From IMG/VR virus record IMGVR_UViG_3300023440_000006, positions 1 through 61,594 of that record: 61,594 nucleotides of DNA; one strand, given 5' to 3'. Positions 1-61,594 of the stretch are shown piece after piece; within the stretch, counting starts at the first letter, position 1, and each line of letters starts with the position of its first letter. The notes under the pieces are model-generated. The model did no database searches, had not been told where the DNA came from, and was given only the letters and a program-made list of their open reading frames with translations. The stretch is from a virus. Both the position numbers and the translations under genes were made by a program.

Positions 1-2
1 AT

Positions 3-728
3 TATGTTTCAATAGGGGAGTTTTATTTTGATTTTAACCATAAAGCAACTCAGCTGACTGATGATATTCAGATTATAAATTTCTTAAATAGATTAAATGC
101 TGGAAGTATTATAAATAATATCATTAATTCAAGATATATTGGCCATAATTATAAGATTAGTCTTATCAACTTGAACATGAGCGCTCGACAGTGGAGAGAT
201 AGTTCTAGTATCTTATTTCTCACTAAAGAGGAAAAAGAGGCTTTGGAGACTGTACTTAAACTAACGCTAAAGATTACTACTTCTCTACCTCGATTTTCTT
301 GGAAGAAAGAAATAGATGAAGTTTTAAATTCTGGAAAAGTAGAAATTTCTAACCTTTACACCTCTGAATCTCCACAGGGCCAGCGTTACCGCTATATGTG
401 TGATGAGTGGGCCAATAGGTTTTCTCAAGATTTTGAGTTCTTGAAGCTTGTTTACAATGGTCGTAAAAAGATCACTCGCAGCCGCCGTGTAACTTACAAG
501 ATTCTTGAAGATGTTGCTGAACAAATGTTAAACAATGAAGTGCCTAAGCTTGATGCTTATCAAGAGTTCAGAGCGGTAAAAACTCAAGTAGATAATGCGC
601 TTACACGTATTACTCGTATCCTGATTGATCAAGAACCACTTCAGTCACAAACTCAAGATTTGGATATTTTTATTTCTAAAACATCTAGTCTTAATGAAGA
701 TCTTGTAAACCCATTAAATCTTGATTGA
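3..728 (+). CDS. Unknown protein, 5' end outside the window
   Basis: The reading frame is open from base 3, with no stop before the TGA at 726-728, so the gene begins to the left of the window and the TTG at 171 is internal. About 241 residues are visible. The chain is hydrophilic with long predicted helices, has no signal peptide or membrane segment, and contains a basic patch (GRKKITRSRR) near the middle. I recognise no family. It ends 54 bases before the ClpP-like gene and may share its transcript. Confidence 0.7.
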   Translation, partial: YVSIGEFYFDFNHKATQLTDDIQIINFLNRLNAGSIINNIINSRYIGHNYKISLINLNMSARQWRDSSSILFLTKEEKEALETVLKLTLKITTSLPRFSWKKEIDEVLNSGKVEISNLYTSESPQGQRYRYMCDEWANRFSQDFEFLKLVYNGRKKITRSRRVTYKILEDVAEQMLNNEVPKLDAYQEFRAVKTQVDNALTRITRILIDQEPLQSQTQDLDIFISKTSSLNEDLVNPLNLD

Positions 729-732
729 CCTT

Positions 733-777
733 CTCCAGAGATAAGTGGTATCCTTAATATGCTATAAGACTCTGGAG
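733..777 (+). promoter_or_regulatory. Inverted repeat covering the ribosome binding site of the ClpP-like gene
   Basis: CTCCAGAG at 733-740 is the exact reverse complement of CTCTGGAG at 770-777. The right arm contains most of the GGAGG (774-778) used by the gene starting at 783, so folding would hide the ribosome binding site. The loop is 29 bases and the stem is not followed by a T-run, so it does not look like a terminator. A regulatory role is inference. Confidence 0.35.
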
Positions 778-782
778 GATAT

Positions 783-1490
783 ATGAGTGACGAAATTGTT
801 ATGGAAACTAACACTGGAGATGATGAAGAGTCTACCAGCTATCAAGAAGAACGGGCAATTTTGTTCCTCAGTGGTGATATTGAGCGAAGCCATTTAGAAA
901 TCTGTGGAGCACTTTTAAATTGGCACTACACAGATGGATTTAATGAACCAATTTATCTCATTATTAACAGTAACGGTGGGGACTGTAGTATTGGATGGTC
1001 CATCATTGATATGATGAACTATGTTAGATTACCAATTTATACAATAGCAATTGGTATTGTAGCGTCTATGGCAGCTGATATTTTTGCCAATGGTGACCAT
1101 CGAACCATTGGAGAGCATGCTAGTCTTATGATCCATCCTCACTCTGCTGTTCGTTTTGGATCTCACTCCCAGCTTGTTGCACATGCTAGAGCAGATGATC
1201 TTGAACATAATAGGCGTCTTGCTCATTACGCAAACAACTCTAAATATAACACAGTTAAAGATGTTCAAGAGAACCTCTTTAATACCATGGGTGATGATCT
1301 ATGGCTCTCTCCTGATGAGGCATTAGAGCATGGGATTTGTGATGAAATTGCAAGAACCGACAAATCTAAACGACGCAAAGCGTTTGGATTCGTACCTAAG
1401 GGGCATGGAGAGATTAGTAAACATCCTGCAAGACGTAGAAGTAGTACCGGAAGAGGGGTTAAGCGAAAATCCATTCATAAGAGAACCTGA
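783..1490 (+). CDS. ClpP-like serine protease
   Basis: The product (235 aa) has the ClpP/crotonase-like fold pattern: INSNGGD near residue 61, the nucleophile motif GIVASMAAD with Ser95, His118 in SLMIHPHS, and Asp172 in DDLWLSPDEA, matching the Ser-His-Asp triad of ClpP peptidases. Such phage proteins serve as prohead proteases or partner host Clp-type ATPases; no capsid genes lie nearby, so the role is open. The ATG follows a strong GGAGG. The last 45 residues are very basic and lie beyond the normal ClpP end; they overlap the next gene in another frame. Other members of the ClpP/SppA superfamily are possible, but the triad is clear. Confidence 0.85.
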   Translation: MSDEIVMETNTGDDEESTSYQEERAILFLSGDIERSHLEICGALLNWHYTDGFNEPIYLIINSNGGDCSIGWSIIDMMNYVRLPIYTIAIGIVASMAADIFANGDHRTIGEHASLMIHPHSAVRFGSHSQLVAHARADDLEHNRRLAHYANNSKYNTVKDVQENLFNTMGDDLWLSPDEALEHGICDEIARTDKSKRRKAFGFVPKGHGEISKHPARRRSSTGRGVKRKSIHKRT

Positions 1491-1773
1491 TCTCTTATCA
1501 CTACTATTGGCTACAATACAACATATGCCTGAATGGGAGTTAAAACAATTAGATACTAATGGTGATTCATGGCATGCGGTGAAGAAGCCAAGCACTGATG
1601 ATTTAGAAGTTAAAGCTTCTAATCAAAAAGCTGTAAACGGCGTGACGCTTATAGACTTGCTTTATTGGTTACTCTCGCACAACTTCATTGAGTCTCTGCA
1701 GTCAAATATTGATATAATAGAGGAAGAATTTCCCAATCTTGGTATTTCTTTATCATTGTATCTTGAGCCATAA
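1342..1773 (+). CDS. Unknown acidic protein overlapping the ClpP-like gene
   Basis: A 143-residue frame that reads as a normal soluble, leucine-rich, acidic protein, with a helical segment RGMERLVNILQDVEVV and a C-terminal part ending LSLYLEP. No family is recognised. It overlaps the ClpP-like gene by about 149 bases, which is long. The start is uncertain: ATG at 1342 has GGGA six bases upstream, ATG at 1330 and 1405 are alternatives, and ATG at 1525 would avoid the overlap but lacks a ribosome binding site. An indel that lengthened the ClpP tail is another explanation. Confidence 0.5.
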   Translation: MKLQEPTNLNDAKRLDSYLRGMERLVNILQDVEVVPEEGLSENPFIREPDLLSLLLATIQHMPEWELKQLDTNGDSWHAVKKPSTDDLEVKASNQKAVNGVTLIDLLYWLLSHNFIESLQSNIDIIEEEFPNLGISLSLYLEP

Positions 1774-2020
1774 AATCTAAAATTGCTGTGAGCTTATATA
1801 GCTTAGTCTTTATATGAGAATACAGAAGACAAATAAATCAAACATTTAAATTGTTAATATAATACAGTTAAATGATATAAATATTTTGTAATTTTATCTT
1901 AGTTATTTTTTTATTGCATTTTATAAATTGGAATTAAGATTACGTATTACAAATAGCAATTCTTAGCAAGAAGATTAGGACTAGATATTTTTTTCTTAGC
2001 GAAGATTGCATAGGTTAGAA
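1774..2020 (+). other. AT-rich intergenic region, possible promoter region
   Basis: This is the longest clear gap on the + strand and is strongly AT-rich. It contains TATAAT at 1858-1863 without a convincing -35 box, and TATAAATA at 1876-1883, the same octamer as the T4 late promoter core. It also has TTACAAATAGCA at 1947-1958, which recurs in inverted orientation in the gap before the gene at 29905-30237. No tRNA or credible ORF is seen. Confidence 0.3.
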
Positions 2021-2365
2021 ATGGAAGAAGAAACCATAGAGCCATCTCCAGTCTGTGAAGATGAAGAACGGGAGAAGGCAAATGAAACGCTTCAAGAATT
2101 GATTGAAGTTTTTAATAGACGAAAACTACGTGTCCAAGATATCGTTGTTGTTTATGGTAATTTGGGTTATGCACTCGGCGCCTCAATCGAAGGTGTTAAA
2201 GACGGTCAAGGACCAACTATCGATGAGTTACAACAACGCTACTACTCAGAGCCAACATTGGGCGTTAGTCTAATGTTACAAGGATATCTTGTCACATCTT
2301 GGCATGATCAGGTTAGTAAAGGTTTAACGATAGACTCATTAAAGGAGACCAAAAAAGATGTCTAA
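2021..2365 (+). CDS. Unknown small acidic protein
   Basis: A 114-residue protein with a Glu-rich N-terminus (MEEETIEPSP), then helix-forming sequence and a YGNLGYALGASIEGV segment. It has no membrane segment and no recognised family. The ATG at 2021 follows AGGTTAGAA; an upstream TTG at 2006 is less likely. It overlaps the next gene by eight bases, suggesting translational coupling to the nucleic-acid-binding protein there. Confidence 0.65.
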   Translation: MEEETIEPSPVCEDEEREKANETLQELIEVFNRRKLRVQDIVVVYGNLGYALGASIEGVKDGQGPTIDELQQRYYSEPTLGVSLMLQGYLVTSWHDQVSKGLTIDSLKETKKDV

Positions 2366-2891
2366 TAAGAGACCATTACAATATGCAATTTATAAGGGTA
2401 TAGGTGGCAAGTTCGGTGCATTGCAATTTAACTTCCAGAGCCCTCATTACTATAGAGACAAGGAAAAGGATTTTACTGGCCATACTGCCCTTGATGAAAG
2501 GGGTAAGTTGCGTGATGGCTGGCGCCAAAGAGAGGGCGCAGTTTTTATTGAAGCTGCCTCTGCTATTGGAAAGAATCTATATGATTGGGAGAATAAGATC
2601 ACTTTTGCCTGTTCTGTAAGTGATATGGGCAAATTGATACACTCCCTAACTACCGGCACAGAGTTAGATATTATGCATGATCCAGGTGCCAAGACAGATA
2701 GAGAAGGTGCTACCCGTAAGCACGTGAAGCTCTATACCAAGGATGGTATTGCTAAAGCTGGCTGTATGCTTACTGTTACAGAGCAGACTCGTGAAGATAA
2801 GAAGGAGCATAAGGTTCCTGTGTCTCCAGATGAATGCATTGTCCTCCGACAGCTATTACTTCATGCCGTATCTAGGGCATTAGCTTGGTGA
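2358..2891 (+). CDS. Whirly/MRP-like single-stranded nucleic acid binding protein (candidate)
   Basis: The 177-residue product resembles the MRP1/MRP2-Whirly type of ssDNA/RNA-binding proteins reported in large phages: an N-terminal YAIYKGIGGKFGALQFN strand pair, a central EGAVFIEAASAIG followed by YDWENKITFACSVSDMG, and a C-terminal helix LLLHAVSRALAW. Its position between a coupled small gene and RNase H, with an SSB-like gene next, fits a role in coating single strands during replication or recombination. The family call rests on remembered patterns, so it is tentative; GGAG lies ten bases before the ATG. Confidence 0.5.
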   Translation: MSNKRPLQYAIYKGIGGKFGALQFNFQSPHYYRDKEKDFTGHTALDERGKLRDGWRQREGAVFIEAASAIGKNLYDWENKITFACSVSDMGKLIHSLTTGTELDIMHDPGAKTDREGATRKHVKLYTKDGIAKAGCMLTVTEQTREDKKEHKVPVSPDECIVLRQLLLHAVSRALAW

Positions 2892-2894
2892 ATT

Positions 2895-3566
2895 ATGACT
2901 CATGAAGCTTCCAATAAGGAAACCTGTGGGCTTAATGAGACTATTGAAGAAACCCAAGAGCGTCTGCGACTAGCTTATGGCTTAGTTGCAGACTTAATTG
3001 CTACAAGGAGAGAGGATCTTCCAGTATCAGTTCTGAAAGGCCTTAAAACTATTAGAGATGTTTTAGATATAGAACAATATATGTTAGATGAGGTGAGAGA
3101 GATTCTTAAGCCAGTTAGCTCTGAAGATCAAGATAAGATCATCATTTCCTGTGATGCATCTATTACTAGGAACCCAGGAGGGAGAGTGGCTGTGGGCGTC
3201 GTTATTCGATTTCCTCCTGAAGATAAACTTGATCCTATCAAACTAGCTAGGTGTACTCCATCTTCGACAAACAATGAAGGAGAGTATGATGCTGTATACG
3301 AAGGATTGGTACACCTATTCAATACACATAATCGACCAAAACATGAAGTCGTTATAAGGTCAGATAGTAAGCTGGTAGTTAATCAGCTACTTGGAGAATG
3401 GAACATCAACAATGATACGCTACAAAGGAAGTGTGATTCAATTCACGAACTTGTAGCTAATGGACCCGTTCCGGTTCAGATTGAGTGGAAGCCACGAAAC
3501 TCAACCCCCGACCTCACTGAAGCCAACTTCCTAGCACAGGATGAGCTAGGAGTGAGAAGACATTAA
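2895..3566 (+). CDS. RNase H family protein with helical N-terminal extension
   Basis: Residues about 80-220 form an RNase HI-type domain: Asp87 in IIISCDAS, Glu130 in NNEGEYDAVYEGL and Asp157 in IRSDSKLVVNQL give the acidic catalytic set, with a late Asp/Glu-containing segment near STPDLTEAN. The enzyme would cleave RNA in RNA-DNA hybrids, for example Okazaki primers. The first ~75 residues are a helical, charged extension not found in the minimal enzyme and may bind substrate or a partner. It starts three bases after the upstream gene and belongs to the same nucleic-acid block. Confidence 0.85.
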   Translation: MTHEASNKETCGLNETIEETQERLRLAYGLVADLIATRREDLPVSVLKGLKTIRDVLDIEQYMLDEVREILKPVSSEDQDKIIISCDASITRNPGGRVAVGVVIRFPPEDKLDPIKLARCTPSSTNNEGEYDAVYEGLVHLFNTHNRPKHEVVIRSDSKLVVNQLLGEWNINNDTLQRKCDSIHELVANGPVPVQIEWKPRNSTPDLTEANFLAQDELGVRRH

Positions 3567-3717
3567 GATTAAAATATCTGCGATTATAGTTTCAGCATTC
3601 ATTATCGCAGGTATTTATTCATTTATCTTTAGGAGACAATATGTGGGCAATTCATGGAATGATGGCCATTCCTGGCGATCCTCAGGTGCAGGTATCCTCA
3701 CCTACCGGAACCAATAA
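3562..3717 (+). CDS. Possible small single-pass membrane peptide with ATT start
   Basis: Between the RNase H and SSB-like genes, and running into the latter in another frame, is a 51-codon open frame. Its first 25 residues make a textbook membrane helix (ISAIIVSAFIIAGIYSFIF) capped by RR, followed by a polar tail. There is no ATG, GTG or TTG; the best start is ATT at 3562, nine bases after AGGAG (3548-3552). ATT starts are rare, so this is a candidate only. Confidence 0.25.
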   Translation: MKIKISAIIVSAFIIAGIYSFIFRRQYVGNSWNDGHSWRSSGAGILTYRNQ

Positions 3718-3985
3718 GGGTAAATTTATCAACTTTAAAGCTGTCACTGAAGGTAGAAAGCAGGGCCAAGACGCTACATACCAATACTGGCATTGTGCCA
3801 TGTGGGTACCTGAAGATAAGGTAGATTATTGGGTAGACCAACTTAAACCAGGCCATGTATTCATCATTGAACATGCATATTGCACTAGTTATCCTGTGCA
3901 AGATGGCAAATACCACAACACTCTTGTTCGTCTCGAGCATCAAAAGGTTAAAAGATTACAAAAAGCTATGTGGGCAAAGGAATAG
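3641..3985 (+). CDS. SSB-like OB-fold protein (candidate)
   Basis: A 114-residue protein whose pattern of short strands with aromatic residues (KGKFINFKAVTE, YQYWHCAMWVPED, HVFIIEHAYC, YHNTLVRLEHQKV) is like a compact OB-fold single-strand binding domain. It lacks the acidic tail through which cellular SSB recruits partners. The ATG follows AGGAGACAAT. With RNase H and the Whirly-like protein it would form a replication-accessory block. No catalytic motif is visible, and the OB-fold assignment is inference. Confidence 0.45.
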   Translation: MWAIHGMMAIPGDPQVQVSSPTGTNKGKFINFKAVTEGRKQGQDATYQYWHCAMWVPEDKVDYWVDQLKPGHVFIIEHAYCTSYPVQDGKYHNTLVRLEHQKVKRLQKAMWAKE

Positions 3986-3987
3986 AT

Positions 3988-4506
3988 ATGTCATTCGAGA
4001 AAGACTTTGAGAATTATATTACTGAAGAAGATGAGCTAGCACCTGAAGATGTATTTCAGATGGTCACTATCATGCCGAAACGCAAGATCAAGATGACTGC
4101 ACATCTGGAAGATAAAGATGGTCAAAAGATTACATTGGCTACTATTGCCACTAATCTTAAGAACTACATTGATGGACACATGGAGAATGTTGAAGATACT
4201 CCAGTTAACACTCAGCTATTCCCCCTTATCAATCAGATGATGGTATCCGCTATCCCACGCCATGTGGGGTTGCAACTTTCTAGCTTCTTGTTCGCTGCTC
4301 GAGGCAGTAGGCAGGCTATCTCAGTTTTCGGACTTCAGATCGCATTGCTAATGCGTTATATTCAGCAACATGAACTAAAAATTGTTACTGAACAAGTCAA
4401 GATCTCAGATAAGGAACTTGAGGATTATCTCTCTAAAGAAGCTGAAGCTAATTCTAGACTACGGAATGCAATTATGGGAGAAGATGATGACCCATCAGGG
4501 TTATAA
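3988..4506 (+). CDS. Unknown helical protein
   Basis: A 172-residue acidic protein starting MSFEKDFENY. The ATG at 3988 is two bases after the upstream stop and has AAGGA at a good distance; the ATG at 3970 lies inside the previous gene. The C-terminal half is mostly helix, including VGLQLSSFLFAARGSRQ and LQIALLMRYIQQHELKIV. No family is recognised. It overlaps the next gene by about 20 bases, so its product is probably made together with the two unknown proteins and AAA ATPase downstream. Confidence 0.65.
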   Translation: MSFEKDFENYITEEDELAPEDVFQMVTIMPKRKIKMTAHLEDKDGQKITLATIATNLKNYIDGHMENVEDTPVNTQLFPLINQMMVSAIPRHVGLQLSSFLFAARGSRQAISVFGLQIALLMRYIQQHELKIVTEQVKISDKELEDYLSKEAEANSRLRNAIMGEDDDPSGL

Positions 4507-5152
4507 CCGAGAAGATATTGAAAGGGAACTTGAGAAATATAAAATTCCTAATCGTGGAATACATGCTCGTATTCCTGAGATGGTCATTCAGATTATTCCA
4601 ACAGATTTTAATGGAACTTATTGGGATATTGGATCAGATATTAGTGAAGTACGAAGGCAGGACGTCTACCGGTTTCTATATTACGCATCCCAGGCTTATA
4701 AAAAAACAGATCCATTAGCTAGCTATGCTCTACCATTAACTTTTCATGAGGTTGAATTAGAGCTAAGTGAAAGGGGTAAGCCTCAACAGCTTGAGATTTT
4801 TATTCAGCTCAATCTGCATAAATGCAAAGCAAGTCCCTTTCTTGTTCAATTAATTAATAAATACAAAACCACTAAGTTTAGCTTAGGGTTTGTACCCTAT
4901 CATGCTGATGAATTAAGAATACTTAAAAATCTATCTATATTTAGAAAAGGTGCATTAAGTACTATTTTTTTTAATAAAAAGAAACTCCTTAGACTTAAGG
5001 TAGATATTCCATATCTAAAAAAACTTGCAGATGATGAGATGGCGTTGTTTCTTGATCAGGATATAGACTCAAAGAGTAAGCATCTTGATAGTGATGAGCA
5101 AAATATTATAAAGCATACAACTAATGCTGAATTATTGGAGCTGGAACTATGA
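4487..5152 (+). CDS. Unknown protein coupled to the AAA ATPase cluster
   Basis: A 221-residue protein. The second of two adjacent ATGs (4487) sits six bases from GGAG, so it is preferred over 4484. The chain mixes strands and helices (PEMVIQIIPTDFNG, LPLTFHEVELEL) and ends in an acidic tail. No known motif is seen. Its stop overlaps the next start as ATGA, a sign of coupling. Position suggests a partner or substrate of the AAA ATPase two genes downstream, but nothing in the sequence shows it. Confidence 0.65.
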   Translation: MTHQGYNREDIERELEKYKIPNRGIHARIPEMVIQIIPTDFNGTYWDIGSDISEVRRQDVYRFLYYASQAYKKTDPLASYALPLTFHEVELELSERGKPQQLEIFIQLNLHKCKASPFLVQLINKYKTTKFSLGFVPYHADELRILKNLSIFRKGALSTIFFNKKKLLRLKVDIPYLKKLADDEMALFLDQDIDSKSKHLDSDEQNIIKHTTNAELLELEL

Positions 5153-5733
5153 TTCAAGCGTTTGTCTGGAAAGCAGATACAGAAGATATCTCTCTCGTGA
5201 GAAATCTAATTAAGGCTTCTTTCGATCCAGACTCCTCTTTAAATGATCCGATTTGTGATATTCAAGATTTATCCCTGAATAAGCCAGAGATTCAAGACGA
5301 AGCTACATTGCTCGCATTTGGTATTCGCTGTTTCAATATAGTTTCATCATCTACTAATCAAAAAGTACACCAACTAACTACTCCTAAAAAACTAAAGAAC
5401 ACACCTGCTAATAAAAAGAATAGATTAGAAGCTTTTCAATTCCTTAAAAAAATCCATGAAAATAAGATTGAAATTAAAGATCTTACATTAACAGATAAGG
5501 ATCTTGAAAAGATATTGATACAACAACTTAAATCCTTGCAAGATACTTTGATTAAGAAGGGTCAGGAAGTTTGGAGAGGTACAACAGCGACCGGAAGAAC
5601 TATTGCAATTACACTTAAACCTGACACACAAATTAATAACTGTGAAATTGTTATGACTTTCGAAGAAGTCTTCGCTGCTAAATATGCCGTTGAGGCCCTG
5701 GGCGTTGACTCACTCACTATAGTAGGAAAATAA
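5149..5733 (+). CDS. Unknown protein coupled to the AAA ATPase cluster
   Basis: A 194-residue protein beginning MIQAFVWKAD. A lysine-rich middle (about residues 80-130) with coiled-coil potential links an N-terminal part to a C-terminal beta-rich segment (GRTIAITLKPDTQINNCEIVMTFEEV). The ATGA overlap with the previous gene and the two-base gap to the AAA ATPase indicate one translational unit. No family is recognised. Confidence 0.65.
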   Translation: MIQAFVWKADTEDISLVRNLIKASFDPDSSLNDPICDIQDLSLNKPEIQDEATLLAFGIRCFNIVSSSTNQKVHQLTTPKKLKNTPANKKNRLEAFQFLKKIHENKIEIKDLTLTDKDLEKILIQQLKSLQDTLIKKGQEVWRGTTATGRTIAITLKPDTQINNCEIVMTFEEVFAAKYAVEALGVDSLTIVGK

Positions 5734-5734
5734 G

Positions 5735-7471
5735 ATGTCAAATTATAATAATTCAATGGAAGAGATTGAGGTAGCAGTGAAGTCGCTTAGCCCATTTGTT
5801 TGGGTTAGGACTCATGAAGAACAACGATTCATTCTAGACTTCTCAGCAAAGATGAAAGAAAGTGGGCGAGATGTATTCATCTGGTCCATCTATCAGGGTA
5901 TTGTTAGTCAGACGAATGTTATGACTGGTGAGCGCGCCACTGGTGCAATGCAGGATACTCTGCAAGTAGATAAAGCTCTTAATAAGATCATTAACATGCA
6001 GCCTGCTGAGAATCAGCGCGGTGTCGTTGTTATTATGCGTGACCCAATGATGATCCTTCAGGGTCCTGTTGTGCGTCAGCTTCGTGATTGCTACGTTCGA
6101 CTGAAGAAGTTTAGGGTTACAATTCTATTTCTTTCTGCACAGTTAGGTCATGGCCCAGGAGGAAAGAACTCGGGCCTTCCACCTACAATGGACAAGCAAA
6201 TTGTTGTTTGCGATTACGATTTGCCTAATATCAATCAGATCAACAAAATGATTCGTGAACTTATTCGGCAGACTGCACGGATAAATAATCCGAGTCCAAA
6301 AATCTCTAAGACTGAGCAAGAGCGCCTTGAAAAGCAATTAGAGAAACTAAAGTTTTCTAAAGAAGAGTATCATGAGTTTTCCAGAGCTCTTCAAGGTCTA
6401 ACTCATACTGAGGTAGATGTCGCTGTTTCTAGCTGTCTTCATCATATGAAAACTCTAGATATCAACTTCCTGCTTAATGCTAAGAAGCAGATTATCTCGA
6501 AGTCTGATATTCTTGAGTACCTCGACCATACTAAAACAATATCTGATATTGGTGGTATGGATCTAGCTAAGGATTTCTTTGAAGACTACACTGAGAATAA
6601 TACAGCTGAAGCTAAGGCATTTGGTGCTGAGCCACTTAAGGCTGTGCTTCTCGTTGGTATTCCTGGCTGTGGTAAGTCTCAGATGTGTAAAGCCGTAGCA
6701 TCTATGTGGAAGAATCCACTTCTACGCATGGATGTGGGCAAGGTTATGACCGGTCTTGTTGGTGGTTCCGAGTCTCGTATGCGTGAAGCCATCAAGCAAG
6801 TTGAAGCAGTTGCACCTTGTGTGCTTTGGATCGATGAGGTTGAAAAGGCTTTGTCTGGCACTAAGTCATCGAACTTTAGCGATGGTGGTACTATGGCTCG
6901 CGTATTTGGTACTCTGTTAACTGCCATGGAAGAAGGTCTTAAAGATGTAACTATTCTAGCTACAGCCAACGACCTGAGTGCTATGCCACCTGAGTTCCTC
7001 CGTCGTTTTGATGAGATCTTCTTTGTAGATCTTCCTGGTCCTGCAGAGCGTGAAGAGATTTTTAAGATTCATCTTCGCCTTAAGGGTTTCGAAGATTCTG
7101 AACTAGACATGGAGTCTCTTGTTAAAAAGTCAGAGAATTACACTGGTCACGAGATCGAAAAGGCAATTAAGAGGGGTATCACTAAGGCGTTTAGAACTGA
7201 TGATAAAAAGCTCACCACTGAGCTGATCGAAATGGCTCTAGATGATACAAAGCCCATCTATGATACAGCACATGAGAAGCTAATTAAGATGCGTGAAAAG
7301 GCGCAAAACAGATTCCGTTATGCCTCTTCCTGGGCAAGAGATCAGGGCAAGGAGTATGCCGCCAAGCAGAAGAAGATGGATGTAAAAGACATCGACCTTC
7401 CTGATATGACAACTAACAAACTATCCGCACCTGCTAAAACAGATTTGGATGGAGATCTAGAGCTAAATTAA
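5735..7471 (+). CDS. AAA+ ATPase of the Ycf46 type
   Basis: The 578-residue product has an N-terminal non-ATPase region starting SLSPFVWVRTHEEQRF, typical of Ycf46-like proteins, and a classical AAA module: Walker A GIPGCGKS at residues 308-315, Walker B CVLWIDEVE with Asp367-Glu368, a sensor-1 ATAND and an arginine-finger region PPEFLRRFDE. It should form a ring-shaped ATP-driven remodelling machine. The C-terminus is a charged helix and linker. It is followed by DUF1257 and DUF2997 genes, the same set seen with Ycf46 genes elsewhere. Client and purpose are unknown. Confidence 0.88.
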   Translation: MSNYNNSMEEIEVAVKSLSPFVWVRTHEEQRFILDFSAKMKESGRDVFIWSIYQGIVSQTNVMTGERATGAMQDTLQVDKALNKIINMQPAENQRGVVVIMRDPMMILQGPVVRQLRDCYVRLKKFRVTILFLSAQLGHGPGGKNSGLPPTMDKQIVVCDYDLPNINQINKMIRELIRQTARINNPSPKISKTEQERLEKQLEKLKFSKEEYHEFSRALQGLTHTEVDVAVSSCLHHMKTLDINFLLNAKKQIISKSDILEYLDHTKTISDIGGMDLAKDFFEDYTENNTAEAKAFGAEPLKAVLLVGIPGCGKSQMCKAVASMWKNPLLRMDVGKVMTGLVGGSESRMREAIKQVEAVAPCVLWIDEVEKALSGTKSSNFSDGGTMARVFGTLLTAMEEGLKDVTILATANDLSAMPPEFLRRFDEIFFVDLPGPAEREEIFKIHLRLKGFEDSELDMESLVKKSENYTGHEIEKAIKRGITKAFRTDDKKLTTELIEMALDDTKPIYDTAHEKLIKMREKAQNRFRYASSWARDQGKEYAAKQKKMDVKDIDLPDMTTNKLSAPAKTDLDGDLELN

Positions 7472-7488
7472 TTTTAAAGGAGATAAAT

Positions 7489-7902
7489 ATGAGCCATTGG
7501 ACCAAGGTAAAGTTAAAGATTACCAGCGAAGATGTTCTCGTAAAAGCCCTAAAGCGAATGGGCTGCGAGAATGTTCAAACTGGCGAACATCCTATTAACC
7601 AATACGGTGTTTCGGATACTGCCAACGTTTGGATTGATAATGCTGTTGGGTTTAAGAAAGAGAAAGATGGAAGTTATTCCATGATTGGAGACTTCTATCA
7701 CTCTAAAACCACTATGAGAAAGTATTATGGAAAAAATAATGAGTTTGAAGAGGACTTGAACGCAGCCTACGGTATCGAAGACGCTATTACCAAAATTGAT
7801 AGTCTTGGACTTGGTTTCTCACTTACTGGTAATGCTGAGTGTGAAGAGGATGAAGAAGGTATTATCCGACTTGAATTTACTACCTACAACGACATTGCGT
7901 AA
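7489..7902 (+). CDS. DUF1257 (Ycf35-like) protein
   Basis: The 137-residue product opens MSHWTKVKLKITSEDVLVKAL, close to the MSHFT...TKI.D...L..AL start of DUF1257/Ycf35 proteins, and has the expected alternation of strands and helices. Ycf35 is encoded in some plastids and cyanobacteria and has no firm biochemical function. It lies 17 bases after the AAA ATPase with a good ribosome binding site (AAGGAG) and ten bases before the DUF2997 gene, so the three are probably co-expressed. Confidence 0.75.
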   Translation: MSHWTKVKLKITSEDVLVKALKRMGCENVQTGEHPINQYGVSDTANVWIDNAVGFKKEKDGSYSMIGDFYHSKTTMRKYYGKNNEFEEDLNAAYGIEDAITKIDSLGLGFSLTGNAECEEDEEGIIRLEFTTYNDIA

Positions 7903-7912
7903 GGAATAAAAG

Positions 7913-8101
7913 ATGATAAAAGTGCATGCAATTATTAACAAAAAGACTGGTCAGGTCGAATTCGAGGTAGAGGGTGTTGTCGGTGGACGTTGTACCGATA
8001 TCACTAAGGTTCTCCAACAGGGGCATGAGGTGCAGGAAGAGCAGTACACGGAGGAGTATTACACTCCAAGCGAACAGCCTGCCTATATCGAAGATCTCTA
8101 G
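7913..8101 (+). CDS. DUF2997-like small protein
   Basis: A 62-residue protein whose first 40 residues follow the DUF2997 layout: a strand ending in GQVEFEVEGVVGGRC, with a conserved Cys, then DITKVL. The Tyr/Glu-rich tail (EEQYTEEYYTPSE) is unusual. It closes the AAA-DUF1257-DUF2997 unit and is followed by a transcription terminator. Confidence 0.7.
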   Translation: MIKVHAIINKKTGQVEFEVEGVVGGRCTDITKVLQQGHEVQEEQYTEEYYTPSEQPAYIEDL

Positions 8102-8124
8102 GTTATTCTAATTACCAAGACACG

Positions 8125-8167
8125 AGAGCCCAGTCTGTTGTTACACAGAATTGGGCTCTTTTTTTTG
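8125..8167 (+). terminator. Rho-independent terminator
   Basis: AGAGCCCA (8125-8132) pairs perfectly with TGGGCTCT (8152-8159), an inner TCTGT/ACAGA pairing extends the fold, and a run of eight Ts follows. It ends transcription of the AAA-DUF1257-DUF2997 unit. Confidence 0.92.
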
Positions 8168-8181
8168 AAACGAAAGATAGC

Positions 8182-9240
8182 ATGAGAAATTTTACAAGAA
8201 TCAATAGAGACTATATTCAAATCAACGCATTATTTCTTCAACCAACAAATATGTGTGCCCTAAACTGTAAGGGGTGCTATGTAAAAGAATGGGGCAAGAA
8301 TACTGAGATTATATCTATGTCTGCTCATCTCCCATCTTTTATCTGGGAGCGCTTCATTTATAAAATGTCAGGCATGATTACTGAGAATTTTCAAGCTAAC
8401 CAGATTACTTTTGCCCTAGATACACTGCCAAGCGACTTAGCAATCAAAACCTATATGAAAGACCTAGCTTATATTTATATGGATGTAGCTAAAGGAGCTA
8501 AGTACCAAGGACTTGATACTGAATTTCATATCACTACTCAATCTTTAAACAATATCTTTAATCAAACCTCTTATCATTGTCTCGATAATTTAGGGTCTAT
8601 TGATATGTTGAGTATCAGTAATCTTAATCAAAAAGATATTGTTAACTTAATTAACTTAAAGGATAGGTATCCAGATCTACATATTAATTGGAACCTCCAT
8701 CCTATCGAAATTCGGGATGAAAGTACCTATAAACAAATAGTTAGTGAAATTGCAGTTATCGCTAAATTTGTTGACAGTATCTATTTTGTAATGCATAAAC
8801 CAGATCTCGGTAGAATGCTAGATCAAGATATAGTTAGACAATACTTTAAATTATTTAAGATTATTAAAGAAACATTGCAGAATGATACTAAAATAAAAGA
8901 TCCAAACATGATTCAGATTGATGGTTGCGTCAAAGATTCTAAAATGTTTGCAGATGAAGTGAACGGTGGATGTAGTAGTAATATTTCTCGGTTTCAGGTC
9001 TGGCCTGATGGATCCGTAAGTGGTTGCCCATACGCTCATAGACCAATTACTAAGTCTTGTTGGGATGATGATCCGATCTTGGAGCTTGGTGACGATATTG
9101 TTGAGAATATGCTAAATAATATCAGAGCTGCTGCTAAAATATATCAATTTGATCAATGTAAGATTCCTAACAGTTTATATCCAGATTCAACACCTGTTCT
9201 GCGTCGAGAGCACCGAGCATTACAGATCTTTGAGGATTAA
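8182..9240 (+). CDS. Radical SAM enzyme of unknown substrate
   Basis: The 352-residue protein has the radical SAM cluster motif CX3CX2C as MCALNCKGCY (Cys25, Cys29, Cys32), which binds the [4Fe-4S] cluster that cleaves S-adenosylmethionine. Several cysteines near the C-terminus (NGGCSSN, SGCPYAH, KSCWDD, QCKIP) around a QVWPDGSVSGC segment resemble a SPASM/twitch-type auxiliary cluster domain, common in peptide- or protein-modifying members. The gene begins right after a strong terminator and is weakly provided with a ribosome binding site; the next gene starts one base after its stop. The spacing does not match QueE. Substrate cannot be told. Confidence 0.8.
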   Translation: MRNFTRINRDYIQINALFLQPTNMCALNCKGCYVKEWGKNTEIISMSAHLPSFIWERFIYKMSGMITENFQANQITFALDTLPSDLAIKTYMKDLAYIYMDVAKGAKYQGLDTEFHITTQSLNNIFNQTSYHCLDNLGSIDMLSISNLNQKDIVNLINLKDRYPDLHINWNLHPIEIRDESTYKQIVSEIAVIAKFVDSIYFVMHKPDLGRMLDQDIVRQYFKLFKIIKETLQNDTKIKDPNMIQIDGCVKDSKMFADEVNGGCSSNISRFQVWPDGSVSGCPYAHRPITKSCWDDDPILELGDDIVENMLNNIRAAAKIYQFDQCKIPNSLYPDSTPVLRREHRALQIFED

Positions 9241-9801
9241 ATGACAGAGACAACTGATAAACAGAAGCTTGCCAAACAAACTGTTGATGAAATGATTGCA
9301 GGTCTTCGTAAGGGCAAAGACATTCATGAGCAATTTGCAAAAGCTGTGCAAGATCGCATGATGATCCAGGGTAAAACCATGGAGCAGTGGCGACAACATT
9401 TTGCAATTAAGATTCCAAATAATCCAGACATTACAGCCTGTAAACAGACAGATATGAAACTTATGGAACTATATCAAGAAGCTAGCTTTATGAAGGCTAT
9501 GGCTGATGCTTCTCATCTTCTGCAGAAAAAGGGATATGATACTCAATACCGTGAGAAGTTTCAGGCTAAAGTTTCAGAATATAAAACAGCAGGTATGAAA
9601 TTACCTGCCAAAGACACACTTGAAACATTGGCTAGGAACAGTGTAGATGATATCGAAACTGGGGTCGTGTATTCAGACCTGGCAGTAAAATTTTGGAAAG
9701 AGATTCTTGAGAACTTAAACTATTTACGCAAGATCATCGAAAATGCTACTATTAACAACTCAGTAGAAGCAAAGATGACTGAAAAACAGTATGGTCTATA
9801 A
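9241..9801 (+). CDS. Unknown helical protein, UvsY-like at best
   Basis: A 186-residue, almost fully helical, charged protein. The arrangement of a mid-region helix pair (MELYQEASFMKAMADASHLL) and a C-terminal VKFWKEILENLNYL segment recalls UvsY-type recombination mediators, which help load recombinase onto SSB-coated DNA, and recA lies 2 kb downstream. The resemblance is weak and by eye. The start codon abuts the upstream stop. Confidence 0.55.
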   Translation: MTETTDKQKLAKQTVDEMIAGLRKGKDIHEQFAKAVQDRMMIQGKTMEQWRQHFAIKIPNNPDITACKQTDMKLMELYQEASFMKAMADASHLLQKKGYDTQYREKFQAKVSEYKTAGMKLPAKDTLETLARNSVDDIETGVVYSDLAVKFWKEILENLNYLRKIIENATINNSVEAKMTEKQYGL

Positions 9802-9821
9802 CCTGCTGTAAGGAAGTATAA

Positions 9822-10232
9822 ATGACTGATACTAAAACGCTTGATGAAATTGTGCGTCGTTCAGAAGAACGTCATCACAAGGTAGAAGTAAGTATCCAAG
9901 GAGAAGATCTAATGGGAGAAACACCAGATCCAGTAGATATGGGTGATCAGCTAGAGGCAGCTGAGCCGCCTGTAGCCTCAGGTTATACAATCGGAGTGAA
10001 AGAGGATGGTAAGTTATTCTTTCAAATCCATGGAGAAAAGAAGGGGAGTATTGAGCTCCTTGGACTTAATGCCTTAGCATTTAAGCAGATTCAAACGCTC
10101 GTAGATGCTAATTTGAATCAGGGTAACCCACAGCTTGTCCAAGGTATGAATGCTCTATTCCAGAAACTCTTAGAGATTGAGCAACATTTGTCTCAAGCCG
10201 AGGGTCCCAGTAACGACTTGAAGTTAAGCTAA
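9822..10232 (+). CDS. Unknown acidic protein
   Basis: A 136-residue protein with an acidic, Pro-rich N-terminal half, a short beta segment (YTIGVKEDGKLFFQIHGE) and a C-terminal helix pair around LVQGMNALFQKLLEIEQHL. No family is recognised. AAGGAAG precedes the ATG, and the stop overlaps the next start by one base (TAATG). Confidence 0.6.
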   Translation: MTDTKTLDEIVRRSEERHHKVEVSIQGEDLMGETPDPVDMGDQLEAAEPPVASGYTIGVKEDGKLFFQIHGEKKGSIELLGLNALAFKQIQTLVDANLNQGNPQLVQGMNALFQKLLEIEQHLSQAEGPSNDLKLS

Positions 10233-10573
10233 TGGATAATAAGAAAAGACAAGATCCTATTAAAATAAACAGGACTGAACCTGATTTACAAGAATGTAAG
10301 ATTGTTATTCTTCACGTTATTAATCAGGCTATAAAAGATTACCAACATTTTAGAGAGAAGGATAAACTCGAAGATATAGAAATTTATGAATCTGCTAAAG
10401 GCTTCCTATTCGATGATGAGTATGTTTTTGCATGGGGTGAAGAAGATATAAATCTACGAAGATTATGTGATGCCATAGAACTGGATTTAGATTGGTTAAG
10501 AAATCAGGTTGTAAAAAGATTTGATCTTAAATTCAATTTAGATGGAACTATTATACCCGACAGGAGATATTAA
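10232..10573 (+). CDS. Unknown small protein
   Basis: A 113-residue charged protein with a central EYVFAWGEEDINLRRLCDAIELDLDWLRNQV-like helical region split over residues 67-95. No motif is recognised. It is joined by one-base TAATG overlaps to both neighbours, including the broken nucleotidase gene downstream. Confidence 0.6.
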   Translation: MDNKKRQDPIKINRTEPDLQECKIVILHVINQAIKDYQHFREKDKLEDIEIYESAKGFLFDDEYVFAWGEEDINLRRLCDAIELDLDWLRNQVVKRFDLKFNLDGTIIPDRRY

Positions 10574-11168
10574 TGGCTCGTTTCTTAATTGATGTAGACG
10601 GTGTCATAGCTGATTGTATAACGCTCATGATTAAAGAAATCAATGAGCGATTTCGTACAACTACTGATGGTGTTCTTATAGATCCACTAAAAAAGAGCAA
10701 ATTACTGAATTTTTTTCTTTGATCCCGAGTTAGGTATCTTGAACAAGGGAGAATGTAAATTCGCCTTAGAAAATTTTGCTCGTCCACAGTTTGCTTATGA
10801 TATACCACCACTTCCTGGTGCCATTGAAAGCATTAAAAAGATTAGGACCTTAGGTCACGATATAGTGTTTGTTACTGCACAGTGGGGTGAATCAGTTGAC
10901 TGGTGTCATTGGCGCTGTAAATAGCTTGAACAATTTTTTTGATGCAGAATTAAAGGATATTATCTATGCACACCGTAAAGAGCTAGTTGTAGGTGATGTA
11001 TTCATTGATGATAGAGATAAAACTTGTGAAACCTATGCTGCTCAGCATCCAGGCTCTCTTGTCTTAATGATAGAACAACCTTGGAATTCTAGATATAAGA
11101 TTACACAACCCAATATGCATAGATTTCAATGGGATAATCTTGATTCAATTCTTAAGGACTTAGCATAA
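10573..11168 (+). pseudogene. HAD-type 5'(3')-deoxyribonucleotidase gene with two frameshifts
   Basis: The first frame (ATG 10573) reads MARFLIDVDGVIADC, the nucleophile motif of NT5C-like nucleotidases, and stops at a TGA near 10722. The second frame resumes FDPELGILNKGECKF and contains PPLPGAIESIKKIRTLGHD and IVFVTAQWGE before a TAG near 10922. The third frame continues LNNFFDAELKDIIYAHRKEL and ends with VVGDVFIDDRDKTCETYAA, the acidic HAD motif. Joined, the pieces make one ordinary nucleotidase. Each break needs removal of one base: one T from the T7 run at about 10711-10717 and one base near 10915-10922. Assembly error, real decay or frameshifting are all possible. Confidence 0.75.
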
Positions 11169-11776
11169 TGAGCATATTGATAGGCGTAGGCCATAAAAAT
11201 GGTCGTGGGAAAGACACTGTAGCTAATAGGTTAGTAGATAAGCATGGATTCATACGTGTATCTTGGGCTGATAGCCTTAAGGAAGCATGTAGAGTTATCT
11301 TCCTATTTAACGATGATCAGTTATATGGAGATAAAAAAGAAAAGATTGATCCGAGATGGGGGCGTACACCTCGCTGGATTCTCCAAAGATTTGGTGTAGA
11401 GGCATGTCGAAATAATATCGATCAGGACATATGGATAAAATCTGCATGGCTACGCATTCAGGCTATTTGGAAAGATAATCCTAATAAAAATATCGTAATT
11501 CCCGATATACGCTTTCCAAACGAAGCTAGCTTTATTAAGAAAAATGGTGGTATTCTCTGGCGTGTAGATAGAGATATCCCTGAGAATGAAAGCTCGAGTC
11601 ATACAAGTGAAACCTCTCTTGATACATACAAGGGATGGGATCAGGTATTAATAAACAATAGAGATATTACACATTTATATGCGTTAGTAGATGGATGCTT
11701 AGAGTCAGCTATAGCTCCCAAGCCACGGAGGAATGCGCGTGTCGTCATTAACACCAGAAATAATCAAGCAAATTGA
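11168..11776 (+). CDS. Deoxynucleoside monophosphate kinase
   Basis: The 202-residue product has the P-loop [15 protein letters not shown], an Asp-containing [10 protein letters not shown] segment, the [10 protein letters not shown] motif and an SSHTSE segment, all as in phage T4 gene 1-type dNMP kinases. It phosphorylates dNMPs to dNDPs. Paired with a nucleotidase gene upstream, it belongs to the nucleotide-salvage set with ThyX, dUTPase and NrdJ. Its stop lies inside the recA start region, so the two are coupled. Confidence 0.8.
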
Positions 11777-12794
11777 AATCCTCAAACAGGGGATTGACAA
11801 AAAGTATGGAGAAAATTCTCTTCGCATTCTCGGTGGGGATGAAGTCTCTAGTATTCCAAGACTTCCAACAGGAGCAGCATCTCTTGACCAGGCCAGTGGT
11901 GGAGGCTGGCCCTGGGGTCGTATTATTGAAATAATAGGACCAGAGTCTTCAGGTAAAACTACTCTAACACTAGAAGCTATTGCACAAGCCCAGAAGCAGG
12001 GAAAGGTCTGTGCCTTTATTGACGCAGAACATGCTCTCGATGTGGTCTATGCTAAAAACCTAGGTGTCATTGTAGAGGATCTATTAATTTCTCAGCCAGA
12101 TACAGCTGAGGAGGCATTAGATGTAGTAGATATGTTATCTAGCTCGGGCACTGTTAATCTTATTGTTGTAGATTCAGTTGCTGCTCTTGTCCCTAAAAAG
12201 GAGCTCGAGGGAGAGATGGGCGACAGTTCCATTGGTGTTCAGGCACGATTAATGAGCCAGGCTATGCGTAAGCTAACTGGCCAAGTATCTAGAAATAATG
12301 TACTTTTGTTCTTTATTAATCAGATTCGTTATAAGATTGGTGTGATGTTTGGTAATCCAGAAACTACATCTGGTGGAAATGCATTAAAATTCTATGCATC
12401 AATCCGCTGTGATGTGCGTAGAACTGGTACACAGAAAGACGGCGAGGACGCTGTTGCAAACGAGACTAGAGTTAAGTTCATTAAAAATAAAGTAGCTCCA
12501 CCATATAAGCAGGCTGAATTTATAATTAGGTTTGGTACTGGTATTGATAAGTTCGTAGATTTGCTTAGAGTTGCAGTTAAGTCTAAGATCGTACAAAGGT
12601 CTGGTGCATGGTATAGTTATAAAGATACCAGGCTTGGGCAAGGCGAAAGAAATGCTGCTTTGTTCCTGGAAGAGAACGAAGATATTGCTGAAGAAATCAG
12701 AGCTGGCCTGAGACCAAAGACTGTGGAGGACCCAGAGGATGTTTCTACGCGGAACAATGACTTACGAGCAATTGACAGGAATAGGACAGCCTAA
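11739..12794 (+). CDS. recA: RecA recombinase
   Basis: The 352-residue protein is a full-length RecA: Walker A GPESSGKT near residues 67-74, the FIDAEHALD segment with the conserved Glu, Walker [15 protein letters not shown], loop L1 with [18 protein letters not shown], and loop L2 region [19 protein letters not shown]. It forms filaments on single-stranded DNA and pairs homologous strands in ATP-dependent fashion. It is shorter at the C-terminus than many bacterial RecAs but ends acidic. GGAGG is seven bases before GTG 11739; an ATG at 11733 in the same frame is one base from it. It overlaps both neighbours. Confidence 0.95.
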
Positions 12795-13677
12795 TGGCTC
12801 TAAGCTACTGCAGCTCCTAGCTGGCGAAATAGCAGATGACTTTGGTAATACAGCTCCTTCAGGAGAAGCCTGGGAACGAGTCACAACTACAAGACTCGTC
12901 TCACCAGGCACTACAATTAACGCTCCAACAAATATTAATTCAATTAATATGTATTTAGATTTCTTGGGGGAAACTGATCCCCAAGAGTCTGTGTCATTTA
13001 CTATTACGTGTACGGATACAAGTACATTTCCCACTACAGGGCCTGCTAGTCAACCACTTAGGTTGCAAGCATTTGAAAATGGTGCGTTAGTAAACGATAC
13101 TGACTTGGTAGCGTATTGGGTTTCAGTTACCGAAGACAGAATTATTATGGCAGTACAGGGTGATACTGCTCACTCTGGTAACATGAACCTATTGTATTTT
13201 GGTACCTATACTAGGCTTTATACAGCTGTTCAGGATCCATATCCAGTCGTAGGAATTGTATCCCATGTACATACAGGTGAATACTTTCTCAATGCTAAAG
13301 AGCGTGGACAGCTGGCTCGAACCGATAATGCTGTTGACTGGTTAGATGACAGGAATAGCGCAGAGTGGAGACTTTATACTACGCAATCTATTATCAACAG
13401 TAATCCCAATGTTTGGGATAATAAATGGTATCTCTACACTCTCTATATTGTTGGAAATAGAACAGGGAATTCGAGCGCTGAACTTGGTTATCGTGGGAAA
13501 CTCCTAGACCTCTATCAGCTAGATGATAACGGCTGGACTAACAGAGATATCCTAACTGATGGTGTAGATAGCTGGAGACTTATCTTTCCATTTCGATCTA
13601 ACGATACAGCTAGTGCTCAAAACATACAGAATTTAGGAAACTCAGGTAAGATCTATTTTGCATTCAAGCAGGTGTAA
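12757..13677 (+). CDS. Probable virion protein
   Basis: A 306-residue protein rich in Thr, Asn, Gly and aromatic residues with short alternating strands, the composition of phage head-decoration or tail proteins. Segments such as [17 protein letters not shown] and [19 protein letters not shown] show the beta-rich character. No signal peptide or catalytic motif is seen. ATG 12757 lies inside the recA end; an upstream TTG at 12739 is less likely. The next gene is clearly structural, which supports this class, but the exact role is unknown. Confidence 0.6.
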
Positions 13678-13705
13678 CCTAGCTTAGACTAGGGAGGCGC
13701 TTGTA

Positions 13706-15709
13706 GTGGCAAAAGGTGCATTAAGTAGATTCTCTGCATACCTCAAAAGCGTTGCACTTAAGATTTTCGGACAAGCGGAGTCCGAAGCAAGAGAATCTGT
13801 TGGCCATTCAGTCAATGTAGATGCACAGCCTGCTGGGTCTGTTACTCACCAGTTTGCATTTGGATCTGATGCTGAAGATCAACTTAGTTACGCAGTAAAT
13901 GTTAGTCAGATTGACGTAACTAGTGGTCTTAATCATCAGCTCAATGTCAGCGAAATTAATGATTTTGAGCAAGATCTTAATCATCAATTCAATGTTCATC
14001 AGATTAATGATTTTGAGCAGGATGTAGGTCATCAGCTTAATTTACTAGGCGATGCCTCTGGCTTTCTGGTCCATCAACTTGGAGTAGTATTTAGGGCCTC
14101 TAGCGGGCTGTCACATGAATTCACAGTAAGTGGTATTCATACAACTGCAAATATCAATCATCAATTCAACATGAACATAGACAGAGATAATCTGTCTCAT
14201 CAGTTCAGTGCTATTGGTGTAGGCATAGATGAAACAAGTCTAAGCCATCAGCTTGATGTAACAGTTAATCTTCCAAGCTATGTCCTCACACATCAGTTCT
14301 ATGTAGAACAATTTCTAGACATTGAAGGGGTCACTATCAGTGGTGACTACCGTATTGTTCCAGAAGGGGGGACGCAGACTGTCTCTGGTGTTTCAGAGTC
14401 ACTCCTTGGCATCGACGGTACAAGATATAGCTACGCAGATCCTGCTGTAAACAATATAACGAGTACAGGTACTTGGTTTGGTATAGACTCTAGTCAAGTC
14501 AATCCAACTGTTGCTAGCGGACTGTCAGAGGCTGACTTTCTTTTTGGTTCGTTTGTATTTGAGAACGAGCCAGAAAACTTAATTGCAGGCTCTGGCTTAT
14601 GGTCAACAGCTCAGGGCTTTTTAACATTACCCGAGCATAACTTTGATGTTCTGGTAGATAACCAAGCTTGGCAGTTACCTGTTATTAAGACAGGTGTAAG
14701 TGGGTGGAGAGGGCTTAACGACTTTAATGCCTCTCTGCCCAATATGTTGGTAGAGCCAGGAGAGAATCCTTTCGATGCCTTCTTTGGCAGGCAAGAAACA
14801 ATAAGCGGTGTTCTGCAGGAAATTGTAGGTTTCTTTGGAGTCTTTGAAACTACAGTATTTCCTGGTAATCAAGACCCAGCTGCTTTAATCGGTCCTACTC
14901 CAACGCTTATAGAAGTAAACGATCCACTTGAGTTTTCTGAAGGCAATATTTTAGGTCAAGTCTTTTTCCCCCTAGATAGAGACTTTTTAATTTCAGGTAT
15001 CTATATAACTAATACCAGTGGTGGAGGCCTTTCTGTATCAGACAATACTGTACGTCTTGGTTTTACACTTGGTGAGGCTAATCCACAGCCATCCTTGCTC
15101 GAATTTAATCTTGGTGTAAATACACCATCAGGAGTATATGATCAAACACAAGATACAAATCAATGGCTGGCTGGTGGTTTATTCAGAGACTTTAATACTG
15201 CGCCGTTACAACCTGGAGATAATGTAAGAGGACAAATTAGGGTTTTTGAACCTAAAAACTCCACTGACTTTACGCCACCCGTTCCATCTGGACTGGCACA
15301 GATGGCATCTGACGATGGGGTCAACCTATTAACTGCAGGCAACTTGATCTGGCCAGATTTTGAAGATACTGAAGTTACTCTTGATCTTCTAGTAGAGATT
15401 CTTGCTTCTCTTAACAGAAGTACACTACCTCATGGAATAAGCTTGCAGGCTATGGCCAAAAACAGAAGAGGTCAAATTATAAAGCTTTATGTAGATGGAA
15501 CTACTAATGAAATTAGAGCTACTCTTGAGAATATCCCAGGAGTCTTTGCCGATGGAGCTACTCAGGGTACACTGATTCTAAAAAGAGACGCAACTATAAG
15601 TCCAGTGGTCACTGCGACTAATCTATCTAATAGATCAATAGTCGTAGTAAATCAGGAAGAAAAGAACCAACCTGGACGGTATGTGATTATTGACGAGGAG
15701 GGTAGCTAA
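13706..15709 (+). CDS. Large virion protein with His-Gln repeat array
   Basis: The 667-residue product starts with a GTG after GGGAGG. Residues about 30-205 hold a dozen short repeats of the form L-x-H-Q-(F/L)-x-V, for example LNHQLNV, LNHQFNV, LSHQLDV and LTHQFYV. The remainder is beta-rich and Gly/Asn/Ser-rich, and ends IIDEEGS. This is the make-up of a tail-fibre or capsid-fibre protein. The C-terminal segment SIVVVNQEEKNQPGRYVII resembles the end of the next small protein. A short CCTAG/CTAGG inverted repeat lies at 13678-13693, just ahead of the ribosome binding site. Confidence 0.75.
   Translation: MAKGALSRFSAYLKSVALKIFGQAESEARESVGHSVNVDAQPAGSVTHQFAFGSDAEDQLSYAVNVSQIDVTSGLNHQLNVSEINDFEQDLNHQFNVHQINDFEQDVGHQLNLLGDASGFLVHQLGVVFRASSGLSHEFTVSGIHTTANINHQFNMNIDRDNLSHQFSAIGVGIDETSLSHQLDVTVNLPSYVLTHQFYVEQFLDIEGVTISGDYRIVPEGGTQTVSGVSESLLGIDGTRYSYADPAVNNITSTGTWFGIDSSQVNPTVASGLSEADFLFGSFVFENEPENLIAGSGLWSTAQGFLTLPEHNFDVLVDNQAWQLPVIKTGVSGWRGLNDFNASLPNMLVEPGENPFDAFFGRQETISGVLQEIVGFFGVFETTVFPGNQDPAALIGPTPTLIEVNDPLEFSEGNILGQVFFPLDRDFLISGIYITNTSGGGLSVSDNTVRLGFTLGEANPQPSLLEFNLGVNTPSGVYDQTQDTNQWLAGGLFRDFNTAPLQPGDNVRGQIRVFEPKNSTDFTPPVPSGLAQMASDDGVNLLTAGNLIWPDFEDTEVTLDLLVEILASLNRSTLPHGISLQAMAKNRRGQIIKLYVDGTTNEIRATLENIPGVFADGATQGTLILKRDATISPVVTATNLSNRSIVVVNQEEKNQPGRYVIIDEEGS
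13799..14310 (+). repeat. Coding array of about 12 His-Gln motifs
   Basis: Twelve degenerate units spaced 14-20 codons apart, centred on H-Q followed by a hydrophobic residue: GHSVNV, THQFAF, SYAVNV, NHQLNV, NHQFNV, GHQLNL, VHQLGV, SHEFTV, NHQFNM, SHQFSA, SHQLDV and THQFYV. Two adjacent units share EINDFEQDLNH and QINDFEQDVGH, a recent duplication. Confidence 0.8.
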
Positions 15710-15882
15710 TGGCAGTTACAGCAGCAGTAATTGAGGTCGATGTAGATGATATTGAGAACTCTATTAATACACAGTTAGCAACATTAGCTATCAACGCCAC
15801 TGACTTTGTTCAGGCTATTGTCTTATCTGAACAAGATAAGAATCGAAGAGCTAAGGTTGTAATTTTTTACGAGATTCCATAA
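15709..15882 (+). CDS. Small unknown protein between virion gene and DnaE block
   Basis: A 57-residue frame (MAVTAAVIEVDVDDIEN to KVVIFYEIP) linked by TAATG overlap to the upstream virion gene and one base from the next start. GAGGG lies at the right distance upstream. Its second half, QAIVLSEQDKNRRAKVVIF, resembles the C-terminus of the upstream virion protein, so it may be a duplicated domain or an assembly partner. Confidence 0.6.
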   Translation: MAVTAAVIEVDVDDIENSINTQLATLAINATDFVQAIVLSEQDKNRRAKVVIFYEIP

Positions 15883-16248
15883 ATGTCACTAAAAGCTATA
15901 AAGCCTATCCCGCAGCTCTTGCGGGAGGCTAAATCTATTCCTAAAAAGAAAACAAATATTGACCTAGCTGTTTGTACATCAGCAGGAATTATTCTTGATG
16001 TAAAAATCACTTCTGATATTGAAGAAGCCCTAAAGAATAGGGAGCATGTTCCTATATATTTTCTAGCTGGTATTAAGATATTGAATTACATGGTAGCGCC
16101 CTCTTATCAATCAGAGTTACGATCACGATATGGGGACCTCAAATCGGAAGATATGATTAATCAATTAATTAATTATCTTGAAAGCAAGAAGGGAAGACCT
16201 GTTGTACAAAGAGAGGCACAAGAGGCTAACGCTCTCCTACTGGAATAA
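15883..16248 (+). CDS. Unknown small basic protein
   Basis: A 121-residue protein with a Lys/Pro-rich N-terminus (MSLKAIKPIPQLL), a hydrophobic stretch HVPIYFLAGIKILNYMV that is too short and mixed to be a sure membrane segment, and a charged helical C-terminus. No family is recognised. It lies immediately before the PHP gene. Confidence 0.6.
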   Translation: MSLKAIKPIPQLLREAKSIPKKKTNIDLAVCTSAGIILDVKITSDIEEALKNREHVPIYFLAGIKILNYMVAPSYQSELRSRYGDLKSEDMINQLINYLESKKGRPVVQREAQEANALLLE

Positions 16249-16251
16249 ATA

Positions 16252-17217
16252 ATGAATCTAAATGATTTCTGCCATCTACACACCCACAGTGTATACAGCA
16301 TTCTTGATGGCGAGAACCAAATTAATGCACTGGTCAAAAGAGTAAAAGAATTAGGAATGAATCAGATTGCGCTCACTGATCATGGCACAATGATGGGCAT
16401 TCTTGAGTTCTATAAAACCTGCCTAAAGAACAATGTAAAACCAGTCCTCGGCGTAGAGGCGTACATTACAAATGATGAAGATGGAATCCCAAAAGAGCAA
16501 AGAAATAGAGACAATAACCATCTTGTTATGGTGGCAGAGACTGAAGAAGGTCTTCGTAACCTTTTCTGGCTTACCTCTAAGGCACAAACAGAGAATTTCT
16601 ATTTCAAACCAAGAATATCAAAGAAAAATCTTACTTCAGAACGAGTCAGAGGGATAATCGCTACAAGTGCATGTCTAGGAAACGAGGTCAATCGAGTAGG
16701 CACATTCGATCCTGATACTAGGCTATATTCTAATCGGGAAAAGATGGAAGAAGCTGCGTGTTGGTATCATAAGGCCTTTGAAGGCAATTACTTCCTCGAG
16801 ATTCAAGACAATGATGATGAGGCAGGACAGCAGCTTGCTTATAACAATGTCATCAAAGATATCGCACAAAAGAGTAATATTCCACTTGTAATCACAGCAG
16901 ATGCTCACTACACACAGATAGAAAGCAGTGAAACGCATACCCTTATTATGGCCATGCAATTAAAGAAAGCGCTAAAGGATTACGAGGAAAACAGCAACAT
17001 GAAGTATGGTCCCTGGTTCTTCGTTAGAAGTCCAGAACAAATGCTTGAGGCTGCACGTAAGTATGATGCTGAAGAAGCATTTTGGAATGCATGTGACATT
17101 GGGAAAAGATGCAATGTTAGCATAGAGATTGGTAATTATAAAAATCCAATATTCGATATACAGTCACAACCAGATTACGAAGACTTTAAAAAGTTTGAAG
17201 GAGTAGATAATGAGTAA
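16252..17217 (+). CDS. DNA polymerase III alpha, separate PHP domain subunit
   Basis: The 321-residue protein matches the N-terminal PHP domain of bacterial DnaE and ends where that domain ends. The metal-binding motifs look intact: HLHTH at residues 8-12, ALTDHG, NNHLVMVAE, ATSACLGNEV, FLEIQDND and TADAHYT. In many bacterial DnaEs with a full set, the PHP domain is a metal-dependent 3'-5' proofreading exonuclease, whereas E. coli has lost key ligands. Here it would supply proofreading to the polymerase encoded from 17864. It overlaps the next gene by eight bases. No intein motif is visible at its end. Confidence 0.88.
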   Translation: MNLNDFCHLHTHSVYSILDGENQINALVKRVKELGMNQIALTDHGTMMGILEFYKTCLKNNVKPVLGVEAYITNDEDGIPKEQRNRDNNHLVMVAETEEGLRNLFWLTSKAQTENFYFKPRISKKNLTSERVRGIIATSACLGNEVNRVGTFDPDTRLYSNREKMEEAACWYHKAFEGNYFLEIQDNDDEAGQQLAYNNVIKDIAQKSNIPLVITADAHYTQIESSETHTLIMAMQLKKALKDYEENSNMKYGPWFFVRSPEQMLEAARKYDAEEAFWNACDIGKRCNVSIEIGNYKNPIFDIQSQPDYEDFKKFEGVDNE

Positions 17218-17476
17218 TCTAGAAGATTCCATTCTTACATTGCAAGAAGAAATCGTTGTTCGTGTTGAGGCCATTCAGGCTCAAAAAGAAGATAAGAAAA
17301 CAATTATGAAGTCCTATAATGAGAACATTAAGGGACTAGAGGCAGAGCGAGATGCCTTGATCCAAGAGCTGAATGCAGTCAAGGAACAAATTAAACAAAA
17401 TCACCTAGTTGCTAGTGCTGATAAGATTATTGAGGAAAATGCACGACCAGGTGATGAAGACTTAAGCCTCATTTGA
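17210..17476 (+). CDS. Small coiled-coil protein between the two DnaE genes
   Basis: An 88-residue protein, nearly all coiled coil (EEIVVRVEAIQAQKEDKKTI to IQELNAVKEQIKQN), ending in an acidic tail DEDLSLI. The start GGAGTAGATAATG lies inside the PHP gene end. No family is recognised. Its place suggests a bridging or accessory subunit of the split polymerase, which is inference. Confidence 0.6.
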   Translation: MSNLEDSILTLQEEIVVRVEAIQAQKEDKKTIMKSYNENIKGLEAERDALIQELNAVKEQIKQNHLVASADKIIEENARPGDEDLSLI

Positions 17477-17486
17477 GAGGTGAGAT

Positions 17487-17864
17487 GTGATTGGCAAAAA
17501 GAAAAGATCCAAAAGAAAGCGGGGACCAGATGGGAACCTTTATACTGCAGAAGAGCTTGCATCTAGATTTTCAGATGAAAGTCATCCAGAGCAAGCTAAG
17601 AGTACAATAATTAAAACACCTGAACAACAAACTAGAGAGTCACAGGACAAACCTGCTATCCAAGAGAAGTCAACCAAAAGAGAAAGAGACTCCGCACCAA
17701 CAATAATCATCAGCTACATCGGTAGTAATGGTCAGAGAAATACAAAGTCATTTCAATGTGCGAATATAAAGCTTGATGAATATAAAGTCACTGAGATGAT
17801 GAGATCGGGCCCTAAGACAACTCTACATATTTCAGTAGAGGCCGATGTCGTTGAGGTAATGTAG
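17487..17864 (+). CDS. Small basic protein between the two DnaE genes
   Basis: A 125-residue protein starting with GTG six bases after GAGAGG. Residues 3-12 are strongly basic (GKKKRSKRKR), the middle is a disordered, Gln/Thr/Glu-rich linker and residues about 75-125 form a beta-rich domain (PTIIISYIG, TTLHISVEADVVEVM). It overlaps the polymerase start by one base, so both are probably translated together. A DNA- or clamp-binding adaptor is possible but unproved. Confidence 0.6.
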   Translation: MIGKKKRSKRKRGPDGNLYTAEELASRFSDESHPEQAKSTIIKTPEQQTRESQDKPAIQEKSTKRERDSAPTIIISYIGSNGQRNTKSFQCANIKLDEYKVTEMMRSGPKTTLHISVEADVVEVM

Positions 17865-20509
17865 TGGATGAGTTAGCTAGATACTACATGTATAAAGCCA
17901 AGAAAGGCTTGGCTGAAAGAATTCCAAAATTACCCTATAAGGTTAATGAGAAGGAATATCAGGATAGACTAGATTATGAAAATAAGATCATCATACAAAT
18001 GGGCTATCCTGGCTACTTCTTAGTTGTTCAAGACTTTATTAACTGGGCTAAAAATCAAGGAATTTTAGTAGGTCCAGGACGGGGCTCTGGGGCTGGTGCA
18101 TTGGCTTGTTTTGCACTCGGGATCACCAATATTGATCCAATTCCATATGGACTTATCTTTGAGCGATTTTTAAATCCTGCTCGTGTCAGCATGCCTGACC
18201 TTGACATTGACTTTCCTAAGGCAAAACGAGATCTTGTCATTCAATATGTTCAAGACAAGTACGGACATGATAAGGTCGCACAGATTGGTACGTTTGGAAC
18301 ATTCAAGGCAAAAGCAGCAATTAAAGCAGTAGCTCGAACTCTCGGACATAAAATCATTGTGGCTGAAAAGCTTACAAAGCTTTGGCCAAAACCAAAACAT
18401 GGCAGGGAGATTAAATTCGAAGAGGCACTTGAAGACGTATCTAAGCTTAGAGAATGGTATGATTCTTCTACTCCAGAAGGAGAGATCCTTCGATGGGCGC
18501 ATAAGTGTGAAGGACGAGTTGCATCGTTTGGAATCCACGCATCAGGTGTAGTTATTAGCAATGAGCCGCTATATGAGACAGTTCCGCTAGCTATAGGTAG
18601 GCATGGTGAGACAGTCACTCAGTGGGACATGAATTGTATAGAAGATGTAGGTCTAATCAAATTTGATTTCTTAGGTCTAAAGAATCTTGATACAATTCAA
18701 CTCACAATGAACCATATCAAGAGACGATATGGTTTAGATATTGATATTGAAAACCTTCCACTTGATGATAGCAAGGTTTATTCAAATCTGAGAAAGGGAG
18801 ATAATATTGGTGTCTTTCAGCTTGAATCATCTTCAGGCATGAAAGACCTGCTTGTTAAAATTCGTCCAGAGAATATAGAAGATATCACTGCTCTAGTGGC
18901 CATGTACAGACCAGGCCCGCTCAATAGTAATAAAATGCCAGACTATCTTGCCTGGAGAGCTGGTCTAACTGAACCTACATATCATCATCCAAGCTTAGAA
19001 CCTATTCTTGCCTCTACTGGTGGTTGGATTGTATATCAAGAGCAGGTCTTACAGATTGCTAGAGACCTGGCAGGTTATGATCTCGCAGGAGCTGACCTAT
19101 TGCGTCGTGCAGTAGGTAAGAAAAAAGAAAAAGAAATGGCTGAGCATCTTGGTAGATTTACTAAGGGCATGGTAGATAATGGCTATACCAAGGATTTGGC
19201 CAATACGCTATGGAGCGAGATTAAAGCGTTCGCAGATTATGGCTTTAATAAAAGTCATGCATTTTCGTATGCCATGATTGCGTATTGGTGTGCCTATCTT
19301 AAAACCTATTACCCAACAGAGTTTATGGCTGCTGCGCTGACATGTGACAGTGGAAATATGGACCAGATGATAGTCTACCTACAGGAATGTAAGAGGCTAG
19401 GCATCGACGTATTGCCACCTGATATTAATGACTCAGAGCTTGAATTCACTCCATTGGACGGTCAAATACGATTTGGACTTACGGCAATTAAAAACCTTCG
19501 AGAAGGGCCAGGACGACATATTTTAGATGTCCGTAGTGAAGGTGGTAAATTTCAGAGTATTTTTGATTTTGCAAGAAGGATTGACCTAGGACTCGTCAAC
19601 CGGAAGAAGCTCGATTCCTTAGTATTGTCTGGCGCATTTGATTTTACTGAACAAAATCGTAGTACCCTACTACAGGCTATTGAAGATATTCTTGAATACA
19701 AGAAAGAGCAGAAGAGATACGAAAAGAAACTAGAAACTTTTGAAAAGAAGTCTGAAGCTTACCTTGGACGCCTTGCAGCAATTGAGCGAGGTGATAGGTC
19801 AGCTAATGGTGAGAAATTAAAATCTTTAAAGAAACCTGTACAGCCAAAAGCTCCTGAGTTCCCAACATATATGCCAGAGGCAGAGTTGGCTAAACAGCTT
19901 ATCCTCCATAAGGAAAAAGAGCTTACTGGCTTCTTTATGTCAGGTCATCCATTAGATGGATTTAAAGATAAGATCTGTAGAACAATTTCATCCCTAAAAG
20001 ATGATAAACCTGAACAAATCATTATGATTTGTCTACTTTCAGAACTGCAAATAAAAGAGTCCAAGAAGAAGCAGAGATATGCATTTGCTCGTTTCGAAGA
20101 CTTAACAGGAAATGTAGAAGGTGTAATATGGCCTTGGCTCTATAAGCAATGTAGTGATCAGCTTCTTTTAAATGTACCAATACGAATTGGAGCAAAGGTT
20201 ACCTACACAGACGCAGAGGTAGATGAAGACTCTAAGCAAGATGAAGTTATTCCTTATCTAGAGATCAAGTCAGTAGAGCTACTAGAGAGACCAACAGAAG
20301 ATAGTCAGAACATTACGATCGAAGTACCATTAAAGCTAAGCAGCGTTAAAGAAGTTAAAAAATCTTTAAACAAGCATGCCGGTAAAGCTGGTGTTGCTTC
20401 TGTAAGATTTAGGCTGCAGTCAGATGGTATACTAGCGGTTCCTAGGGTATTTGGTATTAATCAAAATGGAAGAGCAATCAAAACAGAAATACTCAGAAGA
20501 GGTAAATAG
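17864..20509 (+). CDS. dnaE: DNA polymerase III alpha, polymerase subunit lacking PHP
   Basis: The 881-residue protein starts where the palm/thumb part of DnaE starts. The catalytic aspartates are Asp114 and Asp116 in MPDLDIDFP and Asp328 in SSSGMKDLLVKIRP. It has GPGRGSGAGALACF, the fingers motif GWIVYQEQVLQIARDLAGYD with ADLLRRAVGKKK, a helix-hairpin-helix/beta-binding region and a C-terminal OB domain (RYAFARFEDLTGNVEGVIWP). It copies the phage genome 5'-3'. GTG start overlaps the upstream stop. The tail after the OB domain is short, so a tau-binding region may be missing. Confidence 0.93.
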   Translation: MDELARYYMYKAKKGLAERIPKLPYKVNEKEYQDRLDYENKIIIQMGYPGYFLVVQDFINWAKNQGILVGPGRGSGAGALACFALGITNIDPIPYGLIFERFLNPARVSMPDLDIDFPKAKRDLVIQYVQDKYGHDKVAQIGTFGTFKAKAAIKAVARTLGHKIIVAEKLTKLWPKPKHGREIKFEEALEDVSKLREWYDSSTPEGEILRWAHKCEGRVASFGIHASGVVISNEPLYETVPLAIGRHGETVTQWDMNCIEDVGLIKFDFLGLKNLDTIQLTMNHIKRRYGLDIDIENLPLDDSKVYSNLRKGDNIGVFQLESSSGMKDLLVKIRPENIEDITALVAMYRPGPLNSNKMPDYLAWRAGLTEPTYHHPSLEPILASTGGWIVYQEQVLQIARDLAGYDLAGADLLRRAVGKKKEKEMAEHLGRFTKGMVDNGYTKDLANTLWSEIKAFADYGFNKSHAFSYAMIAYWCAYLKTYYPTEFMAAALTCDSGNMDQMIVYLQECKRLGIDVLPPDINDSELEFTPLDGQIRFGLTAIKNLREGPGRHILDVRSEGGKFQSIFDFARRIDLGLVNRKKLDSLVLSGAFDFTEQNRSTLLQAIEDILEYKKEQKRYEKKLETFEKKSEAYLGRLAAIERGDRSANGEKLKSLKKPVQPKAPEFPTYMPEAELAKQLILHKEKELTGFFMSGHPLDGFKDKICRTISSLKDDKPEQIIMICLLSELQIKESKKKQRYAFARFEDLTGNVEGVIWPWLYKQCSDQLLLNVPIRIGAKVTYTDAEVDEDSKQDEVIPYLEIKSVELLERPTEDSQNITIEVPLKLSSVKEVKKSLNKHAGKAGVASVRFRLQSDGILAVPRVFGINQNGRAIKTEILRRGK

Positions 20510-20669
20510 TAAGGATGAAAACCCTAATAATATAGGGACCTTAGGTGGAATGATATTGCTTAGTTTACCAATAGTGGGTATAGCTGCTATCATAGGCCTA
20601 TTTAAGGGGCTCGAGTTATTCAGTGAACTTACTGAAGATTCTGAGCAAAAAGAGGTTAACAAAACATGA
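20466..20669 (+). CDS. Small single-pass membrane protein
   Basis: A 67-residue protein with a charged N-terminus, one strong membrane helix (MILLSLPIVGIAAIIGLF) and an acidic C-terminal tail. It starts within the end of the polymerase gene; the ATG at 20466 has a weak ribosome binding site, and the internal ATG at 20549 with AGGTGG is an alternative. The stop overlaps the next start as ATGA. Function unknown. Confidence 0.55.
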   Translation: MEEQSKQKYSEEVNSKDENPNNIGTLGGMILLSLPIVGIAAIIGLFKGLELFSELTEDSEQKEVNKT

Positions 20670-22114
20670 GATGGACTAACGATGAGCTAGAGTTTCTAGC
20701 CACCTATGGACCACATGATAGAGCTATAGACGTATTTCAGGATTACAGAGTAAGGTTCGGAGATAATCGTTCTTATCACTCAGTTCAAAAAAAGCTTAGA
20801 TCATTATTCGAAGATCCAATTGAAGATGATGAAGATGATAATGAAGAAGGACTAGATACCTGGGAAGACGCCCTTGATAGTGAAGGTATTAAGCTTAAAA
20901 ACTATTCATACGATAAGGAAGCGGATGAGTATATTATTCCAACCCGTAGAGGCCTCCTTCATGTCTCAGGTGGACGAATTCGTCAGCTTCTAAGCGAGTA
21001 TTCTAACTATGGCGCCAAGAAAACCATCAATATGGTTGCGAACGAATTTGGTTGGGCTAGACATTGTATTATTGAAGTACTTCGCCGGCTAGGCAAAACC
21101 CATGATTCTTCTCCATTTACAGATGAACAGATCCTTGAAGAGCCTGTTGAAGAACTCGTCAAGGATATGGCCCGTAAAAAGGAGAATCGCATCATCGCTA
21201 ACGCTATCAAACAGGAACAGCGTAAGATTCAAGAAGATGCGAATAAGTGGCGTAACATAGAGCATGCCATCTCTGAAGTATTTGAACTCAGAGATTATGA
21301 AACTACCAAACCACTAAAATCTTTTAACCTTAAAGCACCAAAAAAGAAGTTCGATGCACTTCTCTATCACACTGATGCTCATGTTGGTAAGCTTGCACAG
21401 GGATGGGAATATGAAGAGTGTCGAAGACTTATTCTTGAGACCGCTGAACGCGCATTATCGCATGTTGTTCGATATGGAAAACCAAACCGTATTATTACAG
21501 GCATTGGTGGAGACTGGTCTAATATTGACAACCCAGCCAATGGGACTACTCGAGGCACTCTTCAGAGAAGTAATGGAGAATGGTTTGAGATCATGGAACA
21601 GGCTAATCAAATACAACTTGATCTTCTCCGACTCTATGGACAGGTAGCTCCTACTGAAGCTTATTGTGTACCGGGTAATCACGATAGAATGTGGTCTGTA
21701 ATGGCAGGTTCTTGGTTGGCTAAACTATTTGAAAATCATCCTAGCGTGAAGGTTCATACCTTTAAACCAAGACACTATATTGAGTCTGGTAAGAACATGA
21801 TTATGCTTACCCATGGCGACGGAGCTAAACCTAAAGACTACCCATCCATTATGGCAGCAGAAGCTGCAGAGATGTGGGGCAGAACTAAGTATCGCTATGC
21901 ATATCATGGTCACTTGCATCATGAGCTTATTAGAGAGTTTAGGGGAGTAAGCGTTAATCAGATGCCTAGTGTGAGTCCAGAAGATGAGTGGCATGTCCAT
22001 GAAGGTTATGTTGGGAACCGTCGTGCTCTTGCTGCCCATATACATGATTGGAATGCTGGTCGTGTTGCAATCTTTAACGTAGCTATTGATGAAAACAATA
22101 ATGTCGTAGGTTAG
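20666..22114 (+). CDS. Metallophosphoesterase with N-terminal Myb-like DNA-binding region
   Basis: The 482-residue protein has calcineurin-type motifs in order: YHTDAHVGK, GGDWSNID, VPGNHDRMW, LTHGDGAKPK and YHGHLHHE, giving a two-metal phosphoesterase site. The first ~50 residues (RWTNDELEFLATYG to SVQKKLRSL) look like a SANT/Myb-type helix-turn-helix, and residues 90-140 carry a second helical module resembling a winged or HTH fold. A role as a DNA nuclease or phosphatase in replication or repair fits the neighbourhood. It is not the SbcD type, as no SbcC gene is near. Confidence 0.8.
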   Translation: MRWTNDELEFLATYGPHDRAIDVFQDYRVRFGDNRSYHSVQKKLRSLFEDPIEDDEDDNEEGLDTWEDALDSEGIKLKNYSYDKEADEYIIPTRRGLLHVSGGRIRQLLSEYSNYGAKKTINMVANEFGWARHCIIEVLRRLGKTHDSSPFTDEQILEEPVEELVKDMARKKENRIIANAIKQEQRKIQEDANKWRNIEHAISEVFELRDYETTKPLKSFNLKAPKKKFDALLYHTDAHVGKLAQGWEYEECRRLILETAERALSHVVRYGKPNRIITGIGGDWSNIDNPANGTTRGTLQRSNGEWFEIMEQANQIQLDLLRLYGQVAPTEAYCVPGNHDRMWSVMAGSWLAKLFENHPSVKVHTFKPRHYIESGKNMIMLTHGDGAKPKDYPSIMAAEAAEMWGRTKYRYAYHGHLHHELIREFRGVSVNQMPSVSPEDEWHVHEGYVGNRRALAAHIHDWNAGRVAIFNVAIDENNNVVG

Positions 22115-22147
22115 CTTGTATAAAAGTTAACAATAAGAATTTTTAGA

Positions 22148-22178
22148 TATGATGATGCCAACCCAATCCATCATCATA
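22148..22178 (+). promoter_or_regulatory. Perfect 10-bp hairpin just ahead of a ribosome binding site
   Basis: TATGATGATG (22148-22157) and CATCATCATA (22169-22178) are exact reverse complements around an 11-base loop CCAACCCAATC. The stem ends one base before GAGG, the ribosome binding site of the small gene starting at 22192. No T-run follows, so it looks like a translational control element or protein-binding hairpin rather than a terminator. Confidence 0.5.
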
Positions 22179-22191
22179 GAGGCAACTATTT

Positions 22192-22359
22192 ATGCACATC
22201 ATAGACGTAATCGATGAAATTGCAGATAAGCTAACAGAGCTTCAAGATGATCAGATTGCTGATATCTATAATCAGTTAGCAGAATGGGGAGTTGTTAACT
22301 ATACACTTGAATCAGCTGGTGAAGGACAGTTTAATGTTCAAGGAGATGAGGATGAGTGA
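22192..22359 (+). CDS. Small unknown protein upstream of thyX
   Basis: A 55-residue acidic frame, MHIIDVIDEIADKLTELQ to NVQGDEDE, with GAGG at a suitable distance and a hairpin immediately upstream. It overlaps the ThyX start by eight bases. It has two predicted helices and no recognised family. Confidence 0.6.
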   Translation: MHIIDVIDEIADKLTELQDDQIADIYNQLAEWGVVNYTLESAGEGQFNVQGDEDE

Positions 22360-23224
22360 TTATCCTGAGATTTTAGTTTTAGATCATGGCTTCGTACGTC
22401 TTATTGATCATATGGGTGATGATCAACGTATCGTAGATGCAGCCCGAGTCTCGTATCAAAAGGGAACAAAGAAGGTTTCTACTGATAAAGGTCTTATACG
22501 CTATTTACTTAGAAACTTACACACGACACCCTTTGAAAAGGTTCGTTTTGAATTTCATGTTAAACTGCCGATCTTTGTAGCGCGACAATGGATGCGACAC
22601 AGGACAGGAAGTTTTAATGAAGTTTCTGGCAGATATAGTAAGCTTCCACAAGAGTTTTATGTACCTGAGCCACTTAGAAAACAATCTAAAACTAACCGGC
22701 AAGGATCATCTTCTGAAATTGTTTCTACTATATATCTAGCAGATGGCGAAGATGACCCCGGCCATTTTATTAGATCGAGTTTTAATAATTCTTATGCAGA
22801 CTACCAGCATCTTCTTGAGGCCGGTGCAGCTAGGGAATTAGCTCGTGGGGTGCTACCACTAAACATCTACACAGAGTTCTACTGGACAGTAGATCTGTGG
22901 AACTTAATGCATTTTTTGAGACTACGGCTAGATGCACACGCACAGCTAGAAACAAGGCTCTATGCTGAAGCTATCTTCACGCTTTTAAATAAGCATTGTG
23001 ACCTAGAGCTCTCATTAGGCGCATTCCAAGACTATATCCTTGATCGACCAGATATATCTAAGTTTGAGATGAATATCATTAAAGAAACTCTAAAAGAGCT
23101 ACAAGCAAGTTCTATTACATCGATGTCACTAGATGAAATCCTCAAAGAGAAGATTCAAGATAATCTTGAGATGAGTGATCGTGAAAAGCGAGAGAGTAAG
23201 CTGTTAGCACTACTGGCGGAGTAA
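22352..23224 (+). CDS. thyX: FAD-dependent thymidylate synthase ThyX
   Basis: The 290-residue protein holds the ThyX signature RHRTGSFNEVSGRYS at residues 82-96, plus TPFEKVRFEFH and a C-terminal LRLDAHAQLETRLYAEA that fits the substrate-binding region. It makes dTMP from dUMP using methylene-tetrahydrofolate and reduced FAD. The ATG at 22352 is six bases from AGGAG; the ATG at 22346 is one base away, so the later start is chosen. It is slightly longer than typical ThyX because of a helical C-terminal tail. Works with dUTPase and NrdJ to supply dTTP. Confidence 0.95.
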   Translation: MSDYPEILVLDHGFVRLIDHMGDDQRIVDAARVSYQKGTKKVSTDKGLIRYLLRNLHTTPFEKVRFEFHVKLPIFVARQWMRHRTGSFNEVSGRYSKLPQEFYVPEPLRKQSKTNRQGSSSEIVSTIYLADGEDDPGHFIRSSFNNSYADYQHLLEAGAARELARGVLPLNIYTEFYWTVDLWNLMHFLRLRLDAHAQLETRLYAEAIFTLLNKHCDLELSLGAFQDYILDRPDISKFEMNIIKETLKELQASSITSMSLDEILKEKIQDNLEMSDREKRESKLLALLAE

Positions 23225-23226
23225 GC

Positions 23227-24270
23227 ATGTGGAATCTTGTTGACGAGACTGAAGGTCTAACATTTGATGACGTATTAATTAAGCCTAATCAGAGTAGCAT
23301 TGTTAGCAGAAAATCTATCGATATTTCATGGAAGTTAGGGGATTTTAAATTCGATATTCCTGTCATCTCTTCTAACATGACTACCGTCACTGAAATAGAT
23401 ATGGCATTGCAGATGGCTGATCTTGGTGGACTGGGCATTATCCATCGATTCATGCCAGCTGAACTACAATTAGAACAAACAGAATTTTTTAAATCCTTAA
23501 ACCATAGCGCTCCAGTTTGTCATTCAGTTGGATCAATGTTGAATGATAAAAAGAGAATCCGCTTCCTAATTGATAACAAGGCAGCAGACATCCTCTGTGT
23601 AGATATTGCTCATGGCAATAATACAGCACATATGGAACCTACTTTGAAGTTCATTAGAGATTTGGGATTTGAAGGACCAATCATTGCAGGCAATACTGCT
23701 GGTGTGGCATCTGCCAATAATCTTATTAACTGGGGTGCCGATATGGTAAAGATTGGCATTGGACCTGGTTCTGTATGCACTACTAGAATTAAGACAGGTG
23801 TTGGTATACCGCAGCTCACAGCTATTGGACAGAATAGTTATAATTCTCACATTCCAGAAGGTCTTAGTATACCTACTATTGCAGATGGAGGTATCAGATA
23901 TCCAGGAGACGCCGCAAAAGCATTGGGAGCTGGTGCAACAGCTGTTATGATAGGAGGTATGTTGGCAGGAACTGATTGTGTACCAGGCTGGTCAGACAAC
24001 CATCAAGACTTGCTACATGCAGGTAACGCAAGTGAACTAGTTAAACATCAATTTCAACAACATAATTTTAATGCCGAAGGCGTTGCAAAACACGTTGAGC
24101 GTAAACCTATTGGCAGTACAGCTCAGGTTATTAGAGACATCTGTGAGGGGATTCGCTCTGCGATGTCTTATGTCGGTGCCCATACATTAAAAGAATTTTA
24201 TGAGAAATGTACGTTCATTCGTGTAACCTCAAATACAGTTCTTGAAAATCATCCCCATTTGAAGGGATGA
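23227..24270 (+). CDS. guaC: GMP reductase (IMPDH/GMPR family)
   Basis: The 347-residue protein has the IMPDH/GMPR barrel: [12 protein letters not shown], the catalytic loop [17 protein letters not shown] with Cys184, and [19 protein letters not shown]. Length without a CBS insert and the C-terminal [19 protein letters not shown] followed by TFIRV match GMP reductase rather than IMP dehydrogenase. It would convert GMP to IMP with NADPH, feeding adenine nucleotide synthesis. It starts two bases after thyX. IMPDH activity cannot be ruled out from sequence alone. Confidence 0.8.
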
Positions 24271-24286
24271 ACTGAGGTGGCTTACT

Positions 24287-25174
24287 TTGACCCAGAAATG
24301 CACTGGAGCACAATATACTGGAGTCTGTGTAACAGAAGTAGACAGACAGATTATAGATGAAGTTTACAAAGAGAAAAAAGTTGAGTTATGGGATAAGCGA
24401 CGCTTTTATCCCAATATATTTGTTTATTTAAGACCTAATGATGGACAAGGTAATGGTGCTATCACTATTGCTCGAGATAAAAAGGGGGAGAAATATCTAG
24501 AGCTGCTCCCATCTAAGGGTCTATCTGCTTTTGGCATTACACCAAAAAATAAAGAACAGATTATGGCTATGTCAGCCTTACTAGACCCCACGATTCCCCT
24601 TTCTATCATGACAGGTAGGGCAGGTACAGGTAAAACATTGCTAGCCATTGCTGCAGCATTACAGACTGTAGAAGATGGTGTTTATGATAGGATTCTCATC
24701 ACTAGGCCAATGAGTCAGGTAGGAAAATATAACCTTGGAGCGTTGCCTGGAGATATAGATGAAAAATTTGGTCCCTATCTAGAGAACTATCTTACAAACA
24801 TTCAGCAACTTGTTGGAGATGACAAAACAACTATTGATGTTTTAATCAATAAAATGAACATCACCGCCATGCCCTTGCAATTGATACGCGGCGCCTCTTG
24901 GACAAAAACCTTTATCATTGCAGATGAAGTGCAGGTATTAGATCATGACGAAATGCTTACACTAGGAACCCGTATTGGTGAGGGGTCTAAGCTCGTTATA
25001 CTTGGCGATCTAAGACAGCGTGATGAAAAAATTGCACGAACAAAGACTGGTCTCTATAAGTTAATGAATGACATGAGAGCTAAGCAATCATCCCTTATTT
25101 CAGCAATTGAATTACTGAAATGTGAGAGAAGCGAACTTGCCGCCCTCATTGCTGATATTTTTGAGGATGACTAA
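24287..25174 (+). CDS. PhoH-like ATPase
   Basis: The 295-residue protein has Walker A GRAGTGKT at residues 110-117, the PhoH-type ITRPMSQVGKYNLGALPGD segment and Walker B IIADEVQ with Asp213-Glu214, where most PhoH proteins have DEAQ. PhoH proteins are superfamily-1-like RNA/DNA ATPases common in marine phages, with roles suggested in phosphate stress or RNA handling. The N-terminal PIN nuclease domain of PhoH2 types is absent. The start is TTG 24287, nine bases after GAGG. Confidence 0.85.
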   Translation: MTQKCTGAQYTGVCVTEVDRQIIDEVYKEKKVELWDKRRFYPNIFVYLRPNDGQGNGAITIARDKKGEKYLELLPSKGLSAFGITPKNKEQIMAMSALLDPTIPLSIMTGRAGTGKTLLAIAAALQTVEDGVYDRILITRPMSQVGKYNLGALPGDIDEKFGPYLENYLTNIQQLVGDDKTTIDVLINKMNITAMPLQLIRGASWTKTFIIADEVQVLDHDEMLTLGTRIGEGSKLVILGDLRQRDEKIARTKTGLYKLMNDMRAKQSSLISAIELLKCERSELAALIADIFEDD

Positions 25175-25466
25175 TGTTAATTTAAATCGTCCATTAAATC
25201 TTGAACCTCCTCATTCACCAGAGGATGGCGATGTTTACTTAGATATTAATGAAAACACTATAATGATCTTCTTAGGCAATAGGTGGGTGCATATTACTTC
25301 ACCTTCTCTTCAGGGGGATGACACAGATAATACTAATTATAGAGATGCTGAAGAATCTCTTGACCCTCTCGGATTAATAGCAGAAGCTCTCGAAGAGAGA
25401 ACAAGCGTAGAGAAGATCGAAAAAGAACTTCAAGAACGTAGAAGAAATCCATTATTTCTATTCTGA
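25167..25466 (+). CDS. Unknown small acidic protein
   Basis: A 99-residue protein with a beta-rich N-terminal half (DGDVYLDINENTIMIFLGNRW) and a charged helical C-terminus rich in Glu and Arg. The N-terminal pattern recalls short virion-associated modules in which a GDVYLD strand is followed by a W. The ATG overlaps the PhoH stop. No family is assigned. Confidence 0.6.
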   Translation: MTNVNLNRPLNLEPPHSPEDGDVYLDINENTIMIFLGNRWVHITSPSLQGDDTDNTNYRDAEESLDPLGLIAEALEERTSVEKIEKELQERRRNPLFLF

Positions 25467-25573
25467 TAATAAATATTTGATTATTTCTGAAAAGATATCA
25501 AAACGCTTTAATGAGCAACAGAATGGGGCAAAATTACCTGTAGAAACAGACCATTTGTTCCCAGGAGATTACT

Positions 25574-26017
25574 ATGACAGTAACTGTTAAGTTTAAGAAA
25601 CTAGATCCTCGAGCCCAGATGCCTAAACAGGCTACTCCAGGATCTTCAGGTTTCGATTTGGTTTTTGTAGGAGATGGTCCTAAGTTAATCATGCCTCAGA
25701 AGGTAGTTTTATGCGGTACTGGATTAGCAGTTGAGGTCCCGAAAGGGTATGAACTACAGGTTCGACCTCGTTCAGGCTTAGCCTTGAAGGAAGCTATTAC
25801 CATACCTAATGCACCAGGCACTGTAGACAGTGATTACAGAGGGCCTCTGGGCGTCATCCTGGCCAATCTAGGGAGTGAGCCTTATCAGGTTAAGCCAGGC
25901 GATAGAATCGCTCAGGCGGTCATCTGCGCAGTCCCAGAGGTATCCCTAGAGCTAGTTGATGAACTCTCAGATACCGAGCGCGGAGAGGGCGGATTCGGAT
26001 CTACAGGAAAGAACTAA
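25574..26017 (+). CDS. dut: dUTPase (deoxyuridine 5'-triphosphate nucleotidohydrolase)
   Basis: The 147-residue product has all five trimeric dUTPase motifs: I ATPGSSGFDL, II RPRSGLAL, III PGTVDSDYRGPLGV, IV PGDRIAQAVI and V RGEGGFGSTGK. It hydrolyses dUTP to dUMP, removing the misincorporation risk and feeding ThyX. AGGAG lies at a good distance and the stop overlaps the next start by one base. Confidence 0.96.
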   Translation: MTVTVKFKKLDPRAQMPKQATPGSSGFDLVFVGDGPKLIMPQKVVLCGTGLAVEVPKGYELQVRPRSGLALKEAITIPNAPGTVDSDYRGPLGVILANLGSEPYQVKPGDRIAQAVICAVPEVSLELVDELSDTERGEGGFGSTGKN

Positions 26018-26580
26018 TGAGTGAAGAGAATCTTATAGACCTAGAACAGTGGTCTAAGCAGCGTGAAAATGTACGGGATCTAGCTAAGTCTGTTGCTAAT
26101 GGTAATGGAAGTACAGATAGTTTAATAGTACAGACAGCTAAGTTACAAGAGATGACAGCTGGTGTTGTAGATGCCTTGCTTAACGACATGAGCTTTTTGC
26201 ATAATCTGCTTAAAATGTCACAGATGCAAATGAGCAATATTGCTCAACAATCTTTTCTTACTCTTGAGATTGTAAAACGCAAGGGAATCACCACCTCTGA
26301 AGAGGTGCATGAACTTTATCAAGAAATACTTCAGCATCAGGCAGAGCAGCAAGCTGCTGCAGAAAAAGCAGCTCAACAGGCCGTAGAGAATGCACTACAT
26401 GATGAGAATAATCCTGAACGTATTGCTGAGTTTAAATCACTAATAGAGCAAGGATTTAGTGAACAAGAGGCCAGGGCTACTGTGTGGCCTGAACAGCTAC
26501 TTGAAACCGCGCAAGATGAACAAAATAAAAACACCAGAGCGGAAATAATTCCTTTCTCTGGCGCTTCTAAAAAAGAATGA
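26017..26580 (+). CDS. Unknown helical protein
   Basis: A 187-residue helical protein with a Gln/Ala-rich coiled-coil part (QAEQQAAAEKAAQQAVENA) and an acidic C-terminal half, ending ASKKE. It is the last + strand gene before the strand switch and is coupled to dUTPase by TAATG overlap. No family is recognised. Confidence 0.6.
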   Translation: MSEENLIDLEQWSKQRENVRDLAKSVANGNGSTDSLIVQTAKLQEMTAGVVDALLNDMSFLHNLLKMSQMQMSNIAQQSFLTLEIVKRKGITTSEEVHELYQEILQHQAEQQAAAEKAAQQAVENALHDENNPERIAEFKSLIEQGFSEQEARATVWPEQLLETAQDEQNKNTRAEIIPFSGASKKE

Positions 26581-26581
26581 T

Positions 26582-26599
26582 AATAATCGATTGATTATT
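26582..26599. terminator. Weak AT-rich inverted repeat at the convergent junction
   Basis: AATAATC (26582-26588) and GATTATT (26593-26599) form a perfect 7-bp stem with a GATT loop exactly between the last + gene and the last - gene. It could act as a two-way terminator, but it is AT-rich with no long T-run. Confidence 0.3.
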
Positions 26600-26856
26600 T
26601 AGTCACGAAGTTGTCCATATGGATTGCTATCGTATGTGATTTCGATGTTTTCACCGATGTTATATACGATGCTCACAATACCTGAGCGTGATTTAATTAC
26701 GTTTGCGAGCACTTGAGCAATCTCATCAGTGGATCTTGTGTGGAGATCCTTAATCCCAGGTAGGCTAAGGGTCTCTGTTCGTCTGTTATTTTGTGTAGCT
26801 AGCTCACCAAGCATCTTCTCTTGTTGATTTTTAGCTGACATTCCGGGAATTGACAT
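26599..26856 (-). CDS. Unknown small protein
   Basis: An 85-residue protein starting MSIPGMSAKNQQEKM after a strong GGAGG. A basic helical middle is followed by beta-rich SGIVSIVYNIGENIEITYD. No family is recognised. It overlaps the sigma-like gene by 26 bases and is the last gene of the leftward transcription unit. Confidence 0.65.
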   Translation of the reverse strand: MSIPGMSAKNQQEKMLGELATQNNRRTETLSLPGIKDLHTRSTDEIAQVLANVIKSRSGIVSIVYNIGENIEITYDSNPYGQLRD

Positions 26857-27538
26857 AGTGTCCTCCTATACCGAGTATATTATTAATACCAGAAAAATCC
26901 TTTTCAATCAAAGCCCTGTGTCGGTTAGTGAGAGCAGCAATATCTTTGATCTTCATGCCTTTTGCATAACGCAAATAGACTAGATATTTCTGACGAGTAT
27001 TGAGTTCAGATAATACGCCTTCTTTTGACTTCAGCATTACCCAGCCTATAGACAGGTCTAGGTCATCTGGCTCTTCTATATATGTAATATCTGGTAAAGA
27101 TGGGGCAAGGAAATCTCCTGTTTTCATTAGTATCTGATGTGACACCCAAGAGGCAACTGACTTAATCAGATTAAAGCGGACATAGTCATAAAAGACGAAA
27201 CGAGTCTTCTTTCCGGGCTTGATTTTTGCTTTATAGAAATTCCATAGCTCAAAAAGATGGAGAATAGCTTGTTGCCTAATATCTTCTTCACAAAGGTTGG
27301 GTAAAGAGTCAATGCGTTCTCGTATAAGAGTGTTCGTATGCGGCGTCCAGGTTCTTTTTTGTCCGAGGACCTGAAAGCTAACAGTCTTGTAGAACCAGAA
27401 ATGGATATACGAAGAACTAATCTTTCGTCCAAGGACGACGTTTACAACAGAATTGAGAAGATTAGAATACCTATGCAGCAATTCATCAGCACTAGGTAGT
27501 TCTTGAGTTACTAAGTTTTTCCGCCAACCTTTAGCCAT
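26831..27538 (-). CDS. Sigma factor-like transcription protein
   Basis: The 235-residue protein has a middle region (DIRQQAILHLFELWNFYKAK, then RFVFYDYVRFNLIKSVASWV) resembling sigma region 2 and a C-terminal helix-turn-helix (LNTRQKYLVYLRYAKGMKIK followed by DIAALTN) resembling region 4. Phage proteins of this size, such as T4 gp55, recruit host RNA polymerase to late promoters. Homology is judged by pattern only. One TATAAATA octamer is present at 1876, but I do not see a recurring late promoter ahead of the virion genes. Confidence 0.6.
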   Translation of the reverse strand: MAKGWRKNLVTQELPSADELLHRYSNLLNSVVNVVLGRKISSSYIHFWFYKTVSFQVLGQKRTWTPHTNTLIRERIDSLPNLCEEDIRQQAILHLFELWNFYKAKIKPGKKTRFVFYDYVRFNLIKSVASWVSHQILMKTGDFLAPSLPDITYIEEPDDLDLSIGWVMLKSKEGVLSELNTRQKYLVYLRYAKGMKIKDIAALTNRHRALIEKDFSGINNILGIGGHYVNSRNVS

Positions 27539-27543
27539 CTAAA

Positions 27544-28170
27544 TCAGGCCTCCCAATGCGGAACTTTATCTTTAAACTCTTTCTTGAGTTGATTATATTC
27601 TAAAATATGACCATCAGGCAGCCCAAGTTCTAAAAAGAACTGGGCTGTTTTTGTGCTCTTACTACTCACGACTGCAATCAGCTTAGCGAAGTCAGCAGGA
27701 TAATGCTTCTTCATTCGACGGAGCTTTGTCTTATCGTGAGGACGCAACCAATTCCCTTTTACTTCTACCCAATATTCATCACCAGATTGTTTGTGTTTAA
27801 CTTTAAAGTCTGGTGTATATGAAAGAGCTTGTCCTTTAGGCTTTTCCAACTCAACGTAGGAGAAGATTTTTGGTTCGTAGGCTAGAAAAGTAAAATCGAT
27901 TAATCCAGACTTGAATAATCTCATCATATTGGCTTCCCAACCAGAGCGGACAAAGATACCTAGATCTTTGCGCTTACCCACTCGTGATTGTCTTCCTTTC
28001 GCAAGAGCAGGCTTAGCCCTGCTTTTTCCAGCAAGCCCAAGCTCTCTCATCTTTTTATCTAACGCAGATCTAGACTTTGCCAGCGCAATACATAGCTGGT
28101 CCTTAGCGTCTTTCTTATGTCGCTTTAGATACTCGACCTCAACGGGTGACCATACAACTTTTCTTCTCAT
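27544..28170 (-). CDS. PD-(D/E)XK nuclease with N-terminal Myb-like HTH
   Basis: The 208-residue product has a nuclease core of the restriction-endonuclease fold: Glu79 in SGWEANMM, Asp121 in YTPDFKV and Glu136-Val-Lys138 in YWVEVKGNW. This set resembles T7 endonuclease I and TnsA-type enzymes, which cut branched or specific DNA. Residues 7-45 (WSPVEVEYLKRH to DKKMREL) form a Myb/SANT-like HTH similar to the start of the + strand metallophosphoesterase. The ATG is preceded by CTCCTCCT, the reverse of a ribosome binding site, so initiation may depend on coupling. Confidence 0.7.
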   Translation of the reverse strand: MRRKVVWSPVEVEYLKRHKKDAKDQLCIALAKSRSALDKKMRELGLAGKSRAKPALAKGRQSRVGKRKDLGIFVRSGWEANMMRLFKSGLIDFTFLAYEPKIFSYVELEKPKGQALSYTPDFKVKHKQSGDEYWVEVKGNWLRPHDKTKLRRMKKHYPADFAKLIAVVSSKSTKTAQFFLELGLPDGHILEYNQLKKEFKDKVPHWEA

Positions 28171-28182
28171 AGGAGGAGTATA

Positions 28183-28590
28183 TCACATTCTAGTTAATGT
28201 ACTCCAATCAAAGTACACAGCAAAAACGTCTACTTGCCGCCATGGTCTTTGAAGCAGCTCCAGAAGAGTGTGGTAGGGTGCCGACCAAAAATTCCATATA
28301 ATTAGATTGGTTTGTGAAGGAATAGAAAGGGAGCCGTACTTCATTTCTACGGCTGATTCTATGTTCAGCATATCTACCTGTAGTATTTTTGATGCCAATC
28401 GGCTAGCGTCAACACCACTGGTCATAACGACGAATGACCTATCCTTGAACTGAAGGATAAGGTCACGCACCTTGATATCAGTCTGAATTTGTGAATCACT
28501 TAGATGAATAGTTAATGGTGCGTTAGCTTCAAGTGTCAGAAGCCGATGCCTGGACTTACCAGTCATGAGTGTAAACCATTCTTCAGGCAA
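28183..28590 (-). CDS. Unknown protein
   Basis: A 135-residue protein that could start at TTG 28590, nine bases after AGAGAG, or at ATG 28566. It is a mixed alpha/beta chain with QFKDRSFVVMTSGVDASRL and a Trp-rich SQTNLIIWNFWSAPYH segment. No family is recognised. It sits between the endolysin and a nuclease gene. Confidence 0.55.
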   Translation of the reverse strand: MPEEWFTLMTGKSRHRLLTLEANAPLTIHLSDSQIQTDIKVRDLILQFKDRSFVVMTSGVDASRLASKILQVDMLNIESAVEMKYGSLSIPSQTNLIIWNFWSAPYHTLLELLQRPWRQVDVFAVYFDWSTLTRM

Positions 28591-28595
28591 TCATA

Positions 28596-29324
28596 TCAAC
28601 TCTCTGCAAATACCTTAAAAGCTTTTTTAGATTTTTTGCCCCAGTAACCATCGATTCTTCCACCATACAAACCTTCTGATTTTAGAGTTTGTTGTACTCG
28701 CTTGGTAACGCTGTCTCTTATATAGTCAAGATCAACAGCCATTCCGGGGCAGGTCTTTCTTAGTCTTTTGGAACCCTTCTGCAATGTCCAACCAGTCCCC
28801 TTGAGCTCTCTGTGCCCAAAGATTTGTACAGGTGATACTAGTTCTGCAAGGCAAAGCTTATGGAGAAGATCCAGTAGGCGCTCAATAGCTGTGCTTGTTG
28901 GTCTGTTTGCACTATTCGGTGGTAAATCAGTACCTACACCTTGGGACCTAGCTTTCTCCCACTTGTTATCACCCTTATAGTTGAGAGCTAGTGCGAGACT
29001 TTTACGGTTGTGGTTACCCGCGTGCCACGTAACAATTGAGTGATTAACGCATTTATCAACATCTCCAGACTGATGGATAAGGTAGTGGTAAGTAATTGTT
29101 GGGCAACCTGTTTTAGAAATATGATTAGGACCGATGTCATATTTTGCGAGACCCCTTGCGGTAACTACACCGTCTGTCATGTGAACTACAAGCTTATTGA
29201 TTTTAGTTTGTTTTGTAGGCTTTTTTGTAGGATGAACTGGTAGAGTATCACTCAGGTCAGTAACATCCTCTGCATCAAGAATTTCTTGATTGTAGTCTCT
29301 TTTTGTAATCTCGTTGCTGTTCAT
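28596..29324 (-). CDS. Endolysin: N-acetylmuramoyl-L-alanine amidase with peptidoglycan-binding tail
   Basis: The 242-residue protein is a type 2 (zinc) amidase: His48 in LVVHMTDG, His171 in FGHREL and Cys192 in KTCPGMAVD are the likely zinc ligands, with YHYLIHQSGDV and WHAGNHNRKSLALAL as in the family. There are about 21 residues between the last His and Cys, more than in T7 lysozyme. The last ~40 residues (VTKRVQQTLKSEGLYGGRID and GYWGKKSKKAF) form a PG_binding_1-like domain. No signal peptide is present, so release should need a holin. ATG 29324 follows GGAGG; an upstream extension in frame is unlikely. Confidence 0.9.
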   Translation of the reverse strand: MNSNEITKRDYNQEILDAEDVTDLSDTLPVHPTKKPTKQTKINKLVVHMTDGVVTARGLAKYDIGPNHISKTGCPTITYHYLIHQSGDVDKCVNHSIVTWHAGNHNRKSLALALNYKGDNKWEKARSQGVGTDLPPNSANRPTSTAIERLLDLLHKLCLAELVSPVQIFGHRELKGTGWTLQKGSKRLRKTCPGMAVDLDYIRDSVTKRVQQTLKSEGLYGGRIDGYWGKKSKKAFKVFAES

Positions 29325-29826
29325 AACATTTCCTCCTATATTCTCTGGCTTTAATGAGCTGTTGTTGCCTGTAGGTCTCTTCTTTGGTCCTTGAGGGGGT
29401 AATAGCTTTGGGCTGAATAGGTTGTTTAGATACTTTGTTAGCATTATATAGCTCCTGCAAAAAAATGGCATCTAGTTTTTTCTCATCTGTATATGGAATT
29501 ATTATGTACGTCCAATTGTGTAAATCTGCTATTTCTTCTTTTTTGCTATCTCGTGACTGTTGAGCCTGAAAAGCAAGTAGGGCCTCACCAGCCTCCTCTC
29601 CAAAGCTTTGCACTTTATAATGCTGAATGCCATGGCATTCGATAATTACTGCGAGATCATAAATAACCCAATCATATCTCTCTGTGCCATATGCCCATGA
29701 AGGGAATAGGGTAGAAACGGGGACCTCTTGCTCTGATCTAAATCCCTTCCAGGGCGAGTGAGAGGTAAGGATCTCTCCTATCTTTTTGTGAAGTCTTGAT
29801 GCATTCTTTGCATATTCTGTTTTCAT
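29275..29826 (-). CDS. VSR/PD-(D/E)XK-like endonuclease (candidate)
   Basis: The 183-residue protein has Asp52 in ERYDWVIYDL followed by Glu63 and Gln68 in IIECHGIQHY, the layout of very-short-patch-repair-like and homing endonucleases of the restriction fold. The C-terminal 40 residues are a basic, Gln/Arg-rich helix (REYRRKCYEQQRDYKKRL). It overlaps the endolysin by 50 bases at its 3' end. Either a stand-alone homing-type nuclease or a DNA-repair nuclease is possible. Confidence 0.6.
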   Translation of the reverse strand: MKTEYAKNASRLHKKIGEILTSHSPWKGFRSEQEVPVSTLFPSWAYGTERYDWVIYDLAVIIECHGIQHYKVQSFGEEAGEALLAFQAQQSRDSKKEEIADLHNWTYIIIPYTDEKKLDAIFLQELYNANKVSKQPIQPKAITPSRTKEETYRQQQLIKAREYRRKCYEQQRDYKKRLQSRNS

Positions 29827-29935
29827 ATCTAATCGATTCCATTCTTATTAATTCTGTATATAAGTGTTCAATCTGTATTAATAAGTCTTCATTCTTACCC
29901 TGTTCTACCGGGTCATTCCAGGTGGTTGTGTCCAT
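29738..29935 (-). CDS. Small unknown protein with long overlaps
   Basis: A 65-residue frame starting at ATG 29935 with GGAAG six to seven bases upstream. It fills the gap between two better genes and overlaps the nuclease start by 89 bases and the upstream gene end by 31. The N-terminal half looks like an ordinary helical protein (GKNEDLLIQIEHLYTELIRM); the C-terminal half may be out-of-frame reading. Real but overlapping, or spurious. Confidence 0.4.
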   Translation of the reverse strand: MDTTTWNDPVEQGKNEDLLIQIEHLYTELIRMESIRYENRICKECIKTSQKDRRDPYLSLALEGI

Positions 29936-30237
29936 TCAGATCTTCCCATATCAATTAGTTTTTCTGCAATCTTTTTAATATCTCTTAATCCCTCTTTATC
30001 ACAGAACTCAGATAGATCATTTGCAAGCGCATCATCTTGGATAAATTTAAGGTTTGCCCAAACATCCTTATCAAAGTCCTTTGTTTCGAGTACAACTTCT
30101 TCGATATACATTTTTGCAGTCGATCGATCCACCATTAAGATGAATTCTCTTAAACCATATCCAATTGTTGCTACATGCAACATATGTTGATTGCCTGGCA
30201 ATAGAAATAAATTTGTGTTTTTCAATATGAAACGCAT
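29905..30237 (-). CDS. Unknown small protein
   Basis: A 110-residue protein, MRFILKNTNLFLLPG at its start and an acidic helical C-terminus (DALANDLSEFCDKEGLRD). The first 50 residues alternate strands and include VATIGYGLREFILMVDRS. No family is recognised. It follows a 96-base gap containing an inverted repeat and may head its own transcript. Confidence 0.6.
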   Translation of the reverse strand: MRFILKNTNLFLLPGNQHMLHVATIGYGLREFILMVDRSTAKMYIEEVVLETKDFDKDVWANLKFIQDDALANDLSEFCDKEGLRDIKKIAEKLIDMGRSEWTQPPGMTR

Positions 30238-30293
30238 AATTTAATCCATTCGTTATATCATCTATAGCTGTTAGGCTTTATATCATTAAAGAA

Positions 30294-30314
30294 TTACAAA
30301 TCTGCTATTTGTAA
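30294..30314 (-). promoter_or_regulatory. Perfect inverted repeat in an intergenic gap
   Basis: TTACAAAT and ATTTGTAA form an 8-bp perfect stem around CTGCT. On the minus strand it reads TTACAAATAGCA at the left arm, the same 12-mer as at 1947-1958 on the plus strand, in each case 60-66 bases before a start codon. No T-run follows. It may be an operator or processing site. Confidence 0.35.
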
Positions 30315-30333
30315 CTAAGGTGCGATATGCTTG

Positions 30334-30729
30334 TTATGAATCACTTTTTACTTCATCACTTGTCTTATCGCGATCATCTACCTTACGTCGACCGCCCCAT
30401 TTCTCTTCTGGTTCCTCAAGGGTATCTAAAAGCTCATCATACTTCTTCGCTTCTGGATGATTAAATGTACGATTGACAGGAGGTTCGTGCAGCTCTCCAC
30501 ATCGAATACATCTCAAAATTGAGTAAGAGACTTCCATAAGTGGATTTTGGCCGATTGTGCCAATTTTATTTGCATCGAATTGTGCTACCTGAACAGTCTC
30601 AAACCATTTAGATCCACATTCCGCACATATGATAAGCTCTTGCTTAGGGCCTCTCATAGCAGCTATTTGCTGCCTTTCGAAATCACTAAACTGCATCATT
30701 CCCCTTTTAAAACCATTCCTCTGCATCAT
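30334..30729 (-). CDS. Zinc-ribbon protein
   Basis: A 131-residue protein with two CXXC knuckles, ICAECGSKWF and LRCIRCGELHEP, about 40 residues apart, forming a zinc ribbon. The C-terminus is acidic and charged (RDKTSDEVKSDS). AGGAG lies seven bases before ATG 30729; an internal ATG at 30696, four bases after AAGGGG, would remove an 11-residue leader MMQRNGFKRGM that may be an out-of-frame reading of a damaged upstream gene. Many phage zinc ribbons bind nucleic acid or RNA polymerase, but nothing specific shows here. Confidence 0.7.
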   Translation of the reverse strand: MMQRNGFKRGMMQFSDFERQQIAAMRGPKQELIICAECGSKWFETVQVAQFDANKIGTIGQNPLMEVSYSILRCIRCGELHEPPVNRTFNHPEAKKYDELLDTLEEPEEKWGGRRKVDDRDKTSDEVKSDS

Positions 30730-30896
30730 TTTTAGTCTCCTGCTCGGCCTCTTCCTGAGACTCCGCTATTTTTGTGTTATGGGTCTGAACCTCGCTAGGC
30801 TAGCGAGCGAGCATAATGACAGTGACTCTCAAGAGCACCGACATCCACGGCGACGGGCGGCTTTTTGACGACAGCCCTGGTCTCCAACTTGGTCAC
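30707..30896 (-). pseudogene. Small gene, apparently frameshifted at the GC-island edge
   Basis: A GTG at 30896 overlaps the upstream TGA and opens a 33-residue frame, VTKLETRAVVKKPPVAVDVG to ARSLA, that stops at a TAG (30795-30797). Directly after it another frame reads SEVQTHNTKIAESQEEAEQ to DAEEWF and stops at 30707. The second frame lacks any start codon but has natural, acidic composition; removal of one base near 30795 would join them into a 60-residue protein. Either the gene is frameshifted or the acidic part is the tail of a gene cut by the inserted island. Confidence 0.4.
30791..30807. repeat. 17-bp near-perfect palindrome at the GC-island border
   Basis: CTCGCTAG (30791-30798), a central G, and CTAGCGAG (30800-30807) are perfect inverted arms. 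It marks the point where base composition jumps from about 35% to about 60% G+C and where the small minus-strand gene changes frame. Confidence 0.75.
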
Positions 30897-31105
30897 TCCT
30901 CGTTCCAAAACAGCTCGAGCTGTTTGGCCTCCTGCTGCGCCGAATCTGCTATGTCGCGTCCAGCCCACTGCCAGTCGCGACTGATTAGGTATTGGTCCAA
31001 GGCAACGCTCCGAAGACGGGGAGTAGAGCCTGGAAAGTCCATCGCCCGCGAGATGCCACTGGTGAACCCTGCCTTCTGAGTCTTCTTCTTAGTGCCGTGC
31101 ATCAT
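30893..31105 (-). CDS. Unknown small basic protein in the GC-rich island
   Basis: A 70-residue protein, MMHGTKKKTQKAGFTSGISR to QLELFWNEE, starting within the end of the upstream gene behind GGGGTGAG. It is basic at the start and helical at the end (WAGRDIADSAQQEAKQLEL). Codons are GC-rich, unlike surrounding genes. Its stop overlaps a GTG start of the next frame. No family is recognised. Confidence 0.5.
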   Translation of the reverse strand: MMHGTKKKTQKAGFTSGISRAMDFPGSTPRLRSVALDQYLISRDWQWAGRDIADSAQQEAKQLELFWNEE

Positions 31106-31295
31106 GCTCACCCCGTGTCGAGCCTTCCTCAATCGGATGTGGAGGGATACATGGTTGCACGTCAGGGTCGGCGCATGGCTGCACGCTAGGGTCAGGGTCC
31201 TTATCATCGTTAAACTCGAAGATATCTCCCTCGGGTTCGGAGGAACTATCTTTCAGTACACCTACGATTTTCCCATTCTTTTTAAATTTCAACAT
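31089..31295 (-). CDS. Small chimeric-looking protein at the island's right edge
   Basis: A 68-residue protein whose AT-rich 5' half encodes a compact beta segment (MLKFKKNGKIVGVLKDSSSE) and whose GC-rich 3' half encodes the near-repeat PSVQPCADPDVQPC and a His/Arg tail. The composition changes inside the gene, as if a phage gene had been fused to island DNA. ATG 31295 follows GGTGAT and the stop of the upstream Cas4-like gene. Confidence 0.5.
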   Translation of the reverse strand: MLKFKKNGKIVGVLKDSSSEPEGDIFEFNDDKDPDPSVQPCADPDVQPCIPPHPIEEGSTRGEHDARH

Positions 31296-31299
31296 AATA

Positions 31300-32052
31300 T
31301 CACCAACTACAAATTTGTTTATATGGACATGAGCCACACATACTGGTTATAGATGGGTGATAGATCTGGTGCTTAATGCTGCCAGTAGCCCATTGTATAG
31401 CGCGCTCTGTCTTATATATGAAGTCATTATAGTCTTGAATGATCAATGTGTCAGTAAACACTGATATACTAGATGAGGTGCGTTTTAGGATACGAACGAA
31501 TTGTATCTGATCAACCTTAACGCCTTCTTGCTTTAGCATCCAAACCTTAGATTTAATAGATAAGGCATTAACAGCTTCACGGACATCCTTGAATTTATCA
31601 GTAATCTCTATTACTTTAATCTGATTAGGCGCGATGGTGATTGCATCAATTCCCCCTGTGATGTTTACTCCAGTCCCTGGCACACGAGATTCAAGCCACA
31701 GATTATGTATGCATGCTGTGGATCCTCCTCTAAAGTTTCTTAGGTACCAGTTTCTTATCTGTCCGAGACAAGATAGTGCGACTGATCTATAGTCGCTAAC
31801 TGGAATATCTTTATCCAGTAGAGGGGCGAGGCTTTCATGCACACGTCCACGCACTGTCTTCCAGGCTATTTCTTTTTCTAGGTTTGATAAGTCTCTATAG
31901 CAGCTAAGAATTACAGAGCGTAATGGATTGTATAAATAATGACTTTTTCGAATCTCATGATTCGTCCAGTTATACTTTGCATAGTTTGGACACTTAATAT
32001 AGTCATCTAAGTGCCTTACTCTTACAGGTTTTTCATTGAGTTTCAATTTCAT
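31300..32052 (-). CDS. Cas4/RecB-like iron-sulphur protein with altered nuclease site
   Basis: The 250-residue protein has the Cas4/AddB layout: Cys21 in YIKCPNY and a C-terminal CGSCPYKQIC (Cys239, Cys242, Cys248) that would bind a [4Fe-4S] cluster, His72 in GRVHESL, and Asp136 in GGIDAI. At the position of the D/E-X-K motif it reads VIEITDK, so Glu149 is followed by Thr151 where Lys is expected. It may be a structural, non-cutting homologue, or use Lys153. It has no CRISPR context. Starts by coupling to the upstream gene. Confidence 0.6.
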   Translation of the reverse strand: MKLKLNEKPVRVRHLDDYIKCPNYAKYNWTNHEIRKSHYLYNPLRSVILSCYRDLSNLEKEIAWKTVRGRVHESLAPLLDKDIPVSDYRSVALSCLGQIRNWYLRNFRGGSTACIHNLWLESRVPGTGVNITGGIDAITIAPNQIKVIEITDKFKDVREAVNALSIKSKVWMLKQEGVKVDQIQFVRILKRTSSSISVFTDTLIIQDYNDFIYKTERAIQWATGSIKHQIYHPSITSMCGSCPYKQICSW

Positions 32053-32518
32053 CTACATGAATTGTTTTGAACTGAATTACATTCTTTGTAAGTAATGCTT
32101 TCAGCTTCCTTTGGTCGGGTGTTAAACGTGAATACTTCCCGGTTTTAATATCGATGAAATGGACGCAGCCTTCTAGGTCATCTTTTGGAAATTTAATAGC
32201 CATGAAGTCTACGATTGTTCCAAGTGGTATGATCTTATCATACTCTGCTTTCATTGATATATAGCCTATAAGTTCTCCTAGCTTACCCTTATGTGTATTA
32301 ACAGTGCCAGTAATAGAGTTAACTATTATATCTGGTAGCCCACCTAATTTTTTAGCCAAGCGAGCTTCAGTACCAGATAAGTCAACCTTAATCTCAGGAG
32401 CTCTTTCTTCTAGTTTTTTTAGCATCTTGAGTTCTTCAAGGATCTTAACACCCAGAATGACTAAACAGATAAAAGCAAGTAGAAGAAAGAATAAAACTCC
32501 GAATAAAGCTGCTTCCAT
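32033..32518 (-). CDS. Membrane-anchored PD-(D/E)XK nuclease
   Basis: The 161-residue protein starts with a strong membrane helix (residues 4-25, LFGVLFFLLLAFICLVILG) and a coiled linker, followed by a Holliday-junction-resolvase-like nuclease core: Glu82 in KLGELIGY, Asp104 in TIVDFMAI and Asp123-Ile-Lys125 in FIDIKTGKYSRLTPDQ. The nuclease would sit on the cytoplasmic face of the membrane. Related phage proteins are described as endonucleases; the anchor is unusual and suggests action on DNA at the membrane, such as host nucleoid or incoming DNA. Confidence 0.7.
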   Translation of the reverse strand: MEAALFGVLFFLLLAFICLVILGVKILEELKMLKKLEERAPEIKVDLSGTEARLAKKLGGLPDIIVNSITGTVNTHKGKLGELIGYISMKAEYDKIIPLGTIVDFMAIKFPKDDLEGCVHFIDIKTGKYSRLTPDQRKLKALLTKNVIQFKTIHVDEIETQ

Positions 32519-32853
32519 TAAATCCTCTCAAGCTGGGAAAGAAGAACAGTATATCCTTCTCGGAATTTTGGATGAATACGTTTTGGGCTAGCTGCGAAAA
32601 TCATTTCGTGCTGTTTAAACTTAGCAATATTTATAGTCCCATCTTTGTTGAGATAACCTAGCTCACCTAGTTGCCAAGTTCCTACAACAGTTCCCTTCTT
32701 TCTCGTGACAATCTGCTTGTCAACTCTTGTAACCTGCCCTTCTCGAGTAGCGATAAATAGTGGATTTTTTGCCTTTCCACTAAAAAAGCTTTCAGGTAAG
32801 TCTTTAATATTGCTGATGTTGCTGTAATCCGATGTTACGCTTTCAACCTGCAT
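32518..32853 (-). CDS. Unknown small protein
   Basis: A 111-residue protein starting MQVESVTSDY. It is beta-rich (NPLFIATREGQVTRVDKQIV, TVVGTWQLGELGYLN). AGGAG is five bases before ATG 32853; longer versions starting further upstream would overlap the zinc-ribbon gene by up to 130 bases and are not preferred. No family is recognised. Confidence 0.6.
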   Translation of the reverse strand: MQVESVTSDYSNISNIKDLPESFFSGKAKNPLFIATREGQVTRVDKQIVTRKKGTVVGTWQLGELGYLNKDGTINIAKFKQHEMIFAASPKRIHPKFREGYTVLLSQLERI

Positions 32854-32866
32854 CATTTCTCCTACT

Positions 32867-33058
32867 CTACTGCTGGGCTCTCCATTTAGACCAAGATACA
32901 TGCCCACCCTTTCCTGTTCCTGCAGACAGGATTTTATTAAGTTTATCAGAACCACACTTCTCACACTTAATCTCTTGATTTTCATCTCTGCTATCAAGTA
33001 GGATTTCAGTTACATGTTTACACTCCGTACATTTGAAATCTTGTATCCTAAAGCTCAT
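32867..33058 (-). CDS. FmdB-like small zinc-ribbon protein
   Basis: A 63-residue protein with CTECKHVTE and IKCEKCGSDKLNKIL, the two-knuckle zinc ribbon of FmdB-type putative regulators, ending in a basic tail WSKWRAQQ. Such proteins are common and poorly understood. GGAGGG precedes the ATG, and the start overlaps the primase-helicase stop as ATGA. Confidence 0.7.
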   Translation of the reverse strand: MSFRIQDFKCTECKHVTEILLDSRDENQEIKCEKCGSDKLNKILSAGTGKGGHVSWSKWRAQQ

Positions 33059-35526
33059 GAAGTGAACCCTCCAGTTGGCAATACGTTACGCCGATTATTA
33101 GAGTTATTGTTAATCACCGCTTCTCTTTCAGCCAATGCAACATCAAGAGGATGTGGCTTAAAGTCTGAACTAGGCGGATGGAATTTGAAGTAGATACTGC
33201 TTTTAAATGAGCTGATCTTGTTCTTCCCGACAATCATTTCAATAATAGGACGCCGAGTAGCTCCATTTCTCTGGGGCGCCATGTGATATGTATGCTCTTC
33301 AGCCCTATCACCCTTTTCGTGCATCTCATTATATAGGTGACAGATAAGGTTAGCATCATATTCCATCTGTACAGTCTCAGAAATATTGTCGTTAGTAGGA
33401 CGTGTACCAGCAGGTAGCTTAGTATATTCCATAGTACAGAACACAGGGATATGGAATCTAGTAGCCATGTTTTTAACTACTGTTGACATGATTTTAAATC
33501 TAGTTCTTTCATCTCCCATGCTCTCGAAGTCACGCAGTTTGTGAAAGTTGTCTAGAATATAGACAATCTGCCGATCTGGATATTTGTCCTGATAGTATTT
33601 AATCAGAGACTCCGCATAACCAAGAGACATGCCGTCATTAGCATCCTTAATCACTAGACGGCCTTTTCTTGTAAGATCTATAAGTCCTGAATAACCAGCT
33701 TCGCGGCGATATTTGATATCGTCTCCAACGATGTCTCCCTCGTGGCGCCTATAGAATTCTGGGTTTTTAACTTCATTAATCTGCAGCTCTGTGCTGCCCT
33801 CTGAGATACAGACAAATTTTGGGAGTACCTGTTCCTTAGTGTCGTCAATAGTGTGATAGATAACGCAAGCATTATTTTCCTTTTCGTGCACTGCAATTGA
33901 GTGTGCAATCTTGCACATTAAAGAAGTTTTGCCAGTATTAGCCTTTCCACCTACAACCAGCATTACATCCTTGCGACAGTCACCAGCTAGAACAATCTCT
34001 TGTAGCTCGTGTAAATCTTCGCCAAGTACAAAGCCCTGAAATTCACCAGTCCTCTCTTCCTCCTGACACTTCAGGTCTTGAATAAATCTTAGTGTACCTT
34101 CCTCAGAGAAGTTATCCTGATCATAGGCAGCTGAAAGGCTGTATAGTTTGCCTCCGGTCTCATTTAGAATTGTTTCTGCCTCAGACGGTGTCTTCTGTAA
34201 TTCACGAATAGCTTTATCAATAACAGACTGCCGCTCTCTATCTTTTTGACGTTCCTTGTCATTTACTAGACGGTTAAGCTCAGCCTGTAGCGTCTTAATA
34301 GAAAAGCCGGTATGCCGTGCCAAATCCTGGAGCATTTTTTCTTGAGAGATATGGGACGGCTCACTGACGACATGTGGAATCATCAGCTTACACATCTGCT
34401 CAGGATCTGCCTCTTCTTCAAACCGATTTAGTCTCCACTGAAAGGCTGTCCAAGGTACAAGCTCTTGGAAAGCCTCTACTCCAAAATGTCTAACATATTC
34501 GTCGGGATCATCTCCACCAGGGATGACAACAACCTTAACCGTAAGATCTTTATGTTGAGCAAAGCGCGTATCTAGAAGTGCTTCTGTTCTAGATTGTCCT
34601 GCTTCATCTCCATCCAAACAAAGTACTACATCGTAAATGCCGTGTTCTTTTAGAAGGAAAAGATGGTCATCAGTAAGGGCTGTACCACAAGCAGCAACAA
34701 CACGATTAAACCCATTTATCTGGCAGCTGACGACATCTGAATACCCCTCCATAATATAAAGAGGCCCCTCGTGTCGCTCTCTAAGGGCGTTATCAAGCCC
34801 ATAGAGTCGCTTACCCTTTTGATAGATGTTACACTTGACACCTGTGGTTTTCTGATTGACGTATTTAGGTCCTTCTTTGCCTAGATTGCGAGCAGCAAAA
34901 CCAACTGGACGACCAAATTCGTCTTTAATTGTGAAGATAAGGTGTCCAGGAGCGAAGATATCCTTGCGCCCAAGGTCTACATCATCTAGAAACTTAGCAG
35001 CAAATCCTAGTCCCTTAAGGTGTTCACGAAAGGTAGAGCTATCAGTTACAAAGCCGATGCCAAGCTTACGAAGGCTATCGTCAACCTCAAGCCATCCTCT
35101 GCGATCAAATTCTGCGCTGATATCATCAGGCTTATTTTTCCAGCCAGTGATGAATTCGTAGGCATATTTGTATGCTCGATAGGTGTCAAGCTCATACAGC
35201 TCTTCTTCGCTAAGCTCAGTATGCTCAATTTCAATGCCAAATTTTTCAGCCAGATACTGAAGTGTTTCAGTTATGTAGCCATTACCAGAAAGAGGCTTAC
35301 CTTCAAATAAATTAACTGCATCAAAAATGTCACCGGTTGCACCACACCCGTGACAGAAGAATCGCAGCTCATTAGGCCTAACGATGGACATGGATGGGCT
35401 TGAATCATTGTGATTTGGATGGATACACTTGAAGTTCTTATCAGTATCAATCCCCTGTTCTTGTAAATATTCAATTAGGTGCTTTTGAATCTTTTTAGTA
35501 GTTTCATCGAAATTCTTGATTTTCAT
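33055..35526 (-). CDS. Bifunctional DNA primase-helicase
   Basis: The 823-residue protein joins an N-terminal CHC2-type zinc finger (Cys34, His39, Cys58, Cys61), a TOPRIM primase core (YIMEGYSDV and CLDGDEAGQS near residue 310) and a C-terminal DnaB/T7 gp4-like RecA helicase with Walker A GGKANTGKT at residues 526-534 and Walker B VYILDNFH near 665. It would unwind the fork and lay primers for the DnaE polymerase. A charged linker of about 100 residues separates the two halves. The order follows T7 gp4 and the mitochondrial Twinkle family, though much longer. Confidence 0.92.
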   Translation of the reverse strand: MKIKNFDETTKKIQKHLIEYLQEQGIDTDKNFKCIHPNHNDSSPSMSIVRPNELRFFCHGCGATGDIFDAVNLFEGKPLSGNGYITETLQYLAEKFGIEIEHTELSEEELYELDTYRAYKYAYEFITGWKNKPDDISAEFDRRGWLEVDDSLRKLGIGFVTDSSTFREHLKGLGFAAKFLDDVDLGRKDIFAPGHLIFTIKDEFGRPVGFAARNLGKEGPKYVNQKTTGVKCNIYQKGKRLYGLDNALRERHEGPLYIMEGYSDVVSCQINGFNRVVAACGTALTDDHLFLLKEHGIYDVVLCLDGDEAGQSRTEALLDTRFAQHKDLTVKVVVIPGGDDPDEYVRHFGVEAFQELVPWTAFQWRLNRFEEEADPEQMCKLMIPHVVSEPSHISQEKMLQDLARHTGFSIKTLQAELNRLVNDKERQKDRERQSVIDKAIRELQKTPSEAETILNETGGKLYSLSAAYDQDNFSEEGTLRFIQDLKCQEEERTGEFQGFVLGEDLHELQEIVLAGDCRKDVMLVVGGKANTGKTSLMCKIAHSIAVHEKENNACVIYHTIDDTKEQVLPKFVCISEGSTELQINEVKNPEFYRRHEGDIVGDDIKYRREAGYSGLIDLTRKGRLVIKDANDGMSLGYAESLIKYYQDKYPDRQIVYILDNFHKLRDFESMGDERTRFKIMSTVVKNMATRFHIPVFCTMEYTKLPAGTRPTNDNISETVQMEYDANLICHLYNEMHEKGDRAEEHTYHMAPQRNGATRRPIIEMIVGKNKISSFKSSIYFKFHPPSSDFKPHPLDVALAEREAVINNNSNNRRNVLPTGGFTS

Positions 35527-35543
35527 AACTCATCTTCTTTAGG

Positions 35544-36449
35544 TTAGAGTTGTAGAAGCCCCGCTTTCTCGAGGCTTTTTGCTTGATTACAGAAAGGAAG
35601 CGCTGAACAATAGCCGCACCGCTTTACTTTTCCGGGTCTATGCTGAACATACCCGTTTATATTTTTTTCTGATTTATAAGCGTAAGCGGCATCTTCACTA
35701 TCACATACCTTAGTGGCACGCTTGTTGCCGTTTTTATAAACCGCCCAAGTATCATCAGTTTGCCAAAGTTCCTCGGGGGTGCAGAATGGCAAATCATCGT
35801 CTGGAGTGTTCTCGTGCTCCTGCAGAACCTCCAGCTTCTTAATAATTCTATCCTCTGTAGCTTCTGGCTCAAGTAGCTTTACTCCATATCCAGGAAAAAT
35901 TCTTTGTTTTGGATAGTCGTCATCTTGGCGAGCTTTGCTCTTCTGCCAGTCAGTGAAGAAGAAGTCGATATAGCCAGTGCTTTTTATCTCCTGATAAGTT
36001 TCAGATAATAACCATCTATAGATGGACATTTGCTTTATGTAATCGTCATCTTTTCCACCATATATATAAGCCCAGGTAGAAGTAGTCTTTATATCTCGTA
36101 TAGTTACCGAACCATCCTCATTCTCTTGAAGTAGGTCATACTTGCCTGTAATGGTATATTCGGTTCCATTTACAACCAGATTTCTTCTAACTCTTTGTTC
36201 TTTTGAGAAACCAGGTGTATTGATGCGTTCAATGGAGTCATGAATTGCATTCCCAAATCGAGATGCAATCAGATCTGATACGTCCATTTGCAACTTGCTT
36301 GAATGTCTAAGAGTCAGAAGTCTAACTCGTACAGGCTTAAGCAAAGAGGTTGCAGATACAGTGTTGGGATTATCGTCGTAATCATAGTCATCATTCTCCA
36401 ACCAGTCTACGATATACTGGGGGAGATCTAATTTATTTGTAAAGATCAT
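35544..36449 (-). CDS. Cas4/RecB-like exonuclease, apparently active
   Basis: The 301-residue protein has the complete PD-(D/E)XK set of RecB-type nucleases: His70 in GNAIHDSIE, Asp105 in GKYDLL, Asp119-Ile-Lys121 in IRDIKTTS and a Gln in IKQMSIYRWLL. The C-terminal KRCGYCSALPFC could form an iron-sulphur site, as in Cas4. The N-terminus is acidic. It neighbours the primase-helicase and would trim DNA ends for recombination, as RecE/Cas4-like phage enzymes do. No CRISPR array is present. Confidence 0.75.
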   Translation of the reverse strand: MIFTNKLDLPQYIVDWLENDDYDYDDNPNTVSATSLLKPVRVRLLTLRHSSKLQMDVSDLIASRFGNAIHDSIERINTPGFSKEQRVRRNLVVNGTEYTITGKYDLLQENEDGSVTIRDIKTTSTWAYIYGGKDDDYIKQMSIYRWLLSETYQEIKSTGYIDFFFTDWQKSKARQDDDYPKQRIFPGYGVKLLEPEATEDRIIKKLEVLQEHENTPDDDLPFCTPEELWQTDDTWAVYKNGNKRATKVCDSEDAAYAYKSEKNINGYVQHRPGKVKRCGYCSALPFCNQAKSLEKAGLLQL

Positions 36450-36457
36450 CTATCGTC

Positions 36458-36652
36458 CTATTGCTTGATAGCGTTTAGCTGTGCTTGAAGGGACGCAACT
36501 TCTTTTTCTAGGGCATCGAGCTTCTTCTGGAATAGGCCTGAGATATGAGAAAGTTGACGCTTGGCTGCAAGGTTTTTGATTGCCTTGTTTATATCAGCTA
36601 ATCCATTTTCGATTCTTTGAATCCTTTGCTCTTCACTCTCGGTCAGTGCCAT
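36458..36652 (-). CDS. Small coiled-coil protein
   Basis: A 64-residue protein made almost entirely of heptad repeats (RIQRIENGLADINKAIKNLA, KKLDALEKEVASLQAQLNAI), with GAGG before the ATG. It overlaps the membrane protein upstream by 20 bases. The trio 36458-37273 may be lysis or membrane-associated, but the role is unknown. Confidence 0.6.
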   Translation of the reverse strand: MALTESEEQRIQRIENGLADINKAIKNLAAKRQLSHISGLFQKKLDALEKEVASLQAQLNAIKQ

Positions 36653-36884
36653 TATTATCCTCTTTCTTCTGGGCCTTAGTGATAACGTATTTATTTCCTA
36701 CGTTACCCCCTAAATATAGTGTTAGGATGCCTAATACGCCAGCTACATATTGCGCATAGACGGCCTCCAGTCCCTCTAGCCCTTCTCTAGCAAAGAAACC
36801 AGCTGTAATCAAGGCTAAGCAAAGCAGGGCTAGTCGAAGCTTGCGTGATTTCCATTTGTTTGGATCGTTTGAATCTTCCAACAT
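36633..36884 (-). CDS. Two-helix membrane protein, holin candidate
   Basis: An 83-residue protein with a basic start, two membrane helices (LRLALLCLALITAGFFA and VAGVLGILTLYLGGNV) and a charged C-terminus. This is the shape of small phage holins, which let the endolysin reach the cell wall, and the endolysin here has no signal peptide. The lysis genes are not adjacent, so the role is inferred. The start overlaps the next gene's stop by one base. Confidence 0.6.
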   Translation of the reverse strand: MLEDSNDPNKWKSRKLRLALLCLALITAGFFAREGLEGLEAVYAQYVAGVLGILTLYLGGNVGNKYVITKAQKKEDNNGTDRE

Positions 36885-37273
36885 TAGCCACCCCCATTAA
36901 GCACTGGAGAAAAGAACATAATTTTGACCGCTACGCCAATCATTGTAGTGCCAATAACACCTAAAATTCCTAAAACGATCTTGAATTTGGCTGAGACTTC
37001 ACTATGAGCCAGCTGTAGCTTATCTACTGAATCAACTAGCTTTTCATCAGCTTTGTCATGATGCTCGAGCCTGTTATTTAAGTGCTCAAGCGAAGTCTCC
37101 ATTTTTTGAAGAACTAAAAGACTTTGGTTTTGTGTATGTTTTACATCCCTAACATCAGATTGAATCTCTCCAACCCAGGAGCGGACGTTCTCTATGTCAT
37201 CGGCGTTTTTATCAGATCTTTCTTGTAGACGTACAATTTCAACAGCTGTAATTGTGCCATTGTCCACGGGCAT
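36884..37273 (-). CDS. Coiled-coil protein with C-terminal membrane helix (XhlA-like)
   Basis: The 129-residue protein has a long heptad region (RSDKNADDIENVRSWVGEIQ to VDKLQLAHSEVSA) and one C-terminal membrane helix (IVLGILGVIGTTMIGVAVKI). Haemolysin XhlA-type proteins of Bacillus phages have this layout and act with a holin. Its position beside the holin candidate supports a membrane or lysis role, without proof. Confidence 0.55.
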   Translation of the reverse strand: MPVDNGTITAVEIVRLQERSDKNADDIENVRSWVGEIQSDVRDVKHTQNQSLLVLQKMETSLEHLNNRLEHHDKADEKLVDSVDKLQLAHSEVSAKFKIVLGILGVIGTTMIGVAVKIMFFSPVLNGGG

Positions 37274-37302
37274 AAGGCATCACCATCGTCAATTATAGAC
37301 CT

Positions 37303-38349
37303 TTATAATAATCTGTCGAAAAACTCTTTTAAGCGTTGATGTTCTGCATCAAAATCTACATTTTTACTGAAGTTTTCATGAATAGCTTTTTGCCATGCGG
37401 AGTAGTCTATTGATTTCATTATCTCTGCCGCACCCTCCAGACCATGTACGTCTATATCTATGCATGTTACACCATCGATTAGTAGTTTGTCGCCTGTCAT
37501 GCCTCGGAAGTAGCTCTTCTTTGTGAGGATTGGTGTGCCAGTTGCTGCTGCGTGGTGGATATTATAACCGTAACCGTCTCCTCCTCGCTTTACATGCCAC
37601 AGCCAGCCATAGTTATGAAATTCAGTTGCAATCTCATCCATTGCTGGACCAGGGCAGCCAGCACCATTCTGGGCACCAAATGCAGTAAATTTCCAGTCCG
37701 GGAGTAAGGTTCCTAGTTTATCAAATAACCCTCTATGCGACATTATATGTTGCATATTGCATACGCTATGAGGATTTTTAGATGTTTGAAAACAAAAGGT
37801 GTTAAGGTCAAATTCTTGATGATAGAAAACACAATTCTTCCCTGCTGGATGTGACGTCATGGCTGAAGATGTGAGAATATTCTTAACTCCAGAGGGTGCT
37901 TGCCAGTTGTTACCAATCTGAAAGACGTGTTTAGCATCAGGCTGGAATTCAGTAATTAGCCTATTAAATGGTGCTACATGCTGAGGCATAGAGCTGATTA
38001 TGATATCAAACTTTCTATCTTTAAAACCCTGGAGAGTGATTCCTCTATGATAGGCATCACTATATAGGTTACTCGCTACGTTGATGACTCCATCAGCTGA
38101 GCTGATTATGTTTTTATTAAGTTTACGAAAATTATCCTCTGCATCCATGCGAGATACAGTTTCAGGATCTAGTTCAGATACCTGTAAATACTGCTCTGCT
38201 GTTGTGATATGTGGATGAACATTCCAGAAGCCCTCGTGGTACCAGTCCATACCAACGGGGCGATAAAGATGCCATCCCATACGCTTTTCAATAAGGAAGC
38301 GTAGAGATTCATATAGTTCTTCGTGATGGAAGTCTGCTAATACTTTCAT
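37303..38349 (-). CDS. Glycosyltransferase-like protein
   Basis: A 348-residue protein with the two-domain layout of GT-B glycosyltransferases and a late GGDGYGYNIHHAAATGTPIL segment, where the acidic/aromatic cluster and the HHAA helix recall the donor-sugar site. The N-terminal domain is less typical. It ends the surface-sugar cluster and its start overlaps the FkbM gene stop. Family assignment is tentative because the standard EX7E motif is not visible. Confidence 0.55.
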   Translation of the reverse strand: MKVLADFHHEELYESLRFLIEKRMGWHLYRPVGMDWYHEGFWNVHPHITTAEQYLQVSELDPETVSRMDAEDNFRKLNKNIISSADGVINVASNLYSDAYHRGITLQGFKDRKFDIIISSMPQHVAPFNRLITEFQPDAKHVFQIGNNWQAPSGVKNILTSSAMTSHPAGKNCVFYHQEFDLNTFCFQTSKNPHSVCNMQHIMSHRGLFDKLGTLLPDWKFTAFGAQNGAGCPGPAMDEIATEFHNYGWLWHVKRGGDGYGYNIHHAAATGTPILTKKSYFRGMTGDKLLIDGVTCIDIDVHGLEGAAEIMKSIDYSAWQKAIHENFSKNVDFDAEHQRLKEFFDRLL

Positions 38350-39038
38350 TTTCTTTTTAATATGAAATTAGAAACATGATTTGCCATAGGTGGCATATCG
38401 AATTTTGCTGATACATCTTCAAACTTGTCATGAAGTAGTGTTAGTAGGTCATTCTTAGTTCTTTGTGAGTAGGGACCGATATAATGAACTTCTCCAAGAA
38501 TATATTCAATTTTATCTAAATTTTTAGGTGAAATACCTTCGAGCGCTGGCCACTCTGCACCTTCACAGTCTAATTTCAGGATATAACAACTATCCCTTTC
38601 GTCTAGAAGCTCGTTAAGACTTATAGTCTCTACGTCTATAGAGACTGCATGAGTATCACAGATAGTATTGCCAACAAACTCATGATGATTTCCACTATCG
38701 GTCTTAGTGTCCATATAATAGGCTTTAATAATTTTTCCAGATGTTTTATCGATAGCTCTATGCAATACAGTTCCATTCAAATCATTCTGTTCAAGATTTT
38801 TAATAGTTAGTTGAATGTTCTCTGGAAGAATGTCAACAGCTGTAACTTCCATACCTAAACTGGCAGCGAGTACAGTGAAAGCCCCAAGGTGTGCCCCTAC
38901 GTCAATAACAAAGGCACCTGGTTTAGCTAACTTCTTTAGTCTATATTCATCTTCTAAAATAATGCTTAAGGCAGTGTTATAATCATTTTTGCCATCACGG
39001 CATTCGACATTTAATCCATTAAAATTATGTTTACTCAT
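38346..39038 (-). CDS. FkbM-family SAM-dependent methyltransferase
   Basis: The 230-residue protein has the Rossmann SAM-binding motif VIDVGAHLG at residues 44-52, TAVDILPEN and the FkbM-like KLDCEGAEWPALEG. These enzymes methylate hydroxyl groups, often on sugars. In this cluster it probably caps a glycan built by the adjacent glycosyltransferases. AAGGAG precedes the ATG and both ends overlap neighbours by four bases. Confidence 0.8.
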   Translation of the reverse strand: MSKHNFNGLNVECRDGKNDYNTALSIILEDEYRLKKLAKPGAFVIDVGAHLGAFTVLAASLGMEVTAVDILPENIQLTIKNLEQNDLNGTVLHRAIDKTSGKIIKAYYMDTKTDSGNHHEFVGNTICDTHAVSIDVETISLNELLDERDSCYILKLDCEGAEWPALEGISPKNLDKIEYILGEVHYIGPYSQRTKNDLLTLLHDKFEDVSAKFDMPPMANHVSNFILKRK

Positions 39039-40069
39039 TGTTGAATCTCCTTAAGAAATGCTTTCCATTGCTCTTTGATTGTAGCTTTGCCAAAGTATTT
39101 AACTGCTGACTCTCTGCCTTTTTCTGAAATTTCTTTTGCTAACTTTTTATCATTCAAGAGCATTTTGATATTAGCTTGTAGCTCATTTATATCATCTGAT
39201 ATAAAACCGTTGACACCATTTTCAATAAACTCTGGAATCTCATAGAGATTATGGTCAGGGAAATAACTAGCATTCCCATTCTTAGGTCCGATAGCAACAA
39301 TGGGTATACCGGTCATCCAAGCTTCCATAAAGTTTAGAGTATAAGAAGCAGGATGCGTTCCAGTATAGAAGTAGCATCGGGCTTCTCTCATTAAGCGTTT
39401 AAGTTCAGAGAATTCTTGCTTACCATGAGCAAAGTCTCCGCTATTCTCATTTCCAGGGCCATACAGGCCTCGAGGAAATGGGCGAGTTGCTTCTTCAAAT
39501 AAAGTGAAATTGCATGCCTGGTTTCGAGCCTGCATATGCTGAGCGAAAGTAATAACTCTCTCATCATCGCCAGTCCAACCTTTGAATTCTTCTGGATCCT
39601 TATAGAATCTAATTAAGGCATCAGCACCAATATAGCCAGGTATGGTTTGCTCCATGGGGGAATAACGTACAACCTTGAGCCCCTCTTTTCGGAAAGGTGC
39701 GAGGTAGCGTTCCTGCGGAGAAATAGATTGACCAATTGTACGCCAAACAGTTGGTACCTCTTTTAGAGCATTCCAGTTCATGCCAATCCACTTAGGGATA
39801 TGCATTACGATAACAGCATCAAATCTTTTAATGAACTCTCGTGTTAGACATTCTTTATTATCGCGTCCTGGTTTGCCAAGGCTATGCCAAGCATCAATAT
39901 CATCCTGATCATATTTAATATTTAGGAGTCCTGGTCGAAGTGAATTATCTCCAGGATTCCTTGGTTCTACGTAAGCGCCAGGTGAGAAAACATAGTGCCC
40001 AAGATCATTGAACATGGAAACTTCGTCATATTCAAGGATAGAGTGACAAGATAGATATAAAATTCGCAT
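39035..40069 (-). CDS. Glycosyltransferase (GT4-like)
   Basis: A 344-residue GT-B protein: MRILYLSCHSILEYDEVSM at the start and a C-terminal EAWMTGIPIVAIGPKNGN followed by PEFIENGVNGFISDD, a typical GT4 donor-site and extension region. It probably transfers a sugar from an NDP donor, perhaps GDP-mannose-derived given the neighbour GMD. It is joined by one- and four-base overlaps to both neighbours. Confidence 0.8.
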   Translation of the reverse strand: MRILYLSCHSILEYDEVSMFNDLGHYVFSPGAYVEPRNPGDNSLRPGLLNIKYDQDDIDAWHSLGKPGRDNKECLTREFIKRFDAVIVMHIPKWIGMNWNALKEVPTVWRTIGQSISPQERYLAPFRKEGLKVVRYSPMEQTIPGYIGADALIRFYKDPEEFKGWTGDDERVITFAQHMQARNQACNFTLFEEATRPFPRGLYGPGNENSGDFAHGKQEFSELKRLMREARCYFYTGTHPASYTLNFMEAWMTGIPIVAIGPKNGNASYFPDHNLYEIPEFIENGVNGFISDDINELQANIKMLLNDKKLAKEISEKGRESAVKYFGKATIKEQWKAFLKEIQQ

Positions 40070-41049
40070 TATGACTCCAGTTCTAGATCATTGAAGTACA
40101 TCTCCTCTAGGAGACTCTGCCATGTATATTCAGGCTTCCAGCCTAGTTTTGTTGTAATCTTAGTAGGATTGCCAACAAGAATAGGTACATCTGATGGACG
40201 CATGAATCTTTCATCTTTCTCATAGCAGTCTTCAAGCGTTAAGCCGGCTAATTGAGCTACATATCTAAACATATCTTCAATAGAAGTTGTAACACCTGTC
40301 GCTACACAGAAATCATCTGGCTTGTCTTGCTGTAGCATCATATGCATTGCTCTTACATAGTCCTTAGCATGCCCTTCATCTCTGCAGGCAGCTAGATTCC
40401 CCATTTTAAGTGTCTCTTGCTTTCCAAGCTTGATGCGAGCAATCCCACGAGTGATTTTACGAGTTGCAAAATCATGGCCCCTACGAGGAGAGCTATGATT
40501 GAAGAGGATGCCGTTAACAGCATAGATACTACCTTTCCTGTCTCTATAGTTACGAACAGCATAGAAAGAGGCCGCCTTTGCTACTGCATATGGCGAGCGT
40601 GGATTAATTGTAGAAGATTCGTCAAAACCAGTATCTGGACAGCCAAGGCCACCAAATAGCTCTGAAGTTGATGCCTGATAGAATTTAGTATCAGGAGAAA
40701 ATCTACTAATTGCGTGCAACTGTGCAATAACGCTTTCTGCATCTACTCGAAAAGTTTCGACGGGGATTTCAAAAGAGTGACCTACATGTGACATGGCAGC
40801 AAGGTTATAGAATTCATGAGGCTGAAGATCCTTGATCATATTCGTCATGCTAACATGGTCACAAATGTCACTAGCAAGTAGATGAAAATTATTTCTATCA
40901 CTTTCTAAGATATTTAGGATGTTTTCCATGTTCTCGCCAGTTGAGATACGACGGTAAACTCCATAAACTTCATATCCCTGATCTAGCAAATATTCAGCTA
41001 GATAAGAACCATCCTGCCCTAGGATTCCTGTAATAATGGCTCGCTTCAT
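40069..41049 (-). CDS. gmd: GDP-mannose 4,6-dehydratase
   Basis: The 326-residue SDR protein has the Rossmann motif GILGQDG at residues 8-14, the catalytic STSELFGG and SPYAVAKA (YxxxK), and GHAKDYVRAMHMMLQQ, matching GMD. It makes GDP-4-keto-6-deoxymannose, the precursor of GDP-fucose, GDP-rhamnose or GDP-colitose. No GDP-fucose synthase is seen nearby, so the host may finish the sugar. The ATG at 41049 overlaps the previous stop (CTATGA); an upstream extension to 41091 is not preferred. Confidence 0.92.
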   Translation of the reverse strand: MKRAIITGILGQDGSYLAEYLLDQGYEVYGVYRRISTGENMENILNILESDRNNFHLLASDICDHVSMTNMIKDLQPHEFYNLAAMSHVGHSFEIPVETFRVDAESVIAQLHAISRFSPDTKFYQASTSELFGGLGCPDTGFDESSTINPRSPYAVAKAASFYAVRNYRDRKGSIYAVNGILFNHSSPRRGHDFATRKITRGIARIKLGKQETLKMGNLAACRDEGHAKDYVRAMHMMLQQDKPDDFCVATGVTTSIEDMFRYVAQLAGLTLEDCYEKDERFMRPSDVPILVGNPTKITTKLGWKPEYTWQSLLEEMYFNDLELES

Positions 41050-42170
41050 AGTCCTAGCTCCCTGGCCATAAGTTGACCTACATTTTCCCAACTAAATTTT
41101 TCTACTACTAATGCTGGGTTTTCCTTTAGCAGATCTGAACGACCAGATTCTTTAGCATTCAGATATGAGTTGTAGCATATTCTCATTTTTTTACCAAGGT
41201 CATCAATATGGGGTTCACCCCACATCATCTTTCCGTTATAAGTAGGGCGATCCATACTAAAGCATGGTGTTTCATTACAGTTTACAAGTATAGAATTGTT
41301 ATCATTCATGAATTCTAGGTTTCCAGAGTAATGAGTAGATATGCAACAGTTGCCCATGGCCATAGCTTCAAAGTGAGGAATGCCCCATCCCTCGGCTCTA
41401 TGTGGTAGAACAAAACAGTTGCACTGCTTGTGCAGCTCAAGAATCTCATCTCGAGATAACGCATCATGAATAAGAACAACGGGTGGTGTTTCCCTTAGCC
41501 ATAACCTTTTCTTAATTTCTTGTATATGTTGTTTAATTCTCTCTTTGTCTGGTAAGCCATTGTCATGGAAGAATGTCTTTAATACTAGACATACTTGTTC
41601 ATCTACGCCAAATTCATTCCAGTAGGCCTGGAGTAACGCATCGGGATTTTTTCGTGCTGACCATTGAAAGATAGAATAGAAATTAAACCTATCTGTAGGT
41701 ATCGCGAAGCTCCTTTCTACTTGTTTAGATTGTTTAAAAGATAAATGTGAAAAGGTGTGTGGGACCTTTTTTACTGGAACAGTTACACCAGACCTTTTAA
41801 AGGCAACAACATTCCAATCACATGGAACCCATATTTCATCCATTTGGTTACACATAGCAACCCATTGCCCGGGAAGCTTTGTAGTTTCCCAAACTGTGTA
41901 GCCAATGTTTTTAATACCAGAGATTTTATGCCGTGCGAAATTCTCAGGTGTTAAATGAATAATTTGCACATCAGGCTTTGAACAGACATTAGGAATCTTA
42001 TCTAGAATTTCTTTGTATTCTCTTCCTAGATCTGTTTTCCAGTGCTCAAAAGAAACATGTCGAGCACTTAAATTAATTCCAGGTACCTTAGATAATGCGC
42101 AAATATAATTTCTTGAAGCTTCTGCATATCCTGATGAGTCCAATGCTGCTGATGTGAAAAGGACATTCAT
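41046..42170 (-). CDS. Glycosyltransferase (GT4-like)
   Basis: A 374-residue protein. The C-terminal domain has FYSIFQWSARKNPDALLQAY, LSRDEILELHKQCNCFVLPH and RAEGWGIPHFEAMAMGNCCI with an EX7E-like pattern, all typical of GT4. The N-terminal half reads a host-like acceptor domain with LDSSGYAEASRNY. GGAGAGG precedes the start. It overlaps GMD and the next glycosyltransferase by four bases each, showing one operon. Confidence 0.85.
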   Translation of the reverse strand: MNVLFTSAALDSSGYAEASRNYICALSKVPGINLSARHVSFEHWKTDLGREYKEILDKIPNVCSKPDVQIIHLTPENFARHKISGIKNIGYTVWETTKLPGQWVAMCNQMDEIWVPCDWNVVAFKRSGVTVPVKKVPHTFSHLSFKQSKQVERSFAIPTDRFNFYSIFQWSARKNPDALLQAYWNEFGVDEQVCLVLKTFFHDNGLPDKERIKQHIQEIKKRLWLRETPPVVLIHDALSRDEILELHKQCNCFVLPHRAEGWGIPHFEAMAMGNCCISTHYSGNLEFMNDNNSILVNCNETPCFSMDRPTYNGKMMWGEPHIDDLGKKMRICYNSYLNAKESGRSDLLKENPALVVEKFSWENVGQLMARELGL

Positions 42171-43423
42171 AGCACCTCTCCGACTGGTAATGAGGATTGA
42201 GTTTTAGCAATCCCACCAGAATCAATTCCCTTAAATAAATCTACCCATTGTTTACCAATCTTCCACCACTGGATGCTATCAATGTACTCGCTACACTTGG
42301 CAACTTTTTCTTTTGCCTTACCAGATTGCACATCTCTGTAGCAATCTTCCATGGTATTGACAATATCATCAATGAGAGCAAATGGACGGTAACCTGAATT
42401 ATCAATCCAGGTCATTTCTCTACACTTATAAAGATAACCTCTTTCACCTTCATTCAGTTGTTCTGGAAAGCAAGTATTGTATGGGCATACCAATGGTAAA
42501 CCTGCACTTGCAGCTTCAAGGTGCGTAAGACCCCAGCCTTCACCGAGCGTTGTGGTAAGGAAGGCGTCACCAGTATTATAGAACAAGTTTAAAATCTCTA
42601 CGGGGAATGGCTTACTAGCTGCATAGCCCTTAGGGAAGATAACGTCCCTTGCTGGGTCTAAACCTAAGTCAGCTACAGCTGCAAACAGATCAATCGTTGT
42701 ATCCCGAGCTGCAGCGTGAAGGTATAGTTTGCTATTAGGGTGTCGCTCTTGGAATCTCTTAAATGCTAAGATGGTTCTTGGAATGTCCTTTCGTGGACTG
42801 TTTCTATTTACCTGCATCCATACGAAGGTTTCATCATTTTGAACATTAAAGAACTTCTTTCTAAACTCTCGACGTTGATTTCTATCAATAGGGTAAAAAT
42901 CCTTAGTATCTACGCCATGATTAATGATGGATAGCTTATTGAGAACTTCAGGTGTAGTTTTTGCAGTCTCTTCTTTACCAAATTTGCAGTAGGCAACTAT
43001 ATGGTCTGCTACCTGGAGCATTGTTTTGGCTGCAGATAGAACATGGCAATCTACTGGATAGTAGTAAACGATAGTTGGTACCCTTTTTCCTTGTGCTCGC
43101 ATCTGTTGAAATAGCTGTGGAATTTTCTTTGCAGTCTCTTCAACAACAAATGTGTCGTTCATGATCCATACATAATCATATATGCCTCTTGCTAGAGACT
43201 CTAGAAACATCTTATTTCCATATGGATCTCTTGGGTCATTAAGACGAGCTGGAACAATCTGATAAGGGAACTGATTTTGATCAATAAATTCTCCACCATA
43301 GTTAATAGCTAATTGATCAATGTTGAAAATTTCATTTAGTGCCTTAAGTACATGTTTAGATACGACTCCGAACCCTGTGCCTGCAGTTACAGAGTCAGAC
43401 CAAACCAATAGTTTTTTCTTCAT
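42167..43423 (-). CDS. Glycosyltransferase (GT4-like)
   Basis: A 418-residue protein with TAGTGFGVVSKHVLKAL at the N-terminus (the FGVVS-type acceptor loop), VWMQVNRNSPRKDIPRTILA in the donor domain and TTLGEGWGLTHLEAASAGLP with the EX7E pattern. It resembles the first enzyme of a phage surface-modification cluster. Strong AGGAG at the start. Ends in a poorly conserved tail. Confidence 0.85.
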   Translation of the reverse strand: MKKKLLVWSDSVTAGTGFGVVSKHVLKALNEIFNIDQLAINYGGEFIDQNQFPYQIVPARLNDPRDPYGNKMFLESLARGIYDYVWIMNDTFVVEETAKKIPQLFQQMRAQGKRVPTIVYYYPVDCHVLSAAKTMLQVADHIVAYCKFGKEETAKTTPEVLNKLSIINHGVDTKDFYPIDRNQRREFRKKFFNVQNDETFVWMQVNRNSPRKDIPRTILAFKRFQERHPNSKLYLHAAARDTTIDLFAAVADLGLDPARDVIFPKGYAASKPFPVEILNLFYNTGDAFLTTTLGEGWGLTHLEAASAGLPLVCPYNTCFPEQLNEGERGYLYKCREMTWIDNSGYRPFALIDDIVNTMEDCYRDVQSGKAKEKVAKCSEYIDSIQWWKIGKQWVDLFKGIDSGGIAKTQSSLPVGEVL

Positions 43424-43431
43424 GAGAACTC

Positions 43432-45579
43432 CTAGAAGTTAATCTCGCAGACATCACCATCACAAAATTTTGAACCTGCGATCTGTTTTTCTTTCTGACC
43501 TGATAAATCTAACTTACCAAGTGATTCCTTGTAAGCCAGAATATCAGTAACACTTGCTGCCTGATATGGCATTTGATCGTAGGTTGTATTGTCAAGTGGT
43601 AAGAAGGATAGTGTTTTTACAAATGGAGCTACTGTTTCAATAGCAGGGAGAATATCATCCCCCTCTTCTGGCTTTACTGTCACTGTGCAACTAACTGCAT
43701 TGTCAGACCAGAAATATTGCATTTCTCGGACAGTAGCTAGTTGTTCCCAAATGGTGACATCTGCTTTACCCTTGTTAAAGCTTTCTTCAACTACTGGGAA
43801 ATATACTACAATGGAGCCTCCAAGTTTTCCAAAACGCTCTCTAACGGTTTCATTATGCATACCTTCTGTAGAAATATTTTGTAGAGGTTTTGAGCACAGT
43901 GCCTGAACTTCTTTCTTATTCCATTTCTGTTCTGGATAGATTACCTTAAGAGCAAGCTGTAGTTTTTCCCAGTCAGTTACAGAATATTCAATACGGAAGT
44001 TAGCGTTAAGAAGTTTTTCTACATATGGTGAACTAGCAGCTACACGGACAGTTCTCCAGTATGCTTCACTATGAGTAAAGTGTACACCAGGCCAAGCCCC
44101 AGCAAGAATAGATACAGTACCAGAAGGCTTTACGGTAGTAATACGATTGCTTTCTGGAACACCAAGCCAACGAGAATAAGAGATATCCCAACTCTTTACA
44201 ACTTGGTATCCTTCATCACAAAATTTGTTCATGAAGACTTGGCGGCCGTACTTATTGATTGCCTGCTGAATACCAGACATAGAACAACCAATACGACGAT
44301 TGCGTAGCATAACACTATTTGTTCTTTCATCATGTGTTGGAATGAGTGTAACAGATTTAGCATAGAGATAAGCAAATTTAAGCGTACGCATATAGTCTTC
44401 TACATCTTCATGATTAGCAGGGAATGTTTCAACTAAACAACATAACTCATAGCTTTCAAGTTGCTGTTCACCACATGGGTTAAATCCCATAACATGGTCA
44501 TACCGACGATCAGTTTCAGGTAACCAACCATCTTTTACTCGCCCGTAGTGGCGAGCGTTATCTAAGAAAATAAGCCCTGGCTCACCATTGTGAACAAAGC
44601 CATTAGCTACTTTGCTGAAGTCTGAAAACCTATCTACAAATACAGAATTATTAGATGCCCAGCGACGATCTAATAATTCATCTTTATGAAGGTCATAGCT
44701 CTTCATATTAACATAGTCAGTATCTTCTAACTCACCGATAGCAATTTCTGCACTACGCCGTACATTCCCGGCTACTACACACTTTCCAATAAAATTAAAT
44801 ATATCAACGATAGCTACAGAGGTAATCTCCTTTCCATCAAGTTTTTCTAAGATATTGCGGATACTGTCATGACAATCTTTAAGTGGAGCAGGTCCAGAAG
44901 AGGACCCGCCAAAACCTTGGATGGGTAGACCAGCTGGACGAATTTTGCTGTAGTCGAATCTCAGCACATGATTGCCTTTGTGATAGCTATTGATTAAGTC
45001 ACGTACAGATGTTATCCAGCCTTCTCTAGAGTCGGGAACTGTAAATATTGTCTCGTTACCATTTGGCTTATGAAGCTTAACATTACCGGCCCCTTTAGTA
45101 TCAAATCCTATGCCTACGCCAAGCATGAGCATATCCATAGCCCACGCAAATGGAGAACCTAGCTCTACGTTAATATCTTCTGTAGAAATAAAGCCACAGT
45201 TATTTAAAGCAGCAGAGCCAATACGATTTACGTGGTCAGTTCCCATCATCCATAATCCACGTCCAGGAGGAAGGAACTTAAAGTTCCACATACGGCGGAA
45301 CATCTCTTGAGCACTGCGCTGGGCTTTATGTCCATTCCACGTAAGGCCCTGTGATTTACAATGCTTCTCCTGAGCTTTGTAGCATCCATTAACTACACGC
45401 TCAAGGGTATCTACAAACTCTTCTTGAGTACCATCATCTTTTATACGAGCGTAAGTGCGCTTGTAAGTAAAATAAGAGAGATCATCATATCCCCAGTTGG
45501 GTTGCTGGCCTCTATACTCATTTAGAAAATTTTCAGATAGTTTAAATGTTGGTTTTATAGATGAGTTAAACATTACCAC
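43432..45579 (-). CDS. nrdJ: Class II adenosylcobalamin-dependent ribonucleoside-triphosphate reductase
   Basis: The 715-residue protein matches monomeric class II reductase: FLPPGRGLWMMGT near residue 103, the active-site FNPCGEQQLE, KPSGTVSILAGAWPGVH and the C-terminal redox pair CDGDVC (Cys706, Cys711). It reduces NTPs to dNTPs using host vitamin B12 cofactor, without oxygen dependence. A GTG start at 45579 sits five bases from GGAGG, and ATG at 45573 is an alternative. It heads the leftward unit after a small gap holding a hairpin. No B12 riboswitch fold was recognised. Confidence 0.92.
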   Translation of the reverse strand: MVMFNSSIKPTFKLSENFLNEYRGQQPNWGYDDLSYFTYKRTYARIKDDGTQEEFVDTLERVVNGCYKAQEKHCKSQGLTWNGHKAQRSAQEMFRRMWNFKFLPPGRGLWMMGTDHVNRIGSAALNNCGFISTEDINVELGSPFAWAMDMLMLGVGIGFDTKGAGNVKLHKPNGNETIFTVPDSREGWITSVRDLINSYHKGNHVLRFDYSKIRPAGLPIQGFGGSSSGPAPLKDCHDSIRNILEKLDGKEITSVAIVDIFNFIGKCVVAGNVRRSAEIAIGELEDTDYVNMKSYDLHKDELLDRRWASNNSVFVDRFSDFSKVANGFVHNGEPGLIFLDNARHYGRVKDGWLPETDRRYDHVMGFNPCGEQQLESYELCCLVETFPANHEDVEDYMRTLKFAYLYAKSVTLIPTHDERTNSVMLRNRRIGCSMSGIQQAINKYGRQVFMNKFCDEGYQVVKSWDISYSRWLGVPESNRITTVKPSGTVSILAGAWPGVHFTHSEAYWRTVRVAASSPYVEKLLNANFRIEYSVTDWEKLQLALKVIYPEQKWNKKEVQALCSKPLQNISTEGMHNETVRERFGKLGGSIVVYFPVVEESFNKGKADVTIWEQLATVREMQYFWSDNAVSCTVTVKPEEGDDILPAIETVAPFVKTLSFLPLDNTTYDQMPYQAASVTDILAYKESLGKLDLSGQKEKQIAGSKFCDGDVCEINF

Positions 45580-45604
45580 GTTCGCCTCCAGGGTAAACTA
45601 CTCC

Positions 45605-45627
45605 CTGCAAGTGTTATACACCTGCAG
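45605..45627 (-). promoter_or_regulatory. Hairpin in the leader of nrdJ
   Basis: CTGCAAGTGT and ACACCTGCAG pair with one mismatch around TAT. It lies about 15 bases before the nrdJ ribosome binding site in the 71-base gap. There is no T-run on the leftward side, so an operator or leader control is more likely than a terminator. Confidence 0.35.
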
Positions 45628-45650
45628 ATATTAATATTCTTTATTTCCTC

Positions 45651-46652
45651 TTAGAGAGAAGCAGCAATCATACAGCCACGAGAGACTGCACGCAGAGGGT
45701 CGTGCGCATGTCTTACGTCTTTTACCTCAATAGGCAGTTTCTCTTCCTCTAGCTTCTTTCTAAACATCTCGACAAATCCATTGGCACGACTAGTGCCACC
45801 AGCAATAACAATTACTAATGGATCCTTAAATTTAGGTAGTTGATTCGAACTTTCAAGAGCGACTTTTAAGTTTTTAATTGTATAAGTGATTAGTCTTTCG
45901 TAATAGGCTGAGCATGCATTTAGAACCTGACTATCAGATGCCTCACCAATAGTGAAGCCACCGCCTTCCTTCTCTGCCTGTACAACAGAGTCCGGGAGCC
46001 CAGTAGCTACTGCTACCATACGATCAATCCAATCTCCAGATTTAGTTGTAGCGAAACGAGCAATAGCTTCGCCATTAGACATCACACAGACGTTAACCAT
46101 GCCAGCACCATGACTGAGAGCAATACCTGTATAATCTTCGTCTTCTAGTTCTGAATAACAGATAGCTTCTGCCTCATTGATCGGATGTGCGTCATATCCA
46201 ACTTCAGCTAGATCCTGACGTAAAATATCTTCATGATAACCAACATCAAAATCTTCTAGGGCCTGGTCTACAGGCTGGCCTGGAACAGAATAAATAAGTT
46301 TTTCACCAGGTGTTTCAGACTTACCAACTACCTCATGAAGAATAAATTTAAGAATTCTTCTTGCGTCTTTCTCTTGCGGAGCAAGAACACCGCGTACCAT
46401 TGGTCGCGAAGCGGAGTCATGTCGTTCAACAGCCTTTTCGATAGCATCGGCACCAATTACAATAAAAGATCCATCTTCATCTTTAAGAAATGTTTTTCCA
46501 GATAGACCTTTTTCAATCATTCGAGTAGCAATAGGTGTTGATGGTTTAATCCGATAGAACGCATCTCTAAATTCTTTATATTTTACTTCTCCATCTTCTC
46601 CTGCTCGAGAAGCAATAACAAATGATGTACCAACATCAAGTCCAACAGGCAT
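45651..46652 (-). CDS. Actin/Hsp70-type ATPase (ParM/MreB-like)
   Basis: The 333-residue protein has the ASKHA-fold motifs: phosphate-1 GLDVGTSFV at residues 4-12, INEAEAICY, phosphate-2 ALSHGAGMVNVCVM and the adenosine motif VIVIAGGTSRANGFVEMF. Such proteins form filaments that move DNA, plasmids or phage nuclei. The best start is ATG 46652, seven bases after AGGGAGA, not the TTG at 46658. It neighbours virion genes and a coupled coiled-coil gene. The nearest relatives, whether ParM, MreB or Hsp70-like, cannot be fixed by eye. Confidence 0.8.
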   Translation of the reverse strand: MPVGLDVGTSFVIASRAGEDGEVKYKEFRDAFYRIKPSTPIATRMIEKGLSGKTFLKDEDGSFIVIGADAIEKAVERHDSASRPMVRGVLAPQEKDARRILKFILHEVVGKSETPGEKLIYSVPGQPVDQALEDFDVGYHEDILRQDLAEVGYDAHPINEAEAICYSELEDEDYTGIALSHGAGMVNVCVMSNGEAIARFATTKSGDWIDRMVAVATGLPDSVVQAEKEGGGFTIGEASDSQVLNACSAYYERLITYTIKNLKVALESSNQLPKFKDPLVIVIAGGTSRANGFVEMFRKKLEEEKLPIEVKDVRHAHDPLRAVSRGCMIAASL

Positions 46653-46654
46653 AA

Positions 46655-47146
46655 TCAATCTCCCTTCTTAAGCGCACGCAGTTTAGATAGATTACTCTTA
46701 AGTTTTGAGTCTTTTTCAGATTTTATTTCGGCTAACTCATCAAAGCCTTTTTTAATGCCAGAAGTATCTACCTCTGTTACAAAAACAGATTCATCCATTT
46801 CGACGCCTATTGGAGCATTTAGATTGGCTGAGCTAGCATGTTGACCTCGACGAGGTTCATTCATTATAACTGGAGACCCATGAATGACAAGACCAGATTC
46901 AGCCAGCTTTTGAAGAGCTGCAAGCACTTCTTTTTGAAGAGCCATTTGCTCCTCATGCATCTCTCTCATTTCTCGAACTAATTCTTTCTGATTCACAGTT
47001 TCAGATTCCCCTGGCTCGAAAGGTATGGATACTTTGATTTCTACTCCAGGCAATGAAAAAAGACGGCGTGGTGTTAACACACCGTCCTTATTCTGGAGTG
47101 GAGACGTTCTTATGAGACGACGATAGTCCAGTTTCCTATGGTCCAT
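46655..47146 (-). CDS. Unknown protein coupled to the actin-like ATPase
   Basis: A 163-residue basic protein with a helical, coiled region (ELVREMREMHEEQMALQKEV) and a Lys-rich C-terminus. Its stop lies beside the actin-like start, within a few bases. It might be an adaptor binding filament or cargo, as ParR does for ParM, though no ribbon-helix-helix motif is seen. Confidence 0.6.
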   Translation of the reverse strand: MDHRKLDYRRLIRTSPLQNKDGVLTPRRLFSLPGVEIKVSIPFEPGESETVNQKELVREMREMHEEQMALQKEVLAALQKLAESGLVIHGSPVIMNEPRRGQHASSANLNAPIGVEMDESVFVTEVDTSGIKKGFDELAEIKSEKDSKLKSNLSKLRALKKGD

Positions 47147-47496
47147 GTAACTTCCAAATCATTGACAGGTCCAGTTATTATTTCATCTGTACCTACAGGT
47201 TGTGCCTCCATGGAATTATCAATCTTTTCAACCCCTTGTGCGAGGTTAAGATTTTGACCATGGAGAGGACCATCGAAGACACCATCCCCTCGTACTGGAT
47301 AAATTTTGCGAACTACATTTCTACGAACCTTGAGATCAGAGCCACCAGAAGTTTCAATAACAACTTTATTAGCTGGCCCCCCTAGTGTTTTAAGAATATC
47401 TAAGATATCTCCACTAGAGACATCAGCATCAGTAAAGACCTGCGCTCTTTCACTTGAAGGAACGAGACGGTCGACGGGCTTAGCAAACTTAGCCAT
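47110..47496 (-). CDS. Unknown small probable virion protein
   Basis: A 128-residue beta-rich protein (ANKVVIETSGGSDLKVRRNV, LEVTWTIGNWTIVVS) with an Asp/Pro-rich middle, ahead of the large tail-type genes. AAGGTGA precedes the ATG. The fold looks like a structural or assembly protein; it overlaps the next gene by 37 bases. No family is recognised. Confidence 0.55.
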   Translation of the reverse strand: MAKFAKPVDRLVPSSERAQVFTDADVSSGDILDILKTLGGPANKVVIETSGGSDLKVRRNVVRKIYPVRGDGVFDGPLHGQNLNLAQGVEKIDNSMEAQPVGTDEIITGPVNDLEVTWTIGNWTIVVS

Positions 47497-47505
47497 AAAA
47501 TCACC

Positions 47506-49362
47506 TTACCAGTTAATTATGATGATACCACTGGTCAGGGTGTCATCAAGTTTGTTTGTCAGAATGACGTGGTTTATGCCACTATGTTCGATCAAAACAC
47601 CTGGATTATTTCCATTAGCTGTTGTATGGATTGGAAGAATAGCTCCTTCATTATATCCGGCTACTGCTAGTGTACTGAAGGTTACAACCTGAACCTGTGG
47701 ATACATTCCAGCTGAATGAGCAATCGTAATACTAGAATCATTCAATAGTCCAGAAATAGTCTCCTCATATCTACGGAAAGATGCGCTTGTATTAATAGCG
47801 CTAATATCTTGTTCGTTAGTACTTATTCGAACATCAAGGCCACTTACATCTAATACAAGATTATTAATATCTGAATCATTAGAGTTAATCTGTCCCTGTA
47901 AAGTACCAGAGATGAGAGTGTCTGCTGCGATTCTGGCTGCTTCTTCAGAATCAATTTGAGACTGCAATGTTCCAGATACAGTAGTTAAATAGGAATCTAG
48001 GTTTAAGATCTGACTGTTAAGTAATCCTGACTGAGTTATAAGGTCTGTTGCTACTTCTTGAAGAGCACCTTCAACAAAGGGGGATCCATAAAGAGAGCCG
48101 GAGTCTACAATGGTGACTTGTCCGGCTGGGGCAAACCCACCGACAGTAGCTACTTCAGTAAGATCTGTACTATGAGGGTTATTGGTATCATTAATGTGGC
48201 CACTAGTTAGTGCTGATAATCCAAAAGTATCATTGCTACCAAGCGCGGCTGCGCTTGCTAGTCCGCCAATAGCTGTAGTAAGGTCGTCACCCTGAGAGAA
48301 TCCAAAGACATTAGAGTAGTTTGGGGTATTGTCAGTTAGCGATGAGCGACCTGTATAGTCACGCTCAGCGTTAAGTCTAACTTCTAGGTTTTCAACATCT
48401 GTATAGTCGTAACCCCATGGATTTGTATTAGAACGTGTAGCCGAACCCTTAAGTTCAGTAAGTTTTTGTAGATCAGTAGGTACTACTGTCAGAGGATTCC
48501 AGTTTGAATTTAAAGTAAGAGCTGTGGCCCAGCCAGAAGAGGAATCTTTGAGCAATCTAATCTGTGCTCGAATTTCGTTAAGATCTTCTACAAGATTACT
48601 AGGTGTGCCAGCAAAAAGATCATTTATACCAGTACCAGTGGCAGAAGTAGGACCTACACGTTCTTGGCTTAAGGTACCACCGGTGATATCGTCAGCAGAA
48701 AAAGTGTGCTGCAGGCTAATATCATTATCCCAGTTGCCACCATGGAGTTCTAATAGAACATCCACCATAGAACGAACAGAATTAGCTAAGATTTCAGAAC
48801 CGTCAACACTGAAGGTAGCGAAAGCTGGACCATACAAATCTTTAGCCAATTGTAGAATGTTGATCTGGTTTTGCTGTGAACGTCCATCAATGGAAGTGGG
48901 TGATGACTGAAGAGATGAGTTAAAGATGTTAATGCCAATAGCAGCTTGCTGGTCTGAGGTTAGGCCACCTGCACCACCAGTATCAGAAATCTGATTTTCT
49001 AAGTTTGCTACAGCTACATCAAGAGCGTTATAAACATCAAGAAACTGCTCATAGATAGTTGTAGGCCTATTAAGGGCGTTAATAAAGAACTGGCCATTAC
49101 CAGTGTTAATATTTGCATCGCTGTTGGCGAATATGGTCCGTCCATCAAGACCATTTTTAAAGGCATCAACAGTTTCGTCTAGAGTACCATCAGGTAGGCG
49201 AGATCCGAGAGGGACAATGAAGTTGTTCCATTGCTCTTGGATCCGAGTTACGTCTCTAATCACCTCGGCCTGAAAATCGTTCTGCTGAGCAGAACTGGTT
49301 GGTCCTCTAAATCTTTGATTTCTAAGGACAGTAGAGATGAGAATATTGGATGGACGTGTCAT
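47506..49362 (-). CDS. Large virion protein, probably tail fibre
   Basis: The 618-residue protein has an N-terminal helical part, a Gly/Asn/Thr-rich middle and a C-terminal segment with coiled-coil heptads and repeated SGTLQSQID and SGTLQGQIN, as in trimeric fibres. No enzymatic motif is seen. It begins behind GGAGG and lies with the other virion genes. Fibre or baseplate identity is inferred. Confidence 0.65.
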   Translation of the reverse strand: MTRPSNILISTVLRNQRFRGPTSSAQQNDFQAEVIRDVTRIQEQWNNFIVPLGSRLPDGTLDETVDAFKNGLDGRTIFANSDANINTGNGQFFINALNRPTTIYEQFLDVYNALDVAVANLENQISDTGGAGGLTSDQQAAIGINIFNSSLQSSPTSIDGRSQQNQINILQLAKDLYGPAFATFSVDGSEILANSVRSMVDVLLELHGGNWDNDISLQHTFSADDITGGTLSQERVGPTSATGTGINDLFAGTPSNLVEDLNEIRAQIRLLKDSSSGWATALTLNSNWNPLTVVPTDLQKLTELKGSATRSNTNPWGYDYTDVENLEVRLNAERDYTGRSSLTDNTPNYSNVFGFSQGDDLTTAIGGLASAAALGSNDTFGLSALTSGHINDTNNPHSTDLTEVATVGGFAPAGQVTIVDSGSLYGSPFVEGALQEVATDLITQSGLLNSQILNLDSYLTTVSGTLQSQIDSEEAARIAADTLISGTLQGQINSNDSDINNLVLDVSGLDVRISTNEQDISAINTSASFRRYEETISGLLNDSSITIAHSAGMYPQVQVVTFSTLAVAGYNEGAILPIHTTANGNNPGVLIEHSGINHVILTNKLDDTLTSGIIIINW

Positions 49363-49376
49363 CTACTTATTGCCTC

Positions 49377-51674
49377 CTATACGGCCAATTTGATCCTATA
49401 TTCATCAAATACAGGGCTGATTTCACCATTACTAGTTCTTAACTCAGCTTTTAGGGCTGCAAAACTAAATAGCTCATCAGTTAAGTTGAATTCTAACACG
49501 AACTGCTCGTTCATGAAGTCAGCTATATCATTTCTTGTATTTACAACAAAGACATAAGAGAGCGGAGCATTAGCTGAGCTAGCAATAATCCTAGATGTAC
49601 CTGGAGCATCAGTATCTACCGCAAATTTATTGAAATCATTATTGGCTATATTATTGACAATATCGAATACACCAACTCGAGTCGCGATAATTCCAGCAAA
49701 TCGATCTACACCTACATAGACTTGCTCCGCATCATCAGGATATAAGGAGCCGTACTGATAGCCCTCAATAAGCATTTTTTGATTATAGGGATATAGAATA
49801 TCTACACTTTTTAACTCTTGCAGAGTATTCAGACCTGGAGGAAGTGCTCTCCAGTAGTCTTTATGAACTCGAACTGTATGAACTCCCTGAGATAAGACAT
49901 CTGGGCCGATGGTGCCTGTATAAGAAACTTGGTCGATACTAATTGGATATTCTCCAACATCAATACTCATGCCCTGAGATGCCTCAATCTTGATATTGGT
50001 ACTATAGTAGGGTTCTTTATATTCCCATCCAATTTGTATACCGCGGACAAGTTTAGTTGCATCATTGAGAGCAATACCCTTCTCACCTACGTTTCTCCAT
50101 AAGGTTGCATTATCAATATCTATATTGGTAGATTTATCTATCTGAACATCTAAGATTTTATGTCCTGCTTTAGCAAGGAAATATCTTTTATCATTCTGAT
50201 TAAATGGAACTGGGTTTTTATTTTCACAAGGAGTCTCAATGATTGCGCCAGTGCTATCTTGTTGTAGTAATGTGTAGTTACGGGCTGGAGATTCAAAGTT
50301 ACTGCCACCAGTAGCATCATATGAGATACCAATACCAGTCTTTTCCAGAACAGAAATAGTAGCAAAATTAAGTACTTGTGGGTGTACGACCTCATTTCTG
50401 TTCAGAGGGGTAATGGGGGTCCACAAGCGGGTATCTTTGTTGTCGACAATATGTCCTGGTTCAGTCACAAACCCATTGCTTGTAAGCCACTGAGGAGTGC
50501 CGTTATCATTACGAGCTACTGCTATGAGGTAATCAATAAAAGTATTACTGCTGGTTACTTCACAAACTTCAAGCGTTAGCTTGTTGAAGAGGGTTAATGT
50601 ATTGTCTGGTTTTGTGATAGATAACGGCTTGCTAACAACGACCCCCTTAAAGGAAGGGTTATTATTAAAGGCCTCTTTATAAAGCCCAATTTCTCGAGCT
50701 CCAAATTCATATCCAAAAAGATTATCAGAAGTAATGAAATCATGACCATTTTTTTCGATGATCAATTTTAGCTTTAGAGCTTCTATCTCTGGAAATGTAA
50801 ATTCCATCTTATCCAAAGACTCTAAAACAGTATTAACTGATGGAACTCTATTAAAATTAACTCCATCAACTGAATACAGTAGAGTAATTTTGGTACTAGA
50901 ATTTTGTTCTGAAGTGTGGAGTAAAATTTGAATTTTAGAAATAGCTTTAGGCTGAACAAAAGATAAGGTCAGATCAGCGATTAGCGGAGCTACTCGACTA
51001 CTGGTTAATACATGTGTTTTCCAATAACGATTCTCATCTCTAAAGGCAAATCGTGGTTCGGTATTATCTACATTGCTTACACTTACAACATTATTTTGAT
51101 CTAAGATATTAAAGCTAGCCTGGTTACTGGTTAAATCATTAAGGAATAGTCTATCTACGAAGGCGTTAATGCCTGTAGATTTAGCCATAGTTATCAAGTT
51201 TTGCTTTAGGTTGATACTGATATTTTTAGATAGATCTTGATCAATTAGTTTGGTGTCAGTAAAAGTATCACCGACAATATCGAAGAAGCCTTCTGTATCT
51301 GCAGCAAGGGCGAGTAGACGTGCAATACGACCTTCAAGATCTGAAATTCTATTTTCAAGACGGTCAGCTTTAGATTCCCATCTATCAAAAAGCTTTACAG
51401 CTTTATCCGTGCTTACAAATAAGGCTCGGAAGACTGTGTCTAGATCTTCTTTAATGGTGTTGGTTGTATTATTAAATTTAGTAGCGCTTGATTCTTCATT
51501 CCTAGTGACAGCATAAGTATTAAAGTCAAAACGAGGCAGATTCAGATCATTCGTATTTATGAACGTGTTGAACTGGGCAGAAATCTCTTCAATTGTAGGT
51601 ACTTGACCAGTTTCAAGATACGAACGAATGATCTTTTCTAGGACCTCATCTGCTCTAATCTCAGCAATTGTCAT
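49377..51674 (-). CDS. Large virion protein, paralogue group A
   Basis: A 765-residue protein: an N-terminal helical region with VPTIEEISAQFNTFI, a coiled ENRISDLEGRIARLL, then a long beta-rich part including AISKIQILLHTSEQNSSTKI, like an F5/8 (discoidin) carbohydrate-binding or jelly-roll fold. Order and size match the two genes upstream, so the three look like paralogues. Probable tail or baseplate fibre protein. Confidence 0.65.
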   Translation of the reverse strand: MTIAEIRADEVLEKIIRSYLETGQVPTIEEISAQFNTFINTNDLNLPRFDFNTYAVTRNEESSATKFNNTTNTIKEDLDTVFRALFVSTDKAVKLFDRWESKADRLENRISDLEGRIARLLALAADTEGFFDIVGDTFTDTKLIDQDLSKNISINLKQNLITMAKSTGINAFVDRLFLNDLTSNQASFNILDQNNVVSVSNVDNTEPRFAFRDENRYWKTHVLTSSRVAPLIADLTLSFVQPKAISKIQILLHTSEQNSSTKITLLYSVDGVNFNRVPSVNTVLESLDKMEFTFPEIEALKLKLIIEKNGHDFITSDNLFGYEFGAREIGLYKEAFNNNPSFKGVVVSKPLSITKPDNTLTLFNKLTLEVCEVTSSNTFIDYLIAVARNDNGTPQWLTSNGFVTEPGHIVDNKDTRLWTPITPLNRNEVVHPQVLNFATISVLEKTGIGISYDATGGSNFESPARNYTLLQQDSTGAIIETPCENKNPVPFNQNDKRYFLAKAGHKILDVQIDKSTNIDIDNATLWRNVGEKGIALNDATKLVRGIQIGWEYKEPYYSTNIKIEASQGMSIDVGEYPISIDQVSYTGTIGPDVLSQGVHTVRVHKDYWRALPPGLNTLQELKSVDILYPYNQKMLIEGYQYGSLYPDDAEQVYVGVDRFAGIIATRVGVFDIVNNIANNDFNKFAVDTDAPGTSRIIASSANAPLSYVFVVNTRNDIADFMNEQFVLEFNLTDELFSFAALKAELRTSNGEISPVFDEYRIKLAV

Positions 51675-51675
51675 C

Positions 51676-54600
51676 TTATAGGAACCCCTTTGTTATTACC
51701 TGTAGTGCGTAGTCCTTAAGTACTGGACTAAAATATGGTGCCAGGTCTGCGATATCTTGTCTAACGCTACCAATATACTTATAGTTAATTTGATATACAG
51801 TTAGGCGATGTATATCGCCACCTTGCGCACTTGGTGTTCTAGCTTTGCGCAGGACCTCATTTGGAAGAATACTAATCGTAGCCTTCTGGGTTAATGAGCT
51901 ACCTTCAATTTGGAAGGTACCTGCAGTAGCATCTAATTCCCAATCTTCCTCTGGTACTAGTCTAGCTAAATTATAGCGGATAATATAATCTGCATATTCA
52001 AAATCAATTATATAGTCAGCTGATGGAATACTTCGCTGACAAAATATATTACCTCTAACATAGTCTATGGAGTAGGCACCATCTGGAACAGAGGTAGGAT
52101 CATCACTCCAGTAGATTACTTTTCCAGGGGCACTCACTGATGCTCCACCTGTATATACAGTAATAGTATTACTACTGCGATCGACATAGTATTCACCTGT
52201 TGCGTTTACTGCACCAAGACTACTTACTTCAGTAGCAAATAAAACAGTATTATCGAAGGCAATAGCAAAGTTTGTATCTAGAGTAATTGGAGCGTTCGTT
52301 ACAAAAGAGGCTACAGTTGCTGGACCAACAGGGGTTAAGGATGGGATTTCCTGTTCTCTTTTAACCACCTGATGAAGCTCTGTTCTTCCGTCAAGAAATG
52401 GAACCTCTTCAACAAATGGATCAAGTTCTGGACTGATACCATCAGGAGCATTTATATTGACTGTTCCTTCTACTACAGATAGCTTTGAGAGAGTAATTGT
52501 ATTTATTCCAGAAGCGACTGTGTATCCAACAACTGAATTGGTAACCCAAGCATCATCTTTGATGGTAATGCTTTGATGAAGAGGCTTATCGTCGCCCCAG
52601 TCCCATTGTTCAGTCGTTAAAATTTCTTCTGATTGGTACTTATAGGAGATTGTGATCGTTTCGTCGATGCCTACTCTATTGTACGAATAAATGATTCCTC
52701 TATCTGTATCTATGGACCAGTCACCAGCTGTAGTCAATTCACCTTCAGGCGATCTAAGGCCATTCTGAAATTCTACGCGGTTAGTGAAAATGCTTTGCCC
52801 TGAAGGAGAAAACATAATGTTGTCGATGTCTACAATATTGCGATGATCTAATCTATGAATTTGTGCATCTCTTCTAGCCTCTACGATAGATGTGAGAACT
52901 AGACCACGTCGAGCAATTTCAACTGTATTTTTATCAATAGAAGTAGGGAACTGAATAGAAGTTGTATGGTCATTTTTAGTGACTGGATATAGGCGTTCTT
53001 CTGTAAAAGCGATTTCAATATTCGCGTTTACTTCAGGAGATTTACCGTTGATACCATCGCCAAAGATAAGGCGATTATCAGCAGTGAGCATGTAGTGTTC
53101 ATCGTCAGGTTGTGAACCTCCAGGTCCAGCGAGGTTGATAAAATTGCTTACTCGAGTCCATTCTTTTCCATCAACAAAAACAGATTGGATAAAGTTTTCA
53201 TCTACTTCATAAAGATTACCTGCGACCTGTCTTTTGGATAGGTCTGTACGCAGGTTGTCAAATGGTAGTTGAAATGCTCGAGCAGTACCTGTACCCTTTC
53301 CAACTGAATATCTTACTCCTGGCTTATCTCTACTACCAAATCCTGGGTCAATAACACTTATACTACCTGCCAGTGGTTTTTTATCTAGCTCTACAAACCA
53401 TGGCTGTTGTTGTGGTACTGTTTTGAGTTCTGTCTTTTCTAAAACTTGCTCTACAAAAGAAGTACTTGAATCTGAAAAACCATCATCATTACGAGATAAT
53501 AGTGCCTTGTAGCGAATACTGAAAACTGGGTTTTCAGTATTAATACTGTTTATGTCTTCAGTATTTATATTCACAATTTCAGGTACGATAGTATCCGTAT
53601 TTATGAAGCCACTGTCTTTAATGGGAGATATATCGTTCCACGTGTTTCCATCATCAAAGGAGACCTGGTGTGTTATAGTCGCCAGTTCAGATGCCTGTAT
53701 TGGTGTCTGATTAGTTTGGAGGGCAACCTTTTTAATCTCATCTGTAGTTAGAAATGGTGCAGAGACAGCCTCGCCCGCTGCTTCATAAGCAATGCGTTGA
53801 GCCTCAAAATCTCTAATACCAATAGCATATCTAAATTGTTGTCCCTGTACCGTGTTAATAAAATATGGAGTAGTCTGACGCAGTACTACTCTTATATATT
53901 TCGCATAGCGAGGGGTAAATGTGTAGAGTCCTTGACCTGCAAATTTAGATGTAGAAGGAGCTAATTTAAAAACGTTTTCTTCATCTTCTACAAGAAAACC
54001 TGTAATAGGGATATCATCCTTAATGGAGACATAGAGCTGGCCATCATTGGATGTGCTAATATCTACAATCTCTACCTCAGTTCTACTTCCAAAATTATTT
54101 GGATTAATACGAATAAAATTAAGGATCTGAGAATCACCTAGATTAACTGTAAAGTCCAGAACGAGAGGGACCCCATCGTCCTCCTGGATCACACGCTCAT
54201 ATTCAAACCAGGTATCTGGATTATTATCAAACATTGCTGAGGGATTGTTATTAAGAGCCCCTGCCCTGATCTCTTCGTTATTACCCTCTCTTCCATTAGA
54301 GTTAGAATTAATAAGTGGTGATTCTGTAATCTGTAGAATCTGTGTACCTGCTCGATCGACTGGAAGAGTGAGAATGCCCTCAACCTGATTAACTTCACAC
54401 TCAGTAGCATTTAACAGGTTGCTACCAGGCGATAGTTTAGATAAATCTGAGAAAGTGTCAGAAAAGAAGATAGAGTTTTTGAGAGGCAGGCGGCTAAACA
54501 GAGCAAAGTCTGTTACACGCGAACCTAGTCTCTTAATACGTGAACTTAGTCTATTTGAGTGAGCTGCGAATAGGTTAAAGTTCTCAATGACCACACCCTC

Positions 54601-54891
54601 TACATTCTCTAATTCTAGAAAAAGTATTTCTAGATCATCCTTAATCTGCTGGAGATTGTTATTATAATTCTCAGCTAATGGACTGGTACCTGTCCTAACT
54701 TCAACAGGTAGGAAGTTAGACTGATCAACAGTTCTATAAAAAGCAGCTAGAAGCTTAACAGCTTCTAGTGTGTAAGCTTCTTTAGTCTGAAGATCTTTAG
54801 TTCCTCTAGCTCGCTGAATATTCTCAAGAATCTTAGACAGTTTATTCTTAAAGAGAGTGCTTTTTTGTGGAATGAGATGTTTATTTGCCAT
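51676..54891 (-). CDS. Large virion protein, paralogue group A
   Basis: A 1071-residue protein with helical N-terminus, LSSRIKRLGSRVTDFAL coiled region and a discoidin-like segment AMFDNNPDTWFEYER then ILNFIRINPNNFGSRTEVEI. Several later blocks contain YRNSTYYYV-like beta runs and a IEARRDAQIHRLDHRNIVDI stretch. It is a tail or baseplate protein, the largest of the three related genes. GGTGG precedes the ATG. Confidence 0.65.
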   Translation of the reverse strand: MANKHLIPQKSTLFKNKLSKILENIQRARGTKDLQTKEAYTLEAVKLLAAFYRTVDQSNFLPVEVRTGTSPLAENYNNNLQQIKDDLEILFLELENVEGVVIENFNLFAAHSNRLSSRIKRLGSRVTDFALFSRLPLKNSIFFSDTFSDLSKLSPGSNLLNATECEVNQVEGILTLPVDRAGTQILQITESPLINSNSNGREGNNEEIRAGALNNNPSAMFDNNPDTWFEYERVIQEDDGVPLVLDFTVNLGDSQILNFIRINPNNFGSRTEVEIVDISTSNDGQLYVSIKDDIPITGFLVEDEENVFKLAPSTSKFAGQGLYTFTPRYAKYIRVVLRQTTPYFINTVQGQQFRYAIGIRDFEAQRIAYEAAGEAVSAPFLTTDEIKKVALQTNQTPIQASELATITHQVSFDDGNTWNDISPIKDSGFINTDTIVPEIVNINTEDINSINTENPVFSIRYKALLSRNDDGFSDSSTSFVEQVLEKTELKTVPQQQPWFVELDKKPLAGSISVIDPGFGSRDKPGVRYSVGKGTGTARAFQLPFDNLRTDLSKRQVAGNLYEVDENFIQSVFVDGKEWTRVSNFINLAGPGGSQPDDEHYMLTADNRLIFGDGINGKSPEVNANIEIAFTEERLYPVTKNDHTTSIQFPTSIDKNTVEIARRGLVLTSIVEARRDAQIHRLDHRNIVDIDNIMFSPSGQSIFTNRVEFQNGLRSPEGELTTAGDWSIDTDRGIIYSYNRVGIDETITISYKYQSEEILTTEQWDWGDDKPLHQSITIKDDAWVTNSVVGYTVASGINTITLSKLSVVEGTVNINAPDGISPELDPFVEEVPFLDGRTELHQVVKREQEIPSLTPVGPATVASFVTNAPITLDTNFAIAFDNTVLFATEVSSLGAVNATGEYYVDRSSNTITVYTGGASVSAPGKVIYWSDDPTSVPDGAYSIDYVRGNIFCQRSIPSADYIIDFEYADYIIRYNLARLVPEEDWELDATAGTFQIEGSSLTQKATISILPNEVLRKARTPSAQGGDIHRLTVYQINYKYIGSVRQDIADLAPYFSPVLKDYALQVITKGFL

Positions 54892-54894
54892 TGG

Positions 54895-56979
54895 TTAACC
54901 ACCAAACTTAGAGGGATCACGGCTGCCAGTTGCGATCAGATAATCCTCGAGAATCGGAGTTAAATTCACATTGGCTGAGTTCCTTCTCAATACAACAACC
55001 AGGTTAATAGTAGAATAGGCAATAGATGTCCCAGATTGATTCTCTTTAAAGTATACGATGTTGTCTTTACCCAGCCAAGCTTTCAAGCCTCCAGTAAGAT
55101 CAACAATCTGCAGGCCTTGCTCTTGTATATAAGCAGAAAGATTAGATGTAGTTGGAATTACGTTTGTAGTACTAGCTGCTGGAGTATATGACACAGTATA
55201 AATATTATTAGGATTTGGATTTTGAATCTGGATAGCAAAGCTCATTTTAGCTGGCTGACCAGGAACATCTTGACTTAAATTATAATTTTTAAACCAGCCA
55301 TCAGTTTCAAGTGCAGAATTCGGACCAATATTTGAATCGCTAACAGGAAGTAATTGTCCATTCCGAAAAACACGCAATGTCCCTGTAGGGTTATCTACAG
55401 GATGGTATCCATCATACAGTGTAAAGAACTGTAAGAACCCAATATTTGGAGTCGCACCTACAGCAGTACTTCTAGCTGTGAGCTGTAATCTCTCATGGCG
55501 TATGCGCTGAACACCTAATGGTGGGATACTAAAAACTACTGCATCTTGAAGAGCACCTGAAGAACTAAAGTCTCGCTTTACCATGTAGTATTCAAGTGAT
55601 CCATGAAAATAATCATCAAAACCTGCTGGATATGTATCCTTTGTATATTCGATAGAATTAGAATCAATTGCACCAATGGGGCGTTTTTCGTTTACACGAA
55701 TTGCTGTCTGTCCTAAACCATTTACTAGCTCAGTCTTGCTTACAAAGATAGATACATCAGAAAACTGTCCTAGTCCAAGTCTGATATTATCAAAGCCAAT
55801 AAGATATTCGTAGTAACTTTTCTTTTCACCTGGAAAATCAGGCACGTTAAGAGCAGCTGTTAGTAGTGGGCTAGAGACTAATTCAGCTAACTCCTCTGAT
55901 ACATTTTGAATAGTATTATCTACATTTGTAAGATCTCGAGTTAGTTCAGGGATCGGAGATCCAGCTTTTGTAGTGAACTGAACCTGACTATAATTACGAT
56001 TCCTAATCTTTAAGATGATTTTCTTGGCAGAAGCAGTGTTGAAAAAGAACCTATTATTTGAATTGGCTTCTACTGGCTGTGTAAGGATTGGGATAGATTG
56101 ATTATTTGGGTCAATAATCGTAATTCCTATGATTTCAATAGGATATAAAGTTAGTGGTTCAATTTGAATAAAGTTAACAGACTTTACACCACCAAGATCA
56201 ATCTCAAGCTTAGTAATTACACCAGTCTCGTTTCTTGGCTGAGAAAGCATCACGCTTTGTACCCAGAAGGTGCCAGCTGTGTTGTCGATAATATTATTAA
56301 TATTGGAGTCTTCAAATTCTACATTCAGCTCGGACCCAATCGCCTCAAAATCAAAAACTTGACGGACAGACGCAGCTAATAGCTCATTATCAATACTTGT
56401 AGTAAGAAGTAGTTTTTCACCGATGGTATCTACATTGGCTCGAAATGCTGGGGTTGAACTAGATACACCTGTTTTAGGATCAAGAAAAACTACTATCTGG
56501 TCATTCGCAGTACGATTATTTTGTGTACCTCTGAATGTATTAAAGATAGTGTTATCGAAGCCATCTCTGTTTTTATTGAGAAATTCAAATGATTCAATCT
56601 TAGACTCAAGATCATTCACAGCAAGTTCGAGGTTTGTTAAAACTACATTATTGATGATATTCTCATGAGCTGCTAACACCTCATCGATATCGTTCATTTC
56701 TTGGTAAGCTGCACGAAGATCGTCTTGGATACGCTCCATCATAAAGTTGAAGCTTTCAGAGTCGATAAGCTCAGTGAACTCAGCAAGGAATAACTTAAGT
56801 GTAGGCTGAATAGTTTCAGCCTGTAGCTCAGCAGTTAGCTCCTCGAGCCGAGTACGAAACTCTTCTACAGTTGTGATATTGCCTTTGTCTTTTTCCTGAG
56901 ACAGAAGTGAAAGGATCTGCTGGCTCTGAACCTCTCTAAGCCCGCTTCTGAATTGGTCAAGATAACTTGATAATGCCAA
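54895..56979 (-). CDS. Large virion protein, paralogue group A
   Basis: A 694-residue protein beginning with TTG, eight bases from AAGGAG. It has the same plan: N-terminal helices, NDLESKIESFEFLNK coiled part, a NIIDNTAGTFWVQSV discoidin-like segment and a late IPPLGVQRIRHERLQLTA, which recurs in the 58396 gene. Probably part of the same virion organelle as its two neighbours. No enzyme motif seen. Confidence 0.65.
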   Translation of the reverse strand: MALSSYLDQFRSGLREVQSQQILSLLSQEKDKGNITTVEEFRTRLEELTAELQAETIQPTLKLFLAEFTELIDSESFNFMMERIQDDLRAAYQEMNDIDEVLAAHENIINNVVLTNLELAVNDLESKIESFEFLNKNRDGFDNTIFNTFRGTQNNRTANDQIVVFLDPKTGVSSSTPAFRANVDTIGEKLLLTTSIDNELLAASVRQVFDFEAIGSELNVEFEDSNINNIIDNTAGTFWVQSVMLSQPRNETGVITKLEIDLGGVKSVNFIQIEPLTLYPIEIIGITIIDPNNQSIPILTQPVEANSNNRFFFNTASAKKIILKIRNRNYSQVQFTTKAGSPIPELTRDLTNVDNTIQNVSEELAELVSSPLLTAALNVPDFPGEKKSYYEYLIGFDNIRLGLGQFSDVSIFVSKTELVNGLGQTAIRVNEKRPIGAIDSNSIEYTKDTYPAGFDDYFHGSLEYYMVKRDFSSSGALQDAVVFSIPPLGVQRIRHERLQLTARSTAVGATPNIGFLQFFTLYDGYHPVDNPTGTLRVFRNGQLLPVSDSNIGPNSALETDGWFKNYNLSQDVPGQPAKMSFAIQIQNPNPNNIYTVSYTPAASTTNVIPTTSNLSAYIQEQGLQIVDLTGGLKAWLGKDNIVYFKENQSGTSIAYSTINLVVVLRRNSANVNLTPILEDYLIATGSRDPSKFGG

Positions 56980-57465
56980 CTAGATCTTCTCCTTAGACAG
57001 GAACCACTTCTTGGTTAGGCCGTCTACCTCAACCTCAGCGACTAGCCACTGTCCGATTTCTTCTTCCTTAAACATGAGGATATCTTCTATATTGTCTAGA
57101 TTTTCTATTGGATTAGAAGCTCTTACCTCAAGAAGCATATGATGTTTTGTAGGTTTTCGCACTACGAGAAACCTGTCTTTAGGAAGTATCTTTTTTTGGA
57201 TCCTACGTGTATCCCATTGAGGACGAACAGTTTGTTCTAGCTTCATAATCACAGTAAGTGTATCAGACTGGTGGTATTCACCTGCCCCCTGGATTTCTAT
57301 TGTAACCCCATCATGTAATAGACGACAACCCACCATCGAATGCAACTGGCTATGTGACCAACTGCACCTTTTGGAGGGTATGTCTCTATCTAGACCCTGT
57401 AATTTGCCACCATCGGCAAAGAACTTAATCCAGCCGTTATCCCTAGAGCGGGCAAAGCGTGGCAT
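56980..57465 (-). CDS. Unknown protein among virion genes
   Basis: A 161-residue beta-rich protein: an N-terminal basic MPRFARSRDNGWIKFFADGG, HDGVTIEIQGAGEYHQ and a C-terminal GQWLVAEVEVDGLTKKWFLS. It has five cysteines/His near the start (RCSWSHSQLH). Strong AAGGAG. Structural or adaptor protein by position. Confidence 0.6.
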   Translation of the reverse strand: MPRFARSRDNGWIKFFADGGKLQGLDRDIPSKRCSWSHSQLHSMVGCRLLHDGVTIEIQGAGEYHQSDTLTVIMKLEQTVRPQWDTRRIQKKILPKDRFLVVRKPTKHHMLLEVRASNPIENLDNIEDILMFKEEEIGQWLVAEVEVDGLTKKWFLSKEKI

Positions 57466-57474
57466 ATTAGCTCC

Positions 57475-58029
57475 TTAACTAGTGAAAGTATATTTCAATA
57501 CTTGATCGATCTGACGAACACCCGCAGTATTCTCATCAGTGGGGATCTGGAACCTAGCAAGGAACCTGGCCTCTACACCTGATGGAATTTCTCCATCTAC
57601 TGTCATGCCAGTAGCCATTTCTGAGTCTAGTGTAACAGCATTACTTGAAGAATCGGCTACTCCGGTGTTCATTGTAAATGCAACACCAGTCTGCTTAACA
57701 GACTCAGACAGATTCCATGTTGTAGCATTATAGCCACTATTATTCGTTGGATCCATGTTAATTTGCACGCCTCCATGACCAGGAACAGTGCTATTATCAC
57801 CCCAACCCTTAATTTCTGTAAAGTCTGCAACTGCAGAGAATGAACCACTGTATCCAGTAGCTTTTTGTTGAAAATAAAAGGCCGCATTCGTGATGGGATT
57901 TACACCATCATGATTGATATACACATTCTGATTTGGAGAAGTATATTCTCCGTTTGCAGCGTTACCGTGGTCCACGAGGGTTACCCCAGGACCTGCTGAA
58001 ATGAGCGACCAAGTAATAGAAACTGGCAT
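57475..58029 (-). CDS. Probable virion surface protein
   Basis: A 184-residue Ser/Thr/Gly/Asn-rich protein with strands typical of a beta-sandwich and a motif SITWSLISAGPGVTLVDHGN. GAGGTGA precedes the start. No transmembrane segment. It resembles phage decoration or fibre-tip proteins only in composition. Confidence 0.6.
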   Translation of the reverse strand: MPVSITWSLISAGPGVTLVDHGNAANGEYTSPNQNVYINHDGVNPITNAAFYFQQKATGYSGSFSAVADFTEIKGWGDNSTVPGHGGVQINMDPTNNSGYNATTWNLSESVKQTGVAFTMNTGVADSSSNAVTLDSEMATGMTVDGEIPSGVEARFLARFQIPTDENTAGVRQIDQVLKYTFTS

Positions 58030-58130
58030 AATTAAGTCACCTCAAAGGTAGTTTAGCCTACTAGGGGATTAAGGTCCAACCAAAGTATTCTAGAACAGTT
58101 TGTATTTCTGTAGCTTGAGAATAAATCTAC

Positions 58131-58229
58131 TTATAGTGCATCTCTCACTATTTTTACTATTGCAGTCAACTCGACCCCTGTATTAAGAGCGTCTACAAAA
58201 ACACCAGACATCTCACCAGTGTTAAACAT
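58131..58229 (-). CDS. Very small protein (32 aa)
   Basis: The frame MFNTGEMSGVFVDALNTGVE to KIVRDAL starts within the end of the upstream small gene and ends 100 bases before the next. The ribosome binding site is weak (GAAG). It is hydrophobic enough to be a strand pair and might be a fragment. The rest of the gap 58030-58130 holds no clear gene or terminator. Confidence 0.35.
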   Translation of the reverse strand: MFNTGEMSGVFVDALNTGVELTAIVKIVRDAL

Positions 58230-58383
58230 TTACTTCAGTCTGGTGTCCTAGTTCTGACTCAGCATTTTGAGATATAGGAACATAGTTTACCTGATGAGTA
58301 AGCGGATCTGAAAAAGATCTAGGTGCAGGTGGTCCTTTGACAAGGATAATTTTTCTAGAGTTACTTAAATCAAATTCTGTCAT
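58222..58383 (-). CDS. Small protein with two His-Gln motifs
   Basis: A 53-residue frame, MTEFDLSNSRKIILVKGPPA onwards, behind a good GAGGTGA. It contains SDPLTHQVNYVP and ELGHQTEVNV, close to the LTHQVDYNL that ends the next gene and to the His-Gln array of the + strand virion gene. Probably a virion component. Confidence 0.6.
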   Translation of the reverse strand: MTEFDLSNSRKIILVKGPPAPRSFSDPLTHQVNYVPISQNAESELGHQTEVNV

Positions 58384-58395
58384 AATAGTCACCTC

Positions 58396-60696
58396 TTATA
58401 AATTATAGTCAACTTGATGAGTTAGTGGACCAGATGGAAAACCAGATATAGTGCTAGGAGGCACCGCGTTGCCAGGGTCAGCTATATCAACAGGTCCACT
58501 AAAACATACAGGGCCATCGCTACTCTTTCGGCCAGTTACAATGATATATCTGTTTACCCCAGCTGGAAGATTAAGGAAAGTTGAGTTTTCATCAAATCGC
58601 TGTTCAAGTCCAGATACCGTAAGCACCCATGGACCAGTTTGAAGCGCTGATAGATATACATCAAAAACTGCATCCTTGGGATGTTTAGTCCATTCAAGAT
58701 AGGTGCTGCTACTTGTTATGTTTACAGTTGTAATGGTTGGCTCATAGTCATTGTATTTGTGAATAACTGGCCAGATACCATAGCCCGTGTGACGTTGTAC
58801 GATGCCTCGTACAGATCCAGGAGAGATGAGACCCCCACAGCTTTCTAAAATATTGGCGGGGATCTCTATAAAATAACTTGCAGCTCCTGGGTATGGATAT
58901 CCATCCCACATGCCAATGTCCCAGTTCCATGCAACTTCGGGCTGGATAGTGTCGAGTTCTGTTTCTTTATTATCTCCAATGCCACCCCCACGTAGGCGAA
59001 TATCATTTAGAACAAGACTATTAGGCTGAATTGCTTCACGAATATATATTTCACCTAGAATAAGGAATGCTTGTGGGTTGGGGTTTCCTTGTACTGTGTA
59101 GTTAGCAACAAAGTCCACAGAGTTAGCTGGAGCCCAGGAAACTGTAGAGGGGTCACGGTCATACCATAGTTGACCATTTTCAATAGCAGTTTGAACTTCA
59201 ACCCCATCGAATAGGGAAGCCTCAACCCCATCAATATTATAATTAGACTCAACAACAACACCGTCTTCATTAACGATAAGATAGAAGAGGGTTTGGGTAA
59301 GTGTGCTGCCTAACGGTTCTGGACGCACAAATACTACAACGCGCTGCTTAACTAGTTCAGTATTAGCTAGCGGATTGAGGTTGATAAACGAGATTTCATA
59401 TTTATCTTCCTCGTAGTAATAGGAAGATCTAATAATATCGGTGCTTTCTATTTCAAATCCAGCAGGTAAAACGATGAAGCCATTAAGACCATCAATAGAT
59501 GACCCAGCTACTGGATTAGTTCCATCATTCAGGTCTACGCCTGCTACAGATGAGTTACCTAGTTGTACATTTGCATAATTAATACCAGCTATAGGAGATG
59601 GCTGACCAACCTTAGCCGGGTCAGAGGTTATAGCAAAACGTAGGTTTTCATTTTTATCATATACAAAAATGTCTACATATAGATCTTCATCTGTATTTTG
59701 GACAATTCTATTTTTGATTGTTTTAATAGTGCGTCGATTAACTCGAGATGAAGATTCAGTTGAGAGCTTAAACGGAAAGAAGGGAGCAAAGTTCTGAACT
59801 CCAAACTCAGCAATTCTATACTTAAAAACAGAATCAGCACTAAGACCAACATTGACAGAAGAGATAAAGTTACTGTTCTGAACACTTACAAACCATGGAT
59901 CATCTGCAGTGCTAGAAGGCGGCACGACTAAGCGTAAGCGTTGTTCTTGTATACGACGAATTCCATAGTTGGCTGTAAGAGGTAGACGAACTGTAAAATT
60001 AGCTCCGATATCCTCCTGGATGATGTAGACTTTTGCATTAGGTAAAAAGTTGCCAAAACTATCTAGATCAGCAAACGTAGCTATTCGATAAACAGGCTCA
60101 TTGCTAATAAGTTCAGTAAAGCGAGTTAATAGACCAGTGCCAGTATTGCGCACTAGATAAGTGATATAAAAAAGATCATATAGTCCAGTAATTTCACTAA
60201 AAGAGTTAATAAGATTGTTGTATACAACACCTTCATTAGTATCAATTTTTAACTCAATTAGAGTTACAGGCTGAAAATTTGTATCTAGAACTTGAATGTC
60301 GGCAAATACTTCATTCGCAGCAAGGGGCCTGTTAATAACATGCTGATAAAAAAGAGGTAACTCAGGTTGATTACCAATTGGATCAGTAAAGACATCAGTA
60401 ACAAGAAATTGTTCTGTTTCGATATTAAAGCCATCGACGGACTTAAGGACTTGATCAGTGTTGCGACTTATGGCTCTATTCTCAGGCAGTACTGTAGACC
60501 GGTCTCGGATCGAAAGATTCTCATCACTATGAAGTGCCTGGCCATGAATAAAAGCAAGATTAAGATTGTTAGAACTGCTTGTGGTCTTAAACTGCACGGA
60601 TTCCCTACGCTTCTGGATATTCAGAAATACGTCAGAGATCCAAGTTTTAGACAGCTTATTGGCTGTAAACTGATGTCCTGCAGTTGATATCGTCAT
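58396..60696 (-). CDS. Large virion protein with fibronectin-like end and His-Gln tail
   Basis: The 766-residue protein starts MTISTAGHQFTANK. It is beta-rich throughout, with an early IRRIQEQRLRLVVPPSS block matching the 54895 gene and, near the C-terminus, a FnIII-like segment TTVNITSSSTYLEWTKHPKD followed by an SGLEQRF loop. It ends SGPLTHQVDYNL. Likely a baseplate or tail-fibre subunit. AGGTATGT precedes the start. Confidence 0.65.
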   Translation of the reverse strand: MTISTAGHQFTANKLSKTWISDVFLNIQKRRESVQFKTTSSSNNLNLAFIHGQALHSDENLSIRDRSTVLPENRAISRNTDQVLKSVDGFNIETEQFLVTDVFTDPIGNQPELPLFYQHVINRPLAANEVFADIQVLDTNFQPVTLIELKIDTNEGVVYNNLINSFSEITGLYDLFYITYLVRNTGTGLLTRFTELISNEPVYRIATFADLDSFGNFLPNAKVYIIQEDIGANFTVRLPLTANYGIRRIQEQRLRLVVPPSSTADDPWFVSVQNSNFISSVNVGLSADSVFKYRIAEFGVQNFAPFFPFKLSTESSSRVNRRTIKTIKNRIVQNTDEDLYVDIFVYDKNENLRFAITSDPAKVGQPSPIAGINYANVQLGNSSVAGVDLNDGTNPVAGSSIDGLNGFIVLPAGFEIESTDIIRSSYYYEEDKYEISFINLNPLANTELVKQRVVVFVRPEPLGSTLTQTLFYLIVNEDGVVVESNYNIDGVEASLFDGVEVQTAIENGQLWYDRDPSTVSWAPANSVDFVANYTVQGNPNPQAFLILGEIYIREAIQPNSLVLNDIRLRGGGIGDNKETELDTIQPEVAWNWDIGMWDGYPYPGAASYFIEIPANILESCGGLISPGSVRGIVQRHTGYGIWPVIHKYNDYEPTITTVNITSSSTYLEWTKHPKDAVFDVYLSALQTGPWVLTVSGLEQRFDENSTFLNLPAGVNRYIIVTGRKSSDGPVCFSGPVDIADPGNAVPPSTISGFPSGPLTHQVDYNL

Positions 60697-60707
60697 ACAT
60701 ACCTAGC

Positions 60708-61594
60708 TTATTGTGGAGTCAGGTTAAGAGCATCTTCTAGGCTATCATAGATGATATCTACCCATAACTCTCGAACATTCAGAGTTGTTAAGCCATTAGC
60801 TACTTGTACAAGTACATAGTACTGGTAATCACCCGCAGTAACACTAGTGCTTAGTGTTACTGCTCCAGCTGTTCCATAGTCTATCACTATGCCGTTATGA
60901 AATGTAGCCCCACTTGAACCTCCACTACTAAAGAGGTTCGGTGAGTTTACTGGAAAATCTCCACCACCTGCAAGTGTTTTTCTTTGTCTAACCTGGAGAA
61001 AAAAAGGATCTGAACTTGATGAACGAATAAACGATCCTCCAACAGCTTTCAGTCTGCCGCCATAGCCTCTTGGCATTGCCCAGTAGCCATAGTCATCGTT
61101 TCCACCACCGGATGGACCAGCCCCATCAATATGTCTGTCATCAACAAAGAGAAGTTCACTAGCAGGGTCACTATTTACATTTGGCAGTATGATACCACCA
61201 GTGATATCAATTCGATGCCTCATGATAAAGCCACTGCCACTGTAGCTTTTAATGCTGTCAGTTCTTATGTTTTTAGATCTTAGAATACCTGTTCCTGCAG
61301 AGTCAAAGGTAAATATCTGATTCCCAGAATCATAGCTTAGCGTTCCCTCGAAGTCTGCGATATTATCTCTCTCAAAATTGATAGAGTGCTGTGAGAGCCT
61401 TAGGCTTGCTGCACGAATTGGTTCATCGTTATCAACAGTATTTGTCTGAGAGGTAAACATGAACCAACGATCATCAGGACTATATGTAATACGACCCTGA
61501 CGTGCATGCCCTAGCCCTCCAGGCGAATTTTTTGTAGAAGCAATTTGGATTTCACTTGCACGAAGCGGGGCAGTTGTTGTTTCATCGTTTTCAA
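60708..61594 (-). CDS. Virion protein, 5' end outside the window
   Basis: The frame is open without a stop to the right edge, so the ATG at 61460 is internal and the gene begins beyond base 61594. About 295 residues are visible. The chain is beta-rich with recurring ENDETTTAPLRAS and DNDEPIRAASLRL units and SYDSGNQIFTFDS, and ends DALNLTPQ. It resembles a fibre or decoration protein. Confidence 0.7.
   Translation of the reverse strand, partial: ENDETTTAPLRASEIQIASTKNSPGGLGHARQGRITYSPDDRWFMFTSQTNTVDNDEPIRAASLRLSQHSINFERDNIADFEGTLSYDSGNQIFTFDSAGTGILRSKNIRTDSIKSYSGSGFIMRHRIDITGGIILPNVNSDPASELLFVDDRHIDGAGPSGGGNDDYGYWAMPRGYGGRLKAVGGSFIRSSSSDPFFLQVRQRKTLAGGGDFPVNSPNLFSSGGSSGATFHNGIVIDYGTAGAVTLSTSVTAGDYQYYVLVQVANGLTTLNVRELWVDIIYDSLEDALNLTPQ

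Follow-up and report, generated by a model that had tools for sequence, protein, structure and literature searches.

The window analysed here, the whole stretch of 61,594 nt that constitutes the viral IMG/VR record IMGVR_UViG_3300023440_000006, carries at 16252-20509 the components of a DnaE-type DNA polymerase as two separate genes, one for the PHP domain and one for the polymerase proper (Pol). Two small genes lie between them and a metallophosphoesterase (MPE) gene lies downstream. The features of the locus and its immediate surroundings are as follows.

16252..17217, + strand: PHP subunit, 321 aa (Pfam PF02811, E=2e-43; TIGR00594 positions 1-287)
17210..17476, + strand: 88-aa gene with a coiled-coil-looking sequence, a probable passenger
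17487..17864, + strand: 125-aa gene, a probable passenger with a homologue in the related contig L001
17864..20509, + strand: polymerase subunit (DnaE without PHP), 881 aa (Pfam; TIGR00594 positions 292-1022), its start kept in relatives
17894..18676, + strand: palm region, Pfam DNA_pol3_alpha, with catalytic D112/D114/D268 (Pfam, alignment)
18683..19183, + strand: fingers (PF17657)
19400..19669, + strand: helix-hairpin-helix (HhH) domain (PF14579)
19658..19786, + strand: long helix, Pol residues 599-641, at the site of the QxxLF clamp-binding motif of nearer fused relatives
20451..20669, + strand: small gene that includes a hydrophobic stretch and separates Pol from MPE (ORF list)
20666..22114, + strand: DP1-like metallophosphoesterase (phrog_704), adjoining Pol (PDB profile match; ligands)

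The positions that a sequence-only reading had given for the PHP and Pol genes agree exactly with the ORF list, and the tight coupling it described is borne out: the PHP stop and the ATG of the 88-aa gene share an overlap of 8 nt, a gap of 10 nt separates the two small genes, and the GTG start of Pol overlaps the stop of the 125-aa gene by 1 nt. No promoter or terminator signals above chance were found in 15600-22300. PHP and Pol are separated by 646 nt and two ORFs and lie in different frames with stops in between; the continuous dnaE frame across the break that the same reading had named as telling against a split is absent.

The two proteins together account for one DnaE, as had been proposed. 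The family model TIGR00594 is covered from 1-287 by PHP and from 292-1022 by Pol, and PRK05673 from 4-293 and 296-1105, respectively, which places the break at the PHP/palm border with no domain missing. In fused phage DnaEs, PHP and palm are connected by a sequence following the pattern LPxFPTPDGMTEDDYLxxLAxEGLEER, and 7-29 residues separate the two models. The PHP of the split clade ends in ..PxFDI..DDYxEFLxW (its C-terminal helix reads DYEDF in the window), and Pol begins at the PHP-palm linking helix with MxxLxxYFxFKCxKGLxxR; each half thus retains its own version of that helix.

The polymerase half matches Pfam DNA_pol3_alpha (7e-90), fingers (6e-55) and HHH_6 (6e-27), and the three catalytic aspartates that the sequence-only reading had seen, D112, D114 and D268, which we take to be the counterparts of E. 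coli D401, D403 and D555, are invariant in the Pol alignment. The palm, fingers and HhH domains together with these residues identify it as a DnaE of the C family. Its AF2 model, built from 13 aligned sequences (mean pLDDT 84), matches Pol III alpha in the PDB (2hpi, E=1e-56). Between the HhH and OB domains, where nearer fused relatives such as L015, L028, L030 and L086 carry QMSLF, QFDLF, QADMF or QVSLF, none of the 16 split-clade rows has a beta-clamp binding motif, and the AF2 model of the window Pol shows the long helix at that position. The canonical motif occurs in 30 of 102 other rows, and many fused phage enzymes that are more distantly related lack it as well; its loss is therefore regarded as a feature of the clade, and no causal tie to the fission is claimed. 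A beta-clamp domain (PF02768) was found in none of the 19 contigs, which are recorded as 'linear' and may not be complete.

The PHP half yielded an AF2 model with a mean pLDDT of 78 from 7 aligned sequences, and its best PDB match is the Pol III alpha structure 4iqj (E 9e-20), with free PHP phosphoesterases ranking lower. The model also matches a chain of ~310 residues in 4gx8 and 4gx9, solved structures of an E. coli alpha-epsilon chimera; work on that chimera reportedly suggests that a PHP piece is able to fold outside the full polymerase. The metal motifs are intact, as had been noted from the sequence: all nine ligands are present (H10 H12 D19 H44 E69 H90 C141 D217 H219), and they remain so throughout the window clade wherever the PHP N-terminus of a split member is complete. 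This HHDHEHCDH-type pattern is the published criterion for an active PHP site (PMC12926913).

Relatives were gathered from IMG/VR by scans with single proteins and with alignments, and all of their ORFs were then scored with HMMs; a single-protein PHP query gave no matches in IMG/VR, and alignment queries were needed. The expectation that the split would be kept in relatives proved correct, with separate PHP and Pol genes in 17 distinct IMG/VR contigs besides the window. The two are fused in one ORF at 137 of 166 loci in a first batch and at 49 of 86 in a second, in which most split rows are repeat views of contigs already counted. In Pol trees run with and without a mixture model, the window, 14 split contigs and L003, a Pol-only fragment whose contig begins just upstream of Pol, form a single clade; its 16 rows group with a support of 95 to 99, and an earlier, smaller tree gave 100. 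The subclades of the Pol tree reappear in the PHP tree, where the 15 split PHPs have a support of 94, and the two genes have been inherited together. L206 is a possible early branch. L210 and L217 form a pair apart from the window clade, and the trees neither show nor reject one common origin for all of the splits.

Moreover, in all of the split contigs that were examined, the order PHP-Pol is constant and the two genes lie no more than ~2 kb apart, inserts notwithstanding. PHP and Pol overlap directly in L022, L023, L024, L059 and L179, and varied genes or stretches lie between them in the window and L001, in L002, L099 and L101, and in L031, L175, L183 and L185. We infer that the fission produced overlapping, translationally coupled genes and that insertions came later. 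Between the window and L001, PHP is 64% identical (dN 0.32) and Pol 55% identical (dN 0.41), with synonymous sites saturated in both; the pairs L022/L023 and L002/L099 give the same pattern, and both halves are under constraint.

The two small genes between the halves are indeed present in the window, as the sequence-only reading had it, but they fall outside the conserved design and are common to L001 alone. A homologue of the 88-aa gene occupies this position in L001 alone (49% identity); the gene also has a weak homologue elsewhere in L040 and no match among phage records. The 125-aa gene has a homologue only in L001 (34% identity) and no Pfam, PHROG or phage-record match. Given this restriction to the window and L001, both look like passengers or local insertions. 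Their candidacy as replicase subunits was dropped, as they are missing from the other split members.

Beyond these IMG/VR records of uncultivated phages, the same split was not found in isolated phages, where the PHP/Pol loci examined (a selection of 904 + 1350 hit records) are fused or cut elsewhere; the phage DnaE pieces in PHROG 7513, 11165 and 12219 have different borders. A search of GTDB for a bacterial or prophage copy by DNA pattern, a method of limited sensitivity, returned only ordinary fused dnaE or unrelated sites and thus no such copy.

Overall, the locus is best explained as a C-family replicase composed of two separately translated subunits, in which PHP most likely docks non-covalently on Pol, supports its fold and proofreads in trans, in line with the two-part proofreading polymerase that the sequence-only reading had suggested; we put the probability of this reading at roughly three in four. 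It is supported by the fact that the two proteins fill one complete DnaE model, by the conserved break, the Pol clade with its matching PHP subclades and the constant order and proximity of the genes, by the intact PHP ligands and the constraint on both halves, and by the resemblance of the PHP model to the PHP of Pol III alpha together with the lack of a detectable DnaQ-type exonuclease on the window contig. The fission falls within the short stretch that links PHP to the palm. The Pol subunit would carry out synthesis, and PHP would dock as in the fused enzyme, giving the usual Pol III alpha shape without a covalent link. PHP would stabilise the fold, and its intact metal site could remove mismatches in the 3'-5' direction in trans. 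In E. coli, the enzyme unfolds cooperatively and depends on the integrity of PHP (PMC3666897), so a split enzyme would need a strong interface.

The MPE gene downstream may encode a second polymerase-associated exonuclease. MPE directly follows Pol at 15 of 19 split loci (14 of 18 plus the window) and at none of the 160 fused loci whose downstream sequence was long enough to tell, although the rows are related and represent few independent events. The best PDB matches of the MPE profile are the small subunits (DP1) of archaeal PolD (1.9e-8), a match that covers the nuclease core only, and neither Mre11 nor SbcD appears up to E=5. Its putative ligands, D237 H239 D283 N338 H339 H384 H416 H418, of which seven are invariant and the eighth nearly so, agree with the D,H,D,N,H,H,H,H set given for DP1 (PMC10721889). 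An SbcC-type ATPase (PF13476, AAA_23) was detected in none of the 19 contigs, which may be fragments, by a search that was positive in 14 of 14 control genomes; the SbcC/Rad50 partner that membership in the SbcCD/Mre11-Rad50 family would call for is thus absent from these contigs. In L099, an exonuclease of the DEDD type takes the place of MPE (RNase_H_2, 1.1e-9, from the overlapping locus L170), and the gene at this position in L177 matches metallophosphoesterases weakly. DnaQ-type exonucleases occur only on the L002 and L099 contigs among the 19. Small hydrophobic genes are also found at the Pol-MPE site in L001, L002 and L003, with no detectable sequence similarity among them. A three-part replicase, in which PHP-less Pol acts with PHP in trans and the DP1-like MPE, independently of a clamp and with the helical insert serving assembly or processivity, is a tentative possibility; if true, a polymerase of bacterial type would here be the basis of an arrangement resembling PolD.

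A second nuclease adjoining Pol might itself be the real proofreader, which counts against assigning that role to PHP. PHP would then bind Pol in a mainly structural capacity, and the main proofreader would be the DP1-like MPE or, in L099, the DEDD exonuclease. The adjacency confined to split loci, the resemblance to the PolD proofreading subunit, the DEDD exonuclease in place of MPE and the missing SbcC partner all speak for such a division of labour. However, the nine PHP ligands are conserved, unlike the decay reported where DnaQ proofreads (PMC3919608), MPE is less conserved than PHP between the window and L001 (26% vs 64% identity), and many phages have MPE-like nucleases whose annotation is that of a repair nuclease. 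We consider it rather unlikely that proofreading has passed from PHP in this way.

It is less likely still that PHP has become an independent nuclease or phosphatase no longer bound to Pol. Free PHP enzymes are known, and this ORF is complete in itself, active site included; yet PHP has stayed beside Pol through deep divergence while the inserts vary, the trees indicate that the two co-evolve as a pair, and the model is closest to the PHP of Pol III alpha rather than to a free enzyme.

Rejoining of the halves through an intron, a split intein or a frameshift has in its favour that inteins are common elsewhere in this family and that some phage dnaE genes contain introns, but it is very improbable here. 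Searches with Pfam and with TIGR/PRK models found no intein domain on the PHP or Pol ends, in keeping with the sequence-only reading, and Rfam gave no intron match between PHP and Pol, with L020 serving as positive control; a split intein or intron at the break was ruled out on these grounds. Complete independent ORFs with their own start codons lie in between, and the conserved beginning of Pol coincides with a start codon. A single frameshift has probably affected the PHP start in L002, but decay of the gene, or an error in sequencing or assembly, is a negligible prospect for the window, given the break conserved in 17 other contigs, the strong constraint on both halves, the same or near-same split sequences from different samples (L099/L169, L059/L060, L185/L188, L217/L218), which argue against assembly error, and the different frames, the intervening sequence and the same layout in L001, by which a frameshift or sequencing error was ruled out.

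Placed against known systems, the two-subunit enzyme shares with bacterial DnaE1 Pol III alpha all domains from PHP to OB, the active-site residues and the fold, and differs in having PHP as a separate protein, in lacking the canonical clamp-binding motif and in the helical insert before the OB domain. Like the cyanobacterial DnaE with its Ssp/Npu-type intein, it is a replicative DnaE from two genes; unlike that enzyme, it has no intein at either end, is broken at the PHP/palm border and is not expected to be rejoined. DnaE is also spread over several ORFs in Bacillus phage G (gp329/331/339), Alicyclobacillus phage KKP_3916 and PHROG 7513 and 12219, but these are cut inside the catalytic core, in KKP_3916 by a group I intron. 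The E. coli Pol III core (alpha with epsilon/DnaQ) likewise provides its proofreading nuclease in trans, whereas in the window that role would fall to the PHP domain and no DnaQ family member was found on the contig. Archaeal PolD (DP1 with DP2) similarly keeps polymerase and proofreading nuclease as separate subunits, and a DP1-like MPE stands beside the polymerase in both, in the window as a neighbouring gene; the window polymerase is of the C family, however, and PHP is present too. PolD has been called the only DNA polymerase known with a DP1-type fold (PMC10721889).

Every member of the C family has been described as holding its domains in a single polypeptide, with PHP strictly conserved (PMC3666897), and PHP has been called universally present (PMC12926913). 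In the window and 17 further contigs, PHP and palm are encoded by separate ORFs. A survey of bacterial enzymes lists intein splits and scattered frameshifted fragments (PMC3919608), and a survey from 2024 covers 18,382 phage genomes and 947 C-family polymerases with no mention of PHP or of a split enzyme in its main text (PMC11348598). No report of PHP/Pol fission in phages was found in the open-access literature, and within that literature this real and conserved fission of a replicative polymerase at a domain border is apparently undescribed.

What is new is a phage clade in which PHP is a separate protein, set against bacterial replicases described as always having PHP inside the polymerase chain (PMC3666897). 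In such a clade, PHP could be supplied, withheld or altered by mutation while the Pol chain stays as it is, making the role of PHP in Pol III alpha directly addressable. Further, the linked DP1-like nuclease raises the question of whether a proofreader of the PolD type may serve a bacterial-type polymerase as well.

Directly downstream of split polymerases, those encoded as separate PHP and Pol genes, lies a metallophosphoesterase gene resembling DP1, the proofreading subunit of archaeal PolD, whereas behind fused polymerases it is almost never found. It follows the split polymerase in the window, in two related loci and in further loci; in the window a small gene intervenes:

Window 20451-20669, small gene downstream of Pol and ahead of the metallophosphoesterase, its product containing a hydrophobic stretch
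Window 20666-22114, DP1-like metallophosphoesterase
L001 8767-9921, DP1-like metallophosphoesterase
L022 8785-9948, DP1-like metallophosphoesterase

Judged by eye from its sequence, the N-terminus of the metallophosphoesterase looks like a small HTH/Myb-type domain. Hydrophobic genes of comparable size occupy the same Pol-metallophosphoesterase position in the related loci L001, L002 and L003, with no detectable similarity in sequence. The PHP reading frame of L002 appears to be frameshifted close to its start (3034-3140), through either sequencing error or genuine change.

Inteins or intein-like Hint inserts lie within the split Pol genes of L031, L059, L179 and L183 and the PHP gene of L101, at positions that differ from the PHP/Pol break. 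Phage DnaE is also broken recurrently at another site, inside the palm, about 100 residues from its start and close to the catalytic MPDxDxDF motif (L189, L190, L191, L198, L201 and L070); those of these loci that were searched gave no Rfam intron match.

L101 4648-6768, PHP gene that contains an intein or intein-like Hint insert
L020 (Alicyclobacillus phage KKP_3916) 8314-8647, group I intron in a fragmented dnaE

A second pair of split enzymes, those of L210 and L217, is placed separately from the window's Pol clade; the PHP protein carries a C-terminal tail rich in Cys/His (CECHT..CLVH..C), and the L210 Pol retains the clamp motif.

L210 227-1231, one member of the second pair
L217 6001-6993, the other member of the second pair

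The window also encodes the following, its nucleotide-metabolism set comprising ThyX, IMP dehydrogenase, a PhoH-like protein and ribonucleotide reductase:

Window 22292-25466 and 43432-45579, genes of nucleotide metabolism
Window 33055-35526 (-), DnaG-type primase and DnaB-type helicase fused in a single 823-aa protein
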